Source: Candidatus Thiothrix putei
GTDB taxonomy: Bacteria; Pseudomonadota; Gammaproteobacteria; Thiotrichales; Thiotrichaceae
Direction of reading: 5' to 3'
Length of the DNA stretch: 64,000 bases
Assembly: GCA_029972225.1 (NCBI GenBank)
Contig: CP124756.1
Span: 1,842,001 to 1,906,000, forward strand
This document shows, piece after piece, positions 1 to 64,000 of the stretch. The number at the start of each line of letters is the position of its first letter. Position 1 is the stretch's first letter. The notes beneath the pieces were generated by a model, which was not told the DNA's origin, did not search any database, and saw nothing but the letters and a program-made list of their open reading frames with translations. The translations under genes and the position numbers were made by a program.

Positions 1-1823
1 GGTCAGACTCAGGCATCACGCTGGCACACCGTCGCCTTGCGATCCTCGACCTCAGCCCCACTGGGCATCAACCCATGCACGCCAATAATGGGCGTTACGT
101 CATCGTTTTCAACGGCGAAATCTACAACCACCTTGAACTACGCCAACAACTCCCCACGCTTAACTGGCGCGGCACATCCGACACTGAAACCCTGCTTGCC
201 TGCATTGAACACTGGGGCATCGAACGCACGCTACAACGTACCATCGGTATGTTTGCCATCGCTCTTTGGGACAGAGAACAACAACACCTCACCCTCGCCC
301 GCGACCGCATGGGTGAAAAGCCGCTGTATTACGGCTGGCAAGGCAATACCTTTCTGTTTGGGTCGGAGTTGAAGGCACTGAAAGCGCATCCGGCGTTTCG
401 TAACGAGGTCGATCGCGGCGCGTTGGCATTATTGTTACGGCATAACTATGTGCCGACACCCTATTCGATCTACCAAGGCATTTACAAACTGCCATCCGGC
501 ACGTATCTGACCTTGAACCCGGCACACACAGGGAAGTTACCGCAACCTATCCCTTATTGGTCATTACATAGCGCCATACAACGCGCCCAACAAAACCCCT
601 TTGCAGGTACGGAACAAGAAGCGATTGATACCTTAGAGCGCACCCTGCAACACGCCGTGCAACAGCAACAAATCGCTGATGTTCCGCTGGGTGCTTTCCT
701 CTCTGGCGGTATTGACTCCAGCACCATCGTTGCCCTGATGCAAGCGAATGCTTCCCGCCCCGTGAACACCTTCACCATCGGTACTGCCAGTCACAGCCAT
801 AACGAAGCGGAACATGCCAAGGCCGTCGCACGGCATCTGGGAACGCACCATACCGAACTCTACGTAAGCAGTGAGGATGCACTGGCACTAATACCACGCC
901 TCCCCACCCTGTATGACGAACCGTTTGCCGACTCCTCCCAAATCCCCACTTTTTTAGTGGCGCAACTGGCACGCCAACACGTCACGGTTGCCTTGTCCGG
1001 TGATGGCGGGGATGAGCTGTTTGGTGGTTACAACCGCTATTTTTGGGCTGAACGCATCTGGAACCGTTTGGCATGGCTACCGGCATCCGTGCGTCACCGT
1101 CTGGGTCAAGGTATCCAACACATTCCCATTGCCCATTGGGATCGTATCAACCATGCCGCCCGTACTGTGCTGCCCAGACAGCTACGCACCGCCCAATTAG
1201 GTGAGAAAATGCACAAAATGGCGGAACGTCTGGGAACAGTACACGATCTGGATGAACTCTATTACAGCCTAATCAGCGAATGGAAACACCCCTCAGAACT
1301 GGTAAGAAATTCCGTAGAACCGCCCACCTTGCTGACATCCCCCCACCAATGGCCACCCCTCACTGACAGCCGTGAACGCATGATGTATCTCGACAGCATG
1401 ACCTATTTACCGGATGACATCCTCGTCAAGGTAGACCGTGCAGCAATGGGCAACAGCCTAGAAACCCGTGTGCCATTGCTTGACCATCGGGTGGTGGAGC
1501 TGGCGTGGCGTTTGCCCATGCACCTGAAAATCCGTGACGGACAAGGCAAATGGCTATTGCGCCAAGTACTGTACCGCCATGTTCCCCCCGCTTTGATCGA
1601 ACGCCCCAAAATGGGTTTTGCCATCCCGATGGATGATTGGCTACGCGGCCCACTGCGTGACTGGGCAGAACACTTACTGGATGAACAACGCTTGCAACAA
1701 CAAGGGTATTTCAACCCTGAACCTATCCGCCGCCGCTGGCAACAACACTTGGGCAATGCTTGCAACGGGGCTTATTCGTTGTGGAGTGTGTTGATGTTTC
1801 AGGCGTGGTTAGACCACAACTAA
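1..1823 (+). CDS. Asparagine synthase-like glutamine amidotransferase, 5' end outside window
   Basis: The reading frame is open from base 3, so the gene begins before the window; an ATG at 75 is internal. The visible part has the end of the N-terminal glutaminase (class II, Ntn) domain, with RLAILDLSPTGHQPM and FNGEIYNH, then the ATP-pyrophosphatase synthetase domain with the PP motif LSGGIDSST and the later SGDGGDELFGGYNRY. The catalytic Cys2 lies outside the window. The family transfers glutamine-derived ammonia to a carboxylate activated by ATP. AsnB-like enzymes of this layout are common in exopolysaccharide loci, where they probably amidate sugar acids or a related substrate. It is followed 25 bp later by a glycosyltransferase on the same strand. 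Family assignment is firm; the substrate is unknown. Confidence 0.93.
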   Translation, partial: SDSGITLAHRRLAILDLSPTGHQPMHANNGRYVIVFNGEIYNHLELRQQLPTLNWRGTSDTETLLACIEHWGIERTLQRTIGMFAIALWDREQQHLTLARDRMGEKPLYYGWQGNTFLFGSELKALKAHPAFRNEVDRGALALLLRHNYVPTPYSIYQGIYKLPSGTYLTLNPAHTGKLPQPIPYWSLHSAIQRAQQNPFAGTEQEAIDTLERTLQHAVQQQQIADVPLGAFLSGGIDSSTIVALMQANASRPVNTFTIGTASHSHNEAEHAKAVARHLGTHHTELYVSSEDALALIPRLPTLYDEPFADSSQIPTFLVAQLARQHVTVALSGDGGDELFGGYNRYFWAERIWNRLAWLPASVRHRLGQGIQHIPIAHWDRINHAARTVLPRQLRTAQLGEKMHKMAERLGTVHDLDELYYSLISEWKHPSELVRNSVEPPTLLTSPHQWPPLTDSRERMMYLDSMTYLPDDILVKVDRAAMGNSLETRVPLLDHRVVELAWRLPMHLKIRDGQGKWLLRQVLYRHVPPALIERPKMGFAIPMDDWLRGPLRDWAEHLLDEQRLQQQGYFNPEPIRRRWQQHLGNACNGAYSLWSVLMFQAWLDHN

Positions 1824-1848
1824 ACCGCTAGAACAGGAGGGCAATGCC

Positions 1849-3042
1849 ATGCGTATTGCAGTCATTTCCAATACCACGTGGTATCTCTATAACTTTCGTC
1901 TCAGCCACATGCTGGCTTATCAGCAGGCAGGGCATGAAGTCATCGCTATCGGCCCTGATGAGCCGCATTACATCAGCAAGATTGAAGCCGCTGGCATCCC
2001 GCACCATGTTTTTAATGTTTCGGGGGATGGCATTAACCCCGTGCGCGAATTGCAGTCGTTGTGGTCGTTGGTCAAAACGCTGAAACGGTTGCGTATTCAG
2101 GTGATTTTGAGCAACACCCCTAAAGGCAATATTTATGCTGCCGTTGCCGCCCGCTTGTTGGGGATTGCCATTATTCCCAATGTTTCTGGATTGGGGCATG
2201 TGTTTATTCATCCTTCTTGGCTTACCCATCTGGTTAAACTCTTTTACCGCATTGCGTTTGCCTACCCGCAGCATGTGATGTTCCAAAACCGTGATGACCA
2301 CGATTTTTTTATACAGCAACGCCTGATCCGCCCACAACAAGCCAAGTTGATTCCAGGATCAGGCATTGACTTACTGCGTTTTATCCCCCCTGCATCAACC
2401 ACAGAGCAGGGTAGCAAGGAAACGTCGGATAAATCCCTCACCTTTTTGCTGCCTGCCCGCTTATTGTGGGATAAGGGGGTCGGGGAATTTGTAGAAGCGG
2501 CGCGGCACATTCGGCAACGCTACCCACAGATGCGCTTCCAACTGTTAGGGTCAACCGATATTGCCAACCCCGCCGCTATCCCGCAGGCAACAGTGAAGCA
2601 GTGGCATCAGGAAGGGGTGGTGGAGTATCTGGGCAAAACGGACAACGTGATACCTTTTATCCAGCAGGCAGATTGTGTCGTTCTGCCATCCTATCGGGAA
2701 GGCACTCCCCGCAGTCTGTTGGAAGCCTCTTCGATGGGCAAGCCAATTATCACCACCAACACCGTGGGATGCCGCAATGTGGTCGAAGAGGGTATCACGG
2801 GCTACTTGTGCCGCTTACAAGATGCCAATGATCTGGCGCAAAAGATGCTACAACTGCTGTCATTGGGTACAGAACAACGCTTACAGATGGGCTTGGCGGG
2901 ACGGCGTAAAATGGAACGTGAATTCGATGAAAAAATCGTCATTGATACCTATCTGCAAACCATTCGTGATAAAACATACCGATTACGCAAACGTGATTTC
3001 ATTATGAATGGTTTGAAAAAACTAACGTTCTACACCAAATGA
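1849..3042 (+). CDS. GT4-family glycosyltransferase
   Basis: This 397-residue protein has a GT-B fold of the glycosyltransferase family 4 type. The N-terminal domain starts MRIAVISNTTWYLYNFR, and the C-terminal domain has the donor-site E-x7-E motif in SYREGTPRSLLEASSMGKP. It resembles PglA/capsular enzymes that add a sugar from a nucleotide donor to an undecaprenyl-linked glycan at the cytoplasmic membrane. A strong ribosome site (aggagg, 1835-1840) is 8 bases before the ATG at 1849; an ATG at 1844 is out of frame. The stop codon lies inside the first unit of a 24-bp tandem repeat. Neighbours place it in the EPS operon. Sugar specificity cannot be told. Confidence 0.9.
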   Translation: MRIAVISNTTWYLYNFRLSHMLAYQQAGHEVIAIGPDEPHYISKIEAAGIPHHVFNVSGDGINPVRELQSLWSLVKTLKRLRIQVILSNTPKGNIYAAVAARLLGIAIIPNVSGLGHVFIHPSWLTHLVKLFYRIAFAYPQHVMFQNRDDHDFFIQQRLIRPQQAKLIPGSGIDLLRFIPPASTTEQGSKETSDKSLTFLLPARLLWDKGVGEFVEAARHIRQRYPQMRFQLLGSTDIANPAAIPQATVKQWHQEGVVEYLGKTDNVIPFIQQADCVVLPSYREGTPRSLLEASSMGKPIITTNTVGCRNVVEEGITGYLCRLQDANDLAQKMLQLLSLGTEQRLQMGLAGRRKMEREFDEKIVIDTYLQTIRDKTYRLRKRDFIMNGLKKLTFYTK

Positions 3043-3070
3043 TCTTAAACGTTCTACACTAAATGATCTG
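3024..3070. repeat. Two-copy direct repeat, 24-bp period, at IS1595 insertion site
   Basis: Units at 3024-3046 and 3048-3070 share aacgttctacac/taaatgatct with one mismatch. The first contains the stop codon of the glycosyltransferase gene; the second abuts the left end of the IS1595 element. Joining across the IS restores the repeat directly upstream of the ribosome site of the next gene. Confidence 0.7.
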
Positions 3071-4125
3071 GCTCAATATGCGTTTCAGGGTCTTATCCCA
3101 ACAGCAGCGAAAGCAAGGACTGTAAGGCAGCTTGCCCCCGTTTCCTGATGTTGTGAAGAGACTCGAAGAATGCAAGGTAACACGGTAGCTTTTCTTGTGA
3201 GATCCCCCGATGAGGTCGTAACCATGAGCGTAACAGTGACCAAAAACCTTCCATCGTATTGACGTGGACTTCATGGAAACCGTCACCATCTTCGTCACGG
3301 GCATATTCGCCTGCGCCATGGTTGACGGTTTTGTGGGCATAGCCCCATTCTTCCAATCGGCTGTAAATGTTGTACTCATCGGTGTAGACCAGCGTGCCTG
3401 CTGCCACCGTTTCCACAATCAACGGCTTGATCGTCGTCTGTTTCACATTCGCCAGCATACGGATCACGACCTCCCCGGAACGCTGGATCATGCCGAAAAT
3501 GGGTGGTTTGTCCTTTTCCAGTGTCCCACGCCCCGGCGCACCTTTCAGGGCGCGGCGGCGACCTTCACGCCCAGCATCCGCGACGGCTTCGGGGTTTCCC
3601 TTGTGTCCAGCCTTGACATAAACCTCATCAAATTCAACATTCCCAAACAGGTTTACTGGCGTTTTTTTCTCGACACCACGCCGTAACTGTTCCGTCATCG
3701 CCTGAACATCATCCTTGTTCAACCCCAATTCGCGGGCGATTTGTTGGTTGGACAGGTTCAACGACATCAGGTACAGGCACAACACCCACACCTTCAGCGG
3801 CTGGTGGTGGCCTTCAAACACCGTGCCCGTCAGGTCATCAAAACGCTTTTGGCAATCCTTACACTGGTAACGCTGGCGTTCCTGCTGGGTGTCATCCTTG
3901 CCTCGACGGATAGTGTCCTGTGAACCGCAGTGCGGACAAATCACCCCATTAGGCCAACGCACGGAACGGACTTGCTCGAAACAGGCGGCATCACTGGTCA
4001 GGCTGGAAATACTGATGAGCGAGGTCATAAAGCCTCTCCTTGGCTATCGGAAATGACTAACTTTACCGCTATCCATCACGTTTGCAATGCCGGGGAAAAC
4101 AAGACCCTGAAACGCATATTGAGCC
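3070..4125 (-). mobile_element. IS1595-family insertion sequence, complete
   Basis: A 25-bp perfect inverted repeat bounds the element (3070-3094 and 4101-4125, beginning ggctcaatatgcgtttcagg). The 7-bp sequence atgatct is present on both outer sides (3063-3069 and 4126-4132), consistent with target duplication; the family usually makes 8 bp. It carries one transposase gene and separates the glycosyltransferase gene from the secreted-protein gene of the EPS operon. Confidence 0.9.
3093..4028 (-). CDS. IS1595-family transposase
   Basis: The 311-residue protein has an N-terminal zinc-ribbon pattern (CPHCGS near residue 35 and CKDC near 56). A DDE-type catalytic domain follows, including FDEVYVKAGHKGN and a later VYTDEYNIYSRL. 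A C-terminal NTMEGFWSLLRSWLR segment supplies the last acidic residue. This order is typical of ISXO2-like/IS1595 transposases. It fills the element from inverted repeat to inverted repeat and appears intact, so the element may be active. It is read against the EPS operon and may block or weaken downstream transcription. Confidence 0.92.
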   Translation of the reverse strand: MTSLISISSLTSDAACFEQVRSVRWPNGVICPHCGSQDTIRRGKDDTQQERQRYQCKDCQKRFDDLTGTVFEGHHQPLKVWVLCLYLMSLNLSNQQIARELGLNKDDVQAMTEQLRRGVEKKTPVNLFGNVEFDEVYVKAGHKGNPEAVADAGREGRRRALKGAPGRGTLEKDKPPIFGMIQRSGEVVIRMLANVKQTTIKPLIVETVAAGTLVYTDEYNIYSRLEEWGYAHKTVNHGAGEYARDEDGDGFHEVHVNTMEGFWSLLRSWLRPHRGISQEKLPCYLAFFESLHNIRKRGQAALQSLLSLLLG

Positions 4126-4150
4126 ATGATCTTATAGGAGGATATATCCC

Positions 4151-4726
4151 ATGACATGCCATAACCCCTTGAGCAAAGTAGTGCTTACCTTATCCTTAGC
4201 TGGCAGTTTGTTCTGCTCATCGGCAGTGTATGCGGCGGAAGATTTGCACCAGCCTGCCTTTAACGTGGCGCAGCAAGTGCTGGAGTGCATTGCTAAAGAA
4301 TATGCCTATGGTAATCAAGTCCCACAATTCCTTGCGGATATTGTACAAAACAAGATAGCGGAACATGGCACAGCCGCGAAGCTCACACTAGAACGGCTGG
4401 CAACACGGGTAGGGCGGGGTACATTGAACAATGTCCCCCATTTGCCGCCAGCATTGGCAGCATGGGCAGCCAAAGAAGCCGCCCATATTAATCGGGAAGG
4501 TGCGGAAATCATTATTGAAACCCGTAGCGATGTAGACTCCTGCACAGCTCCAGGGCTGTATGTGCCCGGTGGTGTAGCGGGTGTCGGTGCTGGGGCACTT
4601 GGCACAGTCGGCACTATCAACATGACCTATGTGTTAATCGGTGGCGCATTGGTTACAGCCGGGGTTTTGGGTGGTGCTAGTAATGGCAGTAGCAGCGGGG
4701 ATACGGGTGGTAATATCAGTCCATAA
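4151..4726 (+). CDS. Secreted protein of EPS locus with late hydrophobic segment
   Basis: The 191-residue product begins with a clear Sec signal peptide (LTLSLAGSLFCSSAVYA then AED). The middle is helical (about 25-125). A glycine-rich hydrophobic stretch follows at about 140-177 (NMTYVLIGGALVTAGVLGGA), and the protein ends in a Ser/Gly tail. Two cysteines lie in the mature part. The ribosome site aggagga (4136-4142) sits just inside the right flank of the IS1595 element. I do not recognise a named family. The layout recalls small periplasmic or outer-membrane proteins encoded in polysaccharide loci, and it resembles the protein at 54422-55036. There is no VPEP-type exosortase sorting signal. 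Confidence 0.75.
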   Translation: MTCHNPLSKVVLTLSLAGSLFCSSAVYAAEDLHQPAFNVAQQVLECIAKEYAYGNQVPQFLADIVQNKIAEHGTAAKLTLERLATRVGRGTLNNVPHLPPALAAWAAKEAAHINREGAEIIIETRSDVDSCTAPGLYVPGGVAGVGAGALGTVGTINMTYVLIGGALVTAGVLGGASNGSSSGDTGGNISP

Positions 4727-4747
4727 CACAGCACGGTATTGTTTATA

Positions 4748-7090
4748 ATGAAAAACCTCCCACAAAATAACGGGGTTCAGCCAAGGCAGGCATTGGCTGC
4801 CCAACCATCGCAGCCTGTTGCTTTTTCCACCTTACTGGCTGATGCTGCGGGACAAGATGACGCTGGCGGCATTGACCTGCGTGCCATCTGGTTAACGCTG
4901 AAACGCCACAAAATCACCATCCTGCTGGTGTTCTTGAGCGTTTTTATCATCAATGCCTTGGGCGCATTAGGCAAAACTCCCATTTATCAAGCGACTATCA
5001 CGCTAGAACTTCGCCCAGAAGAACAGCGGGTGTTGAATTTCGGGGTCGAAGCCCAAGGGATGGCCGATTACATGGCGGCCTCGCTGTTTTACCAAACCCA
5101 GTATGAATTGCTGAGAAGCCGGACACTGGCTGAGCAAGTCATTGACAGAATGGGGCTGGAAAGCCGCTTTGCACAGGCAAACGCCCCAGTTATTCCTGTC
5201 GCCCAGCCTTTTTATGCCGAAACCTTAGCCGCTGTGAAACAAACGCTGCGTTCATGGCGGGATGCGTTGCTACCGACAACGCCAGACGAGCCAAAGAATG
5301 CTGAGGTTGTCAATAACACAGAAAGCGAGGGGGAAACCGAAAATCCGGCAGTTTCCCGTTTCATGGGAAGCCGGAAGATTGAGCCTGTTGAGGAGTCACA
5401 AGTCGTCACGGTGACATACGACGATGCTGACCCCAAGTTGGCGGCAGCGATTGCCAATGGGATTGCTGACACTTATATCAACATGAGTCTGGAACGGCGC
5501 ACGGCTTCTACCCGCCATGCGGAAAAATTCCTGCAAGAGCAATTGGTTCAAGCCAAAAGCAAACTCGAAACGGCTGAAACTGAACTCGTACAATACGCAG
5601 AAAAGAAAGCCATCTATAATCTTGGCGACAAGCAACCCTTGATCGCCCAACAGCTTAACAGTGCCAACGAAGCCTTGATGGAAGCCCGCAAAGAGCGCAT
5701 TGCGGCTGAAAGCGCCTACCAACAAGCCCAGCTCAGCAGTGTGCAAACCAAGGCACAGACCAACCCCGCGCTTGATGCCCTCAAGCAATCCCTTACCAAA
5801 TTGCAAGTTGAGTATCAGGAAAAGTCCGGTATTTACGATGATGGCTACCCGGTCATGCAGGAACTGCGTAACCAGATGACCCTGCTGGAAAACAATATCC
5901 AGCAGGAAATCCAGTCAGAAACCCAAGTTGCCAGCACCACACTCAAAGCCAATTATCTGGCTGCAAAGCAAAAAGAAGACCAACTCCAAGCCGATGTCAA
6001 ACAATACAAGGTCGACTTGCTCAGCAACCAAAACAGCGGGATCGGTTACAACACCTTGCAGCGTGAAGTGGAAATCAGCCGGGGGCTGTATGAGGCACTG
6101 CTGCAACGGGTCAAGGAGGTCAGCGTGGCAGGGCTTGCCACCACCAGCAATGTGGCGGTCGTGGATTCCGCGTTAATCCCCTCCTCCCCTTACAAACCGG
6201 ACACCCGCAAGGACTTGTTAAGCGGAGCTTTGCTGGGGTTAGTCTTGGGGATCGCGGTGGCTTTTCTATGGGAATACTTGGATGACCGGGTGAAAGTGTT
6301 CGAGGAACTGGAACGCCACGTCGGCAACGTGCCATTATTGGGGATACTGCCTGCTCTGCACCGTAAGCAACTGGATGGGCACAACTATGCACTGTTGACT
6401 CAACAAAAACCCGCGTCCGCTGTCGCTGAAGCCAGCCGTTCCCTGTGTACCAACTTGATGCTGGCTACCCGTTCTGGTATGCCACGCCTCCTGAATATTA
6501 CCAGTACCGAAGCAGCAGAGGGGAAAACAGCAACCGCCATCAATCTCGCCACAGCCTTTGCCCAGACGGGGAAACGGGTGCTATTGATAGACGCTGACTT
6601 ACGCAAACCGACCATCCACAAACACTTAAAGATAGCGAATATTAAGGGCTTTTCCCACTACCTGATTGGGCAGGAAAACTTGCAGTCGTTAATCCAACCC
6701 TGCCTATTAGATGGGGTGGAAGTCATTACCGCAGGCCCTCCAGCCCCTAACCCTGTGGAATTGCTGCATAGCCTCCGTATGGCAGAGTTAAGGGCGTTTG
6801 CCTATGCGCCTGCTTGCCCGTTTGATGTGATTATTCTTGACTCACCCCCAGTATTGGGCTTGGCAGATGCACTCATCATAGGGCATAACACCCAAGCCAC
6901 CCTGATGGTCGTGGCGACCAAACAAGTACGGATGCGTAACCTCAAAACGGCTATCAATCGCTTGAATCAGGCACAAGCCAATGTCATTGGGATTACCATG
7001 AGTAAAAATCCCCAAGATTCGCATGATAGCTATCACTACCATTATGGCGATGCGGCATCACTGCCTCCAAAAGAAACAGTCAGCCGGTGA
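4748..7090 (+). CDS. Wzc-like polysaccharide co-polymerase with tyrosine autokinase
   Basis: This protein of about 780 residues controls chain length and export of the polysaccharide at the inner membrane. A Wzz domain with a first membrane segment (about 58-78) is followed by a long coiled-coil periplasmic region and a GNVR-type end before the second membrane segment (about 485-505). The cytoplasmic BY-kinase domain has Walker A (EAAEGKTATA, about 588), Walker A' (LLIDADLRKP, about 614) and Walker B (VIILDSPPVLG, about 697). A tyrosine-containing C-terminus (SYHYHYGD) is the likely autophosphorylation cluster. ATG 4748 was preferred to an in-frame TTG at 4739; neither has a clear ribosome site. 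It overlaps the next gene by 4 bases. Confidence 0.92.
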   Translation: MKNLPQNNGVQPRQALAAQPSQPVAFSTLLADAAGQDDAGGIDLRAIWLTLKRHKITILLVFLSVFIINALGALGKTPIYQATITLELRPEEQRVLNFGVEAQGMADYMAASLFYQTQYELLRSRTLAEQVIDRMGLESRFAQANAPVIPVAQPFYAETLAAVKQTLRSWRDALLPTTPDEPKNAEVVNNTESEGETENPAVSRFMGSRKIEPVEESQVVTVTYDDADPKLAAAIANGIADTYINMSLERRTASTRHAEKFLQEQLVQAKSKLETAETELVQYAEKKAIYNLGDKQPLIAQQLNSANEALMEARKERIAAESAYQQAQLSSVQTKAQTNPALDALKQSLTKLQVEYQEKSGIYDDGYPVMQELRNQMTLLENNIQQEIQSETQVASTTLKANYLAAKQKEDQLQADVKQYKVDLLSNQNSGIGYNTLQREVEISRGLYEALLQRVKEVSVAGLATTSNVAVVDSALIPSSPYKPDTRKDLLSGALLGLVLGIAVAFLWEYLDDRVKVFEELERHVGNVPLLGILPALHRKQLDGHNYALLTQQKPASAVAEASRSLCTNLMLATRSGMPRLLNITSTEAAEGKTATAINLATAFAQTGKRVLLIDADLRKPTIHKHLKIANIKGFSHYLIGQENLQSLIQPCLLDGVEVITAGPPAPNPVELLHSLRMAELRAFAYAPACPFDVIILDSPPVLGLADALIIGHNTQATLMVVATKQVRMRNLKTAINRLNQAQANVIGITMSKNPQDSHDSYHYHYGDAASLPPKETVSR

Positions 7091-8346
7091 TTTCCCCCAC
7101 CTTGTTGCTGCGCCGCCTGCTACTGGTGCTGCTAGTGGGAACTGCCTTGGTAATCAGCGCCAGCTACCGTACTGCCAAGGTCGGGCCGGAAGATTACCCC
7201 GATTCCGGTCGCCCACTCGCGCACAGTGGTATCGGTTGGCAAACACTCGATGCTCAGGACTGGTTGCAACGGGCACAACAAGCGGAAGTCAGCGGCGATT
7301 TGGCACAAGCACAAACCTTCGCACACAACGCGCTGGCCGTGGATGTCAGCAGCGGCAAGGCGATAGTGCGCCTTGCCAACCTTGCCAACCGTCAGGGGCA
7401 AATCCAACAAGCCCAAGCATTAGCGACCTATGCAGGGCAATTGGCAAAGGCACAAGACACGACACAAGTATACCTTGCTGCATTCTGGGGCAGCGTGGGG
7501 AATCTGCCTAAGCAACTGGCGGCGCTGGATGTGCTGATGACCCGCGATGGCTCCATGCAAGCCGCCTTTTTCCCTGTATTGCACGGGTGGTGGCTGAATG
7601 CCGCTACCACCCGCCCCTTATTTACCCCCCTGATGGCGAAACCGCCCGCGTGGTGGCCTGCTTTTTTCAGCCATATCTTGCAAGACTCGCAGACCCCGCC
7701 TGATGCTCTGGCAGCGTTATACCAGCAGCCATTAGTGGGCGGGTATCGCTTGCCGGAAACCCAAACGGCCCAATATATTCACTACCTGACCCAGCGGCAG
7801 CAATGGCGTGAAGCGCGGGAAGTGTGGCTGGAAAATCTGCCCGCAGACTACACGCCATTCAAGGGGTTGGTGTATGACGGGGGATTTGAAGGGGAGCGGC
7901 ACAATACCGGCTTCGACTGGTTTTTTATCCCGCACGAATTGCTCAGCATCAAACAGCAGGCAACGTTTGATACGCAAGGCGAGCACTCATTGCGTCTGAT
8001 CTTGCGGGATGCCACACACCTTAACGTCCAGCACGTATGGCAGCGGCTGGTATTACCCCCTGGGCAATACACTTGGCGTTTCCGTTACCGCATTGACCGG
8101 ATGAGTACCCTCAAAGGCTTGCAATGGCGGATACGCTGTGTAGCTGATGAGCAGCGGGTATTAGCAGAATCTGCTGTGTTACGCGATGTCACCCCGTGGA
8201 AGGCTTTGCAGGCTACCGTCAAGATTCCGGCGGATTGCCCGGTGCAATTATTGCGCCTCGAAGCCAGTAGCCCCCGTTTGCATGAGCAGGTGTTTGCTGG
8301 GGATATTTGGTTTGATGCGGTGGAGATCAGCCCTGATGCGCCTTAA
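7087..8346 (+). CDS. Membrane-anchored TPR-like protein of EPS operon
   Basis: The gene starts with GTG overlapping the stop of the co-polymerase gene (GTGA), which suggests translational coupling. The 419-residue product has an N-terminal membrane anchor (LLLRRLLLVLLVGTALVIS). Helical repeats resembling tetratricopeptide repeats follow at about 57-130 (WLQRAQQAEVSGDLAQAQTF). The C-terminal part, about 265-419, looks like a beta-sandwich carbohydrate-binding fold, but no motif confirms this. Similar TPR proteins accompany Wzy-type polymerases in exopolysaccharide clusters. A scaffold or polymerase-partner role in the periplasm is inferred from context only. Confidence 0.75.
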   Translation: MISPTLLLRRLLLVLLVGTALVISASYRTAKVGPEDYPDSGRPLAHSGIGWQTLDAQDWLQRAQQAEVSGDLAQAQTFAHNALAVDVSSGKAIVRLANLANRQGQIQQAQALATYAGQLAKAQDTTQVYLAAFWGSVGNLPKQLAALDVLMTRDGSMQAAFFPVLHGWWLNAATTRPLFTPLMAKPPAWWPAFFSHILQDSQTPPDALAALYQQPLVGGYRLPETQTAQYIHYLTQRQQWREAREVWLENLPADYTPFKGLVYDGGFEGERHNTGFDWFFIPHELLSIKQQATFDTQGEHSLRLILRDATHLNVQHVWQRLVLPPGQYTWRFRYRIDRMSTLKGLQWRIRCVADEQRVLAESAVLRDVTPWKALQATVKIPADCPVQLLRLEASSPRLHEQVFAGDIWFDAVEISPDAP

Positions 8347-9700
8347 TGCCCTGTTTGGTGTGAGTCTTGCTCTGTTGTGTTTTGCGCCGCTGATGCGCAG
8401 TGGGCGGCTAATGTCTGCCCTGTTGGTGCTGGAACTGTTGGGCGGGCTGCTGTTGCTGCTGGCATTGTGGACACCTGCACCGCCGCGCCGTATCCCCTTG
8501 CTGCTGAAGGTGTTGCTGGTGAGCATGGTGCTGCTGCCATTGGTGTATTTGCTACCGATTCCGGCAGAGTGGTGGCGGCAATTGCCGGGGCGGGCGTTAT
8601 ACGCGCAAAGTCTGGATATTTTGGAACAGGCGGGCAAGTCGCCTTACCTTACCCTGTCGTTGCTGCCACAACGCACGCTGTCGTCGTTGCTGGCACTGTT
8701 GCCGGTGTTGGGGATGCTGTTGGCGGTCTTGCTATTGCCGGTGCAGCGGGTGAAATGGCTGGTGTATGCGTTCCTGTTGATGGCGGTGGTGCAGGCGTTG
8801 CTGGGGCTGTTCCAGTATGGCACTGGGGCGGCATGGGCATTCAGCGGGGGGGTGGAAGCCGCCCGTTATCTGGCAGTGGGGACGTATGCCAACTCCGACC
8901 ATTTTGCCGCGTTGATGGTGATGGCGTTGCCGATGGCGTTGGCGTTGACCGCGTATTATGCCCAGTCTGGCGACCCTAGGCGGGAAGGAGGCTTGAGTCG
9001 GTTGTCAGGTATGCACCGTGCGGGGGCTTACTTTTTATTGGGGCTATTGCTGCTGTTGGCGGGGGTGTTTGCGCGTTCCCGTACCGGGGTTGTGCTGGTG
9101 ATGTTGGCTATCTTGCTGTTGGCGGGGGTGTTTTCTCGGCATTTGGGTGGGCGGCGTTCGGTTGGCATCGGTACCGTAACGCTGGTGGTTGCTGGCGCGG
9201 TGGCGGCAGATATTGGGCTAATCCCGGTACTCAACCGCTTTGCTGTTGACCCGTTAACCGATGTGCGGTGGCATACCTTTGCCGTCACTTGGCAGGCGAT
9301 CCGTGAATTTTTCCCGCTGGGTAGTGGCCCTGGCACGTTTCAGGCGGTGTTTTTAGGGTTTCAACCACCAGATTTGCCGCAGTTTATTAACCATGTGCAT
9401 AACGATTATCTGGAATGGCTGTTTGAAACCGGGATGCTGGGTGTAGTGTTGTTGTCACTGGCGCTACTGGTGTATGGCTATGGCTGGTGGCGACTGCGTG
9501 GGCGGGCGTGGGATGCCTTCCGCTTTATGCAAACGGCGGCAGGCTTGGGCGTATTGCTGCTGATGCTGCATGGTTTGCTGGATTTTGTGTTCCACACACC
9601 TGCCAATGCGGTGTTTTTCGCATTTTTGTCAGGGGTATTTTTGCACTTGGGCGGGGCAGATTGTGCCGTAACCAACAGATCAACTAAACTCAATGGTTGA
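8336..9700 (+). CDS. O-antigen ligase / Wzy-type polysaccharide polymerase
   Basis: The 454-residue integral membrane protein has about 10-12 hydrophobic segments. It carries the O-antigen-ligase domain signature: a long periplasmic loop with R-x-G-containing sequence, then HVHNDYLEWLFETGMLG before the last helices. It polymerises repeat units or ligates glycan to an acceptor at the periplasmic face. The frame is open upstream to 8186, but ATG 8336 is chosen because it gives the usual 11-base overlap with the TPR gene and a normal N-terminus (MRLNALFGVSLALL). Codon use is rich in CTG/TTG, as expected for a hydrophobic protein. Confidence 0.88.
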   Translation: MRLNALFGVSLALLCFAPLMRSGRLMSALLVLELLGGLLLLLALWTPAPPRRIPLLLKVLLVSMVLLPLVYLLPIPAEWWRQLPGRALYAQSLDILEQAGKSPYLTLSLLPQRTLSSLLALLPVLGMLLAVLLLPVQRVKWLVYAFLLMAVVQALLGLFQYGTGAAWAFSGGVEAARYLAVGTYANSDHFAALMVMALPMALALTAYYAQSGDPRREGGLSRLSGMHRAGAYFLLGLLLLLAGVFARSRTGVVLVMLAILLLAGVFSRHLGGRRSVGIGTVTLVVAGAVAADIGLIPVLNRFAVDPLTDVRWHTFAVTWQAIREFFPLGSGPGTFQAVFLGFQPPDLPQFINHVHNDYLEWLFETGMLGVVLLSLALLVYGYGWWRLRGRAWDAFRFMQTAAGLGVLLLMLHGLLDFVFHTPANAVFFAFLSGVFLHLGGADCAVTNRSTKLNG

Positions 9701-9737
9701 CAATACATTTCTCATTAATAACCGTAGGAGATTCGTC

Positions 9738-10001
9738 ATGACCGATAAATTTGACCCCCAATCCCCGGAAGCCCAAGCCTTGGCGGCGGATGCACTGGCT
9801 CGCCGCGAGTTCCTGAAAAAGCTGGGTAAATACGCGGCTGTTACCAGTGTCAGCACAGCGACCCTGCTGACCGCACAGACCGCCACAGCGGCTTCTGCCG
9901 CATACTGCGCAAAGGCTAGTTGCCTCCCCTTTATCGGCTCCTGTAGTAAGGGTTCTTACGCTGGGTGCAGGTGTACGGTGTTTGGTTGCGTCCCAGACTA
10001 G
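9738..10001 (+). CDS. Tat-signal peptide precursor with six-cysteine, cyclotide-like C-terminus
   Basis: The 87-residue product starts at ATG 9738, with ribosome site taggag at 9723-9728; an ORF start at 9693 is upstream of that site. An acidic leader (1-20) is followed by a twin-arginine motif (ARREFLKKLGK, Arg22-Arg23), a hydrophobic Ala/Thr stretch and an apparent AxA cleavage site near residue 54. The mature C-terminus has cysteines at 57, 62, 69, 77, 79 and 84, spacing 4-6-7-1-4, ending GCRCTVFGCVPD. This resembles the cystine-knot spacing of bracelet cyclotides (3-4-7-1-4), a family known from plants. The PqqD-HprK fusion gene begins 8 bases later. Export and disulfide folding are inferred; I know of no named family for it. 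Confidence 0.72.
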   Translation: MTDKFDPQSPEAQALAADALARREFLKKLGKYAAVTSVSTATLLTAQTATAASAAYCAKASCLPFIGSCSKGSYAGCRCTVFGCVPD

Positions 10002-10009
10002 TTCAGCAT

Positions 10010-11146
10010 ATGAACACTGCCAGCCTATTTGTGCAATCACTGTGTCACGGCGATACCCAATTCCTGTTCCAGCGGATGGGGGATGCGCTGCACGTTCCCG
10101 ATAAGGCAACCTTCATGATCTGGGAGGCGTTGCAGGCGGGTATCGCTGCCAGCGACATTGCGGCGGCGCTGGCTGAGGCAAACCCCGCCGCAGACTGCCA
10201 ACGCGATGTGGCGGCGTTGCAAGCGCAATGGGTGCAACTCGGTTTGCTGGGTGTTGCCCAGCCCGCTACGGATACCCCCCACTTCAGCCATTACTTCCAA
10301 CCCGCCCTTGACACGGTGTGCGTGACCACCAACCAGCAGGCGCTGCATGATTACCTGCAAACACTCTACCCCGGTGTTGTGCCGCCGCCGCCCAGTGTCG
10401 GAACAGCGCATTTGCACATTGCGTTTGACCCGGCTCAAGCCACTTATACCCTGTGGCAAGACGGGCAGCATCAGGCAGATTGCCCCAGCTTTGACGATGC
10501 GGTCATCACGGCGGTCTTTTTGATAGGCGAAATCGCTACCCACGAAGAACCGCGCCTGCTGGTGTGCCATGCTGCTGCGGTGCAATGCCAAGGTGCAGCG
10601 GTGCTGATGCCTGCTGCTGCGGGTAAAGGCAAAAGCACCCTCACCGCGATGCTGTTGCAGCACGGTTGCCAACTCATCAACGATGACATCGTGCCGGTGA
10701 ACCATGACGGCAGCATTACCGCGATCCAGCAACCGCTGAAAATCAAATCCGGTGCATGGGAGGTCTTGAGCAAGCACTACCCAGCCTTGCACACTTACCC
10801 TGCCCATACCCGCAGTGACGGGCAACAGATGAAGCATCTCCCGTTATCTAACGGGCGGTGCGCCGCCGGGGAACGCCTGTGGGTTAGCCTGATGGTCGTT
10901 CCCGAATACCGGCAGGGTCAGGCAGGTATCACCACCCAAGCCCTGAGCGAGACCGAAAAGCTGCAACATTTCATCACTGCCCAGCCATTTTTCACCCACC
11001 CGCTGACCCGACCTTACCTGCAACGGGTGCTGAGCTGGTTGGCAGCCATCCCAGCGTACCGTGTGGTCTACAGTGATGGTGCGGCAGCCGTTGCCCTGAT
11101 CGAAACCCTTATTCTGCAAACTCACCTTCCGAAGGACACCGCATGA
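10010..11146 (+). CDS. PqqD-like domain fused to HPr kinase-like domain
   Basis: The 378-residue protein has two parts. Residues 1-82 match PqqD-like peptide-recognition domains (FMIWEALQAG, then DVAALQAQWVQLGLL). The rest resembles HprK-related P-loop kinases, with Walker A PAAAGKGKSTLTAML at about 199-213 and an acidic LINDDIVPV about 20 residues later. PqqD domains bind leader regions of ribosomal peptides. HprK-like kinases phosphorylate peptide or protein hydroxyls; one such kinase acts on the lasso peptide paeninodin. The 8-bp gap after the cysteine-rich peptide gene and the 4-base overlap with the nucleotidyltransferase gene suggest one functional unit. That the cysteine peptide is its substrate is inference. 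Confidence 0.85.
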   Translation: MNTASLFVQSLCHGDTQFLFQRMGDALHVPDKATFMIWEALQAGIAASDIAAALAEANPAADCQRDVAALQAQWVQLGLLGVAQPATDTPHFSHYFQPALDTVCVTTNQQALHDYLQTLYPGVVPPPPSVGTAHLHIAFDPAQATYTLWQDGQHQADCPSFDDAVITAVFLIGEIATHEEPRLLVCHAAAVQCQGAAVLMPAAAGKGKSTLTAMLLQHGCQLINDDIVPVNHDGSITAIQQPLKIKSGAWEVLSKHYPALHTYPAHTRSDGQQMKHLPLSNGRCAAGERLWVSLMVVPEYRQGQAGITTQALSETEKLQHFITAQPFFTHPLTRPYLQRVLSWLAAIPAYRVVYSDGAAAVALIETLILQTHLPKDTA

Positions 11147-12318
11147 CCACTGCCATCCACACCCGCTTGCGCACGCATGACAGCTTCCACCCGCTGCTGC
11201 ATAACACTTTCGGCTTTGTGTTGTCTGCCCTCAGTCTGAGCCGCACCGCTGACGATCTGCGCCATGATTGCGACCTTGCCAGCCTCAACTGGATGTTCAC
11301 TTATGCTCTGGCGGATGAAACGTTGGTTGCGACGTTGTTGTACTCGCGCATCCGCGAAAAGCAGCTTGAGGCGTATTGCCCCGCCGATTTCATCGCTGCC
11401 TTGCAGGTTATCCATGCAGCCAATGCCGAACGCAACGCCCAGCATCGGCAAATCTTGCTGCAAACGGTGGCTATCCTCAATCAAGCGGCGATTACCCCTT
11501 GCCTGCTCAAAGGCGCTCATGCCTTGATGGGGTTGATGCCGGATGCGGAATCACGCCTGATCCGTGACATTGATTTGCTGGTTGCCAAAGAGCAAGCGCA
11601 AACCGCCAAGCGAGCCTTGTTGCAAGCCGGTTATTATCAGGATAATCAGTTAGCGCAAGCGGCGGAAGACGATGAGGCGCATCACCAGCTTAAACCGCTT
11701 TACCACCCCAGTGGGCGTGGTTATGTGGAAATTCACCGCCACCCCAATTTTGCCCTGCTATACCCGAATCTGATGGATGCGGTATTTAACCCTGACCAGC
11801 TTAATCTTGCCGAGCGTGATGGGGTGCGCTTTTACTACAATCATCCTTGGCAATTGCTGCTGTACAATCAGATTCACCATTTCCACAGCGATCTTGACGC
11901 GACAGCCAGACCTGATTTGCGTCAATTGGCGGAACAATCTGCCTTATTGCACCGCCTTGCGGGAGATACGGAACTGGCAAGCCGCTTCGCTGCTGTCCTC
12001 GGCAAACAGGCGACTCAAGCCCACCTGCAATTTACCTTGTTGGCGGAGCTGTTTGGCGATAGCCCACCTGCTGCCTTGATGCCGCCGCTGCCAGGTCAAG
12101 CCGCTGCCCACTTGCAGGATATAGTGGGGAAAATGCTCGGAGACCCTGCTTCACTCAAACGCCGCCGTTGGGTGGCGTTTGCCTCGTTGTTTAGCTTCGC
12201 CGCCAAGCAATTGGTTAACCCCACCTTCCTCAAACATAACCTCACCAAAGCAGAGTGGTATCGGAACCTGATCCCCAAAGTTCTCAGTGCCGTCGTTGGA
12301 GGACGTAAGAAAGTATGA
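11143..12318 (+). CDS. Nucleotidyltransferase-family protein linked to PqqD-HprK
   Basis: The 391-residue protein carries the nucleotidyltransferase-fold pattern of the family found with HprK-related/PqqD cassettes: LLKGAHALMGL, then the metal-binding RDIDLLV about 40 residues later, followed by a helical domain. The paired Asp residues in D-x-D (RDIDLL, about residue 142) are intact. It overlaps both neighbours by ATGA junctions. Related proteins are encoded in some lasso-peptide clusters next to the kinase. It might adenylylate, or extend a phosphate on, the same product. Target and donor nucleotide are not evident from sequence. Confidence 0.82.
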   Translation: MTTAIHTRLRTHDSFHPLLHNTFGFVLSALSLSRTADDLRHDCDLASLNWMFTYALADETLVATLLYSRIREKQLEAYCPADFIAALQVIHAANAERNAQHRQILLQTVAILNQAAITPCLLKGAHALMGLMPDAESRLIRDIDLLVAKEQAQTAKRALLQAGYYQDNQLAQAAEDDEAHHQLKPLYHPSGRGYVEIHRHPNFALLYPNLMDAVFNPDQLNLAERDGVRFYYNHPWQLLLYNQIHHFHSDLDATARPDLRQLAEQSALLHRLAGDTELASRFAAVLGKQATQAHLQFTLLAELFGDSPPAALMPPLPGQAAAHLQDIVGKMLGDPASLKRRRWVAFASLFSFAAKQLVNPTFLKHNLTKAEWYRNLIPKVLSAVVGGRKKV

Positions 12319-13019
12319 ACAGCAACAAGCATACACCCCGTGTGGCATTGGCTATCGCCATCCTCACCCTCTCAGGCACTGGATGCAGCAGTAGCCCCGC
12401 CATCAGCACCACCCCTTCAGCCACGATTAGCGGGCTGGATGCGACGACCACCCAAGCGGAAGATTACCGTATTGGCGATTCTGACCTGCTCGACATCAAG
12501 GTATTCCGGGCGGATGAACTTTCCCGCGAAGTGCGGGTGGATGCCGACGGCAATATTACACTGCCATTGCTGGGGAAAGTTGCTGTCAACGGCTTAACCC
12601 AGAGTGCCACCGAAACCAAACTGGCCGAACTGTTTGTCAGCAAGCGGCTGCTCAAAAATCCGCAAATAACCGTCTTCATAAAAGAACGCACCTCACAGCG
12701 GATCACGCTCGAAGGCGAAGTCAGCAAACCCGGCATTTACCCCATTAGTGGTCAGGTGACGGTATTACAAGCGATGGCGTTGGGTGGTGGCCCTAGCGCT
12801 CTAGCGGCTACGGATAAAGTGGTTCTGTTCCGCCGCGACGGGGAACAAAGCAAGGGTTATTTAATTGATTTAGGTGCCATTCGGGGCGGCAAGCTGGCTG
12901 ACCCCTATGTACGCAACGATGACCGCATTGTGGTACACCGTTCCGACAGCCGCTATTGGTTACGCGAGGCGGGTACACTGCTGAACCCGCTTACGACTTT
13001 GAACGGTTTGGTGCGTTAA
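12315..13019 (+). CDS. Wza/EpsE-type polysaccharide export lipoprotein
   Basis: The 234-residue protein has a lipoprotein signal with the acylated cysteine at residue 24 (LSGTGC). A polysaccharide-export domain follows (YRIGDSDLLDIKVF, VDADGNITLPLLGKV), then one SLBB domain (ITLEGEVSKPGIYPI). It is shorter than E. coli Wza (about 380 residues), as usual for EpsE/GumB-like exporters. It forms the periplasmic/outer-membrane exit for the polymer and works with the co-polymerase at 4748. It is the last gene of the operon and is joined by a 4-base overlap. Confidence 0.92.
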   Translation: MNSNKHTPRVALAIAILTLSGTGCSSSPAISTTPSATISGLDATTTQAEDYRIGDSDLLDIKVFRADELSREVRVDADGNITLPLLGKVAVNGLTQSATETKLAELFVSKRLLKNPQITVFIKERTSQRITLEGEVSKPGIYPISGQVTVLQAMALGGGPSALAATDKVVLFRRDGEQSKGYLIDLGAIRGGKLADPYVRNDDRIVVHRSDSRYWLREAGTLLNPLTTLNGLVR

Positions 13020-13024
13020 CGCTT

Positions 13025-14136
13025 TGTCATATCCCATGGGATCATATTCCCTCAAGGAGCTACCCACTCTTCAAAGCGCGGGCTATCCTTGAAGGCATCT
13101 TATCCACTCATGGTTATCAGGCAAAGCGTACATGAAACTTGCACCCCGAAGCACGTACAACCCCGAAATTACGCAGCGAAATCAAGGCGTCGCCACTCAC
13201 GCAAGCAGCGCTGGCGAAGCAATACAATGTCAGCCGCCTGACGATCCGCAAATGGCAGAACCGTGAGGAGATGACCGACAAATCGCACCGCCCCGATACG
13301 CTGCACACCACGCTGACCGAAGCACAGGAATGGCTGGTGGTGGAGCTGCGCAAGACCCTGCTGTTGTCGCTGGATGACCTGACCCACATCACCCAGGAAT
13401 ACATCAATGCCGACGCCAGCCGTTCGGGTATTGACCGCTGCCTGCGCCGTCATGGGATTGCCAACTTGGCGGTGATGAAGCGGGAACTGTACGGCGAAGA
13501 TCCGCCACCGAAAAAGGTGTTCAAGGACTACGAGCCCGGCTATATCCATATTGACATCAAATACTTGCCGAAGATGCCCGACGAGAAAGAACACCAATAC
13601 CTGTATGTCGCCATTGACCGCGCCAGTCGCATGGTGTGCCTTGCCATTTACCCAGACAAAACCGCTGCCAGCACGGCGGATTTTCTGAGTAAGGTGGAGC
13701 AACGCTTCCCCATCAAGGTGCAATACGTGCTGACCGACAATGGCAAGGAATTCACCGACCGCTTTACCCGTAAAGGCGAACGTGACCCCACTGGCAAGCA
13801 CAAATTCGACAAAGCCTGTGAACGCATCAAGGCTGAACACCGCCTCACCAAACCACGCCACCCCCAAACCAACGGCATGGTGGAACGCTTCAACGGGCGT
13901 ATCAGCGACTTGTTGCAAACCACCCGTTTCGCCTCATCCAATGAATTGGCTGAGGCGATCAAACATTATGAACGGCTTTACAACCACTGCATTCCCCAGA
14001 AAGCACTGGGATACAAAACCCCTATTCAAGCACTCAAAGAATGGCAGAAAAAGAAGCCAGATTTATTCAAAAAGAAAGCATATGATCTGTCGGGACTTAA
14101 CACGCGCAAGGTTAGGCCATCGGGGCGCGGGGGACA
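13025..14136 (+). mobile_element. IS481-family element, ends approximate
   Basis: A right end ending gggggaca (14129-14136) and a left end beginning tgtcatatccc (about 13025) are compatible with the TGT...ACA ends of IS481 elements, but the two ends match poorly beyond the tip. No target duplication could be assigned. Boundaries are therefore uncertain. Confidence 0.5.
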
Positions 14137-14140
14137 TTGA
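13139..14140 (+). CDS. IS481-family transposase
   Basis: An N-terminal helix-turn-helix (LAKQYNVSRLTIRKWQ) precedes an integrase-type DDE core. The first Asp is in HIDIKYLPK, the second in VLTDNGKEF and the Glu lies after HPQTNGMVERFNGR. This order is typical of IS481. The open frame starts with TTG at 13139. Seven bases upstream, ATG AAA is in another frame; loss of one C at 13138 would give MKLHPEARTTPK, a start usual for this family. Either the TTG is used or the gene has a single-base insertion at its start. It lies directly downstream of the EPS operon. Confidence 0.85.
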   Translation: MHPEARTTPKLRSEIKASPLTQAALAKQYNVSRLTIRKWQNREEMTDKSHRPDTLHTTLTEAQEWLVVELRKTLLLSLDDLTHITQEYINADASRSGIDRCLRRHGIANLAVMKRELYGEDPPPKKVFKDYEPGYIHIDIKYLPKMPDEKEHQYLYVAIDRASRMVCLAIYPDKTAASTADFLSKVEQRFPIKVQYVLTDNGKEFTDRFTRKGERDPTGKHKFDKACERIKAEHRLTKPRHPQTNGMVERFNGRISDLLQTTRFASSNELAEAIKHYERLYNHCIPQKALGYKTPIQALKEWQKKKPDLFKKKAYDLSGLNTRKVRPSGRGGH

Positions 14141-14150
14141 TTCAGATCAA
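14137..14150. promoter_or_regulatory. FNR-like palindrome
   Basis: The sequence ttgattcagatcaa is a perfect TTGAT-N4-ATCAA site. It begins one base after the putative IS481 right end and overlaps the stop codon of the TDT transporter gene. No gene start lies at class I or II spacing in either direction, so it may be a relic or a chance match. Confidence 0.4.
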
Positions 14151-14792
14151 GTCCGCTCACTCATAACCTTGATGTAAACCGTATAAATCAACCCCAGCAA
14201 TACCAAACACCACACCGCAAACCCCACCCACACGATCAGCAGTGAAATCCACTGCAACGGTGGAAACTCCGCCGCCAAACCCAAGCGATAACTGGCAACC
14301 GCGTACATCCCCAGCGGAAACACCATGCTCCACATCGCCGGTTCGTAGCGTAGCGGGTAACGTTTCACCCCGTGCTTCCATACCCCAAAGATCACCAGCA
14401 TCGGAATCCACCAAGTTGCCCACGACCACAACAACATTGCTACGCCATCAATAAACGGGTGCAAGGCTTGTAAAAAGTGCAGGCTAGGCGAGGTTTGCAA
14501 TAACACCGTTCCGGCATTCACCCCTGCCGCCGCTGCACCCATAATGACCCACAACAAGGGTGAAGTGTCTTCCGGCTGAAATCGCTGGAAGAATATCCGG
14601 TAGCAAAATAAGGTGACAAAAATCCCGTATAACACCAGCCCCAGCAGCCACAGCAAATGCACTTCCACCAGCATGTAATCGGTGTAAATGCCCAAATCCG
14701 GCGCAACGTAAGCGACCATTTCAGCACGTCTAGCCCTCGCGATTTCCACGTCCTAAACTGGTTTCCAACCTGAACAACCGAAGGAAACCTCA

Positions 14793-15083
14793 ATGAAACG
14801 CCCTCACCGCCGTGCCAGCGAATGGCAAACCCTCATCAGCCAATGGCAAGCCAGCGGCTTATCCGCCCCGGCATTTTGTGAACAGCACAGTATCGGTTAC
14901 GCCAGTTTTTGCCAATGGCGGCAGCGTCTACGCTCCGCAGATGGCGTGGAGGAACCAGCCGTTCCCGCCAATACCTTCATCGACTTGGGAGCATTATCGG
15001 CGGGTCATGCCGCGCTGGGGCAAGGCTGGCACATTGTGCTGAGTTTGGGGAATGGTGTTGAACTACGCCTGAGCCAACGCTGA
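14793..15083 (+). CDS. tnpA: IS66 accessory protein TnpA
   Basis: The 96-residue protein begins MKRPHRRASEWQTLISQWQ and has a helix-turn-helix-like segment (SAPAFCEQHSIGYASFCQWR), typical of the IS66 TnpA accessory protein. Its stop overlaps the tnpB start (TGATG). It is needed with TnpB and TnpC for IS66 movement. Near-identical copies are at 57388-57678 and 62437-62727, with a truncated one at 55201. Confidence 0.92.
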   Translation: MKRPHRRASEWQTLISQWQASGLSAPAFCEQHSIGYASFCQWRQRLRSADGVEEPAVPANTFIDLGALSAGHAALGQGWHIVLSLGNGVELRLSQR

Positions 15084-15457
15084 TGTTTGCCCCCGCAGCC
15101 ACCGCCCGCATCTGGCTATGCACCCAAGCCACCGACATGCGCAAAAGCTTTACGGGGCTGACCGCTTTGGTGAAAAACCAGTTAGGGCAAAATCCCCTGA
15201 GTGGGCATTATTTCGTGTTTGTGAACCTGCGTAAAACCCAGATGAAGATCCTCTATTTTGAACCCAGCGGCTATTGCTTATGGAGCCAACGCCTGGAGCA
15301 GGGGCAATACCGGGTGCAGCCGACAACCAGCGGGCAGCGCGAACTGACCCGGACGGATTTGCAGTTGATTTTGGCGGGCATTGAGGTGCAAAAATCCAGA
15401 CAATTCAAGCGTTATCAGTATCCTGTGCAGCCACATTCTGGTACAATAAGCCCATGA
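15083..15457 (+). CDS. tnpB: IS66 accessory protein TnpB
   Basis: The 124-residue protein contains the IS66 Orf2 signature: TDMRKSFTGLTALVKNQLG, then FVFVNLRKTQMKILYFEPSG. The gene overlaps tnpA upstream and tnpC downstream (ATG at 15454). It appears intact. The complete second copy is 62063-62437; a truncated copy starts at 57678. Confidence 0.93.
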   Translation: MFAPAATARIWLCTQATDMRKSFTGLTALVKNQLGQNPLSGHYFVFVNLRKTQMKILYFEPSGYCLWSQRLEQGQYRVQPTTSGQRELTRTDLQLILAGIEVQKSRQFKRYQYPVQPHSGTISP

Positions 15458-15579
15458 TTTTAAAGCTATCCACCCCGTCTGACACCAGCGTTCCCATGCC
15501 GCCGATTGTGGCGGAAATGCTGGCGTTGCGTGAGGAAAATGCTGCCCTGAAACAGGATATATACTTCAACCGCCCATAA
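15454..15579 (+). pseudogene. IS66 tnpC N-terminal fragment, cut by IS630
   Basis: The native TnpC start (MILKLSTPSDTSVPMPPIVA, then a coiled-coil LREENAALKQDI) runs into the IS630 at codon 36 and stops six codons later. Its natural continuation, AELKRQLAWFRQHVFGSKSE, resumes at 16693 after the IS630 and the duplicated TA. Confidence 0.88.
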
Positions 15580-16690
15580 TTGCAGATTCCTCAAAGGTCT
15601 GAAAGTTGAGAGTCAGCAAGGAGTCCAAGGCTTTTTTATGCGTAGTGTGGGTTTGTGCCAAACAGGCATCAATGGCCTGCGCAAACGCGGTAAAGTTTTC
15701 ATGGTAACGTGAATACAGGCATTCCTTCTTCACAAACTTCCAGAGGCGCTCAATCAGGTTCAGGTTGGGGGAATAAGCGGGTAGGAACAACAGTTCGATC
15801 CCGAGTGTTTGGGCGAATGTTTGTACCAGGCTACAGCGCTGGTAACGGGCATTGTCCATCACCAAGGTCACCGGGACATCCAGGGCCAATGCCTTGATTT
15901 GCCGAAGCAACTGACAAACACTTTGGGAGTTGATGTAACTGTCATTGGTCACGGTGACCAGTTCATGGGTGACTGCATTCAACGCACCGAGGACATTGTA
16001 GCGCTGGCGTCCGGCAGGGGCGCGGATGAACAGCCGGGTGAAACACCACAGGAACCCCAGAAACGGGGCCAGGACAAAATGGGCGGCGTCGACAAAGAAA
16101 ACGGCGCGTTTTCCGGCCTTGGCCTCCTCAAGACGCGGCTCCAGCTCTTTTTTTAAAAGTCTCCTGGGCAGCAGGGTCGGCTTTCGCCGGTATCATCCCC
16201 ACCTTCCTGACGGACAAACCCAAGTCATGCAGGAATAGCCGCACGGCTTCCCGCTTGAGTTCAAGGCCGGTTAAGCGCTGTATATCAGCGATCGCCTGAC
16301 TGATCCGGGTCGGTGGATGCTTCTCAAAATGTTTCTTCAGGGGACTCACGGAAAGGTTCCAACCGGCGGGTTGGGCGACGGAAATCCAGTTGTTCCAAGG
16401 CAGCGATCCCACCTTGTTGGTAACGTTTCAAATAACGGGTGACCGTCGTTGAACTCACCTGTGCCAGCCGTTCAATGTCCCCATGCGCCATTCCCTGGCT
16501 TTTTAGCCACAACACTTCCATCCGTTGGCGGACGCGAGGGTGGGCATGGCGGTAACGCCCCTCATTCAAGGCGGTTTGATCGGATTCGCTGAAGTCTATC
16601 TGGATCATGGAAAGGACGACCGGTTGCCAATAACAGCCGTACTTTGCTTGAGGGCTTCTCATTATTCAACAGCTATTCACGGGCAAAGTA
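15562..16690 (-). mobile_element. IS630-family element, type A copy 1
   Basis: The element begins and ends with short inverted tips (tactt...) and is flanked by duplicated TA (15560-15561, 16691-16692), as expected for IS630/Tc1-mariner elements. It is 1129 bp; the two other copies (29897-31024, 60831-61958) are 1128 bp. The extra base is an A at 16344 that breaks the first transposase frame in this copy. Confidence 0.92.
15566..16608 (-). pseudogene. IS630 transposase (type A copy 1), frameshifted
   Basis: Two breaks separate the reading frame. The extra A at 16344 splits the N-terminal part; the other two copies lack it. The run of seven A/T near 16150 separates the helix-turn-helix half from the catalytic half in all copies. 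The C-terminal 138 residues (15566-15982) hold the DDE core: [11 protein letters not shown] and [18 protein letters not shown]. The start at 16608 is taken at [15 protein letters not shown], matching the other IS630 type. This copy probably encodes no full-length enzyme. Confidence 0.82.
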
Positions 16691-18204
16691 TAGCTGAATT
16701 GAAACGCCAATTGGCGTGGTTCAGGCAACATGTCTTTGGCAGCAAATCGGAAAAGCGTCCGGTTGAGATACCGGTGGCGCAGTTGCCGTTGTTTGCCCCC
16801 GCAGTCGCCCCAGTTGCCGCACCCGAGGGTGAAAGCATTACCGTCACCTACCAACGCGGCAAAGCCCCCAAGCTGCGCCCCGATGACTGCGTGAATGACA
16901 GCGGGTTACGCTTTACCGCCGATGTCCCGGTCAAGGTGATTCACCTCACCCCGCCGGAACTTCAGGGGGAAGAGGCTGACCAGTATGAGGTGATCGGCAC
17001 CCAGGTGACTCATCGGGTGGCGCAACGCCCTGCCAGCTACCTGATCCTGCAATACGAGCGCCCCGTCATCAAACGCAAGGGCAGTGCTTCGGCTTCGCTC
17101 AGCAACCCACCGCTTCCCAGCCCTGCACCCGCCAACGTGCTGGAACGTAGTGTCACCGATGTCAGCTTTTTGGTGGGGATGTTGGTGGACAAGTTCCAGT
17201 ACCACCTGCCGTTGTACCGCCAGCACCAACGCCTGACCCAAGCGGGGATCACCCTCAGCCGCACGACGCTGACCAATGCGGTGAAACGTGCCATCGACCT
17301 GCTCAAACCCATTGCCGAAGCGCAACTCGCCAGTGTACTGCAAAGCAAGCTGCTGGCGATGGACGAAACCCCCATCAAAGCCAGCCCCGCAGGCAACGGC
17401 AAGATGAAGCAAGGCTACTTCTGGCCGCTGTACGGGGATCAGGACGAAATCGTCTTCACCTTCTCCGCCAGCCGTGGGCGGCAACACATTGAAAAGACCC
17501 TTCGCCAACAGTTCAGCGGCACACTGCTCAGCGACGGTTACCGTGCTTATGCCAGTTACGTCAACGCCAATGACAAGATTACCCATGCCCAATGCTGGGT
17601 ACACAGCCGTCGCACCTTCATTGCCGCCGAAACTACTGAACCACAAGCAGTACGCCAAGCCCTTGACACTATCGCGGCACTCTATCAGCACGAAGCCCAG
17701 ATTAACGAGAAAAAACTCGACGGGGAAGCCAAACGTACCTACCGCCTCACCCACAGCAAGCCGTTGGTCGACCAGTTCTTTGAATGGTGCCAAACCCAAT
17801 TACAACGTACCGATTTAGTCCCCTCCAACCCGCTGACCAAAGCCCTTGGTTATGTCATCCGCCGCGAACACGAACTGCGCGTGTTTCTGGAAGATCCCGA
17901 CGTGCCAATGGATACCAACCACATCGAACGCGCCCTGCGGCCCATCCCCATGGGCAGGAAAAACTGGTTGTTCTGCTGGACAGAACTCGGCGCGGAACAC
18001 GTGGGCATCATCCAAAGCCTGATCACCACCTGCCGCCTGCATGACATTAACCCGTATGTCTATCTGATGGATGTTCTGTTGCGCGTTAGTGAGCATCCCG
18101 CTTCTCAGGTGCAAGACCTTACGCCAAGATGTTGGAAACAACGGTTTGCGGATAAGCCATTGCGCTCGGATTTGTTTGCGGATATCAACGACGGGCTAGA
18201 ATGA
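16525..18204 (+). CDS. Chimeric IS66 transposase TnpC restarted inside IS630
   Basis: From 16693 the frame encodes TnpC from residue 37 on: AELKRQLAWFRQHVFGSKSE, a zinc-binding-like region, then the DDE domain with LLAMDETPIKASPAG, LLSDGYRAYASY, and the C-terminal DTNHIERALRPIPMGRKNW. Only the first 36 residues are separated off. The same frame is open back into the IS630 to an ATG at 16525, adding 56 residues read antisense to the IS630 transposase. The 559-residue ORF is conserved without a break in the second copy (59317-60996). Whether the chimera is translated and active is unknown, but the composite element has moved. Confidence 0.8.
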   Translation: MADARVGMAVTPLIQGGLIGFAEVYLDHGKDDRLPITAVLCLRASHYSTAIHGQSIAELKRQLAWFRQHVFGSKSEKRPVEIPVAQLPLFAPAVAPVAAPEGESITVTYQRGKAPKLRPDDCVNDSGLRFTADVPVKVIHLTPPELQGEEADQYEVIGTQVTHRVAQRPASYLILQYERPVIKRKGSASASLSNPPLPSPAPANVLERSVTDVSFLVGMLVDKFQYHLPLYRQHQRLTQAGITLSRTTLTNAVKRAIDLLKPIAEAQLASVLQSKLLAMDETPIKASPAGNGKMKQGYFWPLYGDQDEIVFTFSASRGRQHIEKTLRQQFSGTLLSDGYRAYASYVNANDKITHAQCWVHSRRTFIAAETTEPQAVRQALDTIAALYQHEAQINEKKLDGEAKRTYRLTHSKPLVDQFFEWCQTQLQRTDLVPSNPLTKALGYVIRREHELRVFLEDPDVPMDTNHIERALRPIPMGRKNWLFCWTELGAEHVGIIQSLITTCRLHDINPYVYLMDVLLRVSEHPASQVQDLTPRCWKQRFADKPLRSDLFADINDGLE

Positions 18205-18714
18205 CCGTTTACGGCGCAACCATCACCCCCAACAATACCAGCGATTGCGTGGCAATAATCGAGGTCAGCCAGTCACCATGCACCACATTCACGGTATGCG
18301 GATGCGTCAAAAACGTCAGCACGCTAAAACTCAGGTACAACAGCAATGACCACACCACAAAGGCAAACGCCCAACACGCCAACGCCAATTGCGGGTAGCC
18401 GTGTTGATGCAGCAAAATCCCCACCACATTGGTCGATACCACCAGCGTAAAAAACGCAAATACCCGCCGGATATTCAACAAGTCGATTTTCACCGCTTGC
18501 GGGAAACGCCATAAACGCCAAGCACTCAAACCCAGCATGATGACCCATGTCAGCAACGCTGCCATGAATAGCCCCTCCGCCAGCAGCGTTTGCCCGATCA
18601 TGTCAAACGCAATGCTCAAGATGCCGCTCGCCATTGCTACTGCGAAGTAGCCGGGTGGCAAGCCTTCCAGCCAGCGCAGGGTATTGTTATCTTTTAGATT
18701 TTCTAGCGCATTGT

Positions 18715-19422
18715 TCATGTACCCACACTTTCCTCATACGTTTTGCCATCGCGAATATGATACAGCCGTTTAAAGGTCGGAATAATCTTCTCATCATGCG
18801 TGACCACAATAATCGCGGTTTGATGCTGTTGCGCCATGTCGTTGAGGATTTTTACCACCGCTAATGCCCGTTCGCCATCCAGCGGCGCGGTGGGTTCGTC
18901 GGCAAGAATTACTGGCGGATTATTTGCCAACGCCCGCGCAATCGACACGCGCTGTTGTTCACCACCGGAGAGCAGTGCCGGATTGGATTTGGCGCGATGG
19001 GCTACGTCGAGAGCTTCGAGTAATTCCAACGCACGGCGGCGGGCTTCCTTGTTGGATTTGCCCGCCAGCATCGGCAACAGCGCCACATTGTCGGTCACGT
19101 CCAAAAACGGGATCAGGTACGGGGCTTGGAACACAAAGCCGATGCGGTCACGGCGTAAGGTGCGTAAATCTTTCACCTTCCATACCCCATCGAAAATGGC
19201 TTCGCCGCCCAAAAACATCTGCCCTGCGGTCGGGTCAATCACTGCGCCCAGACATTTCAGCAAGGTACTTTTGCCCGAACCGCTGGGGCCGACCAGCCCA
19301 ACGACTTCGCCGGGGGCAATGCGCATATCCACGCCTTTGAGCGCATCCACCGCCGTGTCGCCGCTGCCGTAACGTTTGCATAAGCCGCGTAATTCAATCG
19401 CCGGAGTGGTGTTATCTGCCAT
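18715..19422 (-). CDS. MacB/LolD-type ABC transporter ATP-binding protein
   Basis: The 235-residue ATPase has Walker A GPSGSGKST, the Q-loop in FVFQAPYLIPF, signature LSGGEQQRVSIARAL and Walker B VILADEPTAPLD. It powers the FtsX-like permease encoded 2 bp upstream in the operon. It belongs to the group that drives MacB-like and LolCDE-like mechanotransmission rather than classic import. Its stop overlaps the start of the TDT transporter gene by 4 bases. Substrate unknown. Confidence 0.92.
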   Translation of the reverse strand: MADNTTPAIELRGLCKRYGSGDTAVDALKGVDMRIAPGEVVGLVGPSGSGKSTLLKCLGAVIDPTAGQMFLGGEAIFDGVWKVKDLRTLRRDRIGFVFQAPYLIPFLDVTDNVALLPMLAGKSNKEARRRALELLEALDVAHRAKSNPALLSGGEQQRVSIARALANNPPVILADEPTAPLDGERALAVVKILNDMAQQHQTAIIVVTHDEKIIPTFKRLYHIRDGKTYEESVGT

Positions 19423-19424
19423 GT

Positions 19425-20618
19425 TCAGCCTCCTATGGCTTCAGCGGGATCAACTTTTAACGCGGCGCGAATCGCCATGACGCTCGCCAGCGTACACACC
19501 ACCACGATCACCAGCAGCCCCAGCACAGCATCCAGCGGTAACAGCAAGACGTATTTGGGGAAAACGGGTGCCCACAAGGTCGCCACCGTTTTGCCGATAA
19601 TGAAACCCACCAGCCCCAAGCCGAGGGATTCCTGCAAAATCATCCACGAAATCGTGCTGTTGCGCGTGCCGATCAGCTTCAACACCGCAATTTCGCGGAT
19701 TTTGCCCAGCGTCATGGTGTAGATGATGAACGATACAATCGCGGTGCTGACAATGGTGAGGATGACGAGAAACAAGCCGATTTGCTTGGCGGAGGTGGCA
19801 ATCAGTTTTTTCACCGAAATCTCTTCCATGTCGGCGTAGGTGTAGGCTTGCAGGTGTTTCCAGCGTTGGATGTCTGCCGCCAGTTGCGCCGCATCCCACC
19901 CCGCCCGCACTTGCACCAGCACGGCATTGACGTTGTGGCTGGTGGTTTGGCTCATCTGCACCGCTTCCAGCAAACCCGGCACGTTGGGGCGGTTGAAAGC
20001 GGGGTTGGCGGCGGTACGTTCACGCCCGCTCACAATCGCGTCGTTGTCTTTTTGGAATTGTGCCGCTTGTGCATCCGCCAGCGGGATAAACACCATCGGG
20101 TCGCCGCCGGACGATACCGTGCGTTGGCTCAAGCCGACAATGGTGTACTCGTTGCGGCGAATGCGGATTTTTTCGCCCAGCTTGAAACCGGCTTTCACGT
20201 CCGCCACGGCTTCGTAATGCGAACGGGTCACGTGCCGTCCGGCAATCAGTGACGGCGGCGCACCCGGTTGCCCCGACCCGAAACCGACGACCATGACGCG
20301 GGTATCCTTACCCTGATGCTGCACTTGCATGGTGAAATAGGTGACATTGGCGGCTTGTTGCACCCCCGGCATTCCCAAAATGCTGCGGTAAACATCGTCG
20401 GGCAGGCTGGACGATTCGGCGTAAGGCCCTTGGGTATCTTTTTGCACCACCCATACATCCGCCTGACTGTTGCGCAATAACACCTGCGCGTCATCCACCA
20501 TGCCACGAAAAATCCCCGCCATCGACAGCGTGACCCCGATCAGCAAACCCAAGCCAATGCCAGTGAGGACGTATTTTGACCACGAATGCGCAATGTCACG
20601 GGCGGCAAGGCTGATCAT
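19425..20618 (-). CDS. FtsX/MacB-like ABC transporter permease
   Basis: The 397-residue protein has the four-helix FtsX/MacB layout. One N-terminal membrane segment (WSKYVLTGIGLGLLIGVTL) is followed by a large periplasmic domain (about 40-265) and three C-terminal segments (LFLVILTIVSTAIVSFIIY, LGLGLVGFIIGKTVATLW, AVLGLLVIVVVCTLASVMA). It overlaps the adaptor gene upstream by 4 bases. Together with adaptor and ATPase it forms a tripartite efflux pump of DevBCA/MacAB type. Confidence 0.9.
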   Translation of the reverse strand: MISLAARDIAHSWSKYVLTGIGLGLLIGVTLSMAGIFRGMVDDAQVLLRNSQADVWVVQKDTQGPYAESSSLPDDVYRSILGMPGVQQAANVTYFTMQVQHQGKDTRVMVVGFGSGQPGAPPSLIAGRHVTRSHYEAVADVKAGFKLGEKIRIRRNEYTIVGLSQRTVSSGGDPMVFIPLADAQAAQFQKDNDAIVSGRERTAANPAFNRPNVPGLLEAVQMSQTTSHNVNAVLVQVRAGWDAAQLAADIQRWKHLQAYTYADMEEISVKKLIATSAKQIGLFLVILTIVSTAIVSFIIYTMTLGKIREIAVLKLIGTRNSTISWMILQESLGLGLVGFIIGKTVATLWAPVFPKYVLLLPLDAVLGLLVIVVVCTLASVMAIRAALKVDPAEAIGG

Positions 20619-21787
20619 AGTTTCTCTACCACTTTGATTTTGCTATCAGCACTGAGGGCGCTGCTGGTGTAGACCACGATGGTGTCATCCGCCTGCAAGC
20701 CGCTGAGGATTTCTACCTGACCGTCGAGCGAATGGATGCCAGTTTGCACAGAGGTGAATTGCAGGCTGTTGTCAGGGTTGAGTTTCCATACGCCGGATTG
20801 CCCCGTTTGTTGCTGAATGGCGGCGTTGGGAATCACCAGCGCGGAATCTTTTTGTCCGGTTTGCAGGGTGACTTCCGCCAGTTCGCCAGAGGATAACGCA
20901 GCGGGAACAGGGGTGAACGCGATGCCGACAAGGCGTTCTTCGGTGACGCTATCGCTTAACGGTTCGATGCGTACCAGCTTGCCGGGTAAGGCTTGTTGCG
21001 GGGCAGAACGCAGGGTGATGCTTGCCGTTTGCCCCGCTTGTAAACCCAAGGCAAGGCGTTGGTCGATGCGGGCTTTGACCCAGTAGCTTTGCGGGTCAGC
21101 AAGGGTGAGAACCGCCTGACCTGCAACCAGCGTTGTGCCCGGTTCGGCATCGCGGCTGGTGATCATGCCTGCAACGGGCGCGGTCAGGGTGAGGTTGGCT
21201 TGTTGTTGGCGCAAGGCTTGCTGTTCGGCTTGCAGGCGTTGCTGTTCCTTTTTGGCGACAGCGGCGGCGGCATGGCTGGCTTCCACAGCGGCGTTGGCAA
21301 CGGCTAAATCTTGCTGACGGGCATCGCTGCTGCTTTGGCTGACGAGTGCTTTGGCGGCAAGGATTTGCTGACGCTGGGCTTCGTGCTGGGCAAGGGTGAA
21401 ACGGGCGTTCGCCTCCTTGGTTTGCGCGTTGGCACTGGCGATGCTGGCAGTGGCGCGTTCGGCGGCTAAACCAGCGGCTTGAATGCGGGAATCCAGGTCA
21501 ACCGAATCCATGATTGCCAAGGTTTGCCCCGCTTGCACGCTGTCGCCGACATCGACCAACACTTGCTGGACGCGCCCCGCAGCCGTGGGGTCGATGCGGT
21601 AGTTGTAACGCGCTTCCACCGTACCAATGCCAAACACGCTGGCACTGATGGCTTGGTTTGTCACCGTCGCTACCGTGATGCGGGTGGCTGCCATTGACCC
21701 TTGTTGGGTCACGACCCAGCCAAAACCGCCCAGCACCACCACGACAATCAGCGGTAACAAGATTTTTTTCAATAACGGCGATGTCAT
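20615..21787 (-). CDS. HlyD/MacA-type periplasmic adaptor protein
   Basis: The 390-residue protein has an N-terminal membrane anchor (LLKKILLPLIVVVVLGGFGW). A lipoyl/barrel-sandwich half (RIDPTAAGRVQQVLVDVGDS) is followed by a long Ala/Gln-rich coiled hairpin (about 105-190) and the second half-motif (LTAPVAGMITSRDAEPGT), then beta-barrel domains. It links the inner-membrane permease to an outer-membrane channel not encoded here. Start ATG 21787 is chosen because it overlaps the TetR stop (ATGA); upstream codons to 21829 lie inside the regulator gene. Confidence 0.9.
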   Translation of the reverse strand: MTSPLLKKILLPLIVVVVLGGFGWVVTQQGSMAATRITVATVTNQAISASVFGIGTVEARYNYRIDPTAAGRVQQVLVDVGDSVQAGQTLAIMDSVDLDSRIQAAGLAAERATASIASANAQTKEANARFTLAQHEAQRQQILAAKALVSQSSSDARQQDLAVANAAVEASHAAAAVAKKEQQRLQAEQQALRQQQANLTLTAPVAGMITSRDAEPGTTLVAGQAVLTLADPQSYWVKARIDQRLALGLQAGQTASITLRSAPQQALPGKLVRIEPLSDSVTEERLVGIAFTPVPAALSSGELAEVTLQTGQKDSALVIPNAAIQQQTGQSGVWKLNPDNSLQFTSVQTGIHSLDGQVEILSGLQADDTIVVYTSSALSADSKIKVVEKL

Positions 21788-22404
21788 GGCGCAACCTCCT
21801 GACGGATAGCACTTAAATACAATGCCCATACCCCCGCCATCATGGGCTGAATGCTGGTGCTTGAACCCAGCAACATGGCTTGCATCACCAAGCCCTGAAT
21901 CGAGCCGATGAATAAGGTGGCAGCACTGCGTTCATCCAGACTTGGCGAGACTTGCCCAGCGGTTTTGGCTTGCTGGAGTACGCGGATCAGAATGCCGCTG
22001 TAGGTTTGCAACATCGCCGCGACTTGCTGCTTGACGGGGGAAGCGGCGGGTTGCTGCAACTCGTGGAAAATGAAGCGCGGCACACCGGGGTTTTCCTGCA
22101 CAAATTGCAGGTGGGCGTGGAAAATATTGTCCAGACTGGTGAGCGGGTCGGGGGATGCTTGCGCCGCCGTTTGCACCAAGGGCAGCAAGGTGGCTTCCAG
22201 CCATTGCGCCACGTTCAACCAAATCGCCTGTTTATTGGGAAAGTGACGAAAGACTGCGCCTTGGCTCAAGCCGACCGCTTTGGCAATGTCGGTGGTGGTA
22301 ATGCTGGCGGGTTCTTGTTGTGCCGCCAGATTTAGCACTGCCTGCACCATTTCGGCTTGGCGGGCTTGTGCCGGTTGGCGTAGGGAAACGGTGGCAGCAT
22401 TCAT
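21784..22404 (-). CDS. TetR/AcrR-family repressor
   Basis: The 206-residue protein has an N-terminal helix-turn-helix (ITTTDIAKAVGLSQGAVFRHF, about 36-56) and a helical ligand-binding C-terminal domain. It is the first gene of the operon continuing with adaptor, permease, ATPase and TDT transporter, so it most likely represses its own operon. A near-perfect dyad lies 18 bp upstream of its start. The inducer is unknown. Confidence 0.9.
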   Translation of the reverse strand: MNAATVSLRQPAQARQAEMVQAVLNLAAQQEPASITTTDIAKAVGLSQGAVFRHFPNKQAIWLNVAQWLEATLLPLVQTAAQASPDPLTSLDNIFHAHLQFVQENPGVPRFIFHELQQPAASPVKQQVAAMLQTYSGILIRVLQQAKTAGQVSPSLDERSAATLFIGSIQGLVMQAMLLGSSTSIQPMMAGVWALYLSAIRQEVAP

Positions 22405-22422
22405 GGCAGGTATTCCAGTGTT

Positions 22423-22448
22423 TATGTTAGCGAGTACTTACTAACATA
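22423..22448. promoter_or_regulatory. TetR-type operator dyad
   Basis: The 26-bp sequence with arms tatgttag and ctaacata around cgagtactta is symmetrical at 22 of 26 positions. It lies immediately upstream of the TetR-family gene, which is where an autoregulatory operator would be expected. Confidence 0.65.
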
Positions 22449-23682
22449 GTACGGCGGACACGTGCGAAATGCAATCCCTGTGTTTATCGCCCGGTCAGCA
22501 AGGCATACAACTGCGGCAATTTCTGTGGCAACTCTTCCGCCTTTTTCACCAGCACCCAGCCGTTTTGCCCAAACAGACGCGGCAAATAATCTTCCGCCTT
22601 ATCGTCGATGGTGACGCAAAACGGTTTCAAGCCTTTGCGCCGCGCTTCCTGTAACGCCATGCGCGTGTCTTCCAGCCCGTAACGCCCTTCGTAAATGTCG
22701 AGGTCGTTGGGTTTGCCATCGGTCAGCAGCAATAGCAGTTTTTGCTGCGAAGGCTCGGCTTCCAGCAATTGCGTGGCGTGGCGGATCGCAGCACCCATGC
22801 GGGTGTAATAGCCGGGTTGGGTAGCCATAATGCGTCCGCGTACTTGCCCGTCGTAGCGTTCGGTAAACTTTTTCAGGTGGTAAAAGCGCACGTTCTGGCG
22901 ATTGAGCGAGTTAAAGCCGTAAAGGGCGAAACGGTCGCGGGTGGCACTCAGGCTTTCGGCAAACAGGATCAGCGCGTCACGCACCACGTCCACCACCCGC
23001 GCAGTATTGCTGACCCAACTGTCGGTGGACATGGAAAAATCCGCCAGCAACAGACACGACAAATCACGCCCTTGTTCACGGCAATCGCGGTAGACCATTG
23101 GCATATCGACTTGCCCGCGCTGGTGTTCGGTGAGGTGCAGGATGTAACTATCGGTGTCGAGTTCTGTGCCGTCTTGCTGGTGATTGCGCCATTCGCGGCG
23201 CGGTTGCAGGGCTTCAAAGCGGCGGCGTAGTTTGCGGGCGGGGGCTTGCAAATGGACGGGCAAGGCGAGTTCTTGCGCCCCGCGTGGCAGCATGACTTGC
23301 AGACGGCAATGGTTGGGCAACAGGCGTTGCTTGCGATAATCCCATTCGGGGAGGGGGATGCCTTCCCCTTGCGGAAGGTCGTCGTACTCGGCGTTGGGTA
23401 AATCCAGATCGAGTTTGATTTTCTGGGAACTGGCTTTGCGGTCACGCGCTACGGTGATCACGTCCATGTCTTCAGCAGCGCGGGCGGCATCGTCGTTGGG
23501 GTCTTCGTCGGTGGTGCGGTTAACGGGGGTGTATTCTGTCCAGGAAAACAGGCTTTCAAGGCGGAATAGTAATAAGCCGCTGTTGCCGTCGGGCATGTCG
23601 GTGCGTTCGGCGCGTTGGCGTTTGCTGCTGGCGGCGGGGGCTTGGCTGTTGGAGTTGGATTCGGGAGGCGCGGGTGCTGCTA

Positions 23683-24818
23683 TACCTTACAGCGTCAAGA
23701 CCTGAACATTTTTAAAGGTTTGAAAATTTGTTGTCATCAACTGGGTCAGTTCTTTCTTGTGATCGGTATCCAGCTTGTCGAGACAGTTGGTGATGGCCGC
23801 CTTGAAAGCGGGAAACTTATCATAGTATTTCGAGTACAAGCATTTTTTCTTGACGAACTTCCACAACCGTTCAATCAGATTGAGGTTGGGTGAATAGGTC
23901 GGTAAAAATAATAGTTCAATATTGAGCCTTTTCGCACAGGCAAACACGGCTTCACAGCGTTGATACTTGGCATTATCCAAGACCAAAGTGATCGGTATTT
24001 TGAGTGCTAACGCTGCAATTTTTTCCAATAATTCACACACGCTGTTAGCGTTGATATAGGAGTCGTTAGTGATCGTGATGAGTTGTAGCGTTATCGCATT
24101 GAGTGCGCCCAATACGTTGTAGCGTTGTCGACCACAGGGGGCTTTGATGAATACGCGGGAAAATGACCACAAAAACCCCAGAAACGGTGCTAACACGAAG
24201 TGGGCGGCATCGACAAAAAAAGGGCGCGTTTGCCCTCCTTAGCCTCCTGAATGCGCGGTTTTAGTTCATTTTCCAGGAACTTTTCTTGTGCTTCCACATC
24301 AGCTTTGGCGGGTATCATCCCCACTTTATGGATGTCCATCCCTATTTTCTTCATAAAGACACGTACCCTGTCCTCACTGCGTTTGATGCCTGTCAGCTCC
24401 TCAATCTTAGCGGCTGCCGCCTTGCTGGTTGCGGGGGGATATTCACGAAAATAGGCTTCAATCTTGTCTTTATATGCCATCAAATCACTCTGTGGTTTAT
24501 TGAATCGTATTTCTTTAAGAGCTTCTAAACCGTTAGGTTGTAGGTAGGCGTTTAGGTAGGCAAGCAGCGTGGCTTCTGTAATCCTTTCCAATCGTTTGAT
24601 TTCCTTATGCGTCAACTGTTGGGATTTCAGGTACAGCACGGACATTTTCTTACGGACTCTGGGATGAGGATGGCGCTCCTTCCAGTAGAACAGCTCCGCT
24701 ATCTCATCCTCAGTGAAAGTGATTTTTAATGTCATACATTACTCATGGCTGCTTTTGTTACCAGTCATCTAACCATATTTCCCTGATCAAAAAAACTATT
24801 TTATGGCACGGACTGGTA
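23683..24818 (-). mobile_element. IS630-family element, type B copy 1
   Basis: The 1136-bp element has tips tacc...ggta and flanking TA duplication (23681-23682, 24819-24820). It is distinct in sequence from type A copies. A second copy at 56124-57258 differs by one base in a homopolymer and at least one substitution (ccctgatcaa versus ccttgatcaa near the right end). Confidence 0.92.
23687..24735 (-). CDS. IS630-family transposase, type B, two frames joined at a U7 run
   Basis: The first frame (24735 to 24190) encodes helix-turn-helix domains starting MTLKITFTEDEIAELFYWKE. The second (to 23687) encodes the DDE core: ITLVLDNAKYQ, then [18 protein letters not shown]. They meet at seven T in the coding strand (24216-24222), after GKRAL. 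A -1 shift there would give [17 protein letters not shown], matching the uninterrupted sequence of type A. This fits programmed or slippage-based production of a fused transposase, known for some IS630 elements. Confidence 0.8.
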
Positions 24819-24936
24819 TAAGGAAACCGGCGTGGTGGGTTGTGGGGTGTTGGGTGGCGGAATGAGGGTTAGGGGGAGTTCGGTGGCTTCGGGGTGGATG
24901 GTTTGCCATGCGGTGAGGAGGCGTTGATGGCGGGTT

Positions 24937-24954
24937 GTCGGACTGAAGTCCGAC
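24937..24954. repeat. Short palindromic repeat inside norD
   Basis: The palindrome gtcggactgaagtccgac is a REP-like unit of a kind scattered in many proteobacterial genomes. Here it lies in frame within norD and adds RSDFSPT to a variable part of the protein. Confidence 0.6.
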
Positions 24955-25308
24955 CTACTGGCGGTGGTGGTTAGCCACAAATACATTTCGCGATTCAATT
25001 CACGTTGTGGGAATAGGGCGATGCTGTCGGGCAAATTCAGGCTTTCCGCATCACGCCATGCTGCTTGCGTTTTTAGCCCTGTTCCGGCAATGCGTTGCAT
25101 GAGATTGCGCGGGGCATTGCTGGCAACGTCGGTGCTTTGGCGGATTTGTAAACCCGCGTCGCCGCTCAAGGCGCGTAATACAATGCCAAGGGTTTTGCGC
25201 ATTTCGTCCAAATTGACCCGCGCTTGGGGGTATTCATGGTTTACACTTTGCGTAACCAATTTGTGCCAAACTTTACCTACCCATTCTTCCATTGTTAGCC
25301 TTTATTGC

Positions 25309-26001
25309 ATGAAATTAGATAATTACACCCTGACTGTCTTGCACCGCTCGCCGCTGTTTCGCGCCCTTGAACCCGATCAGTTCAATGCCTTGGTGGATAC
25401 GGCGCATTTGTACACCTTGAACGAAGGCGAATTTTTGTTTCGGCAGGGCGACCCGATGAACGAAGTTTTCGTGTGCAGCAAGGGCTTTATGAAACTGTTC
25501 CGCCTGACTCCGAATGGTGATGAGAAAGTGGTGGACATTATTGCCCCCGGTAGCAGTTTCGCCGAAGCGGTGTTGTTCATGGGCGGGCAGCAATATCCGG
25601 TACACGCGGTGGCGCTCAAACCCGCCATCGTTGTCGGCATCAATGCAGCGCAATACGAACAAATGCTGCGATCTTCCATCGACCTGTGCTTCGGCATGAT
25701 GGGGCTGATGAGCCGCAGGATGCACTGGTTGCTGAACGAAGTTGACCGTTTGACGCTGCATAATGCTACTTTCCGCCTGGTAATTTGGTTGCTGGAAATG
25801 CGGTGCAGTGATCCTTCCTGTGACCGCATTGTGCTGGATGTGCCGAAGCATGTCGTGGCTTCGCGCCTGTCGATCAAGCCTGAAACGTTCTCGCGCATCC
25901 TCAAGCGCCTTGCCAGCCAAGAGCTGATTGCAGTGAATGATCAGCATATTACCTTGCTGGATGTGGCGGCGCTGGAAGCGTTGGTACGCATCGAGCTTTA
26001 A
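25309..26001 (+). CDS. Crp/Fnr-family regulator, DNR-like
   Basis: The 230-residue protein has an N-terminal cyclic-nucleotide-binding-type sensor fold (GEFLFRQGDPMNEVFVCSKG, about 38-57), a dimerisation helix and a C-terminal winged helix (LSIKPETFSRILKRL, about 182-196). It lacks the FNR N-terminal cysteine cluster, which fits DNR-type nitric-oxide regulators. The start is ATG 25309; upstream codons lie in norD antisense. It lies on the opposite strand in the gap between norQ and norD, 16 bp from the norD start, its stop overlapping that of norQ. The FNR-like box before norQ is its natural target. Confidence 0.85.
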   Translation: MKLDNYTLTVLHRSPLFRALEPDQFNALVDTAHLYTLNEGEFLFRQGDPMNEVFVCSKGFMKLFRLTPNGDEKVVDIIAPGSSFAEAVLFMGGQQYPVHAVALKPAIVVGINAAQYEQMLRSSIDLCFGMMGLMSRRMHWLLNEVDRLTLHNATFRLVIWLLEMRCSDPSCDRIVLDVPKHVVASRLSIKPETFSRILKRLASQELIAVNDQHITLLDVAALEALVRIEL

Positions 26002-26795
26002 GCGAAAAATGTATTAACCACTTCCATTAAGGCTTCCACCGTTTCGGGGTCATCGGTCAGTGGCTCGACCAGCGCGGCGCGGCAGGCGGCGAGTGGCTCG
26101 AAGCCGTCCTGCATTAGCGTAGCGGTATAGACCAGTAAACGGGTGGAGTCGGATTCTTCCAGATCATGTTCTTTTAGCACCCGCAAGGCGTTTGCCAGCT
26201 TGACCAGTTGCGCGGCGAGTTGGGTATCCACACCGGTTTCTTGCGCCACAATACGGGTTTCGATCTCTGGTTTGGGATAGTCGAAACGCAGTGCCACGAA
26301 ACGCTGGCGGGTAGAGGGTTTCATGCCCTTGAGCAAATTCTGGTAGCCGGGGTTGTAGGACACCACCAGCATGAATTCGGGCGGCGCGTGTAAGGTTTCG
26401 CCCGTGCGTTCGATGGGCAGGATGCGGCGGTTGTCGGAGAGTGGGTGCAAGATCACGGTGGTATCTTTGCGGGCTTCCACCACTTCATCCAGATAGCAGA
26501 TTGCGCCTTCGCGCACCGCACGGGTTAAGGGGCCGTCGTTCCAGTAGGTTTCGCCATCGCCGATGAGATGCCGCCCGACCAAATCTGCTGCGCTTAAATC
26601 GTCGTGGCAGGCAACCGTGTACAGCGGTCTGCCCAGCTTGGCTGCCATGTGTTCGACGAAGCGGGTTTTGCCGCAACCCGTGGGGCCTTTCAGCAAAACC
26701 GGCAGTTGGCGGCGGAAGGCGTGTTCAAACAGCGTCACTTCCTGCGCTTGGGCTTGGTAATGCGGGAGGATCAAATCGTGTGCGCGGCAATTCAT
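25998..26795 (-). CDS. norQ: NorQ-type MoxR AAA+ ATPase
   Basis: The 265-residue ATPase has Walker A LLKGPTGCGKT (34-44), Walker B ICYLDEVVEAR (99-109), a sensor-1 region (FMLVVSYNPGYQ) and a C-terminal lid. NorQ/CbbQ proteins with a VWA partner load metals or remodel their target enzymes; NorQ-NorD matures nitric oxide reductase. It starts 62 bp downstream of an FNR/DNR-type box. The partner gene norD lies on the same strand beyond the oppositely oriented regulator. CbbQ is a possible alternative, but the paired norD-like gene and Dnr-like regulator favour NorQ. Confidence 0.87.
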   Translation of the reverse strand: MNCRAHDLILPHYQAQAQEVTLFEHAFRRQLPVLLKGPTGCGKTRFVEHMAAKLGRPLYTVACHDDLSAADLVGRHLIGDGETYWNDGPLTRAVREGAICYLDEVVEARKDTTVILHPLSDNRRILPIERTGETLHAPPEFMLVVSYNPGYQNLLKGMKPSTRQRFVALRFDYPKPEIETRIVAQETGVDTQLAAQLVKLANALRVLKEHDLEESDSTRLLVYTATLMQDGFEPLAACRAALVEPLTDDPETVEALMEVVNTFFA

Positions 26796-26856
26796 GTCTT
26801 ATACCCATTCAAATCAAGCATGGGGCAAGATTATGGCAATGCAGCACACCGGGGCA

Positions 26857-26870
26857 TTGACTCAGGTCAA
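26857..26870 (-). promoter_or_regulatory. FNR/DNR-type box upstream of norQ
   Basis: The sequence ttgactcaggtcaa is a perfect TTGAC-N4-GTCAA palindrome. On the minus strand, cataat (26835-26830) follows 21 bases after it, matching the geometry of a class II FNR-family promoter (box near -41.5). The norQ ATG is 62 bp downstream of the box. Confidence 0.7.
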
Positions 26871-26886
26871 GCGCCCGAACCCTGTT

Positions 26887-27234
26887 TTATGGGCCTGGTG
26901 CTTGCCCCGCCTGCAACAACTCAAAGATCAACCGTGCAAACTGCTTGGTCTTTTCCGGGCTTTCCAGCAATTGCAGCATCTGGTTCTGGTGCGCTTCGCT
27001 GCTGCCGATAATCGCGTCATCTACCGCTTGGCTGAAATCCCCCAGCATCGCTTGTTCAGCACTGTTGTTGGCAAGCTGGCGCATCACCAGACCGTTTTCC
27101 CGCACCTTGTCGCGCACGGTGTAGGCGTAATTCACCATGTCCGTCTCGCTCAGGTTATCGGTGACGAACACTTCATTCAGGCGAGCAATAATGGCGGAAA
27201 GGAAGGCTTCCTCGCGGCTTTTCGTTGGTTTTGT
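26887..27234 (-). pseudogene. Type I restriction subunit HsdR, C-terminal remnant
   Basis: The frame opens after a stop at 27235-27237 and gives about 115 residues. It contains SREEAFLSAIIARLNEVF and a helical tail (QLANNSAEQAMLGDF, then AIIGSSEAHQNQMLQLL) resembling the C-terminal helical domain of HsdR motor subunits. The nuclease and helicase parts are gone. It lies on the same strand as the DUF1016 and HsdS remnants, the order expected of a decayed hsdMS-X-hsdR locus. Confidence 0.6.
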
Positions 27235-27335
27235 TCAAGCCCGATACCTCGTTGCAGCCTGCGGGGTTTGTAGGCAGGGAGATTTGTCTGGATGTTAGCA
27301 CAGAATGGGGAATCGCTTGCGGTGAATAGGCGCGT

Positions 27336-27362
27336 TAATCACCGCAAGGTATGCGGCGATTA
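27336..27362. repeat. Dyad repeat unit 1 upstream of fic
   Basis: An inverted repeat with arms taatc-accgca and tgcggc-gatta around a 5-base loop. Half-sites gcttgcggtgaata (27315-27328) and gcttgcggtgatta (27370-27383) lie either side. Similar dyads occur at 27392-27416 and 28617-28642. Confidence 0.7.
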
Positions 27363-27391
27363 GGCTTGCGCTTGCGGTGATTAGCGGCTAT

Positions 27392-27416
27392 AAACACCGT
27401 AAAAGATGCGGTGATT
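27392..27416. promoter_or_regulatory. Dyad repeat unit 2 abutting the fic start codon
   Basis: The dyad with arms aaacaccg and cggtgatt ends one base before the fic ATG at 27417, where a ribosome site would normally be. It could be a DNA operator for autoregulation or an RNA hairpin hiding the start region. Confidence 0.6.
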
Positions 27417-28610
27417 ATGATGAAATGGATACACCAACAGCCTGAATGGCCTCAATTTCACTGGGATGACAAAGCCTTGAGTACGCCACTGGCACAACTC
27501 CGTCACCAACAAGGCCACTTGCTGGGGCGAATGTCGCACCTTGGGTTTTCACTCCAGATGGAAACCAGCCTGAATAGCTTGACCAGTGATGCAGTGAAAT
27601 CCTCCGCGATTGAAGGTGAACAACTGGATCGTGAGGAAGTGCGCTCTTCGATTGCGCTCCAGTTGGGGATGGATAAGGGCGGTCATTTGCCCTCCAGTCG
27701 CCATATCAATGGCATTGTCGAAGTGTTGCTGGATGCGACGCAGGCTTACCAGCAACCGCTGACCGAAGAACGCCTGTGCGCTTGGCATTCCGCGCTGTTT
27801 CCGAGTGGCTTTAGTGGCATGACACCGATTATGGTCGGAATGTGGCGACCGCCTTCTGCCGGGGCGATGCAAGTTATCTCCGGGGCTTTTGGGCGCAGGC
27901 GGGTGCATTTTGAAGCACCGGATGCTAACCGGCTACCTGATGAAATGGCGGCGTTTCTCGACTGGTTTGAGCATGACGGCGGTCTTGACCCTGTGCTGAA
28001 AGCGGGTGTGGCGCATTTCTGGTTTATCACTTTGCACCCGTTTGAAGATGGCAATGGGCGGATTGCGCGGGCGATTGCCGATATGGCGTTGGCGCGGGCG
28101 GATGCTACTCCGCAACGCTTTTACAGCATGTCGGCGCAAATTGAAGCCGAGCGCAAACATTACTATGAGCAACTCGAACGCCAGCAACGCGGTTCGCTGG
28201 ATATTACCCCCTGGCTGAGCTGGTTTTTGGCGTGTTTGGGGCGGGCAATTGCCAGTGCGGAAGCAGCATTGGGCGCGGTATTGCACAAGGCCAAGGTGTG
28301 GGAACACCTGCACCTTTACACAGTAAATGAGCGGCAACGTCTGATTATTAACCGGATGATGGGTGAGTTTGAGGGGTACATGAATACCTCGAAATACGCC
28401 ACGATGGCGAAATGTTCGACGGATACGGCATTGCGGGATATTGGCGCGTTGGTGGCTTGGGGCGTGTTGGTGCAGAATCCGGCGAAGGGGCGCAGCACCA
28501 GCTATCGGCTGGTGACGGCGGAGGAGTTGAAGACAGCCGATGTCAAAGAAGTCGCTGAGGATATGGCTGTTCTCCGTGAATGGTTTCAGCAACAGGAATG
28601 CAGTGAATAG
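27417..28610 (+). CDS. Fic-family protein with N-terminal inhibitory motif and C-terminal winged helix
   Basis: The product is about 397 residues. It has a Fic_N region with the inhibitory-helix motif S-x3-E-G (SSAIEGE, about 62-68), the full active-site motif HPFEDGNGRIARA (about 205) and a C-terminal winged-helix-like domain (MNTSKYATMAKCSTDTALRD). Fic enzymes usually move AMP from ATP to target hydroxyls; the N-terminal helix is known to block ATP binding. Such stand-alone Fic proteins are frequent in type I restriction loci. The start is ATG 27417 or 27420; GTG 27411 is less likely. The dyads around the gene suggest self-regulation by the winged helix (inference). Confidence 0.88.
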   Translation: MMKWIHQQPEWPQFHWDDKALSTPLAQLRHQQGHLLGRMSHLGFSLQMETSLNSLTSDAVKSSAIEGEQLDREEVRSSIALQLGMDKGGHLPSSRHINGIVEVLLDATQAYQQPLTEERLCAWHSALFPSGFSGMTPIMVGMWRPPSAGAMQVISGAFGRRRVHFEAPDANRLPDEMAAFLDWFEHDGGLDPVLKAGVAHFWFITLHPFEDGNGRIARAIADMALARADATPQRFYSMSAQIEAERKHYYEQLERQQRGSLDITPWLSWFLACLGRAIASAEAALGAVLHKAKVWEHLHLYTVNERQRLIINRMMGEFEGYMNTSKYATMAKCSTDTALRDIGALVAWGVLVQNPAKGRSTSYRLVTAEELKTADVKEVAEDMAVLREWFQQQECSE

Positions 28611-28616
28611 CGGGGC

Positions 28617-28642
28617 TAATCGCCGCAAACAATGCGGTGATT
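28617..28642. repeat. Dyad repeat unit 3 downstream of fic
   Basis: A dyad with arms taatcgccgca and tgcggtgatt, sharing sequence with the two upstream units. It lies between the convergent ends of fic and the DUF1016 gene. A terminator role is possible but there is no T run. Confidence 0.65.
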
Positions 28643-28675
28643 TTGCCAATATTGACACTTTTGGTGTTGAGGCGA

Positions 28676-29740
28676 TTACGCCGGGGTGTTTGGAAGGTTA
28701 AGTGTCGCATCCTCCTGATCCTGTAACCGCAGCCGCGCCCGTTCTATAGCCTGATGCAAACGCTGCTCCAGCAAGGCTTTGGGTGGCAAGGTCGTCAGGT
28801 ATTCCGCTACATGGATGCCGCTGTTATCCAGCTCCAGCAGTTCGATTTGTTCCTGCTTTTTTCCGGCGCAGAGGATAATTCCCAAGGGTGGTTGTTCGCC
28901 CGGTTCTTGTTCGTAACGGGCAAGCCAGCGTAGGTACAATTCCATCTGGCCTTTGAATTCGGGTTTGAAATGACCGATTTTCAGGTCAATGGCAATCAGG
29001 CGTTTGAGTTTGCGGTTGTAGAACAGCAGGTCAATGTAGAAATCATCGTTGTCGATGTGCAGGCGTTTCTGGCGGGCGATGAAGGTGAAACCTGCGCCCA
29101 ACTCCAGCAGGAATTGTTCCAGATCACGCAGAATAGCGTCCTCCAAATCTTTTTCCAGATAGTGGTCGTTGAGTTCGAGGAAATCGAGTAGGTAGGGGTC
29201 TTTGAACAGCAAGTCCTGACTGATTTGCCCTTGGCTTTGCAGGTATTGCAGCTCTTTGGTGATGGTTTGTTCCGGCTTTTTGGAAATGGCGGTGCGTTCG
29301 TACAATTGGGAGTCGATGCGTTCTGCCAAGGTGCGGGTTGACCAACGGCTGGTAATGCTCATTTGCACGTAAAAATCACGTTTTAACGGCTCGTCAATGG
29401 CAAGCAACTGCCTGAAATGCGTCCAACTCAATTGTGTACGCAGTGCGTGCAAAATCTCATTATCGGGGAAATACTCGGCAAATTTCACCATATTCGCCAA
29501 ATTGCGTTTTGACCAGCCGCGCCCGAATTCAGCGGATAGCTATTGCGCCAGCGTGCTGATGATTTGCTGACCGTATTCGCCGCGTTGACCCTTGAGGATT
29601 TCATCCGCGATACGCTTGCCGACTTGCCAGTACAACAGGGTCAGCTCTGCATTGACCGCAATAGCTGCCCGTTGTTTGGCGTTCTGGATGAGTGCTTTGA
29701 TGTCGCCCGCCAGACTCGGATTGATTATTTCCTGACTCAT
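28676..29740 (-). pseudogene. DUF1016/YhcG-type PD-(D/E)XK nuclease with internal amber stop
   Basis: The start [18 protein letters not shown] at 29740 has ribosome site ggagg. The frame runs 66 codons (YGQQIISTLAQ), meets TAG at 29542-29540, then continues in the same frame as LSAEFGRGWSKRNLANMVKF for the rest of the normal protein. The C-terminal part holds the nuclease-like core: DDFYIDLLFYNRKLKRLIAIDLKIG. The family often sits in type I restriction loci. Only one point mutation appears to separate it from an intact gene; an internal start could give the C-terminal domain alone. The start overlaps the hsdS stop. Confidence 0.8.
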
Positions 29741-29896
29741 ACTGCCTCCTTGTTCGACTGCCAACCCCGCACATCAATCTTGCCTGTCACCGCCGCCGAA
29801 ATCAGTGCCGCCCGCCGCTCTTGCAACAACCCAATCTGCTGAGATGCTCGATTCAGTAAATTATCTAGCTTTTTTTCGTATATTTTGCACTGGTTA
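29737..29896 (-). pseudogene. Type I specificity subunit HsdS, C-terminal remnant
   Basis: About 50 codons remain, ending [20 protein letters not shown], a highly typical HsdS C-terminus preceded by a coiled segment ([18 protein letters not shown]). The gene is cut by the IS630 at 29897. The sequence on the other side of the IS is a palindromic repeat and then aceK, so the rest of hsdS and hsdM has been deleted and not just displaced. Confidence 0.8.
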
Positions 29897-31024
29897 TACT
29901 TTGCCCGTGAATAGCTGTTGAATAATGAGAAGCCCTCAAGCAAAGTACGGCTGTTATTGGCAACCGGTCGTCCTTTCCATGATCCAGATAGACTTCAGCG
30001 AATCCGATCAAACCGCCTTGAATGAGGGGCGTTACCGCCATGCCCACCCTCGCGTCCGCCAACGGATGGAAGTGTTGTGGCTAAAAAGCCAGGGAATGGC
30101 GCATGGGGACATTGAACGGCTGGCACAGGTGAGTTCAACGACGGTCACCCGTTATTTGAAACGTTACCAACAAGGTGGGATCGCTGCCTTGGAACAACTG
30201 GATTTCCGTCGCCCAACCCGCCGGTTGGAACCTTTCCGTGAGCCCCTGAAGAAACATTTTGAGAAGCATCCACCGACCCGGATCAGTCAGGCGATCGCTG
30301 ATATACAGCGCTTAACCGGCCTTGAACTCAAGCGGGAAGCCGTGCGGCTATTCCTGCATGACTTGGGTTTGTCCGTCAGGAAGGTGGGGATGATACCGGC
30401 GAAAGCCGACCCTGCTGCCCAGGAGACTTTTAAAAAAAGAGCTGGAGCCGCGTCTTGAGGAGGCCAAGGCCGGAAAACGCGCCGTTTTCTTTGTCGACGC
30501 CGCCCATTTTGTCCTGGCACCGTTTCTGGGGTTCCTGTGGTGTTTCACCCGGCTGTTCATCCGCGCCCCTGCCGGACGCCAGCGCTACAATGTCCTCGGT
30601 GCGTTGAATGCAGTCACCCATGAACTGGTCACCGTGACCAATGACAGTTACATCAACTCCCAAAGTGTTTGTCAGTTGCTTCGGCAAATCAAGGCATTGG
30701 CCCTGGATGTCCCGGTGACCTTGGTGATGGACAATGCCCGTTACCAGCGCTGTAGCCTGGTACAAACATTCGCCCAAACACTCGGGATCGAACTGTTGTT
30801 CCTACCCGCTTATTCCCCCAACCTGAACCTGATTGAGCGCCTCTGGAAGTTTGTGAAGAAGGAATGCCTGTATTCACGTTACCATGAAAACTTTACCGCG
30901 TTTGCGCAGGCCATTGATGCCTGTTTGGCACAAACCCACACTACGCATAAAAAAGCCTTGGACTCCTTGCTGACTCTCAACTTTCAGACCTTTGAGGAAT
31001 CTGCAATTATGGGCGGTTGAAGTA
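29897..31024 (+). mobile_element. IS630-family element, type A copy 2
   Basis: The 1128-bp element has TA duplications at 29895-29896 and 31025-31026 and the same tips as the two IS66-borne copies. It separates the hsdS remnant from the palindromic repeat before aceK. The sequence differs from copy 3 by very few bases (for example at 30518). Confidence 0.92.
29979..31020 (+). CDS. IS630-family transposase, type A, two frames joined at an A7 run
   Basis: Frame 1 ([15 protein letters not shown] start, to 30458) encodes two helix-turn-helix regions ([19 protein letters not shown]). Frame 2 (to 31020) encodes [17 protein letters not shown] and the DDE core ([29 protein letters not shown]). They meet at seven A at 30432-30438. 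A +1 or -2 shift at this run would fuse QETFKK to [10 protein letters not shown]. All copies keep the same seven A, and copy 3 keeps both frames open. Confidence 0.8.
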
Positions 31025-31027
31025 TAC

Positions 31028-31128
31028 AAGAAAATCCTCCCCCAACCCCTCCTTTTGCAAAGGAGGGGAGCAAGAGAGTTCTTTGTCTTGCCTCCCCCTT
31101 TGCAAAAGGGGGATTGAGGGGGATTTTC
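31028..31128. repeat. Large imperfect palindromic repeat
   Basis: Arms of about 38 bases (left aaaatcctcccccaacccct..., right ...ggggattgagggggatttt) pair imperfectly around a spacer. Such C-rich inverted repeats are common dispersed elements. This one begins two bases after the IS630 target duplication and ends just before the aceK stop, so it may also act as a terminator for aceK. Confidence 0.7.
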
Positions 31129-31129
31129 T

Positions 31130-32877
31130 TCAACGCTTGAAGCGCAATGCCTCAGGATAGGGGAACACATCTTCGTACTTGCCCGCCTTGATCTTATCCT
31201 GCTTCTCTTTCCAATAACGTGCATCCAACAAATTCCGATGGTATTTGAGGAAAGTTTTGCGGATTTTGGGCGTAGACAGCAAAAACGTACCGAATTCTTC
31301 CGGGAACACGTCATTCGGCTCGACCGAATACCACGGTTCGGAACGGAACTCGTCTTCCGGGAAGCGCGGCGGTGGAATCTTGCGGAAATTGCATTCCGTC
31401 ATGTAGGTAATTTCGTCGTAATCGTAGAACACCACGCGCCCTTGCTGCGTGACCCCGAAGTTTTTGTAGAGGAAATCGCCGGGGAAAATGTTCGCGCCCG
31501 CCAATTGCTTGATGGCATTGCCGTAGTCTTCGATCACCCCTTCCAGAACGTCATCGTCAGCGGTTTCGATGAAAATGTTCAGCGGAATCATGCGCCGTTC
31601 CATATAAACATGGCGGAACACCAGATTGTCGGTGTCATAACTGATGCTACTGGCACAGGTTTCTTGCAGTTCCTCCAGCAGGCTGGCATCGAAACGTTCC
31701 AGTGGCAGCGCAACGTTGGAATATTCCAGCATATCCGCCATGCGCCCCACGCGGTCGTGGCGTTTCACCAACTGGTATTTTTCCTCAACCTGTTGGCGGG
31801 TGAATTCTTTTTGTGTGGCGCGAATTTGTCCTTGATGATCTTGAACACGTAGGGGTAAGAGGGCAGGGTGAATACCATCATCACCATGCCGCGTATCCCT
31901 GGCGCGATCACGAATTCATCGCTGGAATGCTTCAAGTGGTGCAAAAAGTCGCGGTAAAACGCCGATTTGCCCTGCTTGTGCAAACCAATCGCTGAATACA
32001 GCTCTGAGGTATCGCGGCGCGGCAGCAATTGTTGCAGGAAGCACACCACCGCCGACGGCACTTGATGTTCCATCATGAAATACGCCTGCGAGTAGCTGAA
32101 GACCACGGAAAGCTGCTTTTCCCCCCACACCAGCGCATCAATGTACAAACCACCGTTTTCATTGTTGAGAATGGGCAGGGCGAAGGCGGTTTCTTCACGC
32201 CCATTGATCATGCGCCCGACCAGATACGCCGCCTTGTTACGGAAAAACGGGTGGCGGATCACGGCAAGCTGGAAATTCAGTTGTGCCTTGCGGTTGGTCT
32301 TGCCGGGGTAGTGCTTGACGATGGCGCGGTAAATATTGCGCAGGTCGCGTTCGAGGTTTTCAAACGGCAGCACAAATCCCGCATTGTGGAGGATGCTGAT
32401 AATGGATTCGCGCAAGCCGCTCGTGCCGGGGTAGTAGCACACGTAGCTGGTTTCTTCTGAATCAATGTATTCGGTCGAAATCGAGCTACGCACAAAGATG
32501 AATTCGTTGGTGTAGTACTGGCGTGGAAATTGGCGGCAAAACACTGAGGTGTAGAAGGTTTCCGCCAGTTCCGGCTGTTGGTGATCCAGCAACAGGCGCA
32601 TGTAACAGTGTTTGACTTCGCGCCATAGGCTGGGGTCGATGGTCTTGATTTCATACAAATCGCGGGTCAGGGCAATGGTTTCCTTGATGCGATGATCATA
32701 CAACATAATGCGTTCGCGGGAGGCGAGTTGCACCGCTTTCCAATCCGCATCCTCAAAACGCTGACGTGCGCCAGCGGTGATTTGCTGGAAAATAGCAAAG
32801 TGCCGGTTAAAGCCTTGCAGGATGGTGGTGGCAATGCCGCGTGCAAGAGAATTGATCTGCAAAGCCTGTTCTGCCAT
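31130..32877 (-). pseudogene. aceK: Isocitrate dehydrogenase kinase/phosphatase, single frameshift
   Basis: The first frame (32877 to 31765) covers the regulatory and start of the kinase domain, with APGIRGMVMMVFTLPSYPYV. It goes out of frame after KDKFAPHKK. The second frame continues EFTRQQVEEKYQLVKRHDRV to the normal C-terminus near 31130. Adding one A to the run of five at 31808-31812 (T on + strand) restores a full-length protein of about 581 residues. AceK switches isocitrate dehydrogenase off when the glyoxylate shunt is needed. It may be a true mutation, a phase-variable run or a sequencing error; every other residue looks conserved. Confidence 0.88.
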
Positions 32878-32990
32878 ACCCTACCCACCTAAAATATCCA
32901 AGGAAAGAGGTCAGAATATTACAGGAATATTTATGTGCGCTGCAACAAACGCATTGAAATGGCATGTTGTCGACAATTACCGAGATTAGG

Positions 32991-34238
32991 TTAGTGCGGC
33001 GGAGTTAGACGTGTCTCACTGACCGATGCTAACCAGCGGATGACGCCCTCTCCGACCTCTCGTCCGCTGGCAAAGCACGCTGTCAGGAGATAACCGCCTG
33101 TCGGCGCTTCCCAATCCAGCATTTCCCCCGCGCAAAATACCCCCGGTAAGTGCCGCAACATCAAATTTTCATCCAAGGCTTCAAACGGTACGCCGCCTGC
33201 GGTGCTGATGGCTTCGTCAATGGGCGTGGTCGCGGTGATGGTAATGGGAATGGCTTTTAAGGTTGCAGCGAGCAGTGGAATGTTTTGCCAGTGTGCTTTA
33301 TCCAGCGTTTCAAACAGCAGTGCTGCTTTTACCCCATCCAATTTCCAATGGCTTTTTAGAAAGTTGCCCAGCGTTTTGTTGGCGGGCTTTTTGTGCAAGG
33401 CGGCTTCAAGCTGGGCGTGGCTGTGGTTGGGGAGTAAATCCAAGTGGAAGGTGGCTGAACCGTGTGTATCCAGCGTGTCACGTAAGCGAGCAGAAAAGGC
33501 GTAGATTAAGCTGCCTTCCACGCCGCGTGCGGTGACGATCATTTCACCCATGCGCGTTTCGGTTTGCCCCGTCAAATCGGTGAAACTTAAAGTGACGGAT
33601 TTTAGCGGTGAACCGGCAAAGCGGCTGCTGAGGTGTTCGCTCCATGCACACAGAAAGCCGCAGTTGGTGGGTTTTAAGGGGGCGATGGGGATCTGACGGT
33701 CGGTTAGCAGCTTGACCCATGCGCCATCGCTGCCGAGTTTTTTCCAGCTACCACCGCCGAGGGCGAGAATGACTGCGGTGTAGGGAACGGTAATTGTACT
33801 TGGGGGTGTTTCAAACACAAGTTGCCCCTGCGCATCCCACCCCACCCAACGATGACGCGGATGCACCCGCAACCCGTTACGTTTCAGCCGTGCCAACCAC
33901 GCCCGCAATAACGGCGCAGCTTTCATTTCCTTAGGAAACACGCGCCCCGATGTGCCAACAAACGTTTCTACGCCCAATTTCGCACACCACGCCCGCAATT
34001 CTTCTGCGCCAAAGCGTGCTAACAGCGGTTGTAATTGCGGTTGATGTTCGGCGTAGCGGCTGCAAAACGCCTCAAACGGTTCATAGTGGGTAATGTTCAA
34101 ACCGCCAATCCCCGCCAGCAAGAACTTGCGCCCCAGCGTCGGCATGGCATCGTACAAATCCACCGCATAACCCGCGTTGGTAAGCTGTTCTGCCGCCATA
34201 AGTCCAGCGGGACCGCCGCCGATAACGATCACGCTCAA
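32991..34238 (-). CDS. HI0933/YhiN-like flavoprotein
   Basis: The 415-residue protein starts with an FAD-binding Rossmann motif (VIVIGGGPAGLMAAEQL), then GRKFLLAGIGGLNITHYEPF, a hallmark of the HI0933-like family. A C-terminal return to the FAD site (LPGVFCAGEMLDWEAPTGGYL) completes the fold. Its substrate is unknown; the family comprises uncharacterised NAD(P)/FAD-dependent oxidoreductases. The start overlaps the end of the ABC permease gene by 4 bases, so it is probably cotranscribed with the exporter genes. Confidence 0.9.
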   Translation of the reverse strand: MSVIVIGGGPAGLMAAEQLTNAGYAVDLYDAMPTLGRKFLLAGIGGLNITHYEPFEAFCSRYAEHQPQLQPLLARFGAEELRAWCAKLGVETFVGTSGRVFPKEMKAAPLLRAWLARLKRNGLRVHPRHRWVGWDAQGQLVFETPPSTITVPYTAVILALGGGSWKKLGSDGAWVKLLTDRQIPIAPLKPTNCGFLCAWSEHLSSRFAGSPLKSVTLSFTDLTGQTETRMGEMIVTARGVEGSLIYAFSARLRDTLDTHGSATFHLDLLPNHSHAQLEAALHKKPANKTLGNFLKSHWKLDGVKAALLFETLDKAHWQNIPLLAATLKAIPITITATTPIDEAISTAGGVPFEALDENLMLRHLPGVFCAGEMLDWEAPTGGYLLTACFASGREVGEGVIRWLASVSETRLTPPH

Positions 34239-35008
34239 CTGCGAATCCCAATGCCTTTATTCAACAAATACAGGCTAAATCCGCCCAACAAGCCGATAAA
34301 ACCGATGATTACCGCGTAACTTACCCAAATCGCCATATCCGACGCGCCCAAAATGCCGTAACGGAAGCCATTCACCATGTAGAGCACGGGGTTCAGCAAG
34401 GAAATGTTCTGCCACAGCGGTGACAGCATCGCAATCGAGTAAAACACCCCGCCCAAATACGTCAGCGGCGTCAGTACGAAGGTTGGGATAATGGTGATGT
34501 CATCAAAACTTTTCGCGTACACCGCGTTGATTATCCCCGCCAACGAAAACAGTACCGATGTCAGCAGCACAATCGTAAAGGTGATGAAAATATGTTGCAC
34601 ACTCAGGGTACTGAAGATCAGCGATACCAGCGTGACTGCCAACCCAACCGCCAAGCCACGCGCTACGCCACCGCTTACAAAGCCTGCCAGAATGATCCAA
34701 TTCGGCATCGGCGATACCAGCATTTCGGCGACATTGCCCTGAAATTTGCTGCCGTAAAACGACGACACCACGTTGGCGTAGGAGTTGGTGATCACGGTCA
34801 TCATGATCAAGCCCGGCGTAATGAAGTCGATGTAGCTATGCCCTTCCATATCGCCAATTTGCGAGCCGATCAGATTGCCGAAAATCACGAAATATAGCGC
34901 GGTGGTGATCACGGGGGGAACAATGGTTTGTACCCAAATCCGTGCGAAGCGCAGCACTTCTTTGACCAGAATAGTGGTGTAGGCTGTCCAGAGTTGTTGA
35001 GCATTCAT
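34235..35008 (-). CDS. ABC-2 type permease (YadH-like)
   Basis: The 257-residue protein has six membrane segments and the ABC-2 family layout, starting with an amphipathic helix (YTTILVKEVLRFARIWVQTI). The sequence EMLVSPMPNWIILAGFVSGG is typical of YadH/NodJ-type permeases. It overlaps the ATPase gene by 4 bases and forms an exporter with it. The substrate is unknown. Confidence 0.9.
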   Translation of the reverse strand: MNAQQLWTAYTTILVKEVLRFARIWVQTIVPPVITTALYFVIFGNLIGSQIGDMEGHSYIDFITPGLIMMTVITNSYANVVSSFYGSKFQGNVAEMLVSPMPNWIILAGFVSGGVARGLAVGLAVTLVSLIFSTLSVQHIFITFTIVLLTSVLFSLAGIINAVYAKSFDDITIIPTFVLTPLTYLGGVFYSIAMLSPLWQNISLLNPVLYMVNGFRYGILGASDMAIWVSYAVIIGFIGLLGGFSLYLLNKGIGIRS

Positions 35009-35931
35009 TGCTTGTTGTTCTCCACCAAATCCATGAAAAGTTGTTCTAAGCGGTTGGTTTTATTGCGCATACTGTTGACGATGACACCGTGTTCATTGAG
35101 GAAGGCGAACACTTTGTTGAGTGAGTAGTGTTCTTTGTGGAATACCGCTTCCAAAGTGGTTGGGTCTTGCAGGGTGAAATGGCACAGGTTGCTGGTAGTC
35201 GGTAATACCTGCACCGGGCTGGCAAGGTCGAAGACGTAGCTTTCGGTATCCAGTCGGTTGAGAAGCTGTTTCATGCTGGTGTTTTCGATCAACTCGCCTC
35301 GGTCGATAATGCCGATATTGCGGCACAGGCTTTCGGCTTCTTCCAGATAGTGGGTGGTAAGAATGATGGTTGTGCCATCCGCGTTGAGTTTGCGCAGGAA
35401 TTCCCACATCGAACGGCGAATTTCGATGTCAACGCCAGCGGTGGGTTCGTCGAGAATCAGCAGGCGCGGTTGGTGGATGAGGGAACGTGCAATCATCAGG
35501 CGGCGTTTCATGCCACCGGAGAGGGTGCGGGCTTGGTCGCGGGCTTTTTCCCACAAACCGAGTTGTTTGAGCAGCACTTCGGCACGGGCAAAGGCTTCGG
35601 CACGCGGGATGCCGTAATAGCCGCCTTGATTGACCACGATTTCAACGACTGGCTCGAAAATATTGAAGTTGAATTCTTGCGGCACTAGCCCGATTTGCGC
35701 TTTGGCTTGTTCGCGTTGGGTATCGAGGTCGTAGCCGAAAATGCTGACCTTGCCTGCGGTTTTGTTCACCAAGGAACTGGCAATGCCGATGGTGGTGGAT
35801 TTGCCTGCGCCGTTTGCACCGAGCAGGGCGAAGAAGTCGCCTTGTTCCACGCGCAAGTCGATACTTTTGAGGGCGGTGAAGCCGTTGCCGTAGGTTTTTT
35901 GTAAGCCTTGAATGTCGAGAGCCGTCGTCAT
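35005..35931 (-). CDS. ABC transporter ATP-binding protein (YadG-like)
   Basis: The 308-residue ATPase has Walker A LGANGAGKSTTIG, signature LSGGMKRRLMIARSL and Walker B LLILDEPTAGVD, plus a C-terminal extension typical of ABC-2 exporters (EAVFHKEHYSLNKVFAFL). With the permease it forms a YadGH-like system. It is the first gene of a three-gene operon with the permease and the HI0933-like flavoprotein; mtgA diverges from it. Confidence 0.92.
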   Translation of the reverse strand: MTTALDIQGLQKTYGNGFTALKSIDLRVEQGDFFALLGANGAGKSTTIGIASSLVNKTAGKVSIFGYDLDTQREQAKAQIGLVPQEFNFNIFEPVVEIVVNQGGYYGIPRAEAFARAEVLLKQLGLWEKARDQARTLSGGMKRRLMIARSLIHQPRLLILDEPTAGVDIEIRRSMWEFLRKLNADGTTIILTTHYLEEAESLCRNIGIIDRGELIENTSMKQLLNRLDTESYVFDLASPVQVLPTTSNLCHFTLQDPTTLEAVFHKEHYSLNKVFAFLNEHGVIVNSMRNKTNRLEQLFMDLVENNKQ

Positions 35932-36015
35932 GGTGATTTTTCTGTTGAAAACGAAACGTGAATGTTAGCACGTATCTCACGAGTGGGGATTTGTTGTGAC
36001 ATAATACGCGCCATT

Positions 36016-36741
36016 ATGAAATTGTATGATCTGTTAACTGTTGGACAAGCCAAGCATTGGGCGCACTGGCTGTGGCGCGTGCCGTTGTTGCTGTTCATGG
36101 CGTTGTGTGTGTGGTTGCTGATTTTTCGTTGGCTGCCAGTGCCGACTTCTGCGTTTATGTTGCGCCAAGATGTGGTGGCTATCTTTAGCGCGGAAACGCC
36201 GTTTGTGCGCCACGATTGGGTGAGTTTGGAGGAGATTCCGCGCCACATGCAGTTGGCGGTGATTGCGTCCGAAGACCAGCGTTTTGCCGAACATTGGGGT
36301 ATTGATATGGTGGCGACCGAGGCGGCGATTCGGGCGGAAATGCGCGGGCGTGGCAAAGGTGGCGGCAGCACGATTACCCAGCAGTTGGTGAAAAACCTGT
36401 TCCTGTGGGAAGGGCGGAGTTATCTGCGCAAGGGCTTGGAATGGGGCATTTCTGGGGTGATGGAAATCTTCTGGTCGAAAGAGCGGATTCTGGAGGTTTA
36501 CCTGAATACCGCGCAGTTTGGTAAGGCGGATTATGGCGTGGGGGCGGCAAGTGCGAATTTGCTGCATAAGCCGGTGGGCAAGCTGGGGGCGGCGGATGCG
36601 GCGTTGCTGGCAGCGGTGTTACCCGCGCCGCGCAAATACAGCGTGGTGAAGCCGTCGGGGTATGTGCGGGCGCGGCAGAGCCGGATTTTGCGGCAGATGC
36701 GTTCGATTGGTGGGGCGGCGTATTTGCAGAAGTTGGATTGA
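36016..36741 (+). CDS. mtgA: Monofunctional peptidoglycan glycosyltransferase
   Basis: The 241-residue protein has an N-terminal membrane anchor (VPLLLFMALCVWLLIFRWL) and the GT51 motifs ASEDQRFAEHWGID and GKGGGSTITQQLVKNLF, with the later KERILEVYLNTAQFG. It polymerises lipid II glycan strands at the periplasmic face. ATG 36016 is chosen; the open frame upstream to 35962 has no ribosome site and lies in the divergent promoter region. Confidence 0.95.
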   Translation: MKLYDLLTVGQAKHWAHWLWRVPLLLFMALCVWLLIFRWLPVPTSAFMLRQDVVAIFSAETPFVRHDWVSLEEIPRHMQLAVIASEDQRFAEHWGIDMVATEAAIRAEMRGRGKGGGSTITQQLVKNLFLWEGRSYLRKGLEWGISGVMEIFWSKERILEVYLNTAQFGKADYGVGAASANLLHKPVGKLGAADAALLAAVLPAPRKYSVVKPSGYVRARQSRILRQMRSIGGAAYLQKLD

Positions 36742-36802
36742 GCTGCGTGGTGACCACGAAGGGTGGTAGTAGTGCTATTACATCGTTTTTGGCTAAATTC
36801 TA

Positions 36803-37165
36803 CTAACGCACGATTTCCAACCGCACATCCGCCGTACCCGGCAATATCAGCCCAAGCTGTTCCGCCGCTGCCAACGACACATCGACAACCCGCCCCGCTT
36901 TGTAAGGCCCACGGTCATTAACCCGCACGACGACAGAACGCCCGTTTTGCAAATTAGTCACACGCAGCAACGTGCCGAAAGGCAAGCTGGGGTGAGCGGC
37001 GGTCATCGCATACATATTGTACGGTTCACCGCTGGCAGTCGGGCGACCGTGGTATTGGTGTGCGTAGTACGAAGCCTTGCCTGCCATTGCTGTTCCCGTG
37101 CCAAGTGTTTGGCAAGCGACCAGCAAGCAGCAGGACAGTAGCGGCAAGATGCTGGATTTATTCAT
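36803..37165 (-). CDS. RlpA-like double-psi beta-barrel lipoprotein
   Basis: The 120-residue protein starts [19 protein letters not shown] with lipobox LVAC. An RlpA-like domain follows ([21 protein letters not shown], then [20 protein letters not shown] and the catalytic-type [15 protein letters not shown]). RlpA proteins bind or cut denuded glycan strands at the septum. It has no SPOR domain, so it is a short version. The start at 37165 gives the signal peptide; codons up to 37216 are unlikely. It is divergent from dsrN. Confidence 0.88.
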
Positions 37166-37251
37166 GATTTCCAAAAAAAAACATACGACGGATTTTGTCA
37201 ATAAATGCATTAACATTTAAGAATATACGGGAGTTGCGTTAGAATATCGAC

Positions 37252-38640
37252 ATGGCAAGAATCTTTATCTCCGCAACCCACAAATCCTCTGGCAAGACCA
37301 CGCTTTCGATTGGTCTGTGCGCTGCTTTGCACGCTCAAGGCTTGCGGGTACAGCCGTTCAAAAAAGGCCCCGATTACATTGACCCGCTGTGGCTCGGTGC
37401 AGCCAGCCAGCGCCCTTGCCACAACCTCGACTTCAATACCATGACACCGGATGAGATTATCCAGACGGTGCAACATTATTCGCTGGACGCTGATATTGCG
37501 CTGATCGAAGCGAATAAAGGCTTGTACGACGGCATGGCGCTGGATGGTTCGGATAGCAATGCTGCCGTTGCCAAGCTGACCCGTTCGCCCGTCATTCTGG
37601 TGGTGGATTCGCGGGGGATGACCCGTGGCGTAGCACCGTTGTTGCTGGGTTATCAGGCGTTTGATCGGGAAGTGAATATTGCCGGAATCATCTTCAACCG
37701 TGTGGGTGGGGCGCGTCATGCTGCCAAGTTACGCGAATCTGTTGAGCATTACACCGATATTAAGGTGCTGGGTGCGGTGCAAAACAATTCTGAGATGGAG
37801 ATTGAGGAACGCCATCTGGGGTTAATGCCGAGCAATGAGAGTGGCGAAGCAGAGGCGCAGATTGCGCGGATTCGGGAGCTGGTGGCAGAGCAGGTGGATT
37901 TGGGGGTGTTGTTGGGGATAGCGTCTGGTTCCTCTTCGCTCCCGCCACCCCTTGCGGGGGAAGGGCTGGGGATGGGGGGGAATGCTCCATCTCTCCGCAT
38001 CGGCATCTGCCAAGACCCCGCCTTCGGTTTTTACTACCCCGGCGACCTCGAAGCTCTCCAACAAGCAGGCGGAACCCTCGTTCCCGTCAACACTCTGCAA
38101 GACACAGCTTTGCCAGCCATCGACGGCTTGTTCATTGGCGGTGGTTTCCCCGAAACCCACATGCAGCAACTCGCGGCGAATGCATCCATGCGCGAATCCA
38201 TCCGCACCGCCATCGACAACGGCTTGCCCACCTACGCCGAATGCGGGGGTTTGATGTACCTATCCCGCAGTCTCATTTGGAATGGGCGGCAAGCGGATAT
38301 GGTCGGCGTGATTCCCGGCGATGCGGTCATGCATACCAAGCCGCAGGGCAGGGGTTACGTGAAATTGCAGGAAACCGCTGACATGCCCTGGCCGGGTGGC
38401 GATATGCTGCACACCATCAACGCGCATGAGTTCCACTACTCGCGCCTTGAGAATTTGACCGCGACGGGTAAATTCGCCTACCGTATGCGGCGCGGAACCG
38501 GCATTGACGGTCAACACGATGGCTGGGTTTACCGCAATTTGTTAGCCTCTTACACGCACATGCGCGACACCTCGCAATTTCGCTGGGCGCAGCGTTTTGT
38601 TGAATTTATTCGCCAGACTCAAAGGAAAATTACTGCATGA
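37252..38640 (+). CDS. dsrN: DsrN: cobyrinate a,c-diamide synthase-like sirohaem amidase
   Basis: The 462-residue protein is CbiA/CobB-like. A P-loop domain (THKSSGKTTLSIGL, GPDYIDPLWLG) is followed by a class I glutamine amidotransferase domain with nucleophile Cys331 in YAECGGLMYLSRS and the conserved HEFHYSR near the end. DsrN uses glutamine to amidate sirohaem for the reverse dissimilatory sulfite reductase. I prefer DsrN to a B12 enzyme because the next gene, overlapping by ATGA, is a DsrR-type protein and no other cobalamin gene is nearby. A REP-like palindrome adds PPPLAGEGLG to the interdomain linker. Confidence 0.85.
   Translation: MARIFISATHKSSGKTTLSIGLCAALHAQGLRVQPFKKGPDYIDPLWLGAASQRPCHNLDFNTMTPDEIIQTVQHYSLDADIALIEANKGLYDGMALDGSDSNAAVAKLTRSPVILVVDSRGMTRGVAPLLLGYQAFDREVNIAGIIFNRVGGARHAAKLRESVEHYTDIKVLGAVQNNSEMEIEERHLGLMPSNESGEAEAQIARIRELVAEQVDLGVLLGIASGSSSLPPPLAGEGLGMGGNAPSLRIGICQDPAFGFYYPGDLEALQQAGGTLVPVNTLQDTALPAIDGLFIGGGFPETHMQQLAANASMRESIRTAIDNGLPTYAECGGLMYLSRSLIWNGRQADMVGVIPGDAVMHTKPQGRGYVKLQETADMPWPGGDMLHTINAHEFHYSRLENLTATGKFAYRMRRGTGIDGQHDGWVYRNLLASYTHMRDTSQFRWAQRFVEFIRQTQRKITA
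37930..37980. repeat. REP-like palindrome inside dsrN
   Basis: The sequence around ccgccaccccttgcgggggaagg forms a GC-rich hairpin and is translated as LPPPLAGEGLG. This peptide is a recurrent product of REP-like elements inserted in frame in proteobacterial genes. It falls in the linker between the P-loop and amidotransferase domains, where it is likely tolerated. Confidence 0.65.
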
Positions 38641-38948
38641 TCACAGTTACCCCCACTGCTGCTAACCAGGTTCGTACCGCATCGGTACAAGGCAATGCCA
38701 TTGGCTTGCCGTTACGGATTGCCATTCAGAAAAAGCCGGATGGCGGATTTCATTACCTGATGGGATTTGATGATCAAAGCAAAGACGGCGACCAAAAAAT
38801 GGAATCCGAAGGTGTGGCGTTAGTGGTGGATGAAGCTTCCCAACCTTTAGTGGCAGGCATGACGCTGGACTACGTGGAAATTGACGGTAAACTGGAGTTT
38901 GTCTTTATTAACCCGAATGACCCTAACTACCGTCCACCACAGGCATAA
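38637..38948 (+). CDS. dsrR: DsrR: cysteine-less A-type (IscA-like) scaffold homologue
   Basis: The 103-residue protein has the IscA/HesB fold pattern (ITVTPTAANQVRT, GLPLRIAIQKKPDGGFHY, LDYVEIDGKLEFVFINPNDP). It lacks all three cluster-binding cysteines: the usual C-G-C end is replaced by NYRPP. This is the known feature of DsrR, which is required for normal DsrEFH/sulfur-oxidation function but does not bind Fe-S. It overlaps dsrN by 4 bases. The pair lies apart from any main dsr operon, which is not in the window. Confidence 0.85.
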   Translation: MITVTPTAANQVRTASVQGNAIGLPLRIAIQKKPDGGFHYLMGFDDQSKDGDQKMESEGVALVVDEASQPLVAGMTLDYVEIDGKLEFVFINPNDPNYRPPQA

Positions 38949-38952
38949 TTTC

Positions 38953-40632
38953 GTGCAAGAAAGCGTTGTCAAACTCCCCATTCCCACCACACTGCGCCAG
39001 CAGGCAGAGGTTGACGATGCTACTGCTACGGCTTCACGTGACAGTTACTGGGCGAGTCAGGAAGGTCGCCCGGTGATTGATTTGCCTTGGCAGGCACAGG
39101 TGAGCCTGATGGTGTTGTTTTTCACGTTCACGGTAATTGGCGCAGTCTATTTTTGGGCAACCAGCAGCAAAGCCGAGTACCAGTGGATTGCACCGGTGAT
39201 GACTGGCTTGTGGATCATGGCCGGTGGTGGGGTGTTATCGCTGCTGTATTGGGTGTGGCGTGAGTTTTCTAAATTTGGGGCGGAATTATCCCGATGGGCG
39301 ATTCGTCTGCGTAAAGGCGATTTGAGTGCGCGGATGCCGATTTCAGGCAAAAGTTGCCCATCACGCAAAATTCGCGAGCAAATCAATGCGATTACCGAAG
39401 ATTATCAAGCGCTGTCACGGGTGCAACAAAAGCGCATGAGTCGGCAGGAAAAGTACATTGCCCAAAAAAAGCGTCACTTGAGCGTTCTCTATGAAGTCGC
39501 AAGCTGTGTAAATCGTGCCGATAGTCTGGAGGATTTGCTGAACCGTTTTCTGCATACGTTGACCGATGTAGTGCACGCGGAAGCAGCGACGGTGCGTTTG
39601 CTGGATCGCGAAGGCAATATGCGCTTGGTGTCTAGCATTGGTTTGAATACCGCCGCCTTAAAAGCGGAAGAAACCTTGCCATTACCCGGTTGCTTATGCG
39701 GCAAAGCTGCCAGTGACCGCGAAATCAAAATGCGGGGTGATGTTTCACAATGCAATGTGATTCTAGGCAAGCCTTTATGTGCGGGTAAACAAGACTTGGA
39801 AATGCTGGCGATTCCGCTGCAATACCGTGATAAAATTTTGGGTGTTTATAATCTATTCATTCGTCAAGGGCGTTATGACAAACTGGAAGACGATGAATTA
39901 TTGCTGAGCATCGGTCAGCATTTGGGTATGGCGATTGAGAAAGCCAATAGCGATGAAGACATGCGCACCTTATCCATTATGGAAGAGCGCACTCGTATGG
40001 CACACGAGTTGCATGATTCACTGGCACAAACCCTTGCCAGCTTGCGTTTTAAAGTGCGTTTGCTGGATGACTCGTTCAATCGCGGGGTGGAAGCCGATAT
40101 GTGGCATGAGTTGGAGGTGTTGGAAAACACCATCGACGAAGCCTACGCGGAGCTACGCAGTCTGATCACGGATTTCCGTGCGCCGATTGATGGTAAAGGT
40201 ATCTTGCGTGCCGTTGAGCGCCTGACGGAGCGTTTCCGCCAAGAAACTGGCATGGAAGTCTTTTTCTATCACAATTGGGCGCTAAAAGATTTGTCCCGTG
40301 AAGCGGAAATTGAAGTGATTCGGATTGTGCAAGAAGCGCTGACCAATATTCGTAAGCATAGCCAAGCATCCACCGTGCGTCTGCTCTTGCACAGTAGCGA
40401 AGAAGGCAAATGCAGTATTTTGGTGGAAGATGACGGCATCGGTTTGCCTGATCCTTTGCCTGAACCCAATCCAACCACTGGCGAACACATCGGTTTACGC
40501 ATTATGCAGGAGCGAGCCGAAAAGATCGGTGGTGAGATACAGTTTGAAAGTGAGCCGGGTGAGGGTACACTGATACAATTGAACTTCGATGCACCACCAA
40601 CCAAGAAGCTCTCTGACTTGTTTGGCGTGTAA
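38953..40632 (+). CDS. NarX-like sensor histidine kinase
   Basis: The start is GTG 38953, 4 bp after dsrR; upstream codons lie inside dsrR. The 559-residue protein has two membrane segments (about 45-65 and 75-95), a HAMP-like linker (RLRKGDLSARMPI), a GAF domain (about 175-335), a HisKA_3 helix with phospho-acceptor His354 in HELHDSLAQ, and an HATPase domain (EALTNIRKHSQA, EDDGIGLPD). It has no long periplasmic sensor loop, so the signal is probably read by the GAF domain; a CLCGKAASDRE patch there resembles the cysteine-bearing GAF of NarX relatives. It is cotranscribed with dsrNR and a NarL-type regulator. Confidence 0.9.
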   Translation: MQESVVKLPIPTTLRQQAEVDDATATASRDSYWASQEGRPVIDLPWQAQVSLMVLFFTFTVIGAVYFWATSSKAEYQWIAPVMTGLWIMAGGGVLSLLYWVWREFSKFGAELSRWAIRLRKGDLSARMPISGKSCPSRKIREQINAITEDYQALSRVQQKRMSRQEKYIAQKKRHLSVLYEVASCVNRADSLEDLLNRFLHTLTDVVHAEAATVRLLDREGNMRLVSSIGLNTAALKAEETLPLPGCLCGKAASDREIKMRGDVSQCNVILGKPLCAGKQDLEMLAIPLQYRDKILGVYNLFIRQGRYDKLEDDELLLSIGQHLGMAIEKANSDEDMRTLSIMEERTRMAHELHDSLAQTLASLRFKVRLLDDSFNRGVEADMWHELEVLENTIDEAYAELRSLITDFRAPIDGKGILRAVERLTERFRQETGMEVFFYHNWALKDLSREAEIEVIRIVQEALTNIRKHSQASTVRLLLHSSEEGKCSILVEDDGIGLPDPLPEPNPTTGEHIGLRIMQERAEKIGGEIQFESEPGEGTLIQLNFDAPPTKKLSDLFGV

Positions 40633-40667
40633 CCCGCTCTGATGACCACAGTAACAAGCGACCCCAC

Positions 40668-41342
40668 ATGAACGAAAAAGTATTGTTGATTGATGACCAC
40701 ACCCTGTTTCGTGCAGGTTTGGAAGATTTGCTGACACGGCGGGGTATCCGTGTGGTAGCTGCGGTCGGCAGCGGTGATGAAGGGCTGGCGGCTGCACTGA
40801 ACCTTGAACCCGATATTGTCTTGCTGGATATGCGGATGCCACAAATGGATGGCCTCAGCGTATTACGCCAGTTACGCAAGAATACCCCTAATTTGCGCGT
40901 GGTCATGCTGACGACCAGCAGTAATGAAAATGATCTGGTGGAAGCGTTACGCAGCGGGGCACGCGGTTATTTGCTCAAAGATATTGAGCCGGATGAACTG
41001 GTTGTGGCATTGCGTGAAATCGTGGCGGGTAAAACGGTGGTTGCGCCCGAACTTGCCCCCGTATTGGCTAGAGTAGTGCAAGGCGGGGATGCACGTGCTA
41101 ATGAAGATAAAATTGCTAACCCGTTTTCCGAGCTGACGCCCCGTGAATACGAAATCCTGACGTTGCTGGCAGAAGGTCAAAGCAACAAAGTCATTGCCCG
41201 CAATTTGGGTATATCGGATGGCACGGTAAAACTGCATGTGAAAGCTATTTTACGTAAATTGAATGTGAGTTCGCGCATTACGGCGGCGGTGATGGCGGTG
41301 GAGCACGGTATCCGTGTGGAAGCGGCTAACGCTGAGAATTAA
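40668..41342 (+). CDS. NarL/FixJ-family response regulator
   Basis: The 224-residue protein has a receiver domain with acidic pair Asp9-Asp10, phospho-acceptor Asp54 (LLDMRMP), the conserved Thr in MLTTSS and Lys in LLKDI. A C-terminal LuxR-type helix-turn-helix follows (LTPREYEILTLLAEGQSNK, NLGISDGTVKLHVKAILRKL). It is encoded directly after the histidine kinase and is its likely partner. Targets are unknown; the location next to dsrNR and a rhodanese suggests control of sulfur or respiratory genes. Confidence 0.93.
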   Translation: MNEKVLLIDDHTLFRAGLEDLLTRRGIRVVAAVGSGDEGLAAALNLEPDIVLLDMRMPQMDGLSVLRQLRKNTPNLRVVMLTTSSNENDLVEALRSGARGYLLKDIEPDELVVALREIVAGKTVVAPELAPVLARVVQGGDARANEDKIANPFSELTPREYEILTLLAEGQSNKVIARNLGISDGTVKLHVKAILRKLNVSSRITAAVMAVEHGIRVEAANAEN

Positions 41343-41359
41343 ATCTGCCTGAGACTATT

Positions 41360-41836
41360 ATGAAGACTGAAAAAACCTTCGCAGCGTTGGTCGCTGATGC
41401 ACTGCTGCATATTCAAGAAGTTATGCCGTGGGATGTTGAGGAAATGCAGGCGAGCAATCCTGATCTGCTCATTGTCGATATTCGTGAAGCGGATGAATAC
41501 GCGGCTGCTCATATCGAAAACGCCTTGCATGTGCCGCGTGGTATTTTGGAAGCATCCTGCGATTGGGGTTATTCCGACACGATTCCTGAATTAGTACAAG
41601 CGCGGGATAAGCCGGTTGTATTGGTATGCCGTTCAGGAAATCGTACTGCATTAGCGGCATTAACGTTACGTTTGATGGGCTATCAGCAGGTGTATTCCAT
41701 GAAAACAGGGGTACGTGGCTGGAATGATTATGAGCTACCGTTGTTCAATAACGCGGGTGAGCAAGTGGATATTGATTGGGCAGAAGCGGAATTAAATCCA
41801 CCGGTACGCCCCGATCAGTTGGAGTCTAAACCATAG
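41360..41836 (+). CDS. Rhodanese-domain sulfurtransferase
   Basis: The 158-residue single-domain rhodanese has the CDC25-like opening (LLIVDIREADEYAAAHIENA) and active-site Cys90 in VCRSGNRT, a loop size typical of sulfurtransferases. It has no signal peptide, so it is cytoplasmic. It would move sulfane sulfur between carriers such as TusA or DsrEFH. It follows the response regulator by 17 bp and likely belongs to the same operon. Confidence 0.9.
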   Translation: MKTEKTFAALVADALLHIQEVMPWDVEEMQASNPDLLIVDIREADEYAAAHIENALHVPRGILEASCDWGYSDTIPELVQARDKPVVLVCRSGNRTALAALTLRLMGYQQVYSMKTGVRGWNDYELPLFNNAGEQVDIDWAEAELNPPVRPDQLESKP

Positions 41837-41980
41837 GTCGTGTACCCAAATACATTTTTTGTATGTATTACGCAACATATCAATAAAATCAACCAACGTA
41901 TTGTCTCTTTACTGCTACACTTGCGTTACTTTGTGTGAAAAACGCCCGATGTGCCGGGTAAAGTAAGGAGATCAAGCGTG

Positions 41981-42307
41981 ATGAAACAAACATCCTCTCA
42001 AACATTGGCAGGTATGCTGGTGTTGTTGGTAAGTTTAACCGTATCGGGTTGTGCAAACTTTTCTGAAATGATGGTGGGTGCAGTATCTAGTATCAATCCA
42101 TTCAAGCAACAAACAGAGGCAGAAGCACCTGATGCGGCACCTATTAATAAAGGTGTGCCTTTAGCCGAGCCTAAATCCAGCATTCGGGTGGAAACCAAGC
42201 CACCCGAACCCAAAGGGCAACAAAAGGTTGAAGTTAACGTGGGTAACAATAAGCAATGCACAACCTTCTGTGCTTTGCCATTACGTAAACCTCCGGCGTC
42301 TAAGTAG
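41981..42307 (+). CDS. Small predicted lipoprotein
   Basis: The product is about 108 residues. A signal peptide ends in lipobox VSGC (VLLVSLTVSGCANF); the mature part is rich in Pro, Glu and Lys, and two cysteines lie near the C-terminus (CTTFCALPL). Ribosome site taaggag (41964-41970) serves GTG 41978 or ATG 41981. No family was recognised. It sits between the sulfur cluster and the convergent selO gene. Confidence 0.7.
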   Translation: MKQTSSQTLAGMLVLLVSLTVSGCANFSEMMVGAVSSINPFKQQTEAEAPDAAPINKGVPLAEPKSSIRVETKPPEPKGQQKVEVNVGNNKQCTTFCALPLRKPPASK

Positions 42308-42322
42308 CAAACGACTTTCCTG

Positions 42323-43882
42323 TTATGAGCTACAAGACAACATAGAACACCCTGCCTTATGCCGTGCCCATTCAGGGCGTTTTTCGGCAAATGTTGCGTA
42401 TTGCGCTTGCTCGTCGTAGGGATGACGCAAGACTGTTAACAATTCCGTGATGAGACTATTATCCCCGCTGGCTGCTTGGTCAATCGCTTGTTGCGCAAGG
42501 TAGTTGCGTAGCACGAAACGTGGATTAACCGCATTCATGCGCTTCTGACGTTCACCTGTTGGCATGTTATCTTTTTGTAAACGCTGACAATATTGCTGTA
42601 ACCAGTTATTCCACTCGGCATGATACTGTTGCAATAGGTCGTCACGGTAGAAAGCGGGGTAGAGTGGTGTGAGTGTCGGTTGTTGCACGTCTAGCATCGC
42701 AAGGTTGCGGAAGAACAGCGTCATGTCCACTTCCGTTTTGTGCAACAGCTCAAACGCGCTATTGATCCATGGTGCATCTTCATCGGAAAGTTCCCGAATT
42801 CCGAATTTCGCCGCTAGCATCGTACCGAAAGTTTCGCTGTAAGTATCGGCATATACTTGCGAACCGGCATCCAACACACTGACATCGCTGATCACCGGTT
42901 TCAGCGCATCTTTTAAACGTGCCAGATTCCAATGACCGATGTAAGGTTGCTGCCCGTAGCTGTAACGTTTGCCTTGTGCATCGGTGGTGTTAGGTGTCCA
43001 CATGGGGTCGTAATCTTCCAGCCAGCCGTAGGGGCCGTAATCAATCGTTAAGCCGAGAATCGACATATTGTCGGTATTCATCACGCCATGCACGAAGCCG
43101 ACGCGCATCCAATGCGCAATCATGATGGCTGTGCGGCGGCAGATTTCCAAGAACCATTGCCCGCGCTTTTCCTGTGTATCGCCTCGCAGTTCGGGGTAAT
43201 CACGGGCGATGGTAAAATCCACTAACTGTTCCAGCAAACCGATGTCGCCGCGTGAGGCGGGCAGTTCAAAATTGCCGAAACGTATGAAGGAAGGCGCGAC
43301 ACGGCAAACAATTGCACCGGGTTCAATTTGCGGGTTGCCATCGTAAAACATGTCACGTACCACGCCATCGCCGGTTGCGACCAAGCTCAGGGCACGCGTA
43401 GTAGGAATGCCGAGGTGATGCATGGCTTCACTGCACAGGAATTCGCGCACGGAGGATCGCAACACGGCACGTCCGTCAGCGCGGCGTGAATAGGGAGTGG
43501 AACCTGCGCCTTTGAGTTGCAATTCCCAACGTTCGCCCGCGTTGTTGATGGTTTCGCCGAGGCTCATGGCACGTCCGTCGCCTAATTGTCCTGCCCAGCC
43601 GCCGAACTGATGCCCGCCGTAGCAGGCGGCGTAGGGTTGCATCCCGGTCATGAGCTGGTTGCCGCCGAATACTTGCGCGAAATCGGGGTGTTGCATGTCG
43701 GCATCTGTCCAACCTAATAGCGTGGCGACTTCGGATGAGTACGCCAGCAATTGCGGATTGGCTACCGGCGTGGGTTGCACGCTTGACCACAGTGCATCAT
43801 ACACTTGACGTGGCATATTAATTCCGTCGGTATCGCCGGGGAGTTCGCGTACAAAACGGTTATCAAAAATTAGGGGACGCAT
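42323..43882 (-). CDS. selO: SelO-family protein AMPylase
   Basis: The 519-residue protein has the SelO/YdiU pseudokinase signature: [20 protein letters not shown] (nucleotide loop), [40 protein letters not shown] and [12 protein letters not shown]. SelO flips ATP in the active site and adds AMP to Ser, Thr or Tyr of target proteins, with a role in redox stress. ATG 43882 is chosen at [14 protein letters not shown]; the upstream extension to 43915 lacks a ribosome site. The protein lacks the C-terminal selenocysteine or cysteine seen in eukaryotic forms. Confidence 0.93.
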
Positions 43883-43976
43883 GGGGAATCCTGTTGGTGG
43901 AGTGTCCGCAAGCAAACCAGATGATGGGGAGCATGTCGAGAAGCCGTAATGAGCGGGGTGGATTCCGTTGTGCCAT

Positions 43977-44005
43977 GAAAAAAGGGAGTGCTAACGCACT
44001 CCCTT
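43977..44005 (-). terminator. Rho-independent terminator of pstS
   Basis: On the minus strand the hairpin aagggagtgc-gtta-gcactccctt is followed by a run of T (tttttt). It lies 43 bp after the pstS stop codon. Confidence 0.85.
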
Positions 44006-44047
44006 AAATTCCGTTGTTGGAAATATTATCTTCGGAGGAGGATATTA

Positions 44048-45133
44048 TTATTTCAATGCATCAGCAGCCAACGGCTTCATTTCTGCCGCGTTTGCTGCAA
44101 CTTCTTTGCGCAGTGCATCTGGCATTGGGATCAAGCCTTTGTCTGCCAAATAACCGTCATTACCCCATGCTTCTTCGCTAGTGAATTCAGCAACGAATTC
44201 TTTGATGCCTTTCACTTGGTCAACGTGCGCGTTTTTCACGTACATGAACAATGGGCGAGAAACAGGGTAGCTGCCGTCAGAAATGGTTTCAAACGTAGGG
44301 GCAACACCACCTACTTTAGAGCCTTTCACTTTGTCGTTGTTTTGTTCCAGGAAGCTGAAACCGAAGATGCCCAGTGCATTCGGGTTAGCTTCCAGTTTTT
44401 GTACGATCAGGTTGTCGTTTTCACCGGCTTCGATGTAAGCACCGTCTTCACGCATGGTGGTACAAGCGGCTTTGTGCTCTTTTTCTTTGGCTTTAGCTTC
44501 GTCAGCTTTGCCGTCTTCTTTCAGCTTTTTGGATTCAGCGTGAATGGCATCCAGTGCTTCGATACCTTTACAGCCGCCTTCCATGACCATTTCGGAGAAA
44601 GCGTCACGTGTGCCGGAAGTTGGCGGTGGACCCAGAACTTCGATTTTTGCATCAGGCAGTGCTGGGTTGACTTCTTTCCACGTTTTGTAAGGGTTGGCAA
44701 CCATTTCGCCTTTGTCATTCGGCAGGGTTTTAGCCAGTGCCATGAACAAATCTTTCATGCTCAGGTCATAATCAGCCGCGCTTTTTGCGTTAGCAATCGC
44801 GATACCGTCAAAGCCAACTTGTACTTCTGTGACTTTATCGACGCCATTTTTGGTGCAGTCTTCCAACTCGCTTTGCTTCATGCGGCGTGAAGCGTTAGTG
44901 ACGTCAGGGGTTTCGATGCCTGCGCCGGAACAGAACAGTTTGAAGCCACCACCAGTACCGGTAGATTCAACTTTCGGTGCTGCATTGCCAGTTTTCTTAG
45001 CAAATGTTTCAGCAACGCTGGTAGAGAAAGGGTAAACAGTGGAAGAACCCACGATTTCGATGTTGTCACGCGCTTGTGCAGCAGTAGCAGACAGTGCAAT
45101 ACCCGCAGCAATCGCCAGAGCAAGTTTCTTCAT
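44048..45133 (-). CDS. pstS: Phosphate ABC transporter substrate-binding protein
   Basis: The 361-residue protein has a signal peptide (LALAIAAGIALSATAAQA) and PstS-type phosphate-binding sequence: IVGSSTVYPFS, ESTGTGGGFKLFC and PTSGTRDAFSEMV. A lysine/glutamate-rich helical insertion (about 190-215) lies after the last motif. It binds phosphate in the periplasm. The gene has its own terminator; the permease and ATPase genes are not adjacent. A Pho box sits upstream. Confidence 0.93.
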   Translation of the reverse strand: MKKLALAIAAGIALSATAAQARDNIEIVGSSTVYPFSTSVAETFAKKTGNAAPKVESTGTGGGFKLFCSGAGIETPDVTNASRRMKQSELEDCTKNGVDKVTEVQVGFDGIAIANAKSAADYDLSMKDLFMALAKTLPNDKGEMVANPYKTWKEVNPALPDAKIEVLGPPPTSGTRDAFSEMVMEGGCKGIEALDAIHAESKKLKEDGKADEAKAKEKEHKAACTTMREDGAYIEAGENDNLIVQKLEANPNALGIFGFSFLEQNNDKVKGSKVGGVAPTFETISDGSYPVSRPLFMYVKNAHVDQVKGIKEFVAEFTSEEAWGNDGYLADKGLIPMPDALRKEVAANAAEMKPLAADALK

Positions 45134-45196
45134 TTGAAAGTCTCCAAAGTTTTAGGTCAATCGTCTTCAATCAGTGTCAGTGTTGAACTGCTGCGA

Positions 45197-45230
45197 ACTA
45201 TAAGCGCGGAATATGACAGCTTTGTGACAA
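45197..45230 (-). promoter_or_regulatory. Pho box and -10 element for pstS
   Basis: On the minus strand, ttgtcac (45230-45224), 4 bases, ctgtcat (45219-45213) form the two PhoB half-sites. A -10 hexamer tatagt (45202-45197) follows 10 bases later, the spacing usual for PhoB-activated promoters. The pstS start is about 63 bp downstream. Confidence 0.8.
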
Positions 45231-45310
45231 ACACAAAAAAATACGGTGATACACTTTCGTTCGGGAATGTAACCCAATAACCTCAAGGCATCGGAAACTA
45301 GGAAAATAAA

Positions 45311-46048
45311 ATGCAGCGATTACGCAGAATAGTACGGTTGATTCGGTTAGCGACACACACAGGTGTCGGTGTGTTACTGACAGTGTTATTTGCCGGGGTG
45401 TGGCAAGCCACTTTCTATCCGCGTTTGGTGCGCTGGTGGCTAGGCAAAGCAGGGCGGATTATTGGGGTTCAACTCAATGTGGTAGGTAAGCCTGCGGATG
45501 AGGCAGTGTTGATGGTGGCTAACCATATTTCGTGGCTGGATATTGCGTTGTTGGGCGGGGTGGCTAATCCACGTTTTTTGTCAAAGCAAGAAGTACGTCA
45601 CTGGCCGGTGATTGGTTGGTTGGCGGCGAAATCCGGAACGTTATTCATTACACGCGGTAAAGCGGGCGCGGCAGCACAAGCGGCTACGACGATTTTGCAA
45701 GCGTTACAGGCGGGGGATTCGGTATTGCTGTTTCCAGAAGGCACGACAACGACCGGAAATGATGTACGCACCTTTCATGCGCGTTTGTTTGCACCTGCAT
45801 TTGAGGCGGGTGTGGCGGTGCAGCCGGTGGCATTGCGTTATCCGGGGCAAGACGGTTTGACGAACCCTGTCGTGCCGTATGTCGATCAGCAATCCTTGTG
45901 GGATAATTTGAAAGCGTTGTTAGCGGAAGCGGAGGTTCAGGCAGAAATTCACTTTCTACCGTTAATGACAACGCAAGGTATTGACCGCAAAGCACTGGCG
46001 GCGGCTTGTGAGCAACAAATCCGTGCTTTTTGTGCGATGCAGCAGTAA
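45311..46048 (+). CDS. 1-acyl-glycerol-3-phosphate acyltransferase-like protein
   Basis: The 245-residue membrane protein has an N-terminal hydrophobic segment (VGVLLTVLFAGVWQATFY) and PlsC-family motifs. The acyltransferase NHISWLDIALL (H-x4-D) is followed by the glycerol-phosphate site FPEGTTTTGN. It adds an acyl chain to lysophosphatidate or a related lysolipid. Several such paralogues exist in most gammaproteobacteria, so this need not be the main PlsC. Confidence 0.9.
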   Translation: MQRLRRIVRLIRLATHTGVGVLLTVLFAGVWQATFYPRLVRWWLGKAGRIIGVQLNVVGKPADEAVLMVANHISWLDIALLGGVANPRFLSKQEVRHWPVIGWLAAKSGTLFITRGKAGAAAQAATTILQALQAGDSVLLFPEGTTTTGNDVRTFHARLFAPAFEAGVAVQPVALRYPGQDGLTNPVVPYVDQQSLWDNLKALLAEAEVQAEIHFLPLMTTQGIDRKALAAACEQQIRAFCAMQQ

Positions 46049-46080
46049 GCTTTAGGGATTGTTTTAACAGGAGCAGACTG

Positions 46081-46848
46081 ATGGCGCACTGGGTACGTTT
46101 TTCCGCCGAGGGTGAAACCCGTTTTGGCACGTTGGCACACGGCATTATCACGGAATATTGCGGTGATATGTTCGCCGAACATTCGCTGAGTGGGCGTGAA
46201 TTTGCCTTGGCAGCCGTGCAATTGTTGCGCCCGTGTGAGCCTTCCAAGCTGATTGGTTTGTGGAATAATTTTCAGGAACGGGCAATGGTCGAAAATCTGC
46301 ATAAGCCTGCACATCCACTGTATTTCCTTAAAGCCGCTAACAGTTTTGCGGGGCAGGGTGAGGTTATCCCACGCCCAAGTACTTACAACGGCATGGTGGT
46401 GTTTGAAGGGGAATTGGGTATTGTCATCGGTAAACGTTGTAAAGGTGTTTCGCTGGAGCAAGCGCCTGACTACGTTTTCGGTTATACCTGTGTGAATGAT
46501 GTCACCGCACGTGACTTGCTGAAACAAGACCCGGTATTTGTACACTGGACGCGGGCGAAAAGTTTCGATCAATTTGGGGTGTTTGGTCCGAGCATTGCCA
46601 CAGGGCTTGATGCGTCTGAGTTGCGAGTTAGGGTTGAGTTGAATGGAGAGGAGAAGCAAAACTATCCGGTGGCGGATATGTTCTTTTCACCGCATGATAT
46701 TGTGAGTCAGATTTCGCACGATATGACGTTGGAGGCGGGTGACATTATTGCTTGCGGCACATCAGTGGGCGTGTGCGGAATGAATGATGGGGATACTGTG
46801 GTGGTCAGCATCGCGGGTATCGGCGAGCTGACCAACCGTTTCGGTTAA
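46081..46848 (+). CDS. Fumarylacetoacetate hydrolase-family protein
   Basis: The 255-residue protein has the FAH domain with metal ligands in FEGELGIVIGK and FGYTCVNDVTARDLL, the typical SFDQFGVFGPSI and the end motif LEAGDIIACGTSVGVC. The family includes hydratase, isomerase and decarboxylase enzymes acting on dicarbonyl acids; oxaloacetate decarboxylase-type activity is another option. ATG 46081 with ribosome site caggagc is chosen; the frame upstream overlaps the acyltransferase gene. Confidence 0.88.
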   Translation: MAHWVRFSAEGETRFGTLAHGIITEYCGDMFAEHSLSGREFALAAVQLLRPCEPSKLIGLWNNFQERAMVENLHKPAHPLYFLKAANSFAGQGEVIPRPSTYNGMVVFEGELGIVIGKRCKGVSLEQAPDYVFGYTCVNDVTARDLLKQDPVFVHWTRAKSFDQFGVFGPSIATGLDASELRVRVELNGEEKQNYPVADMFFSPHDIVSQISHDMTLEAGDIIACGTSVGVCGMNDGDTVVVSIAGIGELTNRFG

Positions 46849-46859
46849 GCGTTAAGTGC

Positions 46860-47393
46860 TTAGTGAGAATTGGTGGGTGGTTTGGCACTGTGGCTTAAGC
46901 GATCCGTGAGGGCATACAACACGCCGGATACCACAAAGGTTAGATGAATGCCAACCATCCACGCCATTTCTTCGGTGGAAGGAGCATGGGGTGAACCCAA
47001 TGCCATGAAAGATTTGAGCAGATCGATCCCTGAAATAGCGACGATAGAGCCGATGAGTTTGAGTTTTAAATCGCTGAAACCGATATGCCCCATCCAGTCG
47101 GGGCGATCCGCGTGACCGTGGAGATCTTCCATTTTAGACACAAAGGTTTCATAGCCGCTAAAAATGATAATAATCAGTAGGTTCATGATTAGGGAAATAT
47201 CGACCAGTGAGAGGACGCCAATGATAATGTCGTCATCGGTGGCCGTCATAATGCCTGCGGCTAACCCCCAGAGGATTTTCACCGCTTTGAACAGTAATAC
47301 GACTAGAGCCGCTACTAAGGCTAAATAAACGGGAGCGAGTAACCAGCGGCTTGTGAAGAGGAAATGCTCAAATAAACTTTCAATGTATTTCAT
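46860..47393 (-). CDS. UPF0114/YqhA-family membrane protein
   Basis: The 177-residue protein starts MKYIESLFEHFLFTSRWLLAP, the typical start of the YqhA/TIGR00645 family, and has four membrane segments including SLVDISLIMNLLIIIIFSGYE. The function of the family is unknown. ATG 47393 is chosen because it gives the conserved N-terminus; the extension to 47483 is poor. It is convergent with the FAH gene and divergent from prmB. Confidence 0.88.
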   Translation of the reverse strand: MKYIESLFEHFLFTSRWLLAPVYLALVAALVVLLFKAVKILWGLAAGIMTATDDDIIIGVLSLVDISLIMNLLIIIIFSGYETFVSKMEDLHGHADRPDWMGHIGFSDLKLKLIGSIVAISGIDLLKSFMALGSPHAPSTEEMAWMVGIHLTFVVSGVLYALTDRLSHSAKPPTNSH

Positions 47394-47491
47394 GGTGATG
47401 TTTGCTTTTTTGCTAGGTTGAGAATGGGCGCAATCATAGGGGGTGTGTCGGGCAGTGGCAATAAACATGGTAGCATTCGCCAAAATACGGG

Positions 47492-48436
47492 ATGATAGAC
47501 ACCTTTTGTACCGACACGATGATGGAGATTATGGATTTCGACCACGCTGAACTGTTGACCATTAAGGATTATATTCGCTGGGGCGCAAGCCGCTTTGCTG
47601 AGGCTGAACTGAGTTTTTCTCACGGTATGTCCTCACCGTTTGATGAAGCCGCTTATTTGGTGCTGCATACGCTGCATTTACCAGTGGATACCCCCGACTT
47701 GTATTTTGACAGCCGTCTGACGGGCAGTGAACGTGCAGCCGTTGCTGACATCGTGCAACAACGGGTGGAAACGCGTAAACCAGCGGCGTATCTGACGAAT
47801 GAGGGTTGGTTTTTAGGCTTACCGTTTTATGTGGATGAAAATGTCTTGATTCCGCGCTCGCCGATTGCGGAATACATTGAAAAACAGTTTTCACCGTGGA
47901 TTGAACCGCATCAGGTACATACTATTTTGGATCTTTGCACCGGCAGTGGTTGCATTGGTATTGCTTGTGCTTATGCGTTTCCCCATGCACGGGTCGATTT
48001 GAGCGATATTTCTGAGGCGGCTTTGGAGGTTGCTCAGGTGAATATTGAGCGCCATAACCTTGCAGGGCAAGTGGAGGCGATTCAGTCTGATTTATTTGAG
48101 CATTTGCAAGGCCGTCAGTACGACATTATTGTCAGCAATCCCCCGTATGTGGATGCAGACGATATGGCTGCATTAACCCCAGAGTTTTTACATGAGCCTG
48201 CTGAATTAGCGCTCGCTTCTGGGGAGGATGGTTTGGCACATACACGCCGTATTTTGCGTGATGCAGCCACGCATCTTACGGAAAACGGTATTCTGATCGT
48301 GGAAGTGGGCAACAGCCAATACGCGTTGCAAGCGGCCTACCCAGAAGTTTTATTTCATTGGTTAGAGTTCGAGCGCGGCGGTGATGGTGTATTCCTGCTC
48401 ACCGCCGATCAAGTACGGGAGTTAGCCGGTCACTGA
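47492..48436 (+). CDS. prmB: Ribosomal protein L3 N5-glutamine methyltransferase
   Basis: The protein (up to 314 residues) has a helical N-terminal domain and a SAM-binding domain: [17 protein letters not shown] (motif I) and the catalytic [11 protein letters not shown] of glutamine N5-methyltransferases. [12 protein letters not shown] and the length fit PrmB better than PrmC. It methylates a glutamine of L3 during ribosome assembly. The start may be any of the ATGs at 47492, 47519, 47522 or 47534; [17 protein letters not shown] from 47534 is the conserved part. Confidence 0.9.
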
Positions 48437-48457
48437 TACGAATAATAGGAGGTATTG

Positions 48458-48919
48458 TTACCTACCGCCTGTATACGGGTATGTGGTGCTGCCGCTGTTA
48501 TTGTTGGTATAGCATTGGGTTTTTTGCGCTTCTGGCAAGCTGTTGAGTGGTGTGAAACCCTGTGCGAGAGCCGCATTCATGGAGTTGCTGGTTACGGTGA
48601 AAATATTGATTTTGCCATCAGCACCACCGCAGAATGCGGGGTACATGCGTCCATCCATGCCGCAACTGCTGGCGGTAACAATTGCACCACCGGCTTGGAG
48701 TTGACGCTGCATTTCTGCCAGTGGCACACCGCCACCTTCACACTGGCGCGAGCCTTGGTATTTGTACACATCCACATAAGTAACGGGTGTTGGCGTCGCT
48801 GGTGGATACGTGGTTGTGCCCCATGGATTCCACGGGTTGACGTAAGCGTCGTTGGGTACACAAGCACTTAACAAGAGGCCGGAGACTAAGGCCGCAACTC
48901 CGATTTTGATAGGCAACAT
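48458..48919 (-). CDS. Predicted lipoprotein, unknown function
   Basis: The 153-residue protein has a lipoprotein signal (VAALVSGLLLSACVPN, lipobox LSAC). A Pro/Trp-rich segment (NPWNPWGTTTYPPATPTP) is followed by a compact part with four cysteines (QCEGGG, SSCGMDG, AFCGGADG, TQCYTNN) that could form two disulfides in the periplasm. I do not recognise a family. It stands alone between prmB and htpG. Confidence 0.72.
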   Translation of the reverse strand: MLPIKIGVAALVSGLLLSACVPNDAYVNPWNPWGTTTYPPATPTPVTYVDVYKYQGSRQCEGGGVPLAEMQRQLQAGGAIVTASSCGMDGRMYPAFCGGADGKINIFTVTSNSMNAALAQGFTPLNSLPEAQKTQCYTNNNSGSTTYPYTGGR

Positions 48920-49048
48920 AAGTGACTCTCCTTCGCAAAAAAATGGGTAGCATCATTTCAACGAATATTCATTTCAATGACAACTACCCATTTGAGTGGC
49001 TGGAATGGCTTTCAGTTCCAGCTTGCTGTATTAATGACTATCGGTGGC

Positions 49049-50938
49049 TTAACCCATCGCTAACATCAGCTTGTTCAGGCGATTGACGAAGCCCGCAGGG
49101 TCTTCCAGTTGCCCGCCTTCCGCCAGAATGGCTTGATCCAGCAAGATACTGGACCATTCGCCAAAGCGCTCATCATCGGTTTCCGCTTCCATGCGCTTTA
49201 GTAAGGGATGCGTCGGATTGATTTCCAAAGCAGGTTTGGTATCTGGCATTTCATGACCGGCCTGTTTCATTAGTTGCTGCATGTACAATGCCATGTCGTG
49301 CTCATTCAGTACAATGCAAGACGGTGAGGTGGTTAAGCGGTGTGAAACGCGCACTTCGCCAACTTTTTCGCCCAATGCTGTTTTTATGTGCTCGACCATG
49401 TTCTTGGCTTCGGCTTCAACTTTGGCTTGTTCCTGTTTGTCTTCCTCGGTTTCGAGTTTGGACAGGTCGAGCTGACCTTTAGCGACGGATTGCAGCGATT
49501 TGCCTTCAAACTCCATCAAATGCTGTACCAGCCATTCGTCTACGCGATCAGACAGTAACAGCACTTCGATGCCTTTTTTGCGGAACACTTCCAGATGCGG
49601 GCTGTTTTTCGCAGCGGTGTGGCTGTCGGCGGTGATGTAGTAGATTTTGTCCTGACCTTCTTTCATGCGGGCGATGTAGTCTGGCAAGGAGACGGTTTGT
49701 TCTGCACTGTCATCCAGTGTGGAAGAGAAGCGCAGCAATTTGGCGATTTGTTCGCGGTTGCTGAAGTCTTCGCCTGGGCCTTCTTTGAGGACTTTGCCGA
49801 ACTCTTTCCAGAATTTCGCGTATTTTTCCGGTTCGTTGGCAATCATGTTTTCCAGCAAACCAATGACTTTTTTCACTGAGGCATTTTTCATGTTCTCGAT
49901 GATTTTATTGCCTTGCAGGATTTCACGCGACACATTCAGCGGCAGGTCGTTGGAATCCAGTACACCGCGCACAAAACGCAAATAGCGTGGCATCAGCTTG
50001 AATTCTTTGTCTTCCATGATGAAAACACGCTGTACGTACAGCTTCAAGCCGTGGGTGTTGTCACGGTCGAACAGGTCGAAGGGGGCTTTGGAGGGCAGGT
50101 ATAGCAAGGACGTATATTCGTACTTACCTTCGACGCGGTTGTGTGACCACGCCAGCGCGTCTTCCCAGTCGTGTGAAACGTGTTTGTAGAATTCCTGGTA
50201 TTCCTCATCCTTCACTTCGGATTTGGCACGTGTCCACAGCGCATTGGCTTTGTTGACGGTTTCCCATTCATCCTTGATTTCACCGGCTTCGGTTTTACGC
50301 ATGTTCACCGGCAGCGGGATGTGGTCAGAATACTGGCGGATGATATTGCGCAAACGCCAGCCGTCAGCCAACAGCTTTTCGTCTTCTTTGAGGTGCAGGA
50401 CAATTTCTGTACCACGGGTGGCTTTCTCGACCTGTTCCAGCGAGTAGCCGGATTGCGCATCGGATTCCCAACGGACACCTTCAGAAGCAGCAGCACCCGC
50501 GCGGCGAGTGGTCAGCGTTACTTTGTCGGCAACGATGAAAGAGGCGTAGAAGCCTACCCCGAACTGCCCGATCATGTGCGAGTCTTTTTTCTCGTCGCCG
50601 GTCAGTTTGCTCAGGAATTCTTTGGTGCCAGATTTGGCAATCGTGCCGATATTGGTCACGACTTCATCGCGGCTCATGCCGATGCCGTTGTCGCGCACGG
50701 TAATCGTGCCTGCTTGTGCGTCGAATTCGACTTCCACGCGCAATTCGCTGTCGTTCTCGTAGAGGCTGTCGTTGCCAATGGCTTCAAAACGCAGCTTGTC
50801 GCACGCATCCGAACCGTTAGATACCAACTCGCGCAGGAAAATTTCCTTGTTGGAATACAGTGAGTGAATCATCAGGTGTAACAGTTGATTCACTTCGGTT
50901 TGAAATTGCAGGTTTTCTTTATTGCTTGTTGCCGTCAT
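49049..50938 (-). CDS. htpG: Chaperone HtpG (Hsp90)
   Basis: The 629-residue protein has all Hsp90 motifs: [43 protein letters not shown] (GHKL ATPase), the middle domain with [13 protein letters not shown], and the C-terminal dimerisation domain. It lacks the MEEVD tail, as do all bacterial forms. A sigma-32-type promoter lies upstream. It is monocistronic. Confidence 0.97.
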
Positions 50939-50979
50939 GGGTTGTGAGTCCTCATATCTTGTGTATTTCGATGTGCACA

Positions 50980-51007
50980 GAATGGGGGGTAAGGTGAAAA
51001 TTTCAAG
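50980..51007 (-). promoter_or_regulatory. Sigma-32 (RpoH) heat-shock promoter of htpG
   Basis: On the minus strand cttgaaa (51007-51001), a 13-base spacer and ccccattc (50987-50980) match the RpoH consensus (CTTGAAA, CCCCATnT) at all but one position. The htpG start is about 42 bp downstream of the -10 element. Confidence 0.85.
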
Positions 51008-51194
51008 GGGCGAGTCTGAGTACTATTCAGTTCATCGAGATTCTTCTTCAGTTCATCATTTGATCGATATAAAAAATACTTTGTCTTTCATATAGTGAAG
51101 TTGAGAGCTAATGATGAAATGGTGTTGAATAATTTTCATAATTTATCTTGAAACATCTGCTATTTTTATACTAGATATTAACAAGGATTAGTTC
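51008..51194. other. AT-rich intergenic stretch
   Basis: This AT-rich gap between htpG and the small ORF shows a short direct repeat (cagttcatc at 51028-51036 and 51051-51059). It probably holds the promoter for the lipoprotein gene at 51277. I see no gene in it. Confidence 0.5.
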
Positions 51195-51284
51195 GTGAAG
51201 AATTTTATCTTGTATTCATGGTTTATTGTCATTTCTGGTTGTTTGGGCGTTTTTTTACTAAAAAATGGAGTTGGATATGTCTAA
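51195..51284 (+). CDS. Possible 29-residue membrane peptide overlapping a lipoprotein start
   Basis: GTG 51195 with ribosome site aagga (51183-51187) encodes a 29-residue hydrophobic peptide (MKNFILYSWFIVISGCLGVF then a short tail). Its stop overlaps the ATG of the next gene by 8 bases, an arrangement used for translational coupling. It could be a coupling leader or a tiny lipoprotein (ISGC resembles a lipobox). With no homologue known to me, it may be chance. Confidence 0.35.
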   Translation: MKNFILYSWFIVISGCLGVFLLKNGVGYV

Positions 51285-51609
51285 AAAATTATCAATTATC
51301 GCGTTTGGGTGTGCTGTTGCATGGTTAGTATCCGGTTGTTCCAGCGTCATGGTGGGAAGTGCGCCTGATAAAAATCCACCTAAGTTGTTGAAGGCTGAAA
51401 ATGTGCGGGGTTTGGATAAAGGGAAAGTCGCAGATGTACAATGGGATCGGCCCATCGCTTTTGGTCCAGTCCCAACGAACCTCCAGGTAGTAGGCGATGC
51501 TGCGTGTCAAGCGGGTGGTTTTGCCAAAGCCATCGGATACCATCCTTCTGCTATCGGCTTAGATGGGAAAGCAATCGCAGGTGGCGGCTACTTTTGCTCC
51601 AATAGTTAA
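51277..51609 (+). CDS. Small predicted lipoprotein
   Basis: The 110-residue protein starts MSKKLSIIAFGCAVAWLVSG with lipobox VSGC. The mature part includes two cysteines (DAACQAG and YFCSNS) and the sequence GGFAKAIGYHPSAIGLDGK. The start at 51277 has ribosome site ggag; an ATG at 51265 is possible. No family is recognised. It ends before a hairpin shared with the convergent hydroxylase gene. Confidence 0.75.
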   Translation: MSKKLSIIAFGCAVAWLVSGCSSVMVGSAPDKNPPKLLKAENVRGLDKGKVADVQWDRPIAFGPVPTNLQVVGDAACQAGGFAKAIGYHPSAIGLDGKAIAGGGYFCSNS

Positions 51610-51647
51610 CAAAAATAATTGTTTGGTCTAGCTAAAAGGCTGTTCTG

Positions 51648-51681
51648 TAGCCTTCTCTCTCTCTTGTGAAGGAGAAGGCTA
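51648..51681. terminator. Hairpin between convergent genes
   Basis: Arms tagccttctc and gagaaggcta form a 10-bp stem followed by tttatta on the + strand. It likely ends transcription of the lipoprotein gene and perhaps of the convergent hydroxylase gene. Confidence 0.55.
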
Positions 51682-51688
51682 TTTATTA

Positions 51689-52537
51689 TCAATTAATCAT
51701 CTGCTCACAAAACACATCACCCTGACCTTTATCACGGAACCATTTGGTGATGATAGTTTTTTCACCTTCCTCGACAGGCATTCCATGATGCAGTGTTTGA
51801 CGATTAGGTAGGCCATCTGGATAGAGGTTGTTCCAGATGACAGCCTGCCCTTGTTTTGGATAAAAGGTATGGTCTAGGTACAGAAAATGTGTTCCCCCAC
51901 CTTTAAGGGTATTATTTAAATAAACCATAAAAGTCCATGTCCGTTGGCCTTGTTCTTCTGCAAATTCGTGATAGGCTGGTGTGTTAGGCGTAAAATGATC
52001 ATGGTGTGCTTTAAGTTCTTTGCCTACCCCGTAATGTTGGGCTTGGATTGGCTCTGAATAGGGTAGGCAGATGCCAAGGGTGCGGGCTATTTTTTCATCT
52101 ATGTAATCAACAAAAGGATCTTCGTTATGACGCAGATGACAGGTCATGCTGGTGCGGAATGCTGGGTCACCATTGTAATGGGAAACCGTGGAAGGGGATA
52201 AATTCTGTTTCGTGAGAGCAATGATGCGCTCGCACTCACTTGGACTGAGGAAGTTATCAATAGTATAGAGTTGTAATATATCAGTCTCGAAACGTTTTGC
52301 GCCTAAAGCTAAACCACGCACATCCATAAGTGTCGATAGTGTTTGATGGTCAAAGGTTGTGTTTGTCTGTATGGGCTGTGTTTCTATACCTGTTGGGTAC
52401 ATGTCCCCCATCATTTGTTGAATCGTGTTGGCATTGAAGCCGTTGTTACGCATGATTCTGTATATTTCTTCTGTATTACACTGACGTGAAAGGTTGGTAT
52501 CTAACCAGTCTTTCCATTCTTGATCCATTGCAAACAT
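51689..52537 (-). CDS. Prolyl 4-hydroxylase-like 2-oxoglutarate/Fe(II) dioxygenase
   Basis: The 282-residue protein has an N-terminal helical part and a P4H-type double-stranded beta-helix domain. The iron ligands are in KAHHDHF (H-x-D, about 180) and RQTLHHGMPVEEGEK (distal His), and the 2-oxoglutarate-binding Lys is in TIITKWFRD. It would hydroxylate a proline or other residue in a protein or peptide. The substrate is unknown. It is followed on the same strand, about 90 bp upstream, by a pseudokinase with a very Pro/Thr-rich tail, which is an interesting potential substrate. Confidence 0.87.
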   Translation of the reverse strand: MFAMDQEWKDWLDTNLSRQCNTEEIYRIMRNNGFNANTIQQMMGDMYPTGIETQPIQTNTTFDHQTLSTLMDVRGLALGAKRFETDILQLYTIDNFLSPSECERIIALTKQNLSPSTVSHYNGDPAFRTSMTCHLRHNEDPFVDYIDEKIARTLGICLPYSEPIQAQHYGVGKELKAHHDHFTPNTPAYHEFAEEQGQRTWTFMVYLNNTLKGGGTHFLYLDHTFYPKQGQAVIWNNLYPDGLPNRQTLHHGMPVEEGEKTIITKWFRDKGQGDVFCEQMIN

Positions 52538-52624
52538 GACAACCCCCTTCTTTATCCATCAATAATCACATTTATATAGTAAGTCTCTGACTATTTTCTA
52601 TGTCATAGGTCAATATTTTTAATA

Positions 52625-54220
52625 TCAATCCGGCATAACAATAAATACATTGTCACCTTGCGGTGTTACTTGAGTAGGTTGCACTTTTTTCTTGGGCGAT
52701 GTAGCTGGTGGTGAACCCACAACAAAGGTACTTTCTGTCACAGGGATGACAACTGCGGTAGTAGCTGGCGTTGGTTTTGGGTGAGTTATAGGTTGTGAAA
52801 TGGTTATCGGTGGTGCAGGCGGTGTCACAACAGCAACGGGGATAGGGGGAGGGGGGGCTTCTCGAACATCTGTTGGTGCTGGTATATCGACCGTTGCCTG
52901 AGTCTTCATTGAAACGTTGTTATTTTGATGTGGCATCTTTATAGGTGTCTGTGCCTTGTCAGGTAACGGTTTTTGGGTCGACTTTTCTACAGGCTGGTAT
53001 TTTTTATTTTCGGTTGTTGTTTTAGTTACAACTTGGGCGGTCGTTTCAACGATTTGCTTTTCAGTGGACGTTGTAGTGGCGGTCAATACAGCATTGCCTA
53101 TCGGTGTGACGGGCTGTACGTTCATTTCTTTGGAAAGAATGGGTTGTTCCGTTGGCGATACGCGATTAGCCGTTATTGAAACAGCATGGGTGTCGGGTGT
53201 GGCAATCGTTAGCTTTTCTGAACTTTCCAAGTTTGGGGTAATAGTGGTGGCAATGGGATTTACTATAGCTGGTAAAGATTGCTGGTAAAATTGATAGATG
53301 CCTGTCAGGAGTAAAAGTATGAGAGGTACTGCTGCAATCGTTACAGGGCGGGCAAAGCGTGAGGTTGTTTGTTGAGTAGCATCATTGTTCATGGGTATGC
53401 TGGTAAACGCATGTACTAACTCATAGGGGGACGTTTGGCGTTCATAACGTTCCAGCGCCAAGCCTCGTTGCAGGCTTTTTTGGGATTCCGGGGGTAAGTT
53501 TGTCAGTAAAGAAGGAGAGGTTTTCTTCTCGTAAGCCTCCAATGTACTCAGCGCACCGAAAGGAGGAGAGTCATGTAAGATCTGGTAAGCAATACAGGCA
53601 ATAGAGAAAGTATCATCTTGATGAGTGGGCAGAATGCCACGGGCTGCTTGAGGGCTGCAATAGGCAGAATATATAGAAATTTTGGGTTTTATTTCTGCAT
53701 TTAAGCTTGTTAAAATTCTCAGGGCAATTACAACTGGTGCATTCAAAAAAACATATTGACTTTCTTTGCATAAAATAGCACCAGGTTCAATGAAGCCAAA
53801 ACCGTTCTTATGACTGATCTGTTTAGCGGCTTGTAAGGTTCCAAGTAGCAAGGGTTGTACGCGTTCCATAGCTATAGCTACACTTGATGAGCATGACTCT
53901 ATGAGCTTGTGTAGTAATAGCTCTGTACACGGCTCATCCAACACAATCCAGTAAACGCCTTGAAATTCGCAAGTACCTGCCACCTTCAAAGGAGAGTTTT
54001 TCTGAGTAAATCCCTCTATTACCCTTGGCATAACATCATGAAAATTTGGATAAGCAGCGATCTCCGGTGCGACGGCTAACATTATGACCTGCTTTGGTGC
54101 ATCGTCTTGATGAGCACTGATGAAATCATGTGCACAAAAAAACTTCCCTAAAGCGGTTGTTGAAAGTGGTTCGCCCAGTTCGTAGCGATCGGCAATAATA
54201 AGATTATGCTTGGTTTGCAT
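52625..54220 (-). CDS. Membrane pseudokinase with Pro/Thr-rich periplasmic tail
   Basis: The 531-residue protein has a Ser/Thr-kinase-like cytoplasmic domain (about 10-275): RYELGEPLSTTALGKFFCAHD, then a degenerate catalytic loop FGFIEPGAILCKESQYVFLN and a late-lobe DDTFSIACIAYQILHDSPPFG. The usual VAIK lysine, HRD aspartate and DFG aspartate are missing, so it is probably inactive in phosphotransfer. One membrane segment (about 291-310) leads to a 220-residue Pro/Thr/Val-rich tail. Such proteins may sense or scaffold. It is divergent from the secreted Ala-rich protein gene. Confidence 0.78.
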   Translation of the reverse strand: MQTKHNLIIADRYELGEPLSTTALGKFFCAHDFISAHQDDAPKQVIMLAVAPEIAAYPNFHDVMPRVIEGFTQKNSPLKVAGTCEFQGVYWIVLDEPCTELLLHKLIESCSSSVAIAMERVQPLLLGTLQAAKQISHKNGFGFIEPGAILCKESQYVFLNAPVVIALRILTSLNAEIKPKISIYSAYCSPQAARGILPTHQDDTFSIACIAYQILHDSPPFGALSTLEAYEKKTSPSLLTNLPPESQKSLQRGLALERYERQTSPYELVHAFTSIPMNNDATQQTTSRFARPVTIAAVPLILLLLTGIYQFYQQSLPAIVNPIATTITPNLESSEKLTIATPDTHAVSITANRVSPTEQPILSKEMNVQPVTPIGNAVLTATTTSTEKQIVETTAQVVTKTTTENKKYQPVEKSTQKPLPDKAQTPIKMPHQNNNVSMKTQATVDIPAPTDVREAPPPPIPVAVVTPPAPPITISQPITHPKPTPATTAVVIPVTESTFVVGSPPATSPKKKVQPTQVTPQGDNVFIVMPD

Positions 54221-54421
54221 GTTCAGCGGTTATTCCCCAAGTATACTTGTCTCAGAATCAACTCTGGTATGGGTGATTCAGTCATACTAGAATTATATGT
54301 CGTTAAATACTTTTGTTTATATGGAAAGCACACTATAATAATATCACTTTATTATGGCAGTGATCCACTGCATAATAAACGGTGTATTTGTTCTGATTAA
54401 AATGATGGAAGGAGGCTTCCA

Positions 54422-55036
54422 ATGAATGTCATCAAAAAACTTTCAATGTCCGCAATGGTTGCAGTAGCGCTGGTTGGTGGTGTGTCTACCCCAGCTTATG
54501 CAAATCTGTCTGACCAAGAATTATCCAGTGCACAAAGTGTCGTCTTTAACGCGGCTAATACAGCAGCTCAGAATGCGGTTTCAGCAGGTTTAACGGGTGA
54601 ACCAGCCGCTTTTGCTATTGCCCAAGCTGCAAACACAGCAGCAGCCACTATTCCGGGTTTAACAGGTAGCCAGTTGGCTTCTGTTGTGGCTTCAGCTACG
54701 TTACAAGCGGCAGCAGCAGCTAACATTCCTGGCGTAACTGCTGCGATTGCTGCTGCACAAGCAGCGACTGTTACAGGTGTAGCTGCTGGTACGGCTATTT
54801 CCGTGATTCCAGCCGTTTCCGCAGCAGGGGGAACTATACTCGCGGGCGGTAGCTTTAATGTGTATGTGGCAACTGCGGCTGGTTTAGCTGCTGCTGTTGC
54901 TGCATCTAAATGTGGTGGTGGTACAAGTTCTAGTTCTACAAGCTTGAGTGCGGGTAGTCCTTCAGGTGGTGGTACGCCTGTTCCTCCGCCATCGCCACCG
55001 CCAACGCCAACGCCAACGCCAGTTAGTCGTGGCTAA
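54422..55036 (+). CDS. Secreted alanine-rich protein with Pro-rich tail
   Basis: The 204-residue protein has a signal peptide (MVAVALVGGVSTPAYA), then an Ala-rich helical mature part with repeats such as AAQNAVSAG and IAQAANTAAA. A hydrophobic segment (about 135-160, ending KCGGG) precedes a Ser/Gly run and a PPPSPPPTPTPTP tail. Ribosome site ggaagg-agg (54407-54416) is strong. No family was recognised. Its late hydrophobic segment plus Gly/Ser tail resembles that of the EPS-locus protein at 4151. A strong terminator follows. Confidence 0.72.
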   Translation: MNVIKKLSMSAMVAVALVGGVSTPAYANLSDQELSSAQSVVFNAANTAAQNAVSAGLTGEPAAFAIAQAANTAAATIPGLTGSQLASVVASATLQAAAAANIPGVTAAIAAAQAATVTGVAAGTAISVIPAVSAAGGTILAGGSFNVYVATAAGLAAAVAASKCGGGTSSSSTSLSAGSPSGGGTPVPPPSPPPTPTPTPVSRG

Positions 55037-55058
55037 TAACTCTATGTTCCCATGAACA

Positions 55059-55087
55059 AAAAGCCCTCATGATTGAGGGCTTTTTTC
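55059..55087 (+). terminator. Rho-independent terminator
   Basis: The hairpin aaagccctca-tga-ttgagggcttt is followed by further T. It lies about 22 bp after the stop of the alanine-rich secreted protein gene. Confidence 0.9.
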
Positions 55088-55112
55088 TGTTAAGTGCCTT
55101 ATCGCTTGAATA

Positions 55113-55260
55113 GTAAGCGACCATTTCAGCACGTCTAGCCCTCGCGATTTCCACGTCCTAAACTGGTTTCCAACCTGAACAACCGAAGGAAACCTCAATG
55201 AAACGCCCTCACCGCCGCGCCAGCGAATGGCAAACCCTCATTAGCCAATGGCAAGCCAGC
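55113..55260 (+). mobile_element. IS66 left-end remnant
   Basis: The sequence from gtaagcgacc to tnpA codon 20 (tnpA starts at 55198) matches the left end of the full copy at 14708. It is cut off by the right end of another IS66 in opposite orientation at 55261. Confidence 0.88.
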
Positions 55261-55688
55261 GTAAACGGTCATTCTAGCCCGTCGTTGACATCCGCAAACA
55301 AATCCGAGCGCAATGGCTTATCCGCAAACCGTTGTTTCCAACATCTTGGCGTAAGGTCTTGCACCTGAGAAGCGGGATGCTCACTAACGCGCAACAGAAC
55401 ATCCATCAGATAGACATACGGGTTAATGTCATGCAGGCGGCAGGTGGTGATCAGGCTTTGGATGATGCCCACGTGTTCCGCGCCGAGTTCTGTCCAGCAG
55501 AACAACCAGTTTTTCCTGCCCATGGGGATGGGCCGCAGGGCGCGTTCGATGTGGTTGGTATCCATTGGCACGTCGGGATCTTCCAGAAACACGCGCAGTT
55601 CGTGTTCGCGGCGGATGACATAACCAAGGGCTTTGGTCAGCGGGTTGGAGGGGATTAAATCGGTACGTTGTAATTGGGTTTGGCACCA
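55261..55688 (-). mobile_element. IS66 right-end remnant with tnpC C-terminus
   Basis: The right end gtaaacggtc starts here in inverted orientation, and the minus strand encodes the last part of TnpC (DTNHIERALRPIPMG... to the stop at 55269). The match to the full copy stops at 55688 (ggcacca), where IS30 sequence begins. It differs from the full copies at some bases, for example gacatc for gatatc near 55287. Confidence 0.88.
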
Positions 55689-56123
55689 GGCGAATTCGTA
55701 TCATAAGTGCATAGCCCGTTAATCGAGGCGGGATGCGGCTTTCCTCATCAGGTCAGAGGCAAAATGTGGTAAAAAGCATCCCGAAAAACCACTGACAGGA
55801 GAGCTTCATGGCTTACACACACCTTACCTCTGAGGAGAGGCATTATATCGAAACCCGGCACAAGATGAAGGAATCGACGGCAACAATCGCGTTAACCTTG
55901 GGGCGCAGTCAATCGACGATCAGTCGTGAACTGACCCGCAACCGAGGGCAACGCGGCTATCGGCACAAGCAAGCGCACGCCAAAGCGCAACAACGCCATG
56001 CGGACAAGCCCAAAGCGGTCAAGTTGACCCCGGAACTGGCGGTCAGCATTGATACGCTGCTGGAACAGCAATGGAGTCCTGAGCAGATCAGCGGTCGACT
56101 GAAAGCGGAAGGCAAAGCCACTA

Positions 56124-57258
56124 TACCTTACAGCGTCAAGACCTGAACATTTTTAAAGGTTTGAAAATTTGTTGTCATCAACTGGGTCAGTTCTTTCTTG
56201 TGATCGGTATCCAGCTTGTCGAGACAGTTGGTGATGGCCGCCTTGAAAGCGGGAAACTTATCATAGTATTTCGAGTACAAGCATTTTTTCTTGACGAACT
56301 TCCACAACCGTTCAATCAGATTGAGGTTGGGTGAATAGGTCGGTAAAAATAATAGTTCAATATTGAGCCTTTTCGCACAGGCAAACACGGCTTCACAGCG
56401 TTGATACTTGGCATTATCCAAGACCAAAGTGATCGGTATTTTGAGTGCTAACGCTGCAATTTTTTCCAATAATTCACACACGCTGTTAGCGTTGATATAG
56501 GAGTCGTTAGTGATCGTGATGAGTTGTAGCGTTATCGCATTGAGTGCGCCCAATACGTTGTAGCGTTGTCGACCACAGGGGGCTTTGATGAATACGCGGG
56601 AAAATGACCACAAAAACCCCAGAAACGGTGCTAACACGAAGTGGGCGGCATCGACAAAAAAGGGCGCGTTTGCCCTCCTTAGCCTCCTGAATGCGCGGTT
56701 TTAGTTCATTTTCCAGGAACTTTTCTTGTGCTTCCACATCAGCTTTGGCGGGTATCATCCCCACTTTATGGATGTCCATCCCTATTTTCTTCATAAAGAC
56801 ACGTACCCTGTCCTCACTGCGTTTGATGCCTGTCAGCTCCTCAATCTTAGCGGCTGCCGCCTTGCTGGTTGCGGGGGGATATTCACGAAAATAGGCTTCA
56901 ATCTTGTCTTTATATGCCATCAAATCACTCTGTGGTTTATTGAATCGTATTTCTTTAAGAGCTTCTAAACCGTTAGGTTGTAGGTAGGCGTTTAGGTAGG
57001 CAAGCAGCGTGGCTTCTGTAATCCTTTCCAATCGTTTGATTTCCTTATGCGTCAACTGTTGGGATTTCAGGTACAGCACGGACATTTTCTTACGGACTCT
57101 GGGATGAGGATGGCGCTCCTTCCAGTAGAACAGCTCCGCTATCTCATCCTCAGTGAAAGTGATTTTTAATGTCATACATTACTCATGGCTGCTTTTGTTA
57201 CCAGTCATCTAACCATATTTCCTTGATCAAAAAAACTATTTTATGGCACGGACTGGTA
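56124..57258 (-). mobile_element. IS630-family element, type B copy 2
   Basis: The 1135-bp element is almost identical to 23683-24818, with TA duplications at 56122-56123 and 57259-57260. It has six rather than seven T/A in the homopolymer between its two transposase frames. Confidence 0.92.
56128..57175 (-). CDS. IS630-family transposase, type B copy 2, two frames
   Basis: Helix-turn-helix and DDE halves are as in copy 1. Here the coding strand has six T after GKRAL, so the first frame runs on into an unrelated tail (FCRCRPLRVSTVSG), ending at 56507 with 222 residues. The two halves need a different shift from copy 1 to be fused, so this copy is likely less active. Confidence 0.75.
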
Positions 57259-57387
57259 TATTTGCCATGAAGCCATCTACCAGCATGTACTCAGGGACAA
57301 GCGTAAGCGACCATTTCAGCACGTCTAGCCCTCGCGATTTCCACGTCCTAAACTGGTTTCCAACCTGAACAACCGAAGGAAACCTCA

Positions 57388-57678
57388 ATGAAACGCCCTC
57401 ACCGCCGCGCCAGCGAATGGCAAACCCTCATCAGCCAATGGCAAGCCAGCGGCTTATCCGCCCCGGCATTTTGTGAACAGCACAGTATCGGTTACGCCAG
57501 TTTTTGCCAATGGCGGCAGCGTCTACGCTCCGCAGATGGCGTGGAGGAACCAGCCGTTCCCGCCAATACCTTCATCGACTTGGGAGCATTATCGGCGGGT
57601 CATGCCGCGCTGGGGCAAGGCTGGCACATTGTGCTGAGTTTGGGGAATGGTGTTGAACTACGCCTGAGCCAACGCTGA
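57388..57678 (+). CDS. tnpA: IS66 accessory protein TnpA (third copy)
   Basis: The 96-residue sequence is the same as the copy at 14793-15083 (MKRPHRRASEWQTLIS to ELRLSQR). The gene is complete, but the element it belongs to is broken by the ISAzo13 insertion in tnpB. Confidence 0.9.
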   Translation: MKRPHRRASEWQTLISQWQASGLSAPAFCEQHSIGYASFCQWRQRLRSADGVEEPAVPANTFIDLGALSAGHAALGQGWHIVLSLGNGVELRLSQR

Positions 57679-57780
57679 TGTTTACCCCCGCAGCCACCGC
57701 CCGCATCTGGCTATGCACCCAAGCCACCGACATGCGCAAAAGCTTTACGGGGCTGACCGCTTTGGTGAAAAACCAGTTAG
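57678..57780 (+). pseudogene. IS66 tnpB fragment cut by ISAzo13
   Basis: The start MFTPAATARIWLCTQATDMR continues to KNQLG and is then replaced by ISAzo13 sequence. It has a Thr for Ala at residue 3 compared with the other copies. Confidence 0.85.
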
Positions 57781-59316
57781 GAACTGTCCCGAAATAACTT
57801 CCCTCTTTTCTGCTAACAGCGAAAGGGGGAAGATAGCCCCTTGTAATGCCAATCAACACCGAGGATGAGCCAATGGATGTTTACCCATCAGCCATAGAAA
57901 AACAAATGCAGCGGTTCTACCAATCGCTCAATGAGCGTGACCGCCGCCGCTACGCCGCCGTGGAAGCCGTCCGGCTTGGGCACGGGGGGCAGGACTACAT
58001 TTCCCGGTTATTGGACTGTGACCCCAAAACCATCCGCCACGGGTTGACGGAGTTGGAATCGGAAGATGGCTTGCCCACCGTAAGGCAGCGAAAAAAAGGG
58101 GCGGGCGCAAACGGCTGAACGCTACGCACCTGCAATTGGATGAGCATTTTCGCCAAGTTTTAAAGGATCATACGGCAGGCGACCCCATGCGGGAGGCGGT
58201 GAAATGGACGAACCTGTCACGTCGGCAGATTGCCCGGCGGATGCAGGCATTGGGGACATCGGCTGGGAAAAACGTGGTGTCGCGCCTATTGCGGGAGCAC
58301 GGCTACCGCCGCCGCAAGCCCCAGAAGAAACGCACCATGGGGCAACACGCTGACCGTAATGCCCAGTTTGAAAAGATTGCCCAACTCAAACAAACCTACC
58401 TGCAAGCAGGCAAACCCGTGATCAGCATTGACACCAAAAAGAACTCAACAGTCATAAGTTCTCCCCATTCCCCCAAGCAGCACGAAATCCCTTAGAGTAG
58501 GCGTTACCAGCGACCTATTATCCAAGGGACATCATGCTAGTTGATCTATACCAGAACCTTCACCACTTTAAAAGTGAATTTTCGCGCCAGCGAGCATGGC
58601 TATTGTTTTGCGCCATCATCCTGAGCTTTTTAGCGGCGACCGAGATGAGCGGGGTCACGTCGATGTGCCGTTACTGGTTATCGGATGAACGGGGCTACCA
58701 TCGGTTGCTCCATTTTTTTCGTGCCGGGTCTTACCATCCTGAGCGGTTACGGGCGAGCTGGCAGCGGTGGGTGTTGTCCCATGCGCCGCCGGTTGAGGTG
58801 GCGGGGCGTTTGGTGGTGCTGGGCGACCATACCCATGTGGTTAAGGATGGTGGGCGGATGCCGGGGGTCGTTTCCTTGCGGGAAACCTCGGAAACCCAAA
58901 GCAAACCGGACTATTTCCGGGGGCAGTGTTGGGGAGCCGTGGGGTTGTTGGTGGGGAGCCTGTCCGCCTGTTTCTGCCTGAAGCTGAGTTTGCAAATCCA
59001 TCAGGGGTTTCGGCATTTGGGGGAAGAGGATGCTAACGACCCGACACTCAAACTGGGGACACGGGTGGTGCAGATGGCGTTGTCGTTTGCGCAGGTGAAT
59101 GACCGCCCGGTGTGGCTGGTGCTGGATGCGTTCTTTGCCACGGCTTCGGTGTTCCGGCTGGCACGCTCGGTTTGGTCGGTGGCGTTACAACAACCACTGG
59201 TGCAGGTCATCACCCGCGCTAAAAAGAACTATGTGGCCTACTTCCCTGCGCCACCCAAACCGCCGGGAAGGCGTGGGCGGCAACGCCAGTACGGGATGAA
59301 GCTGGTGTGTAAACGG

Positions 59317-60996
59317 TCATTCTAGCCCGTCGTTGATATCCGCAAACAAATCCGAGCGCAATGGCTTATCCGCAAACCGTTGTTTCCAACATCTTGGCGT
59401 AAGGTCTTGCACCTGAGAAGCGGGATGCTCACTAACGCGCAACAGAACATCCATCAGATAGACATACGGGTTAATGTCATGCAGGCGGCAGGTGGTGATC
59501 AGGCTTTGGATGATGCCCACGTGTTCCGCGCCGAGTTCTGTCCAGCAGAACAACCAGTTTTTCCTGCCCATGGGGATGGGCCGCAGGGCGCGTTCGATGT
59601 GGTTGGTATCCATTGGCACGTCGGGATCTTCCAGAAACACGCGCAGTTCGTGTTCGCGGCGGATGACATAACCAAGGGCTTTGGTCAGCGGGTTGGAGGG
59701 GACTAAATCGGTACGTTGTAATTGGGTTTGGCACCATTCAAAGAACTGGTCGACCAACGGCTTGCTGTGGGTGAGGCGGTAGGTACGTTTGGCTTCCCCG
59801 TCGAGTTTTTTCTCGTTAATCTGGGCTTCGTGCTGATAGAGTGCCGCGATAGTGTCAAGGGCTTGGCGTACTGCTTGTGGTTCAGTAGTTTCGGCGGCAA
59901 TGAAGGTGCGACGGCTGTGTACCCAGCATTGGGCATGGGTAATCTTGTCATTGGCGTTGACGTAACTGGCATAAGCACGGTAACCGTCGCTGAGCAGTGT
60001 GCCGCTGAACTGTTGGCGAAGGGTCTTTTCAATGTGTTGCCGCCCACGGCTGGCGGAGAAGGTGAAGACGATTTCGTCCTGATCCCCGTACAGCGGCCAG
60101 AAGTAGCCTTGCTTCATCTTGCCGTTGCCTGCGGGGCTGGCTTTGATGGGGGTTTCGTCCATCGCCAGCAGCTTGCTTTGCAGTACACTGGCGAGTTGCG
60201 CTTCGGCAATGGGTTTGAGCAGGTCGATGGCACGTTTCACCGCATTGGTCAGCGTCGTGCGGCTGAGGGTGATCCCCGCTTGGGTCAGGCGTTGGTGCTG
60301 GCGGTACAACGGCAGGTGGTACTGGAACTTGTCCACCAACATCCCCACCAAAAAGCTGACATCGGTGACACTACGTTCCAGCACGTTGGCGGGTGCAGGG
60401 CTGGGAAGCGGTGGGTTGCTGAGCGAAGCCGAAGCACTGCCCTTGCGTTTGATGACGGGGCGCTCGTATTGCAGGATCAGGTAGCTGGCAGGGCGTTGCG
60501 CCACCCGATGAGTCACCTGGGTGCCGATCACCTCATACTGGTCAGCCTCTTCCCCCTGAAGTTCCGGCGGGGTGAGGTGAATCACCTTGACCGGGACATC
60601 GGCGGTAAAGCGTAACCCGCTGTCATTCACGCAGTCATCGGGGCGCAGCTTGGGGGCTTTGCCGCGTTGGTAGGTGACGGTAATGCTTTCACCCTCGGGT
60701 GCGGCAACTGGGGCGACTGCGGGGGCAAACAACGGCAACTGCGCCACCGGTATCTCAACCGGACGCTTTTCCGATTTGCTGCCAAAGACATGTTGCCTGA
60801 ACCACGCCAATTGGCGTTTCAATTCAGCTATACTTTGCCCGTGAATAGCTGTTGAATAATGAGAAGCCCTCAAGCAAAGTACGGCTGTTATTGGCAACCG
60901 GTCGTCCTTTCCATGATCCAGATAGACTTCAGCGAATCCGATCAAACCGCCTTGAATGAGGGGCGTTACCGCCATGCCCACCCTCGCGTCCGCCAA
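59317..60996 (-). CDS. Chimeric IS66 transposase TnpC (second copy)
   Basis: The 559-residue ORF is the same as that at 16525-18204: 56 residues from the antisense strand of the IS630 end, then TnpC from AELKRQLAWFR to FADINDGLE. The catalytic motifs are intact. The native tnpC start fragment is at 62066 to 61941 on this strand. Confidence 0.8.
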   Translation of the reverse strand: MADARVGMAVTPLIQGGLIGFAEVYLDHGKDDRLPITAVLCLRASHYSTAIHGQSIAELKRQLAWFRQHVFGSKSEKRPVEIPVAQLPLFAPAVAPVAAPEGESITVTYQRGKAPKLRPDDCVNDSGLRFTADVPVKVIHLTPPELQGEEADQYEVIGTQVTHRVAQRPASYLILQYERPVIKRKGSASASLSNPPLPSPAPANVLERSVTDVSFLVGMLVDKFQYHLPLYRQHQRLTQAGITLSRTTLTNAVKRAIDLLKPIAEAQLASVLQSKLLAMDETPIKASPAGNGKMKQGYFWPLYGDQDEIVFTFSASRGRQHIEKTLRQQFSGTLLSDGYRAYASYVNANDKITHAQCWVHSRRTFIAAETTEPQAVRQALDTIAALYQHEAQINEKKLDGEAKRTYRLTHSKPLVDQFFEWCQTQLQRTDLVPSNPLTKALGYVIRREHELRVFLEDPDVPMDTNHIERALRPIPMGRKNWLFCWTELGAEHVGIIQSLITTCRLHDINPYVYLMDVLLRVSEHPASQVQDLTPRCWKQRFADKPLRSDLFADINDGLE

Positions 60997-61958
60997 CGGA
61001 TGGAAGTGTTGTGGCTAAAAAGCCAGGGAATGGCGCATGGGGACATTGAACGGCTGGCACAGGTGAGTTCAACGACGGTCACCCGTTATTTGAAACGTTA
61101 CCAACAAGGTGGGATCGCTGCCTTGGAACAACTGGATTTCCGTCGCCCAACCCGCCGGTTGGAACCTTTCCGTGAGCCCCTGAAGAAACATTTTGAGAAG
61201 CATCCACCGACCCGGATCAGTCAGGCGATCGCTGATATACAGCGCTTAACCGGCCTTGAACTCAAGCGGGAAGCCGTGCGGCTATTCCTGCATGACTTGG
61301 GTTTGTCCGTCAGGAAGGTGGGGATGATACCGGCGAAAGCCGACCCTGCTGCCCAGGAGACTTTTAAAAAAAGAGCTGGAGCCGCGTCTTGAGGAGGCCA
61401 AGGCCGGAAAACGCGCCGTTTTCTTTGTCGACGCCGCCCATTTTGTCCTGGCCCCGTTTCTGGGGTTCCTGTGGTGTTTCACCCGGCTGTTCATCCGCGC
61501 CCCTGCCGGACGCCAGCGCTACAATGTCCTCGGTGCGTTGAATGCAGTCACCCATGAACTGGTCACCGTGACCAATGACAGTTACATCAACTCCCAAAGT
61601 GTTTGTCAGTTGCTTCGGCAAATCAAGGCATTGGCCCTGGATGTCCCGGTGACCTTGGTGATGGACAATGCCCGTTACCAGCGCTGTAGCCTGGTACAAA
61701 CATTCGCCCAAACACTCGGGATCGAACTGTTGTTCCTACCCGCTTATTCCCCCAACCTGAACCTGATTGAGCGCCTCTGGAAGTTTGTGAAGAAGGAATG
61801 CCTGTATTCACGTTACCATGAAAACTTTACCGCGTTTGCGCAGGCCATTGATGCCTGTTTGGCACAAACCCACACTACGCATAAAAAAGCCTTGGACTCC
61901 TTGCTGACTCTCAACTTTCAGACCTTTGAGGAATCTGCAATTATGGGCGGTTGAAGTA
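60831..61958 (+). mobile_element. IS630-family element, type A copy 3
   Basis: The 1128-bp copy in IS66 copy 2 has TA duplications at 60829-60830 and 61959-61960, at the same tnpC position as copy 1. Confidence 0.92.
60913..61954 (+). CDS. IS630-family transposase, type A copy 3, two frames
   Basis: Frame 1 (from [15 protein letters not shown] to 61392) and frame 2 (to 61954, with [11 protein letters not shown] and [14 protein letters not shown]) are both open, as in copy 2, and meet at seven A (61366-61372). No other disruption is seen, so this copy could be active if frameshifting or slippage occurs. Confidence 0.8.
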
Positions 61959-62066
61959 TATATCCTGTTTCAGGGCAGCATTTTCCTCACGCAACGCCAG
62001 CATTTCCGCCACAATCGGCGGCATGGGAACGCTGGTGTCAGACGGGGTGGATAGCTTTAAAATCAT
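61941..62066 (-). pseudogene. IS66 tnpC N-terminal fragment (copy 2)
   Basis: The native start MILKLSTPSDTSVPMPP is followed by the coiled coil and a stop just inside the IS630, as in copy 1. Confidence 0.85.
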
Positions 62067-62437
62067 GGGCTTATTGTACCAGAATGTGGCTGCACAGGAT
62101 ACTGATAACGCTTGAATTGTCTGGATTTTTGCACCTCAATGCCCGCCAAAATCAACTGCAAATCCGTCCGGGTCAGTTCGCGCTGCCCGCTGGTTGTCGG
62201 CTGCACCCGGTATTGCCCCTGCTCCAGGCGTTGGCTCCATAAGCAATAGCCGCTGGGTTCAAAATAGAGGATCTTCATCTGGGTTTTACGCAGGTTCACA
62301 AACACGAAATAATGCCCACTCAGGGGATTTTGCCCTAACTGGTTTTTCACCAAAGCGGTCAGCCCCGTAAAGCTTTTGCGCATGTCGGTGGCTTGGGTGC
62401 ATAGCCAGATGCGGGCGGTGGCTGCGGGGGCAAACAT
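62063..62437 (-). CDS. tnpB: IS66 accessory protein TnpB (second complete copy)
   Basis: The 124 residues are the same as those at 15083-15457, including FVFVNLRKTQMKILYFEPSG. It overlaps tnpA upstream and the tnpC start fragment downstream. Confidence 0.93.
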   Translation of the reverse strand: MFAPAATARIWLCTQATDMRKSFTGLTALVKNQLGQNPLSGHYFVFVNLRKTQMKILYFEPSGYCLWSQRLEQGQYRVQPTTSGQRELTRTDLQLILAGIEVQKSRQFKRYQYPVQPHSGTISP

Positions 62438-62727
62438 CAGCGTTGGCTCAGGCGTAGTTCAACACCATTCCCCAAACTCAGCACAATGTGCCAGCCTTGC
62501 CCCAGCGCGGCATGACCCGCCGATAATGCTCCCAAGTCGATGAAGGTATTGGCGGGAACGGCTGGTTCCTCCACGCCATCTGCGGAGCGTAGACGCTGCC
62601 GCCATTGGCAAAAACTGGCGTAACCGATACTGTGCTGTTCACAAAATGCCGGGGCGGATAAGCCGCTGGCTTGCCATTGGCTGATGAGGGTTTGCCATTC
62701 GCTGGCACGGCGGTGAGGGCGTTTCAT
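62437..62727 (-). CDS. tnpA: IS66 accessory protein TnpA (copy 2)
   Basis: The 96 residues are the same as those at 14793-15083. The DNA shares the cgccgtgccagcg variant with copy 1, whereas the remnants at 55198 and 57388 have cgccgcgccagcg. This shows that the two IS630-bearing copies are the closest relatives. Confidence 0.92.
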   Translation of the reverse strand: MKRPHRRASEWQTLISQWQASGLSAPAFCEQHSIGYASFCQWRQRLRSADGVEEPAVPANTFIDLGALSAGHAALGQGWHIVLSLGNGVELRLSQR

Positions 62728-64000
62728 TGAGGTTTCCTTCGGTTGTTCAGGTTGGAAACCAGTTTAGGACGTGGAAATCGCGAGGGCTAGACGTGCTGAA
62801 ATGGTCGCTTACGCTGGTGTTGTGGGAAGCCTTTGACCATGCTGATTTTTTCCGTGAAGTGACCCTGTGCATTTATGGCAAGGAGGAGTCGGTACGCCTG
62901 ATGTCCCATACCCTGTGGTGGAAACCGTTAGGGCAGCCGCTGCAATTTGTCTGGGCAGTCACTTCCCGTGGCCCCATCCTGCTGATGTGTTCGGATTTGG
63001 TGCTGGACGCGGAAACCATCCTCACCCTGTACTGCCGACGCACCCGGATTGAAACCTTGTTTGATGCCCTGAAAAATACCATGGGCGCATTCCGCTTCCA
63101 CTTCTGGAGCCGTTACCTGCCGCGCCATTCCCGGCGACCTACCGCCAATCGGCATCTCAAAGCCCCCCAAGCACAGCACCTCCCCACGGTGGTGGCCTGC
63201 TGGCAGGCAATGGAAACCTTTGTGTTGTGTGCCTGCATCGCCACCGGTTTGCTACAACTGTTTTCCCTCAAGTACCATGAGGGGCTTTGGAAGCAGCAGG
63301 TCTTGTATTTGCGCACCCGTTCCCGTGAATTGCCTTCCGAGAACACCGTGCGACAGATTTTAGCACCACTACTGGCACGGCAATTACTGCGCTCTCCCCC
63401 CAAAGCCTTCTGGTGGCGAATTAACGCGGCCGTCAACGGCGATGAGGACGATGATAGGCAAACATGAACCGCTAACAGCGGGAAAATACCCATAATCAAG
63501 GTGTTAAAACAGCAGTTCAGTAAGGCTGCTGCCTAACATCATGCTTGGTTTTGGGGGAATGTCACGACTGTTGAGAAAAAGAAGGAACTGCTGGGCAACT
63601 TTTACCGTGAAGGGGTAACGGATGCCGTCGAACCCACGGAGGTCAATGACCATGACTTCCCCAGCTATGGCAATGGTCAGGTGATCCCCCACGGCATCTA
63701 CGACCTTGCCCGCAACGAAGCGGCACTGCACCTGAACACCAGCCACGACACCACCGAGTTTGCCTGCGAAAGCCTTGGCTTATGGTGGCGTGAGCAAGGG
63801 AAACCCAACTACCCCGAAGCTGACGAGCTGTTGGTCTTATGTGACGGTGGTGGCAGCAACAGTTCCTCTGCGTACCTGTTCAAGCAAGACTTGCAGGCAT
63901 TGGCGGACAGCCTGAACCTGACAATACGCATCGCCCACTACCCGCCCTATTGCTCCAAATACAACCCGATTGAACACCGACTGTTCCCCCATGTGACCCG

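What the first reader, a model, noticed from the sequence alone, without database searches (positions are those of the whole stretch)
9738..10001. Cyclotide-like six-cysteine peptide with a twin-arginine signal
Seen: an 87-residue precursor with RR-x-F-L-K, an AxA-like site and a short mature part with cysteine spacing 4-6-7-1-4, ending GCRCTVFGCVPD. Known: bracelet cyclotides have 3-4-7-1-4 spacing, a GC-x-C segment and end in Asn or Asp where cyclisation happens. Inference: this may be a bacterial cystine-knot peptide, exported folded through Tat (unusual for small disulfide peptides) and perhaps modified by the neighbouring PqqD-HprK and nucleotidyltransferase. A convergent small disulfide-rich or metal-binding peptide is the main alternative.
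Basis: partly seen in the sequence, partly recalled or inferred. Interest (0 to 1): 0.9.

Follow-up and report, generated by a model that had tools for sequence, protein, structure and literature searches.

The report
Tat-leader peptide with dedicated kinase
A small bacterial peptide that looks at first like a plant cyclotide is more likely the precursor of a chemically modified, exported peptide whose family keeps a conserved leader but a freely varying tail, beside an enzyme that joins a leader-binding domain to a kinase.

Summary
The 87-residue ORF, Tat-like leader and 4-6-7-1-4 cysteines are real. The cyclotide reading fails: of 32 relatives compiled (this one included), 24 have no cysteine in the tail, 7 have two, only this one six. 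What is conserved is the leader: [RK]R-x-F-L-K-x-x-G-[KR]-[FY]-A-x-x-T-P-P…A-x-A, then usually Ser. In 398 genomes of its phylum, the 10 with a strong leader match are exactly the 10 best matches to the neighbouring PqqD-HprK protein. That protein family has an N-terminal RiPP recognition element related to lasso TbiB1/TfuB1 and to LppB of the Bacillota linear polyphosphorylated peptides (LPPs), and a C-terminal HPr-kinase domain. A PF14907 nucleotidyltransferase follows. In one relative the RRE-kinase is fused to a prolyl-hydroxylase-like oxygenase beside a proline-rich tail. Best reading: an LPP-like RiPP. The RRE holds the leader, the kinase phosphorylates the Ser beside the cleavage site, the nucleotidyltransferase elaborates it, Tat probably exports it. 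Chemistry and export are inferred, not shown. It fails LPP's defining genes (SpI, discrete RRE, exporter): a new variant.

The parts
9726..9730 (+). ribosome-binding site AGGAG of the peptide gene
   Evidence: sequence
9738..10001 (+). 87-residue precursor peptide gene
   Evidence: leader family
9738..9890 (+). conserved leader, residues 1-51: Tat-like RREFLKK, family motif GKYxxxT, AxA (ATA)
   Evidence: alignment A7, column table, Tat controls
9891..9998 (+). hypervariable core, residues 52-87, six Cys (4-6-7-1-4)
   Evidence: no PDB sequence match at E<=10; no Cys in 24 of 32 tails
9894..9896 (+). Ser53, second residue after the predicted cleavage site: candidate phosphorylation site (inferred)
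   Evidence: Ser within 4 residues of the rule-assigned site in 29 of 32 members; LPP phosphosite is core Ser3 (PMC13381572)
10010..11146 (+). RRE(PqqD)-HprK fusion, 378 aa (probable start 10010; the mechanical ORF starts at 9965)
10031..10249 (+). RRE (PqqD-like) domain, about residues 8-80, three strands and three helices
   Evidence: family profile matches TbiB1 5v1u E 1.1e-7, TfuB1 6jx3 4.2e-6, LppB 9x8z 4.2e-5; model pLDDT 81-91 per block from residue 11; Pfam PqqD on the window protein alone 20.3 bits, under its cut-off 23.4
10559..11125 (+). HPr-kinase-like domain, about residues 184-372; H187, G205, G207, K208, T210, D225, K246 invariant in 18 sequences
11143..12318 (+). NTP_transf_5 (PF14907) nucleotidyltransferase; the only match to this family in the genome
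12315..13019 (+). Wza/EpsE-like polysaccharide export protein (context)
4739..7090 (+). Wzc-like chain-length/tyrosine autokinase (context)
8186..9700 (+). Wzy/O-antigen-ligase-like protein (context)

Best explanation
The gene encodes the precursor of an LPP-like RiPP. Shown by sequence: a conserved leader with a Tat-type signal plus a family-specific motif; a hypervariable core; strong genomic pairing with a fusion of an RRE to an HPr-type kinase; a PF14907 nucleotidyltransferase next to the kinase in most loci read. Inferred: the RRE domain docks the leader and so presents the peptide to the fused kinase; the kinase phosphorylates (perhaps repeatedly) the Ser just after the A-x-A site (Ser53 here), as LppK does to core Ser3 of LPPs; the nucleotidyltransferase adds a sugar or nucleotide to that phosphate, as PsmN of pseudomycoidin appears to; Tat exports the modified precursor and housekeeping signal peptidase I cleaves it; the six-Cys core of this member may form disulfides in the periplasm. 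Its place inside an exopolysaccharide locus suggests a role at the cell surface or in its matrix.
For: Class sample of 369 genomes: the 5 with kinase profile E<1e-40 are the 5 with leader E<1e-7; two of them (G000, G136) were in both query alignments, three in neither. Phylum sample of 398: the 10 with leader E<1e-8 are the 10 best kinase matches, E<1e-54 (hypergeometric 4e-20 if genomes were independent); nine were not in the leader query; G727 was in the kinase query. The kinase family's N-terminal domain matches RREs: TbiB1 1.1e-7, TfuB1 4.2e-6, LppB 4.2e-5; its kinase domain matches HprK 3tqf 3.8e-6. AlphaFold2 model pLDDT 88.3. 10 of 10 kinase-adjacent ORFs given, 2 of 2 and 1 of 1 are PF14907. 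Fusions: hydroxylase-RRE-kinase-like directly after a Pro-rich core, glycosyltransferase-RRE-kinase in the same genome, HprK-NTP_transf_5 in G596. The leader is more than a Tat signal: K or R at +8 in 18 of 22 members against 0 of 12 TIGR01409 matches of this genome, 8 of them over the cut-off. Experimental precedent for kinase, variable C-termini and polysaccharide loci: PMC13381572; for kinase and nucleotidyltransferase on lasso peptides: PMC9266682, PMC8498205 (passages).
Against: No product, phosphorylation or export has been measured. The window leader has TSV where most members have TPP; only 6 of 32 leaders hold a YxxPx[LVIFAM] string like the one lasso/LPP RREs bind. On the window protein alone, Pfam PqqD (20.3 bits) and Hpr_kinase_C (24.7) are under their cut-offs; each matches 11 of 18 family members at E<=0.01. 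TIGR01409 does not list this leader at E<=1 in its genome, and 2 of 22 members have KR, not RR. Three of 32 tails lack Ser near the rule-assigned site; the rule misplaced several sites, and the P value printed treats related sequences as independent. G034 and Methylosinus have the kinase with no peptide seen in the stretch read; in G774 and G455 the nearest leader found is 62 and 52 kb from the kinase. No PF14907 gene was seen directly beside the kinase in G053, G034 or Methylosinus. The hydroxylase-fused kinase of G302 has a degenerate P-loop. In the LPP study, deleting lppN changed nothing in the test host.
Confidence: 0.66

Rival explanations
1. Cyclotide-like cystine-knot peptide: a folded, possibly head-to-tail cyclic three-disulfide peptide is the conserved product.
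For: Six Cys, x7-x1-x4 spacing in the last three loops, GCRC segment, terminal Asp; all 8 Cys-bearing tails have even Cys numbers.
Confidence: 0.05
2. Lasso peptide: the RRE, kinase and nucleotidyltransferase are the accessory set of a paeninodin-type lasso cluster.
For: RRE related to lasso B1 proteins; kinase and nucleotidyltransferase are accessory genes of some lasso clusters, and kinase-bearing lasso clusters are reported from Proteobacteria too; an asparagine-synthase-type protein lies at 75-1823.
Against: That protein scores 501 bits to the XrtA exopolysaccharide amidotransferase model (below its cut-off 816.9), 414 to asparagine synthase (above cut-off 267) and only 171 to the lasso cyclase model (cut-off 525); it ends about 8 kb before the peptide with a transposase-like ORF between; among the ORFs scanned around the G005 system no such protein was found, one neighbour being PhoD; no B2-type protease was recognised among the ORFs scanned; tails such as SVPPL or poly-Lys/Arg look unsuited to a lasso ring.
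Confidence: 0.05
3. The peptide is simply a small Tat-exported protein; the kinase acts on something else (for example a polysaccharide-synthesis protein) and the two are only co-regulated.
For: Tat-like signal and AxA site; exopolysaccharide genes on both sides; no modification shown.
Against: Pairing persists in loci where the neighbours read are not polysaccharide genes, such as G005, G023 and G136; the kinase carries an RRE, a leader-binding domain; the leader has a conserved K/R that this genome's Tat signals lack.
Confidence: 0.14
4. A leader-guided modified peptide that stays in the cell or membrane: the RR-x-F-L-K motif is part of the RRE-binding site, and there is no Tat export.
For: TIGR01409 misses the leader in its genome and matches only 2 of 10 members, best E 0.041; KR members exist; the hydrophobic segment is at the low end of this genome's Tat signals (1.31 against 1.27-2.31).
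Against: RR in 20 of 22 and frequent A-x-A sites; TatC and signal peptidase I present; even Cys counts suggest an oxidising compartment (inference).
Confidence: 0.1

Closest known systems
Linear polyphosphorylated peptides (LPPs) of Bacillota (PMC13381572, Nat Commun 2026; abstract, sections 6, 7, 12, 35 and found passages seen)
   Same: RRE plus HprK-like kinase plus NTP transferase; conserved leader with highly variable C-terminus; set in polysaccharide loci; in LPPs the phosphorylated Ser is core residue 3, here a Ser lies within four residues of the rule-assigned site in 29 of 32 members.
   Different: Here the RRE is fused to the kinase; no SpI gene or MsbA-like exporter in the locus; leader is Tat-like with a canonical AxA site, not YxxPxVLxHQxIxFETxxS; named hosts are Pseudomonadota, whereas that paper calls LPPs and paeninodins restricted to the Bacillota; cores can carry Cys.
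Phosphorylated/glycosylated lasso peptides (paeninodin, pseudomycoidin; PMC9266682 and PMC8498205, passages)
   Same: HprK-type kinase phosphorylating Ser (also reported for proteobacterial lasso clusters), nucleotidyltransferase linked to hexose addition, RRE.
   Different: No lasso-type macrolactam cyclase or B2 protease recognised; in those lasso peptides the modified Ser is the C-terminal one.
TIGR04352 HprK-related kinase A (NCBIfam)
   Same: Kinase half matches with 68.9 bits.
   Different: Far below its 200-bit cut-off; the match does not include the RRE.
Bracelet cyclotides
   Same: Six Cys, C-x-C and last-loop spacing, terminal Asp.
   Different: Cys not conserved in the family; loops 1-2 differ; bacterial precursor with RRE-kinase partner.

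Membership tests
LPP (linear polyphosphorylated peptide) RiPPs | HprK-like kinase in the cluster | tested here: met
   family profile and fold; window protein alone is under the Pfam and NCBIfam cut-offs
LPP (linear polyphosphorylated peptide) RiPPs | NTP transferase in the cluster | tested here: met
   PF14907 92.6 bits over cut-off 31.2; 10 of 10 kinase-adjacent ORFs given
LPP (linear polyphosphorylated peptide) RiPPs | discrete RRE | tested here: not met
   RRE present but fused to the kinase
LPP (linear polyphosphorylated peptide) RiPPs | archaeal-type SpI peptidase in the cluster | tested here: not met
   no such match among the 8 proteins of 4151-13019 scanned; the genome's Peptidase_S26 matches lie outside the window
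LPP (linear polyphosphorylated peptide) RiPPs | MsbA-like exporter in the cluster | tested here: not met
   none among the 8 proteins; a MacAB-like set at 18.7-21.8 kb lies beyond transposase-like ORFs
LPP (linear polyphosphorylated peptide) RiPPs | conserved leader with variable C-terminus | tested here: met
LPP (linear polyphosphorylated peptide) RiPPs | leader motif YxxPxVLxHQxIxFETxxS | tested here: not met
   a YxxP-type string in 6 of 32, not in the window member
LPP (linear polyphosphorylated peptide) RiPPs | polyphosphorylated Ser near the core N-terminus | not testable with these tools
   a Ser is present in the right place; chemistry untested
Lasso peptides | macrolactam cyclase (C protein) | tested here: not met
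   75-1823 scores 171 bits against cut-off 525 of NF033535; other asparagine-synthase matches of the genome were not examined
Lasso peptides | B1-type RRE | tested here: met
   family profile matches TbiB1 E 1.1e-7; fused, not discrete
Lasso peptides | B2 leader protease | tested here: not met
   none recognised among the neighbouring ORFs scanned; not searched genome-wide
Cyclotides | six conserved Cys with bracelet spacing 3-4-7-1-4 | tested here: not met
   4-6-7-1-4 here; no Cys in 24 of 32 tails
Cyclotides | cystine knot I-IV, II-V, III-VI | tested here: inconclusive
   core pLDDT about 48-55
Cyclotides | conserved Asn/Asp at the cyclisation site | tested here: not met
   2 of 32 members listed end so (window Asp, G611a Asn)
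Tat substrates | RR-x-F-L-K signal, hydrophobic segment, AxA | tested here: inconclusive
   motif met, TatC present, but TIGR01409 does not list the leader at E<=1

The most novel reading that the evidence does not exclude
A class of RiPPs in which a Tat signal doubles as the RRE docking leader, and the RRE is a swappable adaptor carried on kinase, hydroxylase-kinase or glycosyltransferase-kinase fusions. The modified, sometimes disulfide-bonded peptide is exported by Tat and joined through its phosphoserine near the new N-terminus to exopolysaccharide or other surface material.
Probability: 0.15. Interest if true: 0.85.

Novelty: new variant of a known kind. Interest (0 to 1): 0.6.

Why it matters
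If right, a RiPP type whose discoverers call it restricted to the Bacillota has a counterpart elsewhere, with a different export route (Tat and signal peptidase I) and a one-protein RRE-kinase. That gives a simple system for testing what phosphopeptides in polysaccharide loci do, which the LPP authors state is unknown. The hydroxylase-RRE-kinase fusion beside a proline-rich core suggests that further chemistries can be mined by following RRE fusions. It also shows how a cyclotide-like cysteine pattern can mislead when only one member is seen.

Tried and rejected
Cyclotide/cystine-knot reading: rejected on family evidence. Core against PDB sequences: no match at E<=10. Structure of the peptide: low confidence, no use. 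Families on the window peptide: only weak matches, none over its cut-off (PADLOC none at E<=0.01). NCBIfam on 10 members: TIGR04117 (radical-SAM target peptides) matched 3, best E 0.036; TIGR02811 matched 2, best 0.00056; taken as shared leader style. Named-genome scan with an HprK pair gave two loci of one MAG, one with a leader-like peptide. Plasmid search: 21 records, 4 regions opened, 3 with a leader peptide. Lasso reading: considered because of the amidotransferase at 75-1823, rejected. Promoter and terminator scan of 9600-10120: nothing. Literature: searches listed no paper that I recognised as describing this family; most subscription papers are not held.

Weak points kept in view. The 32 peptides are 18 of the 20 places with leader E<1e-8 (two of G611 had no locus and were not read) plus 14 found otherwise; several starts are internal Met codons chosen by eye. 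One search used 22 of the 32, ten near-duplicates dropped by eye. G506's ORF is in neither count. Of 23 genomes with leader E<=1e-3, 13 are weaker than 1e-5; of these I read only G580 and G506; 9 of the other 11 lie in frames of 250 codons or more and are probably ordinary Tat proteins. Of the 17 genomes with a kinase match, I read seven, three of them chosen because a leader match lay beside the kinase, so that six of these seven have the peptide is not an unbiased rate; the class and phylum samples are the fair tests. Transposase-like ORFs in the window are named by eye; the call meant to scan them failed.

Full report
What is there. The ORF at 9738-10001 (+) is as described: 87 residues, RREFLKK, ATA|A and a 36-residue tail with six cysteines spaced 4-6-7-1-4. 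AGGAG precedes its ATG and it ends 8 bases before the next gene. As DNA it occurs once in the 4.28-Mb genome. Downstream lie a PqqD-HprK fusion (10010-11146), a PF14907 nucleotidyltransferase (11143-12318) and a Wza-like export protein (12315-13019); upstream are Wzc-like, TPR and Wzy-like proteins and, beyond a transposase-like ORF at 3093-4028 (named by eye), an amidotransferase and a glycosyltransferase. The peptide system thus sits inside an exopolysaccharide locus. The named records that hold the family are Leisingera, Ensifer and Methylobacterium plasmids and an Oceanospirillales MAG.

The leader is conserved, the tail is not. Searching 144 relatives with the peptide gave a clear match outside its own genome only in one genome of the same genus (G005, E 1.2e-8), covering residues 7-53. 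That homologue is 69 residues, has no cysteine, and lies just upstream of a PqqD-HprK homologue 46% identical to the window's. Weak matches in G023, G039, G053 and G136 proved to be the same kind of gene beside the same kind of enzyme. Of 17 of 144 genomes with a kinase match I read seven (window, G005, G023, G034, G039, G053, G136); six have the leader peptide and G034 shows none of 45 residues or more upstream. G023, G039 and G136 were read because a leader match lay there, so this is not an unbiased rate.

Wider samples. In 369 genomes of the class, the 5 with kinase profile E<1e-40 are the 5 with leader E<1e-7; G000 and G136 were in both queries, G255, G266 and G302 in neither. In 398 genomes of the phylum, 72 have a kinase match at 1e-20 or better, most of them to the kinase half alone; the 10 best (E<1e-54) are the same 10 genomes that have leader E<1e-8, nine of them not in the leader alignment, though G727 was in the kinase alignment. 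The next two full-length kinases also have a candidate: G654 has an unscored leader-like ORF directly upstream and G580 a weak one 1.4 kb away on the same contig. In the 10, the nearest leader found is adjacent in seven (window included), 1.1 kb away in G582, 52 kb in G455 and 62 kb in G774. Four genomes of one genus have two to five leader matches each. Relatedness among genomes makes the hypergeometric values too small, but the pairing is plain. Three of four plasmid regions opened, of 21 records matched, show the same pairing, with tails as different as poly-Lys/Arg and Gly/Ser-rich; in Ensifer the peptide follows the nucleotidyltransferase.

Cysteines. Of 32 peptides compiled, 24 tails have no Cys, 7 have two, one (the window) has six. 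So no cystine knot is conserved. All 8 Cys-bearing tails have an even number, which fits disulfides formed after export, though the 8 include related pairs.

The leader. Among 22 non-redundant members: RR in 20, second R in 22, L at +3 in 17, G at +7 in 21, K/R at +8 in 18, A at +10 in 18, T at +13 in 17, P at +14 in 15 and at +15 in 13. The 12 TIGR01409 matches of this genome, 8 of them over the cut-off, share RR and mostly F-L but have K/R at +8 in 0 of 12 (read). The leader is therefore Tat-like plus something else. In 6 of 32 members that something contains a YxxPx[LVIFAM] string, close to the [Y/W]xxPx[L/V/I/F/A] motif that lasso RREs bind (PMC13381572); the window's own leader has TSV in that place. 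TatC and signal peptidase I are encoded in the genome. TIGR01409 does not list this leader at E<=1, so Tat export is likely but untested.

The enzyme. A profile of 18 RRE-kinases matches, over the N-terminal 80 to 90 positions, TbiB1 (5v1u, E 1.1e-7), TfuB1 (6jx3, 4.2e-6) and 9x8z (4.2e-5), and over the C-terminal half HPr kinases (3tqf 3.8e-6, 1ko7 3.7e-5, 1jb1 8.3e-5). 9X8Z is the LppB-leader complex (data availability section of PMC13381572). On the window protein alone Pfam PqqD and Hpr_kinase_C are under their cut-offs; each matches 11 of 18 members at E<=0.01. H187, G205, G207, K208, T210, D225 and K246 are invariant in the 18. The AlphaFold2 model has pLDDT 88.3 and an N-terminal three-strand, three-helix domain; its best PDB matches are PEP carboxykinases and then HprK/P, which share a fold by general knowledge. 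Ten of ten kinase-adjacent ORFs, two more and one are PF14907. I saw no such gene directly beside the kinase in G053, G034 or Methylosinus.

Fusions that tie the enzymes to the peptide. In G302 the ORF directly after a Pro-rich peptide (tail APPAPTPTPTSTPAP...) is a 2OG-Fe(II) oxygenase (PF13640, E 2e-10; PDB matches to PKHD-type and prolyl 4-hydroxylases, best E 1.2e-7) fused to a PqqD/RRE domain and a kinase-like domain (profile match) with a degenerate P-loop. The same genome has a glycosyltransferase-RRE-kinase fusion. In G596 an HprK-like half and a PF14907 half form one protein. A hydroxylase on the RRE next to a proline-rich core is what a leader-guided modification system predicts.

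Candidate site. In 29 of 32 members a Ser lies within four residues after a rule-assigned cleavage site, against 11.5 expected from tail composition. The rule misplaced the site in several members and the sequences are related, so the P value printed there should not be used. In most members from outside the window's class the string is A-[IV]-A-x-S-G. In LPPs the kinase adds phosphates to core Ser3, just after leader cleavage. I propose Ser53 for the window peptide. In pseudomycoidin the nucleotidyltransferase is linked to hexose addition on the phospho-Ser (passages); in the LPP study deletion of lppN changed nothing in the heterologous host, so this step is the least certain.

Comparison. 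It works like an LPP but fails three of its defining features (discrete RRE, SpI peptidase, exporter) and its leader motif. The LPP authors call LPPs and paeninodins restricted to the Bacillota; kinase-bearing lasso clusters of Proteobacteria are, however, already reported (PMC8498205, passages). It does not look like a lasso cluster: the amidotransferase at 75-1823 fits exopolysaccharide or asparagine-synthase models far better than the lasso cyclase model, and none was found among the ORFs scanned around the G005 system. I recognised no paper on this family in eight library searches; most subscription papers are not held, so this is weak evidence of novelty.

Verdict. New variant of a known kind, moderate to high interest, with the chemistry still to be shown.

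Noticed in passing
window 75-1823 and 1849-3042: XrtA/asparagine-synthase-type amidotransferase and a GT4 glycosyltransferase, probably the front part of the same exopolysaccharide locus, separated from it by a transposase-like ORF at 3093-4028 (named by eye).
   Followed up: partly
L112:2714-4546 (G302): Prolyl-hydroxylase-like oxygenase fused to an RRE and a kinase-like domain with a degenerate P-loop, next to a proline-rich leader peptide.
   Followed up: partly
L113:728-2656 (G302): Glycosyltransferase family 2 fused to an RRE and an HprK-like kinase.
   Followed up: partly
L162:1261-3381 (G596): HprK-like kinase and NTP_transf_5 fused in one 706-residue protein.
   Followed up: partly
L055:3285-4072 (G136): Between peptide and RRE-kinase lie a 71-residue ORF resembling the start of the RRE-kinase (by eye) and two small other ORFs, as if the locus had been duplicated and interrupted.
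   Followed up: no
L050:9143-15076 (G005), L051:8693-9577, L055:4776-5501, L118:1-4702: Several loci of the family sit beside secreted or surface-type proteins (lamin-tail/PKD, ASH-like, Ig-like).
   Followed up: partly
L115 (Oceanospirillales MAG QIKV01000051): Two HprK-like genes, the start of an asparagine-synthase-like gene and an ABC transporter (all by eye from translations), possibly a lasso peptide cluster.
   Followed up: no
window 16525-18204 and 59317-60996: Two ORFs of identical length (559 aa), transposase-like by eye, may be copies of one element; identity was not checked.
   Followed up: no
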